A stretch of DNA of 30,479 nucleotides, from positions 1 to 30,479 of the IMG/VR virus record IMGVR_UViG_3300034073_003143. One strand, given 5' to 3'. The notes under the pieces were generated by a model. It did no database searches and was not told where the DNA came from. It saw nothing but the letters and a program-made list of their open reading frames with translations. The stretch is from a virus. Of this stretch, positions 1 through 30,479 are shown piece after piece (the first letter of the stretch is position 1; each line of letters starts with the position of its first letter). The translations under genes were made by a program, and so were the position numbers.

Positions 1-229
1 AGTCTGCTTTACCTTTTGGATCGTACTTAAACAAATACATGTAGCCAGGTGTCATCTCTCCAACTTTGCGTTTCTGTTGAAAAGATCGAACAACCTTTGA
101 AGGCGTCAAACGATTGGGCGCAGAGATTTGTTCTGCCGCATCTCTGTACCAGTTTCGGGCAGCCGAAGTTCTCGCAGGCAATTGACCAGCGTTTACGCCT
201 TGATAGATGATTTCTTTAAAAAGTAACAT
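1..229 (-). CDS. Partial phage protein, possibly DNA end protector gp2-like
   Basis: This gene runs off the left edge; 76 codons are visible from an ATG at 229, with no stop. AGGA lies five bases upstream of the ATG, which supports the start. The visible part begins MLLFKEIIYQGV and has a basic middle (KVVRSFQQKRK) followed by GYMYLFKYDPKGK. My recollection is that marine T4-like phages carry a protein with a similar 'M-Y-x-F-x-Y-D-x-K' segment next to gp4, annotated as the DNA end protector (gp2). It does not resemble T4 gp2 as I remember it, so the name is tentative. It is probably co-transcribed with gp4, 27 bases upstream, and head completion would fit the neighbourhood. Confidence 0.5.
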   Translation of the reverse strand, partial: MLLFKEIIYQGVNAGQLPARTSAARNWYRDAAEQISAPNRLTPSKVVRSFQQKRKVGEMTPGYMYLFKYDPKGKAD

Positions 230-253
230 AGTATTCCTGTTATTGAATACATA

Positions 254-261
254 TATTTATG
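254..261 (-). promoter_or_regulatory. Possible late promoter box (CATAAATA) for the leftmost gene
   Basis: On the minus strand the sequence reads CATAAATA, one base from the T4 late consensus TATAAATA. It overlaps the gp4 stop codon and ends 24 bases before the ATG at 229. That spacing is a little shorter than at the clearer late promoters in this window. It may be chance in AT-rich DNA. Confidence 0.3.
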
Positions 262-697
262 TCAAATGTTTCTCTGTAAGTATCTTAAATTCCCAATTTC
301 TATCTTTACAGTACTCTGTTGCCGCTTTCCATTTTGCTTGATTGACGCCCCATGTCATGACTTCATTGAGATATCTGCGAGTTGGCTTTGCTGAACCTTC
401 TTTCTTTTTTGGTTCCATCGTTTGAATGTGAGGCTTGACTTCAATCAGACATGCTTTTAAATTGCCATTCTTGTCACGATATCGTACCCAAAAATCGACA
501 AAATAGCGATGATATTTGGTATCAATTGGGGATTTGTATGGTATGACTACCTCTTCAGAGTTCCATTCTAGTACAGACGAATTCATATCACACCACACCA
601 TGAATCTGCGTTCAAGCAGACTGCGGTAAATGATTTTAGTTGGATCGCCCTTGTACTTTTGTGGGTTAATTGGTTTGTATTTGCCTTTGTATGCCAT
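257..697 (-). CDS. 4: gp4-like head completion protein
   Basis: This 146-residue protein matches T4 gp4 (gp50/65), about 150 residues, along its length. It opens MAYKGKYKPINPQKYKGDPTKI, close to T4's MAYSGKW...KYRGDP. It has the 'YRSLLERRF' segment with its central Glu, a 'YHRYFVDFWV' strand, an 'LIEVKPH' strand and the C-terminal 'W..N..KWKAA....' helix ending in KILTE. The ExK of IEVKP plus the upstream Asp fit the TnsA/restriction-endonuclease-like fold proposed for this family. In T4 it acts on DNA-filled heads before tail joining. It is transcribed divergently from the gp48-like gene, with only 44 bases between them. Confidence 0.92.
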   Translation of the reverse strand: MAYKGKYKPINPQKYKGDPTKIIYRSLLERRFMVWCDMNSSVLEWNSEEVVIPYKSPIDTKYHRYFVDFWVRYRDKNGNLKACLIEVKPHIQTMEPKKKEGSAKPTRRYLNEVMTWGVNQAKWKAATEYCKDRNWEFKILTEKHLT

Positions 698-704
698 AGT
701 GAAT

Positions 705-712
705 TATAAATA
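705..712 (+). promoter_or_regulatory. T4-type late promoter (TATAAATA) for the gp48 operon
   Basis: An exact TATAAATA octamer is the signature of T4-family late promoters read by the gp55 sigma factor. It ends 29 bases before the gp48-like ATG at 742, which has its own AAGGA site at 730-734. The box continues as ATAAATAGATG, an 11-mer also found in the promoter upstream of gp13. It sits in the 44-base gap between divergent genes. Confidence 0.8.
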
Positions 713-733
713 GATGAAAACAACCTCTCAAGG

Positions 734-741
734 ATATTTAG
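734..741 (-). promoter_or_regulatory. Possible late promoter box (CTAAATAT) for gp4
   Basis: On the minus strand the sequence reads CTAAATAT, a relaxed form of the late box, 36 bases before the gp4 ATG. If functional, the two divergent late promoters would interleave within 44 bases, and this one would overlap the gp48 ribosome-binding site. The assignment rests on motif and spacing only. Confidence 0.3.
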
Positions 742-1740
742 ATGGCATTAACAACATTCGAATTAACATCAGATTTTGCTCAAACGGCAAGCGATAGAAG
801 TGCGTTTGGTGGAACTTCTCTACAGATTGTGGGAAGATATGCTGATTCTGGTTTAAGTGGCACATACTCATATCCATCAGGTGATCAACAAGATGGTTTC
901 TATGTTCCAAGAATGACATTTAAATTTTATGATGCTTTCGGTGGATTTATTTCTGGTGCACCAACAGTTAAAATGCGTGTACCAAACAATTTCAATGTGT
1001 CGAGTTTTTCAGAGTACAGTAGAACCGAAGCAATCTTTGGTGCCGGTATGGAAAACTTAGCGGCACAACTTTATACTGAAGCAGGCGCAGAAAATGTAGG
1101 CGAACAAGCAGGCGGAGACTTAACTGCGACACAAGTTACTGAAGGTGGTGCAGAAGGTCTACTTAAATATGGTGCAACTGCCGCAGAAGCATTTTTGTAT
1201 GCACTTCAAAAATCGCTTGCTGGTGCGACTGGCTTTCTTACATCTGGTGGTTTGAATTCAATTTCACAGGCTGAGTTTACTGGAAGAGCCGCAGTCAATC
1301 CATACGCACAATTGCTCTACAAAGGTCCTCAGTTTAGACGATATCAAGTGCCGGTCACATTTAGACCAAGAAGTCAGACTGAAGCACAAAACATTGTTAA
1401 GATTTTAAATACATTTAAGGTTGCATCGTCACCTTCAGCCCAGAATAGATCAGTCACACTTGGTGGTGTCACAGGCACACTTCAATCATTTACTTTTGGT
1501 TATCCACATCTAACTGCATTCAGCATTGAATTCAATTCACCCCAAGGCGCACAGACACTTTTTGAAAGTAAACTTTGTGCGATTGAATCTGTTGCAGTTG
1601 ATTATGGTGGACAAAAGATGACATTCTTTGAAGATGGTATTCCAACAGAAAGTACAATGACGCTTCAATTGTCTGAAGTGACTGTCCGCACTCTTGGTGA
1701 TGCTAAGTCCGATGCTAACTCAGGAAGAAAGATCATATAA
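742..1740 (+). CDS. 48: gp48-like baseplate tail-tube cap protein
   Basis: A 332-residue protein, against 364 for T4 gp48. It aligns by eye with T4 gp48 in three places: an N-terminal 'YPSG...' segment leading to a membrane-free beta region; a central 'RYQVPVTFRPRSQTEAQNIVKIL' strand-helix that matches T4's 'FTWDLTPRSTEDLMAIINI'; and a C-terminal 'CAIESVAVDY...STMTLQLSEV' that matches 'CQIQSIRFD...TFTLEMTMREI'. gp48 sits on the hub and, with gp54, starts tail-tube polymerisation. The middle (residues about 105-175) is Gly/Ala-rich. AAGGA seven bases before the ATG supports the start. gp54 is a relative, but the C-terminus fits gp48 better. Confidence 0.8.
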   Translation: MALTTFELTSDFAQTASDRSAFGGTSLQIVGRYADSGLSGTYSYPSGDQQDGFYVPRMTFKFYDAFGGFISGAPTVKMRVPNNFNVSSFSEYSRTEAIFGAGMENLAAQLYTEAGAENVGEQAGGDLTATQVTEGGAEGLLKYGATAAEAFLYALQKSLAGATGFLTSGGLNSISQAEFTGRAAVNPYAQLLYKGPQFRRYQVPVTFRPRSQTEAQNIVKILNTFKVASSPSAQNRSVTLGGVTGTLQSFTFGYPHLTAFSIEFNSPQGAQTLFESKLCAIESVAVDYGGQKMTFFEDGIPTESTMTLQLSEVTVRTLGDAKSDANSGRKII

Positions 1741-1743
1741 GCC

Positions 1744-2268
1744 ATGGCACTATATTCTTTTTATCCAAAGATCAAATATCAGATCGATCCGTTTACGGAA
1801 CTAAAAGTAGTTGACATTACGATTTCTGCTAAAATTAAGCAGGCACTTAAAAATTACAATGCGATTGCAATTCAACCATATACAGTACAGAATGGTGATC
1901 GACCAGATGCCGTTTCAAATCTTCTCTATGGCACTCCATACTATGAGTACATTCTATTGATGGTTAATAATATCGAAAGTGTTTATGATCAATGGCCAAA
2001 AGATGATAAGACATTTGAAAACTACATCATCGAAAAGTATGGAAGTGTTTCTGCCGCAAGAACTGGATACAAATATTACTATACCGCAGATGGAGACATT
2101 GTAAGCGAAGAATATTGGCAGACATTACCAGGCGCAAGAAAGTTTAGAGAAACTTTTTACGAATATGAAACTCGTTTGAATGACGAAAAGTCTCGTATTC
2201 GTGTGCTAGAACTTCCATACATTGTTCGTTTTGAGAGCGACTTACAAGAATTGTTGACACAAAGATGA
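1744..2268 (+). CDS. 53: gp53 baseplate wedge protein
   Basis: A 174-residue protein; T4 gp53 is 196. The diagnostic segment is 'RPDAVSNLLYGTPYYEYILLMVNNI' (residues about 53-77), matching T4's 'RPEELANAIYGNPQLYWVLLMCND'. It is followed by a Trp-containing loop and 'FENYIIEKYGS'. The C-terminus carries a long charged helix (NDEKSRIRVLELPYIVRFESDLQELL), as in the family. gp53 joins the six wedges to the central hub. The gene starts three bases after the gp48-like stop, and its own stop overlaps the next start as ATGA, so translation is probably coupled. Confidence 0.92.
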   Translation: MALYSFYPKIKYQIDPFTELKVVDITISAKIKQALKNYNAIAIQPYTVQNGDRPDAVSNLLYGTPYYEYILLMVNNIESVYDQWPKDDKTFENYIIEKYGSVSAARTGYKYYYTADGDIVSEEYWQTLPGARKFRETFYEYETRLNDEKSRIRVLELPYIVRFESDLQELLTQR

Positions 2269-3662
2269 GCCTTTTAAACTTTCCTGATAGTGAATCTTTC
2301 AATAGTGAAGATTACATTCCACAACAACAAACTGGAGTGCATTTTCAAGGCACATACACGCTTGACACTTTGCGTATCAAATTAAAAAACAATCAAATTG
2401 TTGAACTTGGCAATGTTTTTACTGAGATAGAAGTCTTTGAAGATGTTTTCAAATATTCGATTGAAGGTAGAATTCGCATCAAAGACTATGTTGGTGGTAT
2501 TGAGAAATTCATTATCACAGGTGGCGAAGAGATTGCCATTCGTGCGTTAAAACCAAATGGTCAAAACGAAATTATTCTTAGCCGTGACGATTTAATTGTC
2601 ACAAAGTTATCGCCAATTGTTTTCACACAAAACAATTTTAGAACATATGATCTATTCTTTACATCAAGATCATCTATCAATTCGATGAAGAAAAAAGTCT
2701 TCAAGAGTTTTGGTTCAGATCGAAATCTAGTAAGCATCGTACAAAAACTCTTCTCTGAAATTGGCGACACTAACAACATTGCCGTTCACAATAGCAATAT
2801 CTTTTTGAACAATGCATTTGTATGCCCAGGCAAAAGACCATTAGACGCAATTAACATGTTAGCCAAAAGAGCATGTGTAGATGGTGACTATTTTCTTTTC
2901 TTTGAACGCTTTGCGAAAAATCCAACAGAAAACTTTACCCACGCATTCATTGGATTTAATACACTTAAAGAATTTTGGACAGAGAACAATTCAATACCAA
3001 AAATTACTTATGAACCAAACACAAGTAAAGTCAACTACATTGATGAAAACGAAAGCGAATCAAATGTTTCAACCTTCTATGTGAGATTAGAACAAAACTT
3101 TGACCACATGGCATTTACAAAATCAGGATTCTACAATTCACGAATTCGCACACTAGACTTAATCAATCAAAATTATACAGACACTAAGTTAGATTATCTC
3201 AATGAATCTGAAGACAATCTAAAAACAATCTATAACAACAGATTTGTTGACCGCAATAATATTTTTACAGATTACGATACAACAACAATTGAGAGATTGA
3301 TCGTAAGACCAAGAAACGACACAATTACAAACAAGAATCAATGGTTGAAGTTCGACACTTATGGTTCTGTTTTAAATAGTGGCATCAGAGTTACCGTTCA
3401 AATTTCTGGTGCAACAAATAAAATTGGTGTGGGCAATTTAATTGAGTTAAGCATACCAAGTCAAGCATCAAAAACAATTCGATATGAAAGCCCGGTACCA
3501 CATGAAGATCAAGTTTATTCTGGCAAGTACATGGTAACTGCAACAAAACATTTTTTAACCCCTAAATCATATACTAAAACTTTAGAATTAAGTCGTGGAT
3601 CACTCAGATTCGACATTGATACACTTGTCGAAAGATTCTCTGCGGCAGAAGAAATAGCATAA
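2265..3662 (+). CDS. 27: gp27-like baseplate hub protein
   Basis: A 465-residue soluble beta-rich protein with no signal peptide or membrane segment. The pattern fits the gp27/VgrG-like hub fold. The N-terminal half ('LKNNQIVELGNVFTEIEVFEDVFKYSIEG...') leads into an insertion domain, with 'PLDAINMLAKRACVDGDYFLFFE' (about 195-217). The C-terminal half contains 'GNLIELSIPS' and 'YSGKYMVTATKH', typical of the strand that closes the hub barrel. Context supports this: it lies between gp53 and the gp5-like spike, and T4 gp27 binds gp5. It is longer than T4 gp27 (391). The start overlaps the gp53 stop (ATGA). Direct similarity to T4 gp27 is weak by eye, so the call rests partly on position. Confidence 0.65.
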   Translation: MSLLNFPDSESFNSEDYIPQQQTGVHFQGTYTLDTLRIKLKNNQIVELGNVFTEIEVFEDVFKYSIEGRIRIKDYVGGIEKFIITGGEEIAIRALKPNGQNEIILSRDDLIVTKLSPIVFTQNNFRTYDLFFTSRSSINSMKKKVFKSFGSDRNLVSIVQKLFSEIGDTNNIAVHNSNIFLNNAFVCPGKRPLDAINMLAKRACVDGDYFLFFERFAKNPTENFTHAFIGFNTLKEFWTENNSIPKITYEPNTSKVNYIDENESESNVSTFYVRLEQNFDHMAFTKSGFYNSRIRTLDLINQNYTDTKLDYLNESEDNLKTIYNNRFVDRNNIFTDYDTTTIERLIVRPRNDTITNKNQWLKFDTYGSVLNSGIRVTVQISGATNKIGVGNLIELSIPSQASKTIRYESPVPHEDQVYSGKYMVTATKHFLTPKSYTKTLELSRGSLRFDIDTLVERFSAAEEIA

Positions 3663-3673
3663 AAGGATAACTG

Positions 3674-4627
3674 ATGAAACTTTCTTTCTCAGAATATGTA
3701 CAAAGAACAGACTACGAAGCCTATCAGCCTTTGTTAGAAAAACTTATCATGTATAGCAATGGTAAGAGATACGGGCAGATTGTTTTTCTTGCAGGTGGTG
3801 CTGGTTCAGGCAAAGGGTTTGCTATCAATAACTTTATGGAAGGTGACAAGTTCAAGGTTCGTGATGTTGACGAATTGAAACTTGCCTTTCAAAAACTCAG
3901 TCGCTTAGATAAATTTACTACGCAACAGTTGCTTGACAAATATGGCGATAAACTAAGCCCAAATGATAGAGACCTCGTTCAAAAAGAGATGACTGACAAA
4001 GACATTAAACTCAGTCGCCTTGATCTTAGAAATCCTACACATGTTTACTTGCTTCACATCCTTGTTCGTGCAACAGGTGCAAAAAACAAAACGCTTGATT
4101 TGATTCTCGACAATGCAAAAGAAGGTACTCTACCAAACATTCTTTTTGATACAACCTTTGCTGACATGGATGACATGAACACTTACATACCAATGTTACT
4201 TAAGGTTGGCTATCAAGCAAAAGATATTCATGTGACTTGGGTTCTTACAAACTATGAGATTGCAATTCAAAACAACGCAAAAAGATCAAGAGTTGTACCA
4301 CAAGATATTTTATTGAAAACGCATCGTGGTGCGGCAAAAACAGTTGTCACACTTGTTCGTACAGGTTTTCCAAGAGAAGTTGATGGCGGCATTTATGTTG
4401 TTCTCAACAATCCACAGAATACAATGTTCATTGTTGATCCGAAAACAGGCGAACACTACAAAGATATCAAAGGTAGAAAAGTTGTAGGCAACTTTACTTA
4501 CCTTACATTGAAGAAACCAGGTAAGTCAATTACAAATGATGCTGAGGTGAAAAAACAATTGTATGCTTGGATCAAAGATAATGTTCCAGAAGACGCATTA
4601 GATACCTCAGAATTGGACAAACTATGA
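3674..4627 (+). CDS. P-loop (zeta-toxin/kinase-like) protein in the hub operon
   Basis: A 317-residue protein with a clear Walker A, GGAGSGKG at residues 41-48, after a hydrophobic strand (QIVFLA). A second strand ends in 'ILFDTT' (D159), and 'WVLTNYEIAIQNNAKRSR' (189-206) is followed by 'LLKTHRGA', with Arg and His placed as in zeta-toxin/polynucleotide-kinase-like P-loop kinases. The substrate is unknown. The C-terminal third (about 235-317) has no motif I recognise. It has a good AAAGGA site six bases upstream and a 4-base ATGA overlap with the next gene. It lies between hub genes, so it is presumably made late. Its first residues (MKLSFSEYVQ) resemble the T4 capsid-targeting sequence. Confidence 0.75.
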   Translation: MKLSFSEYVQRTDYEAYQPLLEKLIMYSNGKRYGQIVFLAGGAGSGKGFAINNFMEGDKFKVRDVDELKLAFQKLSRLDKFTTQQLLDKYGDKLSPNDRDLVQKEMTDKDIKLSRLDLRNPTHVYLLHILVRATGAKNKTLDLILDNAKEGTLPNILFDTTFADMDDMNTYIPMLLKVGYQAKDIHVTWVLTNYEIAIQNNAKRSRVVPQDILLKTHRGAAKTVVTLVRTGFPREVDGGIYVVLNNPQNTMFIVDPKTGEHYKDIKGRKVVGNFTYLTLKKPGKSITNDAEVKKQLYAWIKDNVPEDALDTSELDKL

Positions 4628-4854
4628 AAAGATTCAAGCAATACATATCTACACCTGCTTCAATTGAAGAGTGGGAAGAAGATGTTTACGGACCAGAGAT
4701 ACTTGAGACACTCAAGCAAGTTGATGGTCGATGGGCAATCGTTTCAAAGAAGACTGGACGCCCTCTTGTTTATTACAAAGGCGAAGGCAAACCATCTGAT
4801 GAGTGGTTTCGTGAACAAGAAAGAAGAATTCAGTATTTCAAACATAAAGGTTAA
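4624..4854 (+). CDS. Small conserved-looking protein of unknown function
   Basis: A 76-residue charged protein (MKRFKQYIST...YFKHKG). It overlaps the kinase-like gene by ATGA and ends two bases before the gp5-like ATG, so it is certainly part of the operon. Aromatic and basic residues cluster in the second half (RPLVYYKGEGKPSDEWFREQERRIQYFKH). The first eight residues, MKRFKQYI, follow the pattern M-K-x-aromatic-x-Q/E-aromatic-I of T4 capsid-targeting leaders, but the usual Glu at the cleavage site is absent. I assign no function. An overlapping frame at 4664-4870 is a shadow. Confidence 0.75.
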   Translation: MKRFKQYISTPASIEEWEEDVYGPEILETLKQVDGRWAIVSKKTGRPLVYYKGEGKPSDEWFREQERRIQYFKHKG

Positions 4855-4856
4855 GT

Positions 4857-5681
4857 ATGTTTCTTGGTAAAGATGGTTTTGTTTGGTGGATTGGTGTTGT
4901 CGAAGATATTGGAGACGATCTACTACTAGGTCGTGCGAAGGTTCGCATCTTTGGTTATCATCCTGAATATTCTTCTGGTAGATTAGACACCAGCGATTTG
5001 CCTTGGGCGTATACAATTATGCCCACAAACATACCAAATGCATATGGTCGACCAGAATTAGGCGATTGGGTTTTTGGATTCTTCTTAGATGCCGATGAAG
5101 CCGAAGAGCCTGCCATTCTCGGATATCTGCCAGGCATACCAAGCGGTTCAGGTTCGTTTGGTCGCTATAGAAAAGAAAAAAGAAACTTTGCAAACACAGT
5201 CAATGCAGAGAGTTTTTCAATCACTACAAGATCAGGTCATACACTTGACTTTCAAGATGCCACTTCAGCAGAATCGATTACGCTAACGCACAAAAATCGA
5301 AACACTTTTACGATGGCGGCAAACAATGACATTACAATCAAGCATCAAAAAGGACCAGTTATCACATTAGATGACGATGGACAGACTGGTCAGATTAAAC
5401 TGAGAGTTGCCAACACGGCAACAACCAGCAATGCAAGCATGACAATGGGTTGTAGCACAATTTCGTTGGCGGCTTGTTCAAATGGGGTCATAAATATTCA
5501 AAGAGGATCATCGTCAATTCGAATGTTCACGAATGGTAACATTGAATTGATTGCAGGAGGGGGAACTGGAGATATCATTGTGTCAGGAAATGGTGGTTCC
5601 TATTCTCTCACATCAAAGATTAAATTGATGGATGAACAGATTGAAGTAGCAAAGACATTACCGGAGGCAAATACACCTTAA
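4857..5681 (+). CDS. 5: gp5-like baseplate central spike, without lysozyme domain
   Basis: A 274-residue protein. The N-terminal OB-fold is plain: 'FVWWIGVVED...LGRAKVRIFGYH' (8-35), 'LPWAYTIMP' (48-56) and 'GDWVFGFFLDADEAEEPAILGYLPG' (69-93), matching the T4 gp5 OB domain and PAAR/spike proteins. The rest is a short-strand repeat region (ITLTHKNRNTFTMAANNDITIK..., SIRMFTNGNIELIAGGGTGDIIVSG) that fits a trimeric beta-helix needle. T4 gp5 is 575 residues and carries a lysozyme domain between these parts; nothing lysozyme-like is present here. It would form the membrane-puncturing tip attached to the gp27-like hub. The start is two bases after the previous stop. Confidence 0.9.
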   Translation: MFLGKDGFVWWIGVVEDIGDDLLLGRAKVRIFGYHPEYSSGRLDTSDLPWAYTIMPTNIPNAYGRPELGDWVFGFFLDADEAEEPAILGYLPGIPSGSGSFGRYRKEKRNFANTVNAESFSITTRSGHTLDFQDATSAESITLTHKNRNTFTMAANNDITIKHQKGPVITLDDDGQTGQIKLRVANTATTSNASMTMGCSTISLAACSNGVINIQRGSSSIRMFTNGNIELIAGGGTGDIIVSGNGGSYSLTSKIKLMDEQIEVAKTLPEANTP

Positions 5682-5748
5682 ATGAAAGGCTACACAGTTA
5701 TTTTAGTCGAATGTCAATAGAATGTCAACTTTTTAAAGGATTATTACC

Positions 5749-5934
5749 ATGACCAATCACGAAACACTTGTAAGTTTGTTTGACACATACTTGAAAGAAA
5801 ATGAGAAGTTTACCGATAAAGGCGTCAAAGCCGCAGGTACGAGAGCAAGAAAAGCACTTGCCGAATTCACAAAAGCCGCAAAAGAAAGAAGAAAAGAGAT
5901 ACAAGATAGCAAAACTACGGAAACAAAAGAATAA
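5749..5934 (+). CDS. Small basic, histone-H1-like protein
   Basis: A 61-residue protein, predicted all-helical and Lys/Ala-rich. An acidic-to-neutral N-terminus (MTNHETLVSLFDTYLKE) is followed by 'GVKAAGTRARKALAEFTKAAKERRKEI'. The Lys/Ala/Arg pattern resembles bacterial histone-H1-like proteins, and I recall similar short proteins just before gp25 in marine T4-like phages. It may bind DNA, but this is inferred only from composition. AAAGGA lies eight bases upstream of the ATG. A direct repeat GAATGTCAA (5709-5717, 5720-5728) lies in the 67-base gap before it. The gene ends ten bases before gp25. Confidence 0.75.
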   Translation: MTNHETLVSLFDTYLKENEKFTDKGVKAAGTRARKALAEFTKAAKERRKEIQDSKTTETKE

Positions 5935-5944
5935 ATAATCAATC

Positions 5945-6334
5945 ATGGCAGAACAAGTATTTTTTAAAGATGTGCCGCTTATCTTTCGTGTGAATCCAGT
6001 CACAAATGATTTGTCGCTGGCAAAAAACGAAGAAGCAGTTAAAAAGGCACTTATCAATCTACTCCGAACAAAGATTGGAACGAGACCGTTTCGACCAAAC
6101 TTTGGCGTAGACTTAGATCGTTACTTGTTCGAAACAATAGACTATGATACAGAAATTGAAATCAATAAAGAAATTGCAAGAGCAATTAGAGAACATGAGC
6201 CAAGAGTTCAGTTGATCACAATTGAATCTAAACTTGATGAACAGAATGGTATCAAAGTGGTAATTACATATCGTGTGACAGGTTTCTCTAGAGTTCAAAC
6301 AGTCGAAACAACCGTTACTACAAGAGTAAGATAA
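5945..6334 (+). CDS. 25: gp25 baseplate wedge protein
   Basis: A 129-residue protein, the usual length for gp25 (T4 132). The family core is intact: 'ALINLLRTKIGTRPFRPNFGVDLDRYLFE' (35-63), the conserved 'EPR' at 85-87 within 'AIREHEPRVQL', and a C-terminal beta segment ending in 'VETTVTTRVR'. This is the most conserved wedge protein of contractile injection systems; it holds the wedge core bundle with gp6 and gp7 and docks the first sheath ring. Its stop codon is directly followed by the gp6 ATG, indicating coupled expression. Confidence 0.96.
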   Translation: MAEQVFFKDVPLIFRVNPVTNDLSLAKNEEAVKKALINLLRTKIGTRPFRPNFGVDLDRYLFETIDYDTEIEINKEIARAIREHEPRVQLITIESKLDEQNGIKVVITYRVTGFSRVQTVETTVTTRVR

Positions 6335-8158
6335 ATGGCGACCCCTACAAATCTAAGAGTTGATGAGTTAAACTTTGAAACCATCAAAGACAATTTAAAA
6401 TCTTTTCTTAAACAACAAGATCAATTTCTTGATGTAAACTTTGATGCTTCTGGTATTAACATTCTTCTAGATGTTCTAGCATACAATACCTATTACAATG
6501 CAACATATCTAAATCTTGCCGCTACAGAAAACTTTCTTGCAACTGCACAAAGAAGAAATTCGGTTGTCAATCTGGCAAGAAGTCTAAACTACACACCAAG
6601 ATCAAGATCATCTGCAAGAATCTTTGGTACAATTACTGCTACTGCAACAGGCGGACCTACAGTTATTGACTTGCCAAGATACACAAGATTTGAAGGTACA
6701 GTTGATGGCACCACATACGCATTTCTAACACCAGAACCAGTTACGCTTTTCAATACAACAGGTAGCACATATCAAGAAACAGATGTTCAATTAATTCAAG
6801 GTCGCTTTGCAACAGAAAGATATGTTGTCAATGCAAATGATCCTGACCAAAGATTTCTAATCAATAACGCCAATGCAGACACATCGACAATTCTAGTTCG
6901 TGTGCAAACCTCTGCATCCGATACCACAACAAGAGTGTTCATTAATCCAGCCAATGTGGTTGAAGTTACAGGAACAACACTTGCATACTTCTTAGAAGAA
7001 GTTGAAGATGGCAAGTTTGAATTGTTCTTTGGCGACAATGTTGTTGGTCGTGCATTAGACCCTGGTAACATTGTATTCATCGACTACATTGTTTCAGATG
7101 GTGCCGGTGGTAACGGAATTACAAATCTAACACTTGTTACCACAGTAAGTGGCGTCACTTCACTCACATGGACGGCAGATGGACCAGCATCAGGTGGTGA
7201 AGAGAGAGAATCGATTGAGCGTGTGCGTTTCAATGCACCAAAATTTTATACTGCACAAAATAGAACAGTAACCGCCGAAGATTACTTAGCACTCATACTG
7301 AGACAACCCAATGTGGGTTCTGCCGCAGTATGGGGTGGTGAGGATAATGACCCACCACAATATGGTCGTGTATTCATTGCAATTCGACCAACAACAGGTA
7401 CCGCACTTACTGCGTTTGAAAAGACTGCGATTATTGATACAGTTATCAAGCCAAAGAAAATTCTTACAGTACAAACAGAAATTGTTGATCCAGAATTTAT
7501 CTTTCTTACAGTTACCGCTAATGTTAAATACGATCCAAGACTTACAACAATCACTGGAGAGAGTTTAAAATCATTAGTGATTGACACAATTAAAAAATAT
7601 AACGATGACGATCTAGACCAGTTTTCAAAATACTTTAGATATTCTAAACTGACAAAACTTATCGACAATACTGAGAGATCAATTCTCAACAATACAATGA
7701 CAATTCGTTTGAGAAAAGAAACTGCGATTCAGTTGGGTGTTGGTACACGATATGAAATTAACTTTTCAAACCCAATCAATTCAGTTACAAGAGGTAGACC
7801 AGCAACATTCCCATATGGTGTTGTCTCTCAGATTTCAACAAACGGATTTACATTTCAGGGATTGCCAAACTGTTTCTTAGAAGAAAATAACGGTTTTATT
7901 CGTGTGTTTCGAATTGTTCGTACTGACATTGTTGGTGTTTCACAGAATGTTGGAACAATTGATTACGCTACAGGAAAAATTATTCTTACAAACTTTGCAC
8001 CAGATTCATTTGCAGACGGCGGTACCACACTTAGAATTACTGCCGTGCCATCTGAATTAGACATTCTACCACTTAGAGGACAAATTCTAACCATCGAAGA
8101 CGAAGATATCACAGTCAACATTACAGACGATACACAAATCAGTTTAGTTAGAAGATAA
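6335..8158 (+). CDS. 6: gp6 baseplate wedge protein
   Basis: A 607-residue protein (T4 gp6 660). The N-terminus is diagnostic: 'LRVDELNFETIKDNLKSFLKQQDQFLDVNFDASGINILLDVLAYNTYYNATYLNLAATENFLATAQ', the helical gp6/BaseplateJ start. It is followed by beta domains, 'ENFLATAQRRNSVVNLARSLNYTPR', and the J-like 'VTAEDYLALILRQPNVGSAAVWGGEDNDPPQYGRVFI' (about 310-346). gp6 dimers form the iris ring that links wedges and opens on infection. It begins immediately after gp25 and is followed after five bases by the gp7-like gene, the canonical 25-6-7 order. Confidence 0.96.
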   Translation: MATPTNLRVDELNFETIKDNLKSFLKQQDQFLDVNFDASGINILLDVLAYNTYYNATYLNLAATENFLATAQRRNSVVNLARSLNYTPRSRSSARIFGTITATATGGPTVIDLPRYTRFEGTVDGTTYAFLTPEPVTLFNTTGSTYQETDVQLIQGRFATERYVVNANDPDQRFLINNANADTSTILVRVQTSASDTTTRVFINPANVVEVTGTTLAYFLEEVEDGKFELFFGDNVVGRALDPGNIVFIDYIVSDGAGGNGITNLTLVTTVSGVTSLTWTADGPASGGEERESIERVRFNAPKFYTAQNRTVTAEDYLALILRQPNVGSAAVWGGEDNDPPQYGRVFIAIRPTTGTALTAFEKTAIIDTVIKPKKILTVQTEIVDPEFIFLTVTANVKYDPRLTTITGESLKSLVIDTIKKYNDDDLDQFSKYFRYSKLTKLIDNTERSILNNTMTIRLRKETAIQLGVGTRYEINFSNPINSVTRGRPATFPYGVVSQISTNGFTFQGLPNCFLEENNGFIRVFRIVRTDIVGVSQNVGTIDYATGKIILTNFAPDSFADGGTTLRITAVPSELDILPLRGQILTIEDEDITVNITDDTQISLVRR

Positions 8159-8163
8159 TTAAG

Positions 8164-11100
8164 ATGGCAAAAGGCGATTCAAATCCGTCACTCAGTTTAG
8201 ACACACTCTTTCCCACTTTAAGTGATGAGAGTTTCCTTCAATTTCTGAAGGATTACTATAGGTTTTTACAGAGTACTAAACTTACCCTTACAGGTGTTTC
8301 TGGAACATTTGTAAAAGGTGAGGTGATTACTGGTGCCGACAGTAAAGCCACCGGCGTTGTTTTCTCTGTTGGTACAAACGAAATCATCGTTGTAATGTCA
8401 ACGGAAAAGCCATTAGATTCTACAGAAATAATTACTGGCTCAACATCTGGCGCAACCGCAACGGTTGCTAATGTTAAAGACAATGTGATTCGTGAATCTG
8501 CAAGATTAAAAGATTCTCGCAGTCAATATGTTTCTGGTGACGAATTCTTTCAACTTCTCAAAGATGAATTAAATCGAGGTTATCCATCTACATCTGAATC
8601 GGATCGTAGATTACTTTATAATCGCATTCGTGACCTTCTACAATCAAAGTCTACTGAAGAGGCGTATCGTTTTCTTTTCAAAGCATTCTTTGATGAAAAC
8701 ATCGAAATTCGTTTTCCTGGCGATGACATTCTTCGTGTATCAGATGGCAAGTTTGAAAAGACAAGTCTGATTCGTGTTATTCCTACAAACACAAATGCTT
8801 TTCCTGTTGGTGAGATTTTTGACTTTCTGAATAAAACAATTCGTGGTCAAACATCAGGTGCCGTTGGTACTGTTGTTAACATTTCGATTTCATTTCTTGG
8901 TGGTGTTCAGTTTGCAGAGTTTAACTTAAAACTTGTTTCTGGTGAGTTTGAAGCAGGCGAAACTGTTGCAGATGTTTTACAACCAAGACTTTCAACCGAA
9001 GTTTTTGGTGTCATTGGTGATATTCGAATCATTGATGGTGGTTCTGGATACTCAGTAGGTGATCAACTTACAATTACTGGTGATGGTGCTGAAGCGACCG
9101 CAGAAGTTTCTTCAATCAGCACAGGACCAATCAATCGCATTATCGTTAATACACCAGGCTATGGTTATCGACTAAACACAAGAGCCTCAATAGACAATAC
9201 TGATACTGCTGGAAACAATCTTGCGATTATTGTATCATCAATTGCAAACACATATACCGTAACTGATGGTAGCAATACATTTGTTGTTGGTGACACTACC
9301 AACATTCAAATTTCAAATCGTGGTTCTGGATATCAAAGAACGCCAGATATTACACTTGTAGACACAACCATTCAAGCACTTGGTCTTCTTTCTGAAAGAC
9401 TGATTACAATTACCGATTCTGGTAATAACTATGCGGTTGGTGAGACACTCACATTTACGGGCGGTGCTGGAACTAATGCCGCCGGTGAAGTCGCATCTGT
9501 TGGTAATACCGCACCATATGGTGAAGACAATCTTTTGTTTGAAGATGACTTTGTTCTTTTACAAGAACAAGAAGTCAACGGACTTAAGAGTGCAATCAAA
9601 TCAGAAGACTGGACAAATATAGGTCCAATCTTACGAATTGAACTAACAAATTTAGGTAGTGGATATACTTCTGCTAATCTTCCCGTTCTTACACTTGAAT
9701 CTGCGAATACCGTAAGTGGTGCCAATGCATCGTTTACAGTCAACAACATTCAAGGTGTGAGTGCTAATGTCACAGTAGACATTGCAAATAACTCAGTAGG
9801 TATTGGTTCAATTCGTCAGATAGATATTCGAAATCCTGGTATTAACTTTAGTAGTGCGAATGTTAGCGCAACCACAGTTGGCGATGGCAATGCAAATCTT
9901 GAAGCAATCATTTCTGGTTTAAATGTCAATCGTGGATTCTTTACAAACGATGATGGTAAAGTAAACTTCAAGATTATTCAAGACTCATTCTTCTATCAAG
10001 ACTTTTCGTATGTGATTCGAAGCGGTCTGATTATTGATGCCTATAAAGAGTTGGTGAAAGAAACTGTTCACCCGGCTGGTCTTGAGTTCTTTGGTGAAAT
10101 CGTTATTACATCCATCATTGGTCTTCAGGCAGAATTTAGAAGTCAGATCGATCAGACACCAAGACCTCTTGCTCTCAGCAGTTTCCTCTCTTTGTACCCT
10201 GTTGGCGTCAATCTACCATACTCTGGAAGCATTCGTGAAGTTGAAATCACGCCTGAGGTTATTGATCAAGTACTTGTTGGACCACGCACATCTAAGTTTG
10301 ACGATAAAAACTTAAGTATTCGTGAAATTGCATTTGAAAGAGGTATTAGTGTTCCTGCTGATTTCACTAGAGAAATTACCAATAAAATTTATCTCTTCAT
10401 TGATGTTGCTCTATTCCCAACATTCAGCGATATTCAAACTGGAACAATACCAACAATACCAGTAGAGTTGGATTACATTCTTTCTGGTATCAGCAACATT
10501 GTTGACACACATAGAGAATATCAAATTGAAATCGCACCAATTCGCATGGAGCAACCTCTTGCCGTGCGTGACTTTAATGTGCGAGAGATTGAGATTGTAA
10601 AAAACATTGATGTTGCCGTAGATATTGATCGTGTCAAGACATTTGACTTTATTGGAACAACCTACGGCGATATATTTGTTCAGAGATTGCAAAATGATTT
10701 AATTTCATCTTTCTCTACAATCACATTCTTAGATGAATCTGGACTTGAACAACAAATCTTCCGAGAAAGAGCAGATCGTCAAGGACTTGAAATTGATATT
10801 GAACTGGTCTCAACCGATCTTCAAGCCGAGGTTGTACCATCAACATCATTTGGTACTGAAAGTGAAGTACCACTATTTGTTTCTGTGCCACTCATTCGTT
10901 CTTTTGTAGATGAGATTGTCAATCGCCTAGAACTTTACATCGATGTTTCTCCAGAAATTGTCTACAATGATGTTCAAATTCTTGAAACTGCAATCAGCGA
11001 TGTTACTATTCAAATATTCTCAATTGCACAAGACACACTTCGTTATGGTGACATTCTTATTTCACAACTTGCTTCAGAACAAATTTCTGAATATGCAAGT

Positions 11101-13263
11101 ACAAGTTTCAGAGATACATTTATTGTACCATTAAGCCCAGCAAGGACATATCAAAGAGTTGAGGTTGATATTGAACTTCCTCTTGTTACTGTTATTGCTA
11201 GTGTACAACCATTTAGAATTGCCGTTGATAGATTGCGTCTGCCAACTCTTGGTCTTGGTATTTCTGTTATTGATGCTACAATTAATTTTGAAGGCACAAG
11301 TTATGAAATTGATGTTCGACCAGACAACATCTTTAGCACACTACGAGTTATTCCACAAAATACTGGCCGTGTTAAGACACTCAGATATTTTGTACCACCA
11401 CTCACGGCTACAATACCAAACATCTATGAAGTAATTAAGATTCAACCAGAACTTGATCTTGCACCAATTCCAAGAATGAAACTTGAAATTGATGTGCCAC
11501 CTGGATTTACTGCACCATTCAAAGAACAAATTAAAGACATTCAGATTGCTACACTTGCATCTGAAATAATTGGTAATGTTGATCCTGTTGAAGATTATTC
11601 AAATAAAACTTTCTTAGATACTGCATACAGATATCAATCAATGTCTAAGACTGACATTGATTATCGAATTGAAATTTATCAATTTATTGATTCTCGTATG
11701 AGATTCTATTCAGAAATTCTCACAATGACAAATCGTGAGATGACTGTAGAGTTAGAAGTATTCTCTGGACCAGTTGATGTTTCAACACGACATGGTAGAA
11801 CAGTTACCGTAAACTATTTCAGTTTTGGTGATGTTCCATTAACAGATTTTGCAGATCAAACAATCTCGGCATATTCAAGCACCGCATTCAATGATCCACC
11901 AGGAATTTCATTTACTAGAGAAGTTCCATCAACATTCTATGAAATTGATATTGAGCCTGTGCGTTCACAGGTTGTATCACTTTTTATTCCTACAGTTGAA
12001 CACCTAGGAAATACAGAAAGACAAATCTCGCTTTATGCAGATTTGAGAATGGCATTCTATAGTGAAATCTATACAATGACCAATCGTGTTCACACTACAG
12101 AAATTGAGATTCAAACTGAAGTAAGTATTGCGGCTATTGCACCACAAGAAACTGCAATTAACTATGTGATTGCTCCAGCAGTTATTGATGTTTCTCTCGC
12201 TGGTGTTACTGATTTCAACATTCGTGAAATTGAAATTACTCCAGCAACAATGGACCTTCGTATGGCTTTCTACGCAGAAATCTATACAATGACCAATCGT
12301 GTTCATACTACAGAAATTGAAATTCAGAGTGGTACAAATGTTATTGCATCGTTTAGAAAAACATTTGAACTAGATATTGCACCAAATCCAAGAACAGTTA
12401 TTGGAGAAGAAGATGTTCAAGTTTATGAGGATGAATTAATTAGATCGTTTGCATCAAGCACATTCAATGATTCTGTCAATCGAAATGCAGTTAGCCTGAA
12501 CACAACGATTGAAGTTATCAACTTTATTGAACTTGATGCACTAGATTCTCGTATGAGATTTTATACCGAAGTGCTTACGATGACCAATCGTGAAATGACG
12601 GTAGAAATTGATGTAATCGGTGAAAAGGTAGATGTTTCTACCACACACAGTAAACTAGAATCTATTAGTTACTATCAGTACGCTGATGTGCCAATTGTCA
12701 ATTATGCAAGCGAAACAATTGCTTCTTATGCAGCCAATACGCTGAATGAAAGTCCAGGCGTTTCGTTTACTAGAGAAATTCCATTGTCATCGTATGACAT
12801 AGAAATCCATAGTTTTGAAGATGCTTCACCAGACTTTAATGCAAATATTACTCCTTTTGGTGATGAGTTACTCGCTACTTTTGCAAGTGAGCAGATTCAA
12901 ACAATCGCCACACTCACATTTGAGAACGAATATAGCAATCTAAATATCAGCAAGAATGTATTCATTGATGGTACGGTCACATTTACCGACCCATCTTTTG
13001 CTGGATTGGCAATCAGAAGATTGTCGTTAGAGCAAATTGATTCTTACTCTACTGATATATTCACAAATGCAAGCGGAAGCAACACTTCAGTCATTGGTAC
13101 AAATACATCATTCACTACCGCATTTACTGTAGGTGGAACACTCATAACGCTCACAGAGAAATTCTTGATTTCAAGCATTGCAAACAACGAATATCTGGAA
13201 GTTAATGTGAATCCAGAAGAAAATTATAATGATGCATCGGTTTACCGAGAGTATTTCGTATAA
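8164..13263 (+). CDS. 7: Very large gp7-like baseplate wedge protein with internal repeats
   Basis: A 1699-residue protein in the gp7 position between gp6 and gp8; T4 gp7 is 1032. The N-terminus (LDTLFPTLSDESFLQFLKDYYRFLQS) is helical and resembles the start of gp7-like proteins of marine T4-likes. 'ELNRGYPSTSESDRRLLYNRIRDLLQSKSTEEAYRFLFKAFFDENIEIRFPG' (about 130-181) also looks like a baseplate wedge segment. Residues about 285-580 hold at least five 'GSGY' modules. Residues about 850-1590 are beta-rich and repetitive, with 'RM.FY.E..TMTNR' copies starting at 1176, 1293, 1364 and 1461, and many 'I.S[YF][AS]S.TF.[DN]' motifs. The last 60 residues match a module found in the DUF4815 protein. 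Assignment is mostly by position. Confidence 0.65.
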   Translation: MAKGDSNPSLSLDTLFPTLSDESFLQFLKDYYRFLQSTKLTLTGVSGTFVKGEVITGADSKATGVVFSVGTNEIIVVMSTEKPLDSTEIITGSTSGATATVANVKDNVIRESARLKDSRSQYVSGDEFFQLLKDELNRGYPSTSESDRRLLYNRIRDLLQSKSTEEAYRFLFKAFFDENIEIRFPGDDILRVSDGKFEKTSLIRVIPTNTNAFPVGEIFDFLNKTIRGQTSGAVGTVVNISISFLGGVQFAEFNLKLVSGEFEAGETVADVLQPRLSTEVFGVIGDIRIIDGGSGYSVGDQLTITGDGAEATAEVSSISTGPINRIIVNTPGYGYRLNTRASIDNTDTAGNNLAIIVSSIANTYTVTDGSNTFVVGDTTNIQISNRGSGYQRTPDITLVDTTIQALGLLSERLITITDSGNNYAVGETLTFTGGAGTNAAGEVASVGNTAPYGEDNLLFEDDFVLLQEQEVNGLKSAIKSEDWTNIGPILRIELTNLGSGYTSANLPVLTLESANTVSGANASFTVNNIQGVSANVTVDIANNSVGIGSIRQIDIRNPGINFSSANVSATTVGDGNANLEAIISGLNVNRGFFTNDDGKVNFKIIQDSFFYQDFSYVIRSGLIIDAYKELVKETVHPAGLEFFGEIVITSIIGLQAEFRSQIDQTPRPLALSSFLSLYPVGVNLPYSGSIREVEITPEVIDQVLVGPRTSKFDDKNLSIREIAFERGISVPADFTREITNKIYLFIDVALFPTFSDIQTGTIPTIPVELDYILSGISNIVDTHREYQIEIAPIRMEQPLAVRDFNVREIEIVKNIDVAVDIDRVKTFDFIGTTYGDIFVQRLQNDLISSFSTITFLDESGLEQQIFRERADRQGLEIDIELVSTDLQAEVVPSTSFGTESEVPLFVSVPLIRSFVDEIVNRLELYIDVSPEIVYNDVQILETAISDVTIQIFSIAQDTLRYGDILISQLASEQISEYASTSFRDTFIVPLSPARTYQRVEVDIELPLVTVIASVQPFRIAVDRLRLPTLGLGISVIDATINFEGTSYEIDVRPDNIFSTLRVIPQNTGRVKTLRYFVPPLTATIPNIYEVIKIQPELDLAPIPRMKLEIDVPPGFTAPFKEQIKDIQIATLASEIIGNVDPVEDYSNKTFLDTAYRYQSMSKTDIDYRIEIYQFIDSRMRFYSEILTMTNREMTVELEVFSGPVDVSTRHGRTVTVNYFSFGDVPLTDFADQTISAYSSTAFNDPPGISFTREVPSTFYEIDIEPVRSQVVSLFIPTVEHLGNTERQISLYADLRMAFYSEIYTMTNRVHTTEIEIQTEVSIAAIAPQETAINYVIAPAVIDVSLAGVTDFNIREIEITPATMDLRMAFYAEIYTMTNRVHTTEIEIQSGTNVIASFRKTFELDIAPNPRTVIGEEDVQVYEDELIRSFASSTFNDSVNRNAVSLNTTIEVINFIELDALDSRMRFYTEVLTMTNREMTVEIDVIGEKVDVSTTHSKLESISYYQYADVPIVNYASETIASYAANTLNESPGVSFTREIPLSSYDIEIHSFEDASPDFNANITPFGDELLATFASEQIQTIATLTFENEYSNLNISKNVFIDGTVTFTDPSFAGLAIRRLSLEQIDSYSTDIFTNASGSNTSVIGTNTSFTTAFTVGGTLITLTEKFLISSIANNEYLEVNVNPEENYNDASVYREYFV
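11689..11967 (+). repeat. Outer repeat copy A1 inside the gp7-like gene
   Basis: These 93 codons (residues 1176-1268) align without gaps to copy A2 at 12544-12822. Landmarks in order are DSRMRFYSEILTMTNRE, VDVST, DVPLTDFA, ISAYSSTAFND and GISFTREVP. The offset is 855 bases, or 285 codons. This is a diverged in-frame duplication, conserved at protein more than at DNA level. Confidence 0.8.
12040..12120 (+). repeat. Inner repeat copy B1 inside the gp7-like gene
   Basis: Twenty-seven codons beginning DLRMAFYSEIYTMTNR are nearly identical to copy B2 at 12253-12333. A 29-base stretch, 12064-12092, is identical to 12277-12305. The offset is 213 bases, exactly 71 codons. The DNA identity suggests a more recent duplication or ongoing recombination than for the A copies. 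Confidence 0.85.
12253..12333 (+). repeat. Inner repeat copy B2 inside the gp7-like gene
   Basis: Partner of copy B1, starting DLRMAFYAEIYTMTNR. The B pair is nested between the two A copies and shares the RM.FY.E..TMTNR core with them, so all four derive from one ancestral segment. Confidence 0.85.
12544..12822 (+). repeat. Outer repeat copy A2 inside the gp7-like gene
   Basis: Residues 1461-1553; the partner of copy A1. Landmarks are DSRMRFYTEVLTMTNRE, VDVST, DVPIVNYA, IASYAANTLNE and GVSFTREIP. Confidence 0.8.
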
Positions 13264-13266
13264 ATA
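13259..13266 (+). promoter_or_regulatory. Late promoter box (TATAAATA), upstream of a tandem pair
   Basis: An exact TATAAATA octamer overlapping the stop codon of the gp7-like gene. It lies 34 bases upstream of a second exact copy, both pointing at gp8. It might be functional, or chance created by the stop codon. Confidence 0.5.
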
Positions 13267-13292
13267 AACAGAAACTAAAGGTAGTTTTTTCA

Positions 13293-13300
13293 TATAAATA
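13293..13300 (+). promoter_or_regulatory. T4-type late promoter (TATAAATA) for gp8
   Basis: An exact late octamer in a true intergenic gap, ending 39 bases before the gp8 ATG. AAGGAG at 13327-13332, seven bases before the ATG, gives gp8 a strong ribosome-binding site. The spacing matches the promoters before gp48 and gp13. Confidence 0.82.
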
Positions 13301-13339
13301 AAAGAGATTGCCAAACACCCTATTTTAAGGAGATAAAAT

Positions 13340-14608
13340 ATGCCAGCAATTGCAACCAGTAAGTTTAGAGTACATAACGCAGAACAGTTTCTAGAGGCTT
13401 TTTCTGAGGCTTCTAACACTATTATGTACCTATACATTGGTGGAACAAGCCCATTCTCAGATGACTTCAATCCACCAACACCAACCAACTCTACCGCAAA
13501 TATTGAGTTCATTCCTTGGAGAGATTCAATTGCGGCTAAGCGTATTCAATCAACCGATGTTGTTCATGTTATCGACCGTTACGACTGGACTACTGGTACA
13601 GTTTATGACCAGTACGATGACCAAGACACAAACATTCTCGATGATGATTTCTATGTTCTCACCGATGACTTCAATGTGTACAAGTGCTTGTTCAACAACG
13701 GTGGTTTGACTTCAACAATCAAGCCAACTGGTACTTCTACTTCTGCCGCTACACTTGCTGACGGCTACAAGTGGAAATACATGTACACAATTTCAACTTC
13801 AGACGCTTTGAAGTTCTTGACAAACGACTACATGTCCGTTCGTACAGACAACACCGTTGCAGGCGCCGCAGTTGATGGTGGTCTTGACACAGTTCTCGTA
13901 ACTTCAGGTGGTTCTTCATACGGTTCAGCACCTTCAGTTGCTATTGACGGTGACGGAACAGGTGCTACTGCTACTGCAAACATCACAGGTGATGCAGTCA
14001 CTTCAGTTACAATTACTAACGCAGGTTCAGGCTATACCTTTGCTACAGTTTCCTTCTCAGGTGGCGGTGGCTCAGGTGCGGCCGCTAGAGCAATTCTACC
14101 TCCAAAAGGTGGTCATGGTTCAAATGCTATCGAAGAACTTGGTGGTAAGTTCATCATGATCAATGTCCGCTTGGATGGTACTGAAGCAAACACAATCTCT
14201 ACTGCTAACGACTTCCGTAAGATCGGTTTGATTCGTGACCCATATGAGTTTGGTACAACAACCCGTGGTCTTGCGACAAACTATCGCCAGACATATCGTT
14301 ACACAGTTACAGACGCCAACGCTTCATTCAGCCTTGACGAAACTGTTACATCTGGTTCTAATACCGCTACTGTTGTTGAGTGGGATAATACTAACAAGTA
14401 TCTCTTTGTTAACCTACCACTACCACTTGCATTCGCAAACGGTGCTACTGTAACTGGTGGTACTTCTGCCGCAACTGGTACAATTGATGCAATTAGCGCA
14501 CCAGGTCTTGCACCTTACTCAGGTGATGTTCTTTATGTTGAAAACAGAAGCCCAATTTCAAGAGCGAATGACCAGATCGAGGATGTGAAACTCGTTATTG
14601 AATTCTAA
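13340..14608 (+). CDS. 8: gp8 baseplate wedge protein with module insertion
   Basis: A 422-residue protein; T4 gp8 is 334. The N-terminus 'ATSKFRVHNAEQFL' and 'YIGGTSPFSDDFNPPTPT' match T4's 'VTSKFRTEKMLNF...FGRSEPWSSN...PPYPTDS'. 'DGYKWKYMYTIS' matches 'DGYVWEYLFEIP'. The end, 'YVENRSPISRANDQIEDVKLVIEF', matches 'YMENRPPIIMAMDQTEEINILFTF'. The extra length comes from two Gly-rich 'GS[SG]Y' modules (about 185-250) and a 'GATVTGGTSAATGTI' segment near residue 370, both also seen in the neighbouring large proteins. In T4, gp8 is a dimer on the outer face of the wedge. It has its own late promoter and a strong ribosome-binding site. Confidence 0.92.
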   Translation: MPAIATSKFRVHNAEQFLEAFSEASNTIMYLYIGGTSPFSDDFNPPTPTNSTANIEFIPWRDSIAAKRIQSTDVVHVIDRYDWTTGTVYDQYDDQDTNILDDDFYVLTDDFNVYKCLFNNGGLTSTIKPTGTSTSAATLADGYKWKYMYTISTSDALKFLTNDYMSVRTDNTVAGAAVDGGLDTVLVTSGGSSYGSAPSVAIDGDGTGATATANITGDAVTSVTITNAGSGYTFATVSFSGGGGSGAAARAILPPKGGHGSNAIEELGGKFIMINVRLDGTEANTISTANDFRKIGLIRDPYEFGTTTRGLATNYRQTYRYTVTDANASFSLDETVTSGSNTATVVEWDNTNKYLFVNLPLPLAFANGATVTGGTSAATGTIDAISAPGLAPYSGDVLYVENRSPISRANDQIEDVKLVIEF

Positions 14609-14644
14609 GTTTTGAGTTTTTCAACTTAAAGGAAAAAGGGTGAT

Positions 14645-17600
14645 ATGTCAAATCCCGGTGGTGTAGATTTAAATATTGGTCCATACTTTGACGATTATGA
14701 TGAAGACAAGAAGTATGTAAGAGTTCTCTATAGACCTGGTCGAGCAGTCCAGGCTAGAGAACTCACACAAGCGCAGACTTATCAGCAAAAGCAGATTCAA
14801 CGCTTTGCTGAATACTTCTTTAGCGAAGGATCAATTGTAGATGGATGCGAACAGAGTTTAGACTTAAGAATGGAGTATGTAAAACTCCAAACTGAGTTTA
14901 ACTCTGTTGAAGTTGATGTTGACGATTTCTTAGGTAAAAGGGTTGTAGGTGCGAACACTGGTTGCCGTGCCTACACCGGTCTTGTCTCTGACATTGATGG
15001 AGAAGATCCAAAAACTCTTTTCATTAATTATGAATCAACTGGTTCAGTCATTCTTTCTGTTGATGCCACTGGTGCATTTATTACTCTTGGTAATACAGTC
15101 ACATTCAACTCTGGTAATACTGGAGTTATCAAAGCATTTTATCAGGACCCACTTACATCAGTATACAAAGTTTTTGTTGGTGATCTTGTGGGTGAACCTG
15201 ATACAGTTCCGTTTACTGCAAACTCAGTAGGTTCAGATGGCAACATCTTTACGATGAATGTCGGTTCTGTTTCTGATAAGAGAACCTCTACAAAATTTGA
15301 GAATAGCGAAAGACTTTTCGTTTTATTTGATGACATTGCTGATTCACCAAATACTGCATACGCAAACACCGCAACATCTAGAGCAACCTTCACAATCATT
15401 GATGAAGGTCTTGCCACACAAGAAACATTCAATTACGGTTCTAAGTATACTATTAATGATGGTGTAATCTATGTTGCTGACCACTTTGTTAAGCACGATG
15501 CACAGACAATCATTCTTGACAAGTATACAAATCGTCCATCATATAAAGTTGGTGTAATTCCAGTTAAAACATTCATCGACACAGTTGATGACCAAACACT
15601 TCTTGATAACGCACAAGGAACACCAAACTTTCAAGCACTTGGTGCAGACCGTCTTAAGATTGATACAACACTTGCTAAAGTTGTAATTGATGCAGTCACA
15701 GACGAATCTGAGTTTGTTCCAATTACTGAAGTTATCAATGGCAACATTATCAAAAAATTTACAGATCAAGTCGAAAGCAAACTAGAAGACGCACTTGCCA
15801 AAAGAACATTTGAAGAATCAGGAAACTATACACTTTCTGATCCAAGAATCTTTATTCGTGAACACTTAAGAGTAAATGACAATCGAGGTAAATTTACTGT
15901 CGCCGAAGGCGGTAACAATGAATTGCTTGTCATTGAAACTGATCCTTTCGTTTCGTATGTAAAAGGTTATCGAAACGAATTACTTACAAAAGTTTTCACA
16001 CCTGTTCGCAAAGGTACTGACACTCAGTTTGTTGAACAAGTAAAAACTTCAGTACTCGTTGGTAGTTACATTCCAGTTAAAGAACTTGTTGGTACATGGG
16101 ACTTCATGGAATCAACAACCATTGATCTTTATGATACCGCACAACAGGCAGTTTCAAATAATAGTTTTAGTTCTACAACTCTTACAGGCACTAAAATTGG
16201 TGAAGCAAGAGTAAGAGCCGTTGAATATGCATCTGGTACAGTAGGTACTGCTGATTCAAGATACAATTTCTACATCTATGATATCACAATGAATCAAGAT
16301 AAACTCTTTCAAGATGTTCGTTCATTCTATCAAACAGGTGGCAGTTTTCCAAATCGATTCGCTGATGTGGTTGTTGACACATTAGGTAACGCAACACTCA
16401 GAGAGAGTGCATTTGAATCGTCAATCTTTAAACTTCCATACACTGGTATTCGAACAATTCGTGATGATAATAACAATGTGGAAACAGGATTTCAATTTAG
16501 AAAAGAATTTCCTGCAAACTTTAACGGTGCTGGTCAAGTTACACTTGCGACTACAGACTTGAACGAAACCTTTGCTTCTGGTGGTACTGAAGCACTTAAG
16601 AACACAAATTATCTTGTTGTACCAACAAATACTGCAAACACTTCTGCACTTACTGGTACTGCAAATGTCACAAATGGTAGCACCACAGTTTCAAGTCTTC
16701 CTGGCGCTACAACTACATTCACTCAAGAATATCAAGTTGGCGATGTAATTCGTGTTGGCGCACAAGACAGAATCATTAGTTCAATTACAAACAACTTTGT
16801 CTTGACCGTTGCTTCAGCATTTTCTTCTACACAAAGCAATCAACCACTTTACAAAGTATTTCCTGCTGGAAGACCAATCAAACTTTCTGGCATTGGTTCA
16901 AACGGTGTTGAAAGAACAGTTTCAATTGGTTCTCCACCACAAACAGTTGATATCGATCTGCAAGAAACTGGTTTGATTACTTCAATTGGTTCTGGTTTTG
17001 CCGCAAGGGTTTCAGTAATTATGAATCGTGCAAACGCCAGAGAAGTTCGTAAGACACTTAACGCAAATCGTGAAGTGCAAATTCAAGCCAATACACATCC
17101 AAATGGATTTGTTGGTCCATACGGATTGGGTTATGGTGACATTTATCAGATTCGTGGCATCTACCAATCAAGCGGCTTTGGTATTCCAGCAACAACAAGC
17201 AATACGAATGTCACAAGTCTTTATACACTTGATAACGGTCAAAGAGATACCTCGTATGAACATGGAACAGTTACACCAAATGTCGGTGTAACACCAACAG
17301 GCAATCTTCTTGTTGTTTTTGATCATTTCTCTCACGATACTTCACAAGGTATTGGATATCTTTCATTTGATTCATATCCAGTTAATGATGTTACATCGTC
17401 AAATACAACAATTCGAACAGAGCAAGTATCGTCATATCGATCAACAAGAACTGGTGAATTGTTTAACCTTCGTGATTGCATTGACTTTAGACCAATTAAA
17501 GCCGCAAACACATCAGCAACAAATCCAATTAGTTCTGGTCTCTATCAAATTCCAACAGGTGGTTTGCACTTTCCAACACCAGCATCAGACTTTGATGCAG

Positions 17601-20600
17601 ACTTAATTTACTACAAAGGAAGAAAAGCAAAACTCTATGTTGATGAAAACGGTGCACTAGGAATCAATGATGGCTCTCCTGGTTACCCACTTGCATCTCC
17701 ACCACCATCAATTCCTGACACACTAGAACTAGCAGAAATTACAATTCCTGTTTATCCTTCGCTTGCTACTGACATTCGCATTGATTCTTATAAGAATCGT
17801 AGATTTACAATGCGTGAAATTGGTAAGATGAACAAGCGTATTGAACAGATTGAATACTATGCAACACTCAGCGAACTAGAAAAACAAGCACAATCAAAAG
17901 TAGAAATCGACAACGATGGATTTGATCGTTTCAAGAATGGTATTCTTGTAGATTCTTTCAGAGGTCACAACATTCATGATGTTTTCAATCCTGATGGCAA
18001 TCGTGTTCGAATTGATACCAGAGCAAACTATGCTACTGCATATGCAAATAATGAGGTTCAAGTTGAACTATTGTTGAATGAAGGCTCGTCAACAAACTTT
18101 AAAAAGACACCTGGTAGAAAAGTATATGTAAATTATACTGAACAAGAATTTATTGATCAGCCATTTGCCTCTACTACAATTAACTTAGCCCAAGAACTTA
18201 CATTTACTTGGTCTGGTGATATGACAGTTGTTCCAGCAACCGATAACTGGATCGACACAAGATTTGCACCAGAAGCAAACTCAGTTGTTGATCTAACTGG
18301 TATTACAGATAACTTTAGAGCATTGACGGATTCTTGGAATACTGTTGTTGCTCCACATCTACGCCATTGGGTTGGTGAGACTCCAGTTACCACAACAACC
18401 ACAACATCTGGTCGATCACGAAGCGGTGCATTAGTTACTGACTTTACTGATACTAGAACACTTACAACTCAGAACCAAACTCTGAATGAAATTCAAGCAA
18501 ACTTCACTCTTGCAAACGAAGATGTAAACAGAGTTACCGAAAGAGTTGCCGACATTGGCATCAAACATTTTATTCGACCAAGAGATTTTGTATTTGTTTC
18601 ACAAGGCATGAAAGATGGCGCAAAACTATATGCATTCTTTGATGGTGAAAATGTAACCGCAAACTGTACTCAGATACAATTAGCATCTGGTGCTGATGTA
18701 AATGATTTGTTCGATCTATTTAATACAGATGGTATTCTTCAAGCCGATGCAAGCAAGTACACTCGTGGAACTGCTGGCGACCTTACTGTAAAAAGTAATC
18801 TCATTGTTGGTGTGTTTAGAGTTCCAGAAGGTAGATTCTATGTTGGTCAAAGATCATTTAGATTAACAGACAGTCCAACAGATAATGTTGCAGAGGCAAC
18901 AACAATTGCCACACAGTCAATTTTTGCACAAGGTACTTCAGTTACTAAAGGTTATGACATTGTTAACACAAGACCATTCACATTTGATGGTTTTGCAAAC
19001 CAAGCACTCAGAGGTGATGGAACGACAAGAAGAGTTACTCTCAGAGATGAAACTACAAGAAGAATTGATCGCCAATGGTGGGATCCACTTTCACAAAGTT
19101 TCTATGTTGACGAAGAAACATATCCAGAAGGTGTTTATGTTACTTCTCTAGACTTGTACTTTAGAACAAAAGCACCAGACACCGCTAAAAAAGGTGTGAC
19201 TTGCGAAATTCGTGAAATGCTTAATGGCTTTCCAACACGAAGCGTGATTGGTGGTGAAGTTGCCCGAAAAGAACATGATGATATTCGAACAAGTACAGAC
19301 AGTACGGCAAACACCACATTTACTTTTGCAAACCCAATCTTCCTACCACCTGGTGTTGAATATTGTTGGGTTGCAAAACCTGATGGTAATGTTACAGACT
19401 TCAATGTATTCGTTGCAGAACTTGGACAGTTTGACATTACAAATCCAGAAGTTAATTTGAGAATTACTGAACAACCAGCAACAGGTATGTTGTTTACTTC
19501 AGCCAATGACTTCACATGGATACCAAGACAGAATCAAGATGTTAAGTTTAAACTAAGAACTGCAAAATTCAGTACAACTCCTGCCACAATTATTCTACAA
19601 AATAAACCTTGGGCAAATACTGGCGGCAACTTTGCATACAATGCTTACTCATTGAACATTGAAAATCTAACAACACCAAAATCAAATATTCTGTACGAAG
19701 CAAGAACTGCTGACGGATCATACACTCTCAGCACATTCAATGGTGTGAAGAATCTAGAACGCATTCAGTTGGCGGCAATGCAACAACTTGCAAATACAAC
19801 AAATGAAGCAACAAATCTTGCAACAAATAAATCATTGACAGTAAGAGCAACATTGCTTACCGAAAATGCTAATGTGTCTCCATATATTGATTTGGAGAGA
19901 ATGCGTGTTTACTTTGAACAAAACATTATTAACAATCAAACCTTCAATCAATTGACTGGTACTGTTACATACAATTCATCAAACAATATTGTTGCTGGTG
20001 TTGGCACTCTCTTTGATAGTGAAATCGATGTTGGTGAATATGCATTGTTTGGTGAAGAGTATCGTCAAGTTTCTTTTGTTGCAAACAATAACTATCTTGA
20101 AGTTAAAAACAACTTTACGACAAACGGATCAGGCGTTACTGTTATCAGTAAACTAGCAGAGAATCCATCAGGACCATATTCTGATCAGACAAGATATATT
20201 ACCCGTGTGGTAGAATTGAATGACGGATTTGAATCATCCGACTTGGCAGTTTATTTGGCAGTCAATCGCCCACCAGGCACAGATATCAAAGTCTACTACA
20301 AAGTACTAAGCGAGAGTGATAACGATCCATTCGACTTCAAGTTCTATAATGAAATGGCGCTTGATGGTACATCAGTTACCGATCAAGACCCAACAACCTA
20401 CAATGAAGAAAAGTATATTGTACCTATCGCTAAAAAGACAGGTGGTTCAAGACTTCTGAATGGTCGAGTTTCAATCACAAATGGCTCGACAGATGTTTCT
20501 GGTTCAAATACAGTATTCTTGGAACAGTTACAAGTTGGTGCAGACATTGCTATTGGCACATCTAGACTTCAAAGAACAATCGCATCAATTGTAAATAACA

Positions 20601-20806
20601 CTTTCTTGACTGTAACATCTGCATATTCTACTACTGCATCAGATCAAGAGATTTATAGAATTCTAAATAACTCAATTGGATATACAACTCCAGACGGAAG
20701 ATCATTTAGTGGATACAAGTATTTTGCCATTAAAGTCGTATTCTTATCAACCAACACGGCAGTTGCACCAAAAATTAAAGATTTACGAGTGATTGCCTTG
20801 GCTTAA
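14645..20806 (+). CDS. 2053-residue DUF4815-type virion structural protein
   Basis: The largest gene in the window. The N-terminus (about 8-64) carries the DUF4815 signature: 'LNIGPYFDDYDEDKKYVRVLYRPGRAVQARELTQAQTYQQKQIQRFAEYFFSEGSIV'. I recall similar giant proteins in marine T4-likes, in the place where T4 has gp9 to gp12; the function is not established, though a peripheral baseplate or fibre-base role is likely. A charged helical segment (about 1055-1085, 'MNKRIEQIEYYATLSELEKQAQ') lies mid-protein. A small beta module occurs at about 670, 1772 and 1940. No signal peptide or membrane helix is seen. AAGGAAAAAGGG precedes the ATG. Confidence 0.85.
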   Translation: MSNPGGVDLNIGPYFDDYDEDKKYVRVLYRPGRAVQARELTQAQTYQQKQIQRFAEYFFSEGSIVDGCEQSLDLRMEYVKLQTEFNSVEVDVDDFLGKRVVGANTGCRAYTGLVSDIDGEDPKTLFINYESTGSVILSVDATGAFITLGNTVTFNSGNTGVIKAFYQDPLTSVYKVFVGDLVGEPDTVPFTANSVGSDGNIFTMNVGSVSDKRTSTKFENSERLFVLFDDIADSPNTAYANTATSRATFTIIDEGLATQETFNYGSKYTINDGVIYVADHFVKHDAQTIILDKYTNRPSYKVGVIPVKTFIDTVDDQTLLDNAQGTPNFQALGADRLKIDTTLAKVVIDAVTDESEFVPITEVINGNIIKKFTDQVESKLEDALAKRTFEESGNYTLSDPRIFIREHLRVNDNRGKFTVAEGGNNELLVIETDPFVSYVKGYRNELLTKVFTPVRKGTDTQFVEQVKTSVLVGSYIPVKELVGTWDFMESTTIDLYDTAQQAVSNNSFSSTTLTGTKIGEARVRAVEYASGTVGTADSRYNFYIYDITMNQDKLFQDVRSFYQTGGSFPNRFADVVVDTLGNATLRESAFESSIFKLPYTGIRTIRDDNNNVETGFQFRKEFPANFNGAGQVTLATTDLNETFASGGTEALKNTNYLVVPTNTANTSALTGTANVTNGSTTVSSLPGATTTFTQEYQVGDVIRVGAQDRIISSITNNFVLTVASAFSSTQSNQPLYKVFPAGRPIKLSGIGSNGVERTVSIGSPPQTVDIDLQETGLITSIGSGFAARVSVIMNRANAREVRKTLNANREVQIQANTHPNGFVGPYGLGYGDIYQIRGIYQSSGFGIPATTSNTNVTSLYTLDNGQRDTSYEHGTVTPNVGVTPTGNLLVVFDHFSHDTSQGIGYLSFDSYPVNDVTSSNTTIRTEQVSSYRSTRTGELFNLRDCIDFRPIKAANTSATNPISSGLYQIPTGGLHFPTPASDFDADLIYYKGRKAKLYVDENGALGINDGSPGYPLASPPPSIPDTLELAEITIPVYPSLATDIRIDSYKNRRFTMREIGKMNKRIEQIEYYATLSELEKQAQSKVEIDNDGFDRFKNGILVDSFRGHNIHDVFNPDGNRVRIDTRANYATAYANNEVQVELLLNEGSSTNFKKTPGRKVYVNYTEQEFIDQPFASTTINLAQELTFTWSGDMTVVPATDNWIDTRFAPEANSVVDLTGITDNFRALTDSWNTVVAPHLRHWVGETPVTTTTTTSGRSRSGALVTDFTDTRTLTTQNQTLNEIQANFTLANEDVNRVTERVADIGIKHFIRPRDFVFVSQGMKDGAKLYAFFDGENVTANCTQIQLASGADVNDLFDLFNTDGILQADASKYTRGTAGDLTVKSNLIVGVFRVPEGRFYVGQRSFRLTDSPTDNVAEATTIATQSIFAQGTSVTKGYDIVNTRPFTFDGFANQALRGDGTTRRVTLRDETTRRIDRQWWDPLSQSFYVDEETYPEGVYVTSLDLYFRTKAPDTAKKGVTCEIREMLNGFPTRSVIGGEVARKEHDDIRTSTDSTANTTFTFANPIFLPPGVEYCWVAKPDGNVTDFNVFVAELGQFDITNPEVNLRITEQPATGMLFTSANDFTWIPRQNQDVKFKLRTAKFSTTPATIILQNKPWANTGGNFAYNAYSLNIENLTTPKSNILYEARTADGSYTLSTFNGVKNLERIQLAAMQQLANTTNEATNLATNKSLTVRATLLTENANVSPYIDLERMRVYFEQNIINNQTFNQLTGTVTYNSSNNIVAGVGTLFDSEIDVGEYALFGEEYRQVSFVANNNYLEVKNNFTTNGSGVTVISKLAENPSGPYSDQTRYITRVVELNDGFESSDLAVYLAVNRPPGTDIKVYYKVLSESDNDPFDFKFYNEMALDGTSVTDQDPTTYNEEKYIVPIAKKTGGSRLLNGRVSITNGSTDVSGSNTVFLEQLQVGADIAIGTSRLQRTIASIVNNTFLTVTSAYSTTASDQEIYRILNNSIGYTTPDGRSFSGYKYFAIKVVFLSTNTAVAPKIKDLRVIALA

Positions 20807-20818
20807 TATGAAAAGGTG

Positions 20819-20826
20819 TATAAATA
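20819..20826 (+). promoter_or_regulatory. TATAAATA box overlapping the start of the coiled-coil gene
   Basis: An exact late octamer ends two bases before the ATG at 20828. A transcript starting a few bases downstream would lack the ribosome site for that gene, so if active the promoter would serve the fibre genes from 21098 onward. It could also be a chance match. Confidence 0.45.
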
Positions 20827-20827
20827 C

Positions 20828-21058
20828 ATGGAACGATTAGAATTAAGAGAAAAAGTCTTAGGGTTCACCGAAAGAGATGCTCATTCGAAAGCCTTGTTGA
20901 ATACAGATATGAACGGATTGATGAAATATAAAATTCAAAAGCAAAGACACACGGAAAGTGTCCAAGAGTTTAATCGAATGAAAGAAGAAATTTGTGGACT
21001 AAAAGACGATCTCTGTGAGATTAAAAAACTGCTTTTAGCAATCACTAACAAAGTTTAG
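20828..21058 (+). CDS. Short coiled-coil protein before the fibre genes
   Basis: A 76-residue protein starting MERLELREKVL; AAGG lies 11 bases upstream. An in-frame GTG at 20816 would add four residues but overlaps that site, so I prefer the ATG. The sequence is highly charged and helical. The C-terminal half (QEFNRMKEEICGLKDDLCEIKKLLLAITNKV) has hydrophobic residues spaced like a coiled coil and two Cys seven residues apart. T4 needs the 79-residue coiled-coil chaperone gp57A for fibre trimerisation. The similar size and the position directly before the fibre gene suggest a comparable role, but I see no sequence similarity to gp57A. Confidence 0.7.
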   Translation: MERLELREKVLGFTERDAHSKALLNTDMNGLMKYKIQKQRHTESVQEFNRMKEEICGLKDDLCEIKKLLLAITNKV

Positions 21059-21097
21059 ATTACCCTTGTCAACCAACTTAGATAAGAGAGAGAAAAT

Positions 21098-23077
21098 ATG
21101 GCATCCCAAGTACAATTAACCAATACCTTCAATGAATTTCGTCAAGCATATAACGATGCGGCGAATGACATTTCTACGCTACAAAGTAGCAACACGGCAA
21201 TTTTTTCAGCAGTTAATGGTGCAAATTCCTTAATTGCTGGAGTGCAAACTGGAAACACCGCACTCTATAACGGAACCGCAGAAATATATACAAAGTCTAC
21301 TCAAGTAGCAGACTTAACCACTACAGGAAGTCGAGTAGTTTTTGGTACTGCTCCAGTTTCTGGATCAGGTGCCGTGCTTGATGACGATGATGGTTTCATC
21401 TATCACTCAGGAAATAACTCTGCCGAACTTTCTGGTGCAATCACTACAGGTGGTAATGCAACGGTTGGTGGCGCACTTGATGTTGGTTCAACATCTCAGT
21501 TTGATGGCAATGCAACATTCGGTACAAACCAAGCGATCATTGTTGCATCAAACGGTACATTCCTCTCTTCAACAGGTAACATCGAACTCAACAATACATC
21601 TTCTAGCGTAAACGCATATCACATTCATGCAACATTGCATGTGGCGGCCGGTGGTAATATTGAAAATTGGGCATCAGGAAAAGGTACTGATCCAGAGCAA
21701 CACAGAATTGGAGGTATTGGTACTGTAGACGGACCAATTGACATGGTCATCGTCAACGAATCTGATCAGCCAAACGCATACGCAGAATTCATTGCAGTTA
21801 ACGATACTGGTGACATTGAGAATGGTTGGATTTCAATGGGTATTAACTCATCCAACTATGGTGAAGCCGAATACGGAGTTACAAAGAACGATGACGGCTA
21901 TATTCTTTATCAACCACCATCAGGCACCTCTGCAAACGGTGACCTAGTGATTGGTACGGGTTCAAATGGTACAAAGAATCGTATTCTCTTTTCAGCAAAC
22001 GGCTTTGATGATCCTGCAAACAATACGCAGATGACAATCGTTCCTGGTGAGCGAGTTGTAATTCAGATTAATACTGAATCTGCAAACACTTCATCAGGCG
22101 CCCTTGTTGTTCAAGGTGGTCTTGGATTGACTGGTAACTTGAATGTGGGTGGTAATGTAGCGATTACAGGTACAATTACACTTGGCGGTGGTGGTAACAC
22201 AGTTACTACGGACTCACTTGCCGTTGAAAATCCAATCATCTTTGTTGGTCAAAATAACGCCGCAGATACATTCGACCTAGGTTTCGTTGGTGTCTACAAT
22301 GATGGCGCAGAGAAATACACAGGTATTGTGCGTGACGCTTCTGAAAACGGCATGTACAAACTCTTTGCTAACTCAAGCATTCTACCAGCAAACACAGTAG
22401 ACTTTACTGATGGAGGTATTCAGTACGGCTCAGTTATGGTTGGTGAAGCACGAATTGTAAACCCAACTGCTTCTTCAAGTAATGTGACTGGCGCACTTGT
22501 GGTTACAGGTGGTGTTGGTATCTCTGGTGAAGTTCATACAAGCGGTCTCATCCGTGCAACAAACGATACTCCATCAACTTCAACTTCATCTGGTGCGATT
22601 ACAGTCGCAGGTGGTGTTGGTGTCGCAGGCAATACACACATCGGTGGTGACCTTGTTGTTGCTGGTGCCGCAACATTCACCGGTGGTCTCAGAGCGCAAG
22701 AATTGATTGAAGATGTAATTGATTCAAGTGCATCTACAAACCAGATTACAATGGACTACACCGCAGGTAACATCTTCTACGAAACACAGTCATTGAGTGC
22801 AGACTTCTGGCCAAAACTCACAAACATTCCTACAGACAATGGTCGTGCAACAACAATCTCATTGTTCGTTCCACAAGGTGCTACTGCAAGACGCCCAGCG
22901 GCGAACACAATTCAAGTCAACGGTACCAATGTGGCAATCTCTTGGGTTGGTGGTAATACTGGTGTGACTGTTACTGCAAGTAAACTTGATATCTTCAACT
23001 TTACTGTTCTTCGTAGATCAAATACATTTACAGTTATTGGAACATTGAGTGGAAACACTTCAGTATTCTCAATCTAA
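21098..23077 (+). CDS. Tail fibre-like structural protein
   Basis: A 659-residue protein, poor in Cys and rich in Gly, Asn, Thr and Ser. The N-terminus, 'VQLTNTFNEFRQAYNDAANDIS', is a short helix typical of marine phage fibre attachment ends. The shaft has repeated 'SGALVV.GG.G..G......G' units at about 332 (SGALVVQGGLGLTG), 464 (TGALVVTGGVGISG) and 498 (SGAITVAGGVGVAG), a pattern frequent in cyanophage fibre proteins. The C-terminal domain (about 550-659, 'FWPKLTNIPTDNGRATTISLFVPQGA...') looks globular and could bind receptor or the next fibre segment. A GAGAGAG site precedes the ATG. No C-terminal chaperone domain is recognised. Confidence 0.85.
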   Translation: MASQVQLTNTFNEFRQAYNDAANDISTLQSSNTAIFSAVNGANSLIAGVQTGNTALYNGTAEIYTKSTQVADLTTTGSRVVFGTAPVSGSGAVLDDDDGFIYHSGNNSAELSGAITTGGNATVGGALDVGSTSQFDGNATFGTNQAIIVASNGTFLSSTGNIELNNTSSSVNAYHIHATLHVAAGGNIENWASGKGTDPEQHRIGGIGTVDGPIDMVIVNESDQPNAYAEFIAVNDTGDIENGWISMGINSSNYGEAEYGVTKNDDGYILYQPPSGTSANGDLVIGTGSNGTKNRILFSANGFDDPANNTQMTIVPGERVVIQINTESANTSSGALVVQGGLGLTGNLNVGGNVAITGTITLGGGGNTVTTDSLAVENPIIFVGQNNAADTFDLGFVGVYNDGAEKYTGIVRDASENGMYKLFANSSILPANTVDFTDGGIQYGSVMVGEARIVNPTASSSNVTGALVVTGGVGISGEVHTSGLIRATNDTPSTSTSSGAITVAGGVGVAGNTHIGGDLVVAGAATFTGGLRAQELIEDVIDSSASTNQITMDYTAGNIFYETQSLSADFWPKLTNIPTDNGRATTISLFVPQGATARRPAANTIQVNGTNVAISWVGGNTGVTVTASKLDIFNFTVLRRSNTFTVIGTLSGNTSVFSI

Positions 23078-23095
23078 TTGAAAGAGGGATAGAAC

Positions 23096-24097
23096 ATGCC
23101 ATTCATTAGTAGTGTAAGAGGAAATTTAAGCGCCCAAGGAAGAAGTGGTCGTGTAGGTGATACTGGAAACAGATTTTTAACTGCAACTGGCGGATCCGAA
23201 TCAACCAATGGTGACTATAAAGTTCATGTGTTTAATAGCCCAGGAACTTTTACTGTAAATGCTACAGGAACCGATGCTACCTATGGAAATAAAATTCGTT
23301 ATTTGATTATTGGTGGGGGTGGAGGTGGTTCTGTTGCCGCTGGAGCACAAAACTTTGGATCATCTGGTGGAGGCGGTGCTGGTGGATATTTAACAAGCGG
23401 AAACGATGATACCGCAGGATCATATAATGTGACTGTTAATGCACAAGCATATCCTATTGGTGTAGGTACTGGAGGGGCGCCACAACAACATACCGCCGGA
23501 GAAACAACTTTTCCTGGAGGAACTCAAGCAAATAATGGCGGTAATAGCACCGCATTTGGCTTGACTGCGATTGGCGGTGGGGGTGGAGGAAGTAATGACT
23601 CCGCAGGAAGACCAGGCGGATCAGGTGGTGGTGCCGGAACGGGCTCAGAATCTCCCGGCGTAACAGGACCGTACGCTGGCGGCTCAGGAACTCCAGGTCA
23701 AGGAAATCCTGGTGGGGCAGGATCATCACCACAAAATGGTATGGCAGGCGGCGGAGGAGGTGCCGGCGGTGCTGGACAGAATGGACTTGCAGGCGCAGAT
23801 GGTGGTGGTCAAGGTGGTGCTGGACTTTCATCAAATATCACAGGAACTACAGTTTGGAGAGCAGGCGGCGGCGGTGGTGCTAGATATCCTGGACCTCCAC
23901 ACCCAGATACCAGCCCACCAAATAGTGCAGGAGGTGGTAGAGGGGGTAATGGTAGTGACGAAGCGTCTGGGCAACCTGGAGTAAACGGCACAGGTGGTGG
24001 AGGAGGCGGAAGCAACAATGAAGACCCATACAATCCAACCGTTGTTGGTGGCACTGGAGGTTCTGGTGTTGTAATTGTCAGATACAAATATCAATAA
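23096..24097 (+). CDS. Glycine-rich tail fibre tip / adhesin candidate
   Basis: A 333-residue protein. Residues 1-65 form a short N-terminal part, with 'DYKVHVFNSPGTFTVNATG' then 'IRYLIIGGGGGG', the glycine-rich-domain entry strand. Residues about 70-325 are dominated by Gly with Gly-runs and GGxGG, GNPGG and GTPGQG segments. It ends with the strand 'GGSGVVIVRYKYQ'. Such domains occur at fibre tips, where Gly-runs can pack as polyglycine-II helices, as in the adhesin gp38 of T4-like phage S16. Variable loops between Gly-runs would contact the receptor. It lies 18 bases after the fibre gene with its own AGAGGG site, so it is probably the partner tip. Confidence 0.8.
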   Translation: MPFISSVRGNLSAQGRSGRVGDTGNRFLTATGGSESTNGDYKVHVFNSPGTFTVNATGTDATYGNKIRYLIIGGGGGGSVAAGAQNFGSSGGGGAGGYLTSGNDDTAGSYNVTVNAQAYPIGVGTGGAPQQHTAGETTFPGGTQANNGGNSTAFGLTAIGGGGGGSNDSAGRPGGSGGGAGTGSESPGVTGPYAGGSGTPGQGNPGGAGSSPQNGMAGGGGGAGGAGQNGLAGADGGGQGGAGLSSNITGTTVWRAGGGGGARYPGPPHPDTSPPNSAGGGRGGNGSDEASGQPGVNGTGGGGGGSNNEDPYNPTVVGGTGGSGVVIVRYKYQ

Positions 24098-24110
24098 AGG
24101 ATTTTGAAAG

Positions 24111-24740
24111 ATGAATGATTATGAAGTTTTACCTTTGTTTTCAACTCCAGTATATTCAAAAGTAATAAATTTTGTAACTGAAGAAGAAAAAAATAAGTTG
24201 ATAAATGAAGTTCCTTTAGATCGACACGAATCTAATACATTCACACAAAGTAAAAATCTAGAATTAATTGATGAATTTAGATTTAGAAAATTAAGAGATA
24301 ATATTACTAGAGAATTTAAAGAGTATACTGTAAACTTTTTAAAAATTGATGAAAACATAACTTTTAGAAATACAACTTCTTGGATTACAATTCAAGAATT
24401 TGATGATGAAATTTTACCAAGAAATTATAACAATTCTTTGTTTACTGCAATATTGGCAATAGATGTTGATGATGGTTCTGGAGATATAGAATTTCATAAA
24501 AATCAATTTGGTGATATAAGTTCAGTAAATTTTAACATGAAGAAAAATGAAGAAACAATATACAATGCAAATTCTTGGAAAATAACTCAGAAAAAGAATC
24601 AACTTTTAATTTTTCCTTCACATCTGATTCATCATGTAAAGCCTAATCATTCATCTGGATTTAAAAAAGTGCAACTCTTTATGAATTTTTATATCGTTGG
24701 ATGTACTGTTGGTGAAAAAGAAGAATTACTATTTTATTGA
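24111..24740 (+). CDS. 2OG-Fe(II) oxygenase-like protein, probably degenerate
   Basis: A 209-residue protein of the type 'putative 2OG-Fe(II) oxygenase' (TIGR02466-like). The opening 'VLPLFSTPVYSKVI' and the distal motif 'LLIFPSHLIHHVKPNHS' (165-181) are typical. The expected N-terminal iron His pair should fall near residues 104-109, after 'SWITIQEF', but the sequence there is RNYNNS, with no His or Asp pair. The 2-oxoglutarate-binding Arg is replaced by Lys (K185/K186). It may be inactive, or bind another ligand. AAAGGA lies nine bases upstream. It is the only array member on the plus strand and overlaps the facing gene by 7 bases, tail to tail. Confidence 0.75.
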   Translation: MNDYEVLPLFSTPVYSKVINFVTEEEKNKLINEVPLDRHESNTFTQSKNLELIDEFRFRKLRDNITREFKEYTVNFLKIDENITFRNTTSWITIQEFDDEILPRNYNNSLFTAILAIDVDDGSGDIEFHKNQFGDISSVNFNMKKNEETIYNANSWKITQKKNQLLIFPSHLIHHVKPNHSSGFKKVQLFMNFYIVGCTVGEKEELLFY

Positions 24741-25336
24741 TGAGAGGTATTAAAACTCAATACAATTCTAGAATCACTTTCATTAATCTCATACATTGAA
24801 CCATGAGATAGCCAACTAGGAAATAAAATTAATGAACATGGTTCTGGCTCAAAGTAGTAATGTTCAAAGTTAAATTCGCTTGGCTTTGAATATTGAGAAA
24901 AATATTTTACTAATTTATTTGGATTTTCAAAATAGATTTTACTACTTTGTCTATCTGCTTCTAAAAATAAAACGCCAGAAAGTACGCTAAGTGGATGAAT
25001 ATGTTGTTTGAGTGCGCTACCTTTTCTTTGAATGTTGAACCAAGAGTTTGTTATTTGTAATTTTTCAATTCCAATTTGATCAATATAATCATTAACACAT
25101 TCTAAAATTTGATTTTTTAAATTTAAGCATGAAGAAATTTCTGCGGATATTTTCTCAATAAATTTTCCATTTAGTTCAAAATTAGTTTTCCCATTCTCTA
25201 AAAGTTCTCCGTGATTTTTTAAATCACCATTTATACTATGGCAATAATTTGCAATGTCTTTTCTTTGACTTTCAGAAATCGCATATCTATACTTGTTTAT
25301 CAATGTCGGAAAAAGTTTATAAGATTCTTTTTTCAT
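24734..25336 (-). CDS. 2OG-Fe(II) oxygenase (TIGR02466-like)
   Basis: A 200-residue protein. The N-terminus 'YKLFPTLINKYRY' is the family opening. The iron-binding pair is in 'KQHIHPLSVLSGVLFLEA' (H112, H114), followed by 'IYFENPN'. The distal motif is 'LILFPSWLSHGSMYEINESDSRIVLSFNTS' (169-198), with His178 and Arg190 for 2-oxoglutarate. All expected ligands are present, so activity is plausible. The substrate is unknown. It is the last gene of the minus-strand operon and is joined to the preceding gene by a 4-base ATGA overlap. Its stop lies inside the end of the convergent plus-strand homologue. Confidence 0.88.
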   Translation of the reverse strand: MKKESYKLFPTLINKYRYAISESQRKDIANYCHSINGDLKNHGELLENGKTNFELNGKFIEKISAEISSCLNLKNQILECVNDYIDQIGIEKLQITNSWFNIQRKGSALKQHIHPLSVLSGVLFLEADRQSSKIYFENPNKLVKYFSQYSKPSEFNFEHYYFEPEPCSLILFPSWLSHGSMYEINESDSRIVLSFNTSHQ

Positions 25337-26001
25337 AATTTTACCGACCTAATTAGACAATTGTTTTTATCATTGTTATTTTTCAAAAAACAATTCATAC
25401 CATCTTCAGTTATAATGTCAAATCCAATACTATATCTTTCCTCATCACTTAAAGAATCTACGCAATGCGGTAAGTAAGAAGGAAATAGTGTAATTGCACC
25501 TTGATGATTCTTAACTTTGAACAAACCTTCGTTCAAAGAGATAAAAGGTATTTCATAATTTGTTGTTGTGCAATTATGTGTTAAGACAATATTACCACTC
25601 AAAAAAGAATTTTCGTGTGTCGCATGATTGTGTAATTTTAAATTCATGTTTTTCTTCTGAGGAAAAATCCAACCATTGATCCACAAATTTGATGGGATTG
25701 GCACATTTAACTCTTGCAGAAAGCAGTTAATATTGAATTTTATCTGCTCTTTAATTTTCTGAACTTCATGTTGCGACCATTCAAAAAAATTATAATCTGT
25801 CCATTTTGTATTTGAAAAATCTTTTTCGTTTTCTTTCACTATGACTAAAACTTTGTCAATCAGATTTTTATCAATACTGTTCATCCAAATTGGCACATCA
25901 AATATTGGAGCAAAAGGATTTTTTTGTTTTAATCCACAAAATCTAATTAAGTTTTGACTTTTAGTTTTTACTCTGTAAATTGAGTTTTCAATTTGAAACA
26001 T
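25333..26001 (-). CDS. 2OG-Fe(II) oxygenase (TIGR02466-like)
   Basis: A 222-residue protein. After an N-terminal extension (about 1-30), 'FAPIFDVPIWMNSID' starts the domain. The iron motif is 'LKLHNHATHENSFLSGNIVL' (H124, H126). The distal motif is 'ITLFPSYLPHCVDSLSDEERYSIGFDI' (H179, R189). The ligand set is complete and of the same subtype as the downstream neighbour, though overall similarity is low, so this is an old duplication or separate acquisition. The start overlaps the previous gene by 14 bases and has only a weak ribosome site, suggesting translational coupling. Confidence 0.87.
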   Translation of the reverse strand: MFQIENSIYRVKTKSQNLIRFCGLKQKNPFAPIFDVPIWMNSIDKNLIDKVLVIVKENEKDFSNTKWTDYNFFEWSQHEVQKIKEQIKFNINCFLQELNVPIPSNLWINGWIFPQKKNMNLKLHNHATHENSFLSGNIVLTHNCTTTNYEIPFISLNEGLFKVKNHQGAITLFPSYLPHCVDSLSDEERYSIGFDIITEDGMNCFLKNNNDKNNCLIRSVKL

Positions 26002-26494
26002 ATAAATCTTGAATTATGATAGCAGAATCTTGAGATTCTAATTTTGTTGTTTCATAACAAAATACCGATGGAAAAATTAGAAATCTATTGTGCTTTGCTT
26101 CTATTGCCACCTCTTGATTTAGAATAATATCTGAACCTAAAATTTCATCTTTAATCCATCCAAACAAAGTAAAAACAGAATTTGAATTTTGTAATTGTAA
26201 AAATTGTTGACTTTTCACAAAATTAATTTCAGTTTTGGTTTGATTCACCCTTTCTAGCATATAGAATAAAGGATGCTTTTGAGAAAATTTTTCCAAATTC
26301 TCTGAAGTTAAAACTTTTGATAATTCTTTAAAAATTGAAGAGCAGGTTAAATCAGAAAATACTTTTTCTAAATGTACATGATGTGAACTGTTTGATAAAA
26401 AATAAAGTTCTTTATATGCCACATTTAAATTTTCAAAGCAATCTTCAATTACTATAATTGGCAATTCATCAACCGAGTGTAATTCAATATTCAT
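25988..26494 (-). CDS. Degenerate oxygenase-fold protein in the array
   Basis: About 168 residues. The start is 26497 or 26494 (adjacent ATGs); 26494 gives better spacing to GAGAGG. 'LPIIVIEDCFENLNVAYKEL' resembles the opening of prolyl-hydroxylase-like 2OG proteins, and 'HNRFLIFPSVFCYETTKLESQDSAIIIQDLYV' keeps the FPS strand of the neighbours. The distal His position reads Cys/Tyr, no HxD/HxH pair precedes it, and no Arg follows. I read it as a beta-helix-fold relative that has lost its metal site. Homology rests on the FPS strand and context. It might regulate or partner an active member. Confidence 0.55.
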   Translation of the reverse strand: MNIELHSVDELPIIVIEDCFENLNVAYKELYFLSNSSHHVHLEKVFSDLTCSSIFKELSKVLTSENLEKFSQKHPLFYMLERVNQTKTEINFVKSQQFLQLQNSNSVFTLFGWIKDEILGSDIILNQEVAIEAKHNRFLIFPSVFCYETTKLESQDSAIIIQDLYVSN

Positions 26495-26804
26495 CATCTA
26501 CCTCTCTAATATTTTTCCACAAAACGCATACGCAATTTTGATCTTGTTTAAAATTTTCGTCTAAGTTTAATAAAGTATTTCTACTCATAAAAAGCAATTC
26601 TTTCTCGTCAATTAAAATAAAAGAAACGAAATCACAATTTCTTAAATCTATAGAATCTTTCCATTTGCAATATATGGTATGTTCGATTTCTGTTTTTACA
26701 TCAAATGTTTTTTCTATAAACTCTTTTGACTTTTGATTTAAAAGAGTTTCATCTTCAGAATAAAAATCTTCAAACACATAAAGTTTTTTTGGGTTCAATA
26801 ACAT
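26484..26804 (-). CDS. Short array protein of unknown function
   Basis: A 106-residue protein. It begins 'LLNPKKLYVFEDFYSEDETL', which is like the first strand and helix of prolyl-hydroxylase-like 2OG proteins, but it ends before any iron-binding region would be expected and has no HxD motif. It may be a truncated oxygenase or an unrelated small protein. It follows the upstream gene by three bases and overlaps the next by a few, so it is translated as part of the operon. Confidence 0.55.
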   Translation of the reverse strand: MLLNPKKLYVFEDFYSEDETLLNQKSKEFIEKTFDVKTEIEHTIYCKWKDSIDLRNCDFVSFILIDEKELLFMSRNTLLNLDENFKQDQNCVCVLWKNIREVDDEY

Positions 26805-26807
26805 AAT

Positions 26808-27290
26808 TTAAAAATAATTAAAATTAATGTTTACTCTAAAGGGTTGGTCTGTACAAGTCGTGCTTGAGTGTATAACTTGTGGATCAAAAATTAAAATTCT
26901 ATTTTTTTTCGATTCTATTTTTGTCTTGTCATTTAAAATTGTGTATCCATTACAATCATTAACATAAAAAATTGCCGCTTTATGATCATAGTCAAAATCT
27001 TTGTGACCTTTGTGTATATGCAACTTAGGAGTTTTCATATACATGTTGCCTTTAATTCTGATTAAAGATTTAATTTTGAGTTTTTCGATGAAGGGACTGA
27101 AAACATGAAAATTATCTGAATTTGGTTTATACTTGTCATAAAAGAGATGTGTGAAGTATCCATCACCATCTTCTACATGAGAAACTCCAGAGTTATAGTA
27201 CCAAGGTAAAACTTGAGGACATGTCATTAAGTATTGAATTATGTCAAAATCTTCATTGGATAAAAAATTATCGATCACTTCATGCTTCAT
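26808..27290 (-). CDS. 2OG-Fe(II) oxygenase, prolyl-hydroxylase-like
   Basis: 160 residues from the ATG at 27290, chosen because AAAGGA lies six bases upstream and it gives a 4-base overlap with the preceding gene. A longer start at 27335 would add 15 residues. The opening 'HEVIDNFLSNEDFDII' is typical of prolyl-4-hydroxylase-like enzymes. The iron site is most likely 'GHKDFDYDHKAAIFYVND' (His96, Asp98), followed by 'GYTIL'. The distal His141 is in 'NRILIFDPQVIHSSTTC', with Arg152 in 'QPFRVNINFN'. The ligand set is complete. The substrate is unknown. Confidence 0.87.
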   Translation of the reverse strand: MKHEVIDNFLSNEDFDIIQYLMTCPQVLPWYYNSGVSHVEDGDGYFTHLFYDKYKPNSDNFHVFSPFIEKLKIKSLIRIKGNMYMKTPKLHIHKGHKDFDYDHKAAIFYVNDCNGYTILNDKTKIESKKNRILIFDPQVIHSSTTCTDQPFRVNINFNYF

Positions 27291-27802
27291 GATATTTCCT
27301 TTAAAAAATTTTCGTTTAAGTTTGAAGTATACCATACAGATACGGTATATCTTGAACCTTTAATCACATTCATGACATTGTGTTTAAATTCTTTGCCGCC
27401 AAAGTATACAGTCCTTCCCGCTAAAGGCTGAACCGAAACACCTTCAACGGTAGTCTGTCCACCAATGTAGTCATCATTTATATATGTTATACTTGCGGCA
27501 GTTCTATCGTCAACAGATTTATCAAAATGAAAAGTCTTTGATGAACCTTTTGGATATTTAACAATCTCAATGTTTTCTATGTAATCAAATCTATTGTCAT
27601 ATTTTACAAAATTTTTTATTTGTTTGCAAATATTGATGACCATATCATATAAAACACAATCGGTGTTTTGAGAGAGACCATCGTTTAATCTCAACAATCT
27701 TGTTTCTGCCCAGATTTGACTGTCAACTAAATTATTTTTAAATCTAGATATGAGTTCTACCTGAGTGCTTTTTGGCATTTCGATTTGAGATATGTATATC
27801 AT
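27287..27802 (-). CDS. 2OG-Fe(II) oxygenase, prolyl-4-hydroxylase-like
   Basis: 171 residues from ATG 27802, which overlaps the upstream stop as ATGA and has AGGAAA upstream. A longer frame reaches 27853 but would overlap the previous gene by 55 bases. The active site is textbook: 'KTFHFDKSVDDRTAASITYINDDYIGGQTTV' (His92, Asp94, then the GG.T strand), 'GRTVYFGGKEFKHNVMNVIKGSRYTVSVWY' (His141, Arg151). This is the best match to classical P4H-like enzymes in the array. It could hydroxylate proline or another side chain. Confidence 0.92.
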   Translation of the reverse strand: MIYISQIEMPKSTQVELISRFKNNLVDSQIWAETRLLRLNDGLSQNTDCVLYDMVINICKQIKNFVKYDNRFDYIENIEIVKYPKGSSKTFHFDKSVDDRTAASITYINDDYIGGQTTVEGVSVQPLAGRTVYFGGKEFKHNVMNVIKGSRYTVSVWYTSNLNENFLKEIS

Positions 27803-28380
27803 GTCCAAGGCTTTCCTAATGACCACATGACTATACTGTGTCTGGTGCCCCAAAAGAGTGGTGTAACTCTATGTCTTAAAAAAGATGGAAAGACAACAAT
27901 TGATCCTTGTGGTTTTATCTCATAACAAGTTTCTATTCTAGAAAGTCCATAGTCAAACTGCAAATCACCACCAATATAATCTCTATGATCTGTTAAGGAA
28001 AGAATAAGACTTAACTTTCTTATCTTTCCATTAAATGATGGAAATATATTATTTTTATATGGTTCTGGTGCTTGGTCGGCGTGCCAGTCATAATGTTCTC
28101 CTGGAGATTGATATTCTGTGAATTGAATAGATTCACTCCAATCCCATTGAAATTTCCATTCAGCATTTACATTAGCCTCTTCAACGAATGGTTGTAAAGT
28201 TTCATATAACCATCTATCTTCATGCCATGAAATTTTAGATTTTCTTTGCCTTAAATTTAATTCATCAATTCCAACTTTTCCTTGCGTTAAAGATTTCGTT
28301 AAACAATGACTTTTAATTTTTTCGCAAGTTTCTTTACTCAACGCACCAGTAAAAAACCAAAAATTATTTTTTAGCATCAT
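27799..28380 (-). CDS. 2OG-Fe(II) oxygenase, PKHD/PiuC-like
   Basis: A 193-residue protein. 'FWFFTGALSKETCEKI' is the opening strand and helix. The core 'YQSPGEHYDWHADQAPEP' gives the iron pair His100/Asp102, with 'RKLSLILSLTDHRDYIGGDLQF' after it. The distal part, 'GSIVVFPSFLRHRVTPLFWGTRHSIVMWSLG' (159-189), supplies His170 and Arg180. The pattern is that of the PKHD-type hydroxylase family (PiuC/YbiX). AAGGA sits nine bases before the first of two adjacent ATGs, supporting 28380. It follows the upstream gene by 12 bases. Confidence 0.93.
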   Translation of the reverse strand: MMLKNNFWFFTGALSKETCEKIKSHCLTKSLTQGKVGIDELNLRQRKSKISWHEDRWLYETLQPFVEEANVNAEWKFQWDWSESIQFTEYQSPGEHYDWHADQAPEPYKNNIFPSFNGKIRKLSLILSLTDHRDYIGGDLQFDYGLSRIETCYEIKPQGSIVVFPSFLRHRVTPLFWGTRHSIVMWSLGKPWT

Positions 28381-28392
28381 ACAATTATTTCC

Positions 28393-28959
28393 TTACTCAT
28401 AAGAATACCAACCAGTCGTAATATATTTAGTTTGTGTTTTTGAAATAACCCCTCTATGAGTAAAAGTCCATTCGGCTGGCCAAATAACAGTAAGACCTTT
28501 TTTGGGAGTAATTGTAACTTTTTGATATAACCATTCGGTTCCACCCTCATCAGTAACATCATTTAAATATGTCATAAAAACTAAATGTCTTTTTAATGCC
28601 CAATCAATGTTTCCAGTTTTTTCGTAGTGCCATAATTTAAATCCTTGATTTGGCAAATATTTTTGAATGTTAAAATCTTCAATTAAATTCCACTTGCTTT
28701 GATTAATAGTGCAATATTCGTATATTGACGAATATTTTTTACAAATTTTATCTAGTTCATAACAATAAGTTTGAATAACATGATTGTTAATTTTAGGACT
28801 AATTGATATGTCAGTAGATTCTTTTATTTGAGTGTTGATTTCTCCTGAAGCCCCTACTTTTCCTGGTTTTTTTTCATTACAATTTTCATAGTAGTCTATT
28901 AAAGAATCGCAGAGATTTTCATCTATAAAATCTCCATACAAAAAATCAGCAAAAATCAT
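28393..28959 (-). CDS. 2OG-Fe(II) oxygenase with HxE site
   Basis: A 188-residue protein. 'GFKLWHYEKTG' gives His111 and Glu113 in place of the commoner Asp; then comes 'RHLVFMTYLNDVTDEGGTEWLYQ' and 'KGLTVIWPAEWTFTHRGVISKTQTKYITTGWYSY', with distal His168 and Lys178 where Arg is usual. HxE and Lys at these positions are known but uncommon in the superfamily, so activity is plausible but not certain. I recall similar 2OG proteins in cyanophages. The start overlaps the upstream stop by 4 bases (ATGA). Confidence 0.85.
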   Translation of the reverse strand: MIFADFLYGDFIDENLCDSLIDYYENCNEKKPGKVGASGEINTQIKESTDISISPKINNHVIQTYCYELDKICKKYSSIYEYCTINQSKWNLIEDFNIQKYLPNQGFKLWHYEKTGNIDWALKRHLVFMTYLNDVTDEGGTEWLYQKVTITPKKGLTVIWPAEWTFTHRGVISKTQTKYITTGWYSYE

Positions 28960-29540
28960 TTCTTCGTTATTCCCAATACTGGTCTTCTATCGTATCGATA
29001 TGACTTAAATGGTCCGTCAGCATCAACAAAATGAATAAAAATTTGAGTGTGTCTACCGCCTTTATACTCTTCTCGCCAATGTGGCAGAATCATACCTTTG
29101 TACACCACCAAATCTCCCTCATTCATATTAATCTCTGATACGGTGCCATCTAATTTTTCAAAAAATATTGGCCAATCGTGAGTTTTTTCAATACAAATTG
29201 TAGCAGAAAATTCGCAAGAAGGTCTATCTGTGTGTCTTCTCAAGATTCCTTCATTGTAGTATATTCTATAAAATGTATAAGATTCGTGCAATCTTTTTTG
29301 TGTTACTCTTTCCAATACTGGTTTCAAATAAACCATCAATCCTTCAGTATGTGGTGCAGAGTACCAAGAAAAACTTTTAGAAACTTGACCGCAAGAGTAT
29401 GGATAAGGATTTTCTAGGGTAGGAGGATTCGTAAAAAGACAGGAATCTTCTTGAACTGTAGTAATGCATTTGATATATTCTACCAATTCTTTTGATAAGG
29501 CTTGTCTAACAATTTCATAGTTGTCCGTAGCAAAAGTCAT
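28956..29540 (-). CDS. 2OG-Fe(II) oxygenase, first gene of the minus-strand operon
   Basis: A 194-residue protein. 'YYNEGILRRHTDRPSCEFSATICIE' provides His103 and Asp105, followed by 'DWPIFFE'. 'GDLVVYKGMILPHWREEYKGGRHTQIFIHFVD' provides His154 and Arg163. The ligand set is complete. Its 'LRRHTDRP.CE.S.T' context differs from the other members, so it represents another subgroup. CGGAG at 29546-29550 lies five bases before the ATG. Being first in the operon, its 5' region should contain the operon's promoter. Confidence 0.9.
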   Translation of the reverse strand: MTFATDNYEIVRQALSKELVEYIKCITTVQEDSCLFTNPPTLENPYPYSCGQVSKSFSWYSAPHTEGLMVYLKPVLERVTQKRLHESYTFYRIYYNEGILRRHTDRPSCEFSATICIEKTHDWPIFFEKLDGTVSEINMNEGDLVVYKGMILPHWREEYKGGRHTQIFIHFVDADGPFKSYRYDRRPVLGITKK

Positions 29541-29572
29541 TTTTTCTCCGAAAAAAGTAATTAAAGTACATT

Positions 29573-29580
29573 CTTATATA
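29573..29580 (-). promoter_or_regulatory. Possible promoter (TATATAAG) for the oxygenase operon
   Basis: On the minus strand TATATAAG lies about 32 bases before the first oxygenase ATG and could serve as a sigma-70 -10 element. The -35 region is poor (TTTTCG at about the right spacing). No exact late octamer faces this way. If it is the promoter, the cassette would be early or middle rather than late. Confidence 0.28.
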
Positions 29581-29603
29581 GGCCGCCACAGGATACGAAA
29601 ATG

Positions 29604-29611
29604 CATAAATA
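29604..29611 (+). promoter_or_regulatory. Late promoter box (CATAAATA) for gp13-gp14
   Basis: CATAAATA followed by GATG gives the 11-mer ATAAATAGATG at 29605-29615, identical to the one upstream of the gp48-like gene. The box ends 33 bases before the gp13 ATG. AGAGGA at 29634-29639, five bases before the ATG, is the ribosome site. It restarts late transcription after the oppositely oriented cassette. Confidence 0.72.
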
Positions 29612-29644
29612 GATGGTACAAATCGACTTTTTTAGAGGACTATC

Positions 29645-30394
29645 ATGAGTGCTACAAAACCAGCAAGCAGAGAAGAATTAAAAGAATATTGCCTAAGAAG
29701 ACTTGGCGCACCTGTAGTGGAAATCAATGTGGCAGATGAACAGGTTGAAGACTGCATTGACATGGCACTTCAGTACTACCACGACTATCACTTTGATGGT
29801 ACACAAAAAGTCTATCTAGCGCATCAAGTTACCGAAACCGATGTTCAAAACAAGTATATTGACATACCACAATCCGTAATTGGTGTCATCAATATTTTTG
29901 ACATTGGTAGCACATACTCAACAAACAATCTTTTCAACATTCGCTATCAGATTGCGCTGAACGACCTTTTTGCTTTCAACTACGGTCCGTTTGCGCCATA
30001 CTACATGGCACTTCAAAACATTCGTTTGGCTGAAGAACTTTTTGTTGGCAAGCAATCTCTACGCTTCAATCGTCACCAAAACAAACTTTACATTGACATG
30101 GCATGGGGTGAAAAGATTGTGGTTGGCGAGTACATCATCGTAGAAGGATATCAGATTCTTGATCCAGATACATATACCGATGTGTACAATGATCTTTGGC
30201 TTAAGCGATATACAACTGCACAAATCAAAAAGCAATGGGGCGAGAATCTCAAAAAGTTTGAGGGGCTTCAGATGCCAGGCGCAGTTACATTCAACGGACA
30301 AAAGATTTGGGATGAAGCACTTGACGAAATCACAAAACTAGAAGAAGACATGTTGAATTCATACTCACTACCAGTCTCAGATATGGTTGGCTAA
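29645..30394 (+). CDS. 13: gp13 neck protein
   Basis: A 249-residue protein; T4 gp13 is 309, and marine versions are shorter as I recall. The N-terminus, 'KPASREELKEYCLRRLGAPVVEINVADEQVEDCIDMALQYYHDYHFDG', is characteristic of marine T4-like gp13. Further landmarks are 'IDIPQSVIGVINIFDI', 'LRFNRHQNKLYIDM' and 'WGENLKKFEGLQMPGAVTFNGQKIWDEA'. gp13 sits with gp14 under the portal and closes the filled head for tail joining. It has its own late promoter. The next gene starts two bases after its stop, in the canonical 13-14 order. Confidence 0.93.
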   Translation: MSATKPASREELKEYCLRRLGAPVVEINVADEQVEDCIDMALQYYHDYHFDGTQKVYLAHQVTETDVQNKYIDIPQSVIGVINIFDIGSTYSTNNLFNIRYQIALNDLFAFNYGPFAPYYMALQNIRLAEELFVGKQSLRFNRHQNKLYIDMAWGEKIVVGEYIIVEGYQILDPDTYTDVYNDLWLKRYTTAQIKKQWGENLKKFEGLQMPGAVTFNGQKIWDEALDEITKLEEDMLNSYSLPVSDMVG

Positions 30395-30396
30395 AC

Positions 30397-30479
30397 ATGC
30401 GTAATCGATTTTTTAATCAGTACAGTACTGCCTCAGAGCAAAATGTACTGGAAGACTTAATCATTGAATCCATTAAAGT
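30397..30479 (+). CDS. 14: gp14 neck protein, 5' end only
   Basis: Only 27 codons lie in the window: MRNRFFNQYSTASEQNVLEDLIIESIK and on. The 'EQ.VL.DLI.ESI' segment is the start I recall for marine gp14 and compares with T4's 'NSQVLADVLVAESI'. Position directly after gp13 (two-base gap) makes the call strong despite the truncation at the right edge. Confidence 0.85.
   Translation, partial: MRNRFFNQYSTASEQNVLEDLIIESIK

Follow-up and report, generated by a model that had tools for sequence, protein, structure and literature searches.

The IMG/VR record consists only of a 30,479-base fragment, and this whole stretch is referred to here as the window. In a megablast search against phages the window as a whole gave no match. 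Ten ORFs are found at 24111-29540, one on the plus strand (24111-24740) and nine on the minus strand filling 24734-29540, bounded by the end of a fibre gene (24097) and the start of gp13 (29645). The features are:

23096..24097, plus strand: glycine-rich fibre/adhesin-like protein, 333 aa, 31.5% Gly (phrog_2295, E 1.7e-54)
24111..24740, plus strand: g1, PF13759-type 2OG-fold protein (PF13759, E 4.1e-8; phrog_81, E 5.2e-22)
24734..25336, minus strand: g2, PF13759-type oxygenase (PF13759, E 6.6e-20)
25333..26001, minus strand: g3, PF13759-type oxygenase, HNH...H and R189 (Pfam and orthology)
25988..26497, minus strand: g4, predicted inactivated orthologue of SSM1_056 / SRSM4_136 (blastp)
26484..26804, minus strand: g5, 106-aa ORF, coding by codon usage
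26808..27290, minus strand: g6, 2OG oxygenase, HxD...H and R152 (phrog_274, E 5.7e-46)
27287..27802, minus strand: g7, PF13640 prolyl-hydroxylase-like 2OG oxygenase (PF13640, E 1.4e-9; phrog_2297, E 5.6e-38)
27799..28380, minus strand: g8, PF13640/PKHD-like 2OG oxygenase (PF13640, E 2e-11; PKHD-type 3dkq, E 1.2e-4)
28393..28959, minus strand: g9, PF13640 2OG oxygenase, HxE...H and K178 (PF13640, E 1.7e-8)
28956..29540, minus strand: g10, 2OG oxygenase, HTD...H, first gene of the minus-strand operon (phrog_2954, E 3.8e-52)
29541..29644: divergent intergenic region between g10 and gp13, 104 bp (sequence)
29645..30394, plus strand: gp13 neck protein, head-tail adaptor Ad2 (phrog_211, E 1.6e-43; tblastn)

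The fibre gene lies directly upstream of g1, which starts 13 bases past it; its product found no match in annotated phages by tblastn. The minus-strand genes are tightly packed, with ATGA overlaps at the g10/g9, g8/g7, g7/g6 and g3/g2 junctions and gaps of 12 bases at g9/g8 and 3 bases at g6/g5. An earlier reading of the locus from its letters only, hereafter the sequence-only reading, had the coordinates, strands and gene packing right. It described all minus-strand junctions as ATGA overlaps or gaps of 12 bases or less, which holds for six of them, but it missed two 14-base overlaps, g5/g4 and g4/g3. As g2-g10 run in the opposite direction to the fibre and neck genes, co-transcription with these is possible for g1 only. 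The sequence CATAAATA is located at 29604, on the gp13 side of the g10/gp13 intergenic region. Upstream of g10 there is no exact copy of the late-promoter motif TATAAATA, and with one mismatch its frequency in the window is not above chance.

Nine of the ten ORFs belong to the 2OG-Fe(II) oxygenase superfamily (PF13640/PF13759 type), g5 being excluded, and we regard the array members as almost certainly 2OG-Fe(II) oxygenases. By sequence comparison, the superfamily matches are far beyond chance. Pfam gathering cut-offs are exceeded by six proteins (g1, g2, g3, g7, g8, g9); against PHROG families, g6, g7 and g10 all reach E 1e-37 or better. The membership of g6 and g10 follows from their PHROG families and invariant triads, for g10 additionally from the fold, and that of g4 from orthology to SSM1_056. 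A complete site is present in seven members, g2, g3 and g6-g10, where g10 is counted on its HTD...H, and their ligands are invariant or nearly so in the family alignments; these members are predicted to have 2OG-dependent oxygenase activity. HxD/E...H plus R/K is present in g6-g9, while in g2 and g3 the canonical HxD/E is replaced by HxH, as in the PF13759 family, giving HxH...H plus R with histidines invariant within their families. The count of seven full sites given by the sequence-only reading is upheld by the alignments, with HxH as the iron pair of g2 and g3. A full facial triad is lacking in g1 and g4, which correspond to the one plus-strand and one minus-strand fold member without a full site of that reading.

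Among the PF13759-type genes, the site of g2 (H112-x-H114...H178) is found in 48/48 sequences of its family alignment and is accompanied by R190; the family profile matches the solved structures 3bvc (1.5e-30) and 2rg4 (1.4e-27). For g3, H124-x-H126...H179 is found in 3/3 alignment members, and the orthologues are SRSM4_133 (45%) and SSM1_059 (42%). Both paired iron ligands of g1 are replaced, with N105-Y-N107 where relatives have HxH; the distal H174 and K186 are retained, and the protein is probably catalytically dead.

The triads of g6 (H96-x-D98...H141, 26/26), g8 (H100-x-D102...H170, 61/61) and g10 (H103-x-D105...H154, 61/61) are present in every member of the respective family alignments. 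The same holds, with one exception each, for the acidic ligand of g7 (H92-x-D94...H141, D in 13/14) and g9 (H111-x-E113...H168, E in 12/13). Orthologues were identified for g6 (SSM1_054, 47%; SRSM4_138, 43%), g7 (SSM1_053, 48%; SRSM4_139, 50%), g8 (SSM1_052 and SRSM4_140) and g9 (SSM1_051, 48%; SRSM4_141, 49%). Recent tandem duplication was rejected as the origin of the array: over useful lengths, the genes of the window share no more than about 26% identity with one another, and outside matches reach 36-50% for most members.

In the PDB, the g7/g9 profile matches Bacillus P4H (1.4e-21), the viral collagen P4H of PBCV-1 (5c5t, 9e-18) and human prolyl 3-hydroxylase 1 (5e-13). The AlphaFold2 model of g10 (pLDDT 93.7) has the 2OG oxygenase double-stranded beta-helix fold, the outcome expected from the structure check that the sequence-only reading had suggested. 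Its nearest solved fold is the P. putida prolyl-4-hydroxylase 4j25 (Z 17.4), and its closest folds include protein-acting prolyl hydroxylases (P. putida P4H, which binds EF-Tu, and HIF PHD2); SnoN, an antibiotic epimerase and small-molecule enzyme, is nearly equal (Z 17.3). Prolyl 4-hydroxylases (Bacillus, P. putida, PBCV-1, EGLN1) share the fold and the HxD...H...R/K site with members of the array, but the identity is low, about 10-16%. From this resemblance in sequence and modelled fold we describe g7, g9 and g10 as putative prolyl 4-hydroxylase-like enzymes.

The array has been overlooked partly because relatives of three members are mislabelled: those of g6 (phrog_274) as "DNA endonuclease V", of g7 (phrog_2297) as "DNA endonuclease" and of g10 (phrog_2954) as "ferrochelatase". 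We rejected g6 as a DNA endonuclease V (T4 DenV), as neither g6 nor the S-SM1 denV has a DNA glycosylase/nuclease Pfam match, and despite the label HxD...H is invariant in the family. Likewise, g10 has no Pfam match as a ferrochelatase, and its model is a 2OG oxygenase fold. By hiding members, the labels "DNA endonuclease V" and "ferrochelatase" inflate the counts of DNA-repair and haem genes in cyanophages and make the array seem smaller.

For g4, hhalign alone was too weak, and orthology to the S-SM1 protein decided membership: blastp gives 68 bits against SSM1_056 (25% identity over 92% of the length) and 51.6 bits against SRSM4_136. Against the iterated superfamily profile g4 scores 21.4 bits, and 500 shuffles reach at most 11.5. 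Its structure model is of low confidence (pLDDT 66), with 2OG oxygenase-superfamily folds as best PDB matches and Bacillus P4H ranked first. The HVD is replaced and the distal His is changed to Tyr; judged from these residues, g4 is dead, having lost the active site that its cyanophage orthologue bears. Close relatives of g4 were not found in viral contigs. The short gene g5, already called uncertain by the sequence-only reading, has no detectable oxygenase similarity, with scores against all superfamily profiles at or below those of 500 shuffled sequences. We therefore discarded the idea of a truncated oxygenase, and the earlier "up to ten" oxygenases become nine plus one small companion gene. 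SSM1_055, with one weak local match, and SRSM4_137 are its positional counterparts.

To place the array in a wider context, we counted neighbours in metagenomic phage loci with arrays of three or more 2OG genes. A Gly-rich ORF lies at most three genes upstream in 25 of the 42 g10-centred loci (odds ratio 6.8, p 2.8e-9) and in 37 of the 38 g8-centred loci (odds ratio 203, p 1.9e-29), these loci not being independent of each other. With the loci collapsed at 70% identity, a Gly-rich neighbour is present for 15 of the 26 clusters; the remaining 11 have none within three genes, and many of these have other tail-like genes. Fibre genes also neighbour the arrays of HTVC008M, Mosig, Sf-FP1, S-RIM44 and S-CREM1 (a collagen-like gene), and the contigs L062, L057 and L151, where the remaining structural genes do not look T4-like, also have arrays behind fibre genes.

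The sequence-only reading had offered fibres, host surface molecules or nucleotides as targets, and with arrays beside fibre genes far above chance the first is favoured. The Gly-rich fibre linkage and the prolyl-hydroxylase resemblance together speak for fibre hydroxylation over host proteins, metabolites or DNA. That the array hydroxylates virion fibre proteins is a serious possibility, if somewhat short of an even chance, and a literature search found no paper tying these arrays to fibre modification. We propose the fibre/adhesin-like protein at 23096..24097 as a candidate substrate. The active members would be produced together during infection and each would hydroxylate a different protein position, most likely in newly synthesised chains of the adjacent fibre/adhesin, which could alter how the fibre binds its receptor or how stable it is; the two inactivated members may be binding partners or decaying leftovers. 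Against this model, the array in the window is inverted relative to the fibre gene and has no exact TATAAATA ahead of g10, 11 of the 26 clusters have no close Gly-rich neighbour, the proximity to fibre genes may reflect only a shared insertion hot spot, likeness to the prolyl-hydroxylase fold does not fix the substrate, and 2OG genes are also found elsewhere in array-bearing genomes.

Alternatively, the enzymes might hydroxylate host translation proteins (EF-Tu, ribosomal proteins) or host regulators, redirecting the cell. The P. putida enzyme nearest to g10 was solved with EF-Tu, the Bacillus P4H that ranks first for g4 is also an EF-Tu modifier, and the ribosomal hydroxylases Tpa1/OGFOD1 are among the fold matches. 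However, this explains neither the fibre-gene linkage nor why seven or more divergent active enzymes would be needed, and we consider it unlikely. It is also quite unlikely that the enzymes, with the often-adjacent flavin-dependent halogenases, assemble or modify a small molecule or a glycan of the cell surface in the course of infection. Halogenase genes do adjoin the arrays in S-CREM1, S-RIM44, Sf-FP1, syn9 and two contigs (L012, L025) and are near in HTVC008M, the g10 model is equally close to SnoN and P4H, and by eye a carbamoyltransferase-like gene lies inside the L062 array. Yet the window has no halogenase or biosynthetic core gene, and the linkage that recurs across phage types is to fibre genes.

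A third proposal, published for cyanophages (Sullivan et al. 2010, PMC3037559), is that 2-oxoglutarate is depleted, or succinate produced, shifting the host nitrogen signal. All active members would consume 2OG, but a single efficient enzyme would be enough, the presence of many divergent families, each conserving its own site, points to separate substrates, and the fibre linkage is left without a reason. The proposal also fits poorly with arrays in pelagiphages, whose SAR11 hosts are not known to have the cyanobacterial NtcA. We consider it very doubtful. Just as improbable is a selfish or drifting pool, in which a hot spot beside fibre genes gathers 2OG genes without a common function. Variable order among pelagiphages, array sizes from 1 to about 11 and two dead members out of nine in the window would fit. 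However, that the window shares its order almost entirely with S-RSM4 and S-SM1 at 25-50% identity, and that active sites are invariant across 26-61 family members, requires long-term selection. The least probable is AlkB- or TET-like DNA repair or nucleic-acid modification, for which there are the labels of phrog_274 and phrog_2297, a weak match of the g6 profile to DNA 6mA demethylase (E 0.04) and an early suggestion by Weigele et al., as cited in PMC3037559, but g7 is plainly P4H-like and neither g6, g7 nor their S-SM1 orthologues have a DNA glycosylase/nuclease Pfam match.

Fibre hydroxylation can be extended to a speculative picture, which we hold with little confidence: the array might be a post-translational editing machine for receptor-binding fibres, in which separately specific hydroxylases travel between phage types with Gly-rich adhesin genes, a chemical pattern at the fibre tip, beyond the gene sequence, tunes host recognition, and dead members serve as substrate adaptors. 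The near-constant order in cyanophages and this phage, with the tie to Gly-rich fibre genes, makes the vague "host metabolism" idea testable.

The array in the window adds one more copy to a widespread cassette that marine T4-like cyanophages and pelagiphages have in common. It is not new in itself, as the row recurs in known cyanophages with little change of order, and the density that the sequence-only reading took as unusual is equalled in the published S-RSM4, S-SM1 and S-CREM1. That reading asked whether many described phages carry the same array with a known role: the same array was found, with no known role. Its idea of a dedicated multi-enzyme cassette gains from divergent families whose order is nearly unchanged in S-RSM4 and S-SM1. 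Such arrays are frequent in marine phages, with at least 600 matches in each of two IMG/VR family scans; similar ones occur in Mosig, S-RIM44 and Sf-FP1, and a run longer than the present one, with ten or eleven 2OG genes, is found in at least one IMG/VR contig.

In S-RSM4 (NC_013085, SRSM4_132-142) the array also lies between a tail-fibre gene and gp13, with the order g9-g8-g7-g6-g5 (position)-g4...g3 and identities of 49, 36, 50, 43, -, 25 and 45%. There, however, the array shares its strand with the fibre and neck genes, the g10 orthologue is at the gp13 end, i.e. the other end of the operon, SRSM4_136, the orthologue of g4, carries a 2OG-Fe(II) family annotation, and no g1 orthologue was found. 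S-SM1 (NC_015282, SSM1_051-061) has the same order, with orthologues of g9, g8, g7, g6, g4, g3 and g10, a 123-aa gene at the g5 position and two adjoining tail-fibre genes; it has two g10-like genes, and SSM1_056 retains HVD...H, unlike g4. Both g10 and g2 are placed differently in the window and in arrays of this cyanophage type.

The array of Pelagibacter phage HTVC008M (NC_020484, gp068-gp072) is, as in the window, on the minus strand between a Gly-rich fibre gene and gp13 and includes relatives of g8, g9 and g10, but it has five members in a different order, with extra 2OG and halogenase genes beyond gp13-gp15. For S-CREM1 ten 2OG genes have been reported (PMC9964418); nine consecutive 2OG/JmjC genes (SCREM1_72-80) follow collagen-like and halogenase genes, far from gp13, unlike in the window. 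S-SCSM1 has 24 2OG genes (PMC9602691), partly scattered, e.g. among replication genes. Distinctive features of the array in the window are its inverted orientation relative to the fibre and neck genes and the two inactivated members.

Besides gp13, the T4-like tail genes of the window, a virus fragment of 30,479 bases, encode baseplate wedge and hub proteins and long fibre-like proteins. The gp6-like baseplate protein is closest to those of Pelagibacter phages HTVC008M (39.9%) and Mosig (38.2%). Two very large proteins of 1699 and 2053 aa (8164-13263 and 14645-20806), with PHROG matches to virion-structural and unknown families, are likely long fibre or baseplate proteins. Ten ORFs, g1 on the plus strand and g2-g10 on the minus strand, lie between two of these genes:

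23096-24097, glycine-rich fibre gene, bounding the array on one side
29645-30394, gp13, bounding it on the other

The sequence-only reading described the junctions of the minus-strand members as ATGA overlaps or gaps of 12 bases or less; besides ATGA overlaps, the packing includes one gap of 3 bases, one of 12 bases and two 14-base overlaps. An exact TATAAATA, resembling the T4 late promoter -10, occurs at 705, 13259, 13293 and 20819 (plus strand), near structural gene starts; the window scan found none on the minus strand upstream of g10, the first minus-strand gene in transcription order.

Up to ten 2OG-Fe(II) oxygenase-fold genes had been proposed, and nine stand. Six pass the Pfam cut-offs for PF13640 or PF13759. 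The seven expected active sites are complete, but in g2 and g3, as in their family (48/48), HxH takes the place of HxD/E; the family profile matches the solved relatives 3bvc and 2rg4. The g10 model (mean pLDDT 93.7) has the 2OG fold; among solved structures it comes closest to Pseudomonas putida prolyl-4-hydroxylase (Z 17.4, with 161 residues superposed at 2.4 A), followed by the epimerase SnoN and human PHD2.

Three members match PHROG families with other names at E 1e-37 or better: g6 "DNA endonuclease V" (phrog_274), g7 "DNA endonuclease" (phrog_2297) and g10 "ferrochelatase" (phrog_2954). These names fail because g6, g7 and g10 match no Pfam family fitting them, the oxygenase triad (paired iron ligands plus distal His) is invariant or nearly so in the family alignments, g7 groups with prolyl hydroxylases in profile comparison, and g10 has the fold described. 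The g7 and g10 labels are misleading, and the endonuclease V (denV) label of phrog_274 in cyanophages is rejected, its genes being 2OG oxygenases by motif:

window 26808-27290, minus strand, g6
S-SM1 (L170) 13249-13737, SSM1_054, gene denV
S-RSM4 (L171) 8219-8698, "DNA endonuclease V" gene

Judged from their residues, g1 and g4 are probably catalytically dead. In g1 the paired ligands are replaced by N-Y-N and the distal His is retained. No database family was found for g4, but blastp aligns 92% of it with the S-SM1 protein SSM1_056 (25% identity, 68 bits); the HVD and distal His of SSM1_056 are replaced in g4. Its AlphaFold2 model has low confidence (pLDDT 66) and best PDB matches in the 2OG oxygenase superfamily, and is not independent evidence of the fold since the input alignment consisted of superfamily members. 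The tenth ORF, g5, has codon usage resembling its neighbours and no oxygenase signal with superfamily profiles against shuffled sequences. S-SM1 and S-RSM4 have small, mutually related genes (E about 1e-7) at this position, to which g5 shows faint similarity. Many pelagiphage-like arrays (L067:1429-1932, L055:4360-4863, L007:5752-6255 and 23 more loci) have, as their first gene or close to it, one for a conserved protein of about 168 aa, 2OG-like in its C-terminal half with Tyr for the distal His; by its sequence this is probably a non-catalytic oxygenase-fold protein.

For arrays of three or more with enough upstream sequence, we scored glycine-rich ORFs at most three genes upstream. Among the matches listed, they were found in 25 of 42 loci gathered with the g10 family (odds ratio 6.8, p 2.8e-9) and 37 of 38 gathered with the g8 family (odds ratio 203, p 1.9e-29), p-values that are overstated because the loci are related. 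After collapse at 70% identity, 15/26 clusters retain such an ORF; by inspection, several others have different repetitive tail-like proteins upstream. Arrays also follow fibre genes in contigs L062, L057 and L151, whose remaining genes do not seem T4-like. A small protein with a MAHFA-like start, possibly a fibre chaperone or cap, often separates the glycine-rich gene from the array (L005:13825-14406, L151:3913-4380); it was not seen in the window.

Among characterised relatives, peptidyl prolyl hydroxylases match g7, g9 and g10 best, although SnoN is equally close to g10 by fold. These relatives and the upstream glycine-rich ORFs point to protein, more exactly fibres, as the target. The glycine-rich stretches contain 7% Pro and 5.5% Asn, so they offer acceptor residues, which is compatible with fibre hydroxylation and no more than that. 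Sullivan et al. proposed that cyanophage 2OG oxygenases act on 2OG levels and nitrogen signalling, or serve DNA repair (PMC3037559); either role leaves both the seven separately conserved active sites and the fibre link unexplained. Fibres are the best of the substrate options named for the array, as a tentative, putative target.

Other genes adjoin arrays elsewhere. Many cyanophage-like contigs have one to four flavin-dependent (tryptophan-type) halogenase genes (L012:1575-3191, 10794-15317; L025:1077-2699, 10177-14700; L092:9634-12745; L172:1-3071); the window has none. A 537-aa gene inside one array (L062:1921-3534) is a putative carbamoyltransferase by look. Immediately after the array, SAR11 phage Mosig (L006:9651-10887) and a related contig (L132:7449-8312) carry heme oxygenase and PcyA-like genes, which is odd in Mosig, whose host is non-photosynthetic.

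The idea of a dedicated cassette is supported by S-RSM4 and S-SM1, with orthologues in nearly the same order. In Synechococcus phage S-RSM4 the array also lies between tail fibre and gp13, in the order g9, g8, g7, g6, (g5 position), g4, ..., g3, then g10; in S-SM1 this order recurs next to the fibre genes. The array of HTVC008M, on the minus strand and in the same place, has five genes, and variants occur in Mosig, S-RIM44, Sf-FP1, syn9 and smaller pelagiphages. The density, earlier taken as special, is shared with S-RSM4, S-SM1 and S-CREM1, which has nine 2OG genes in a row; PMC9964418 counts ten 2OG genes of low mutual identity in the S-CREM1 genome, and S-SCSM1 has 24 (PMC9602691). Among the IMG/VR matches listed, runs of strictly adjacent genes commonly have 2-5 members and sometimes 7-8; the longest has ten or eleven (one contig), so nine is at the high end and not a record. 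The window holds one more copy of an array conserved among marine phages; added here are the three corrected family names, the recognition of dead members, the numbers for the link to glycine-rich fibre genes, and the order nearly shared with S-RSM4 and S-SM1.
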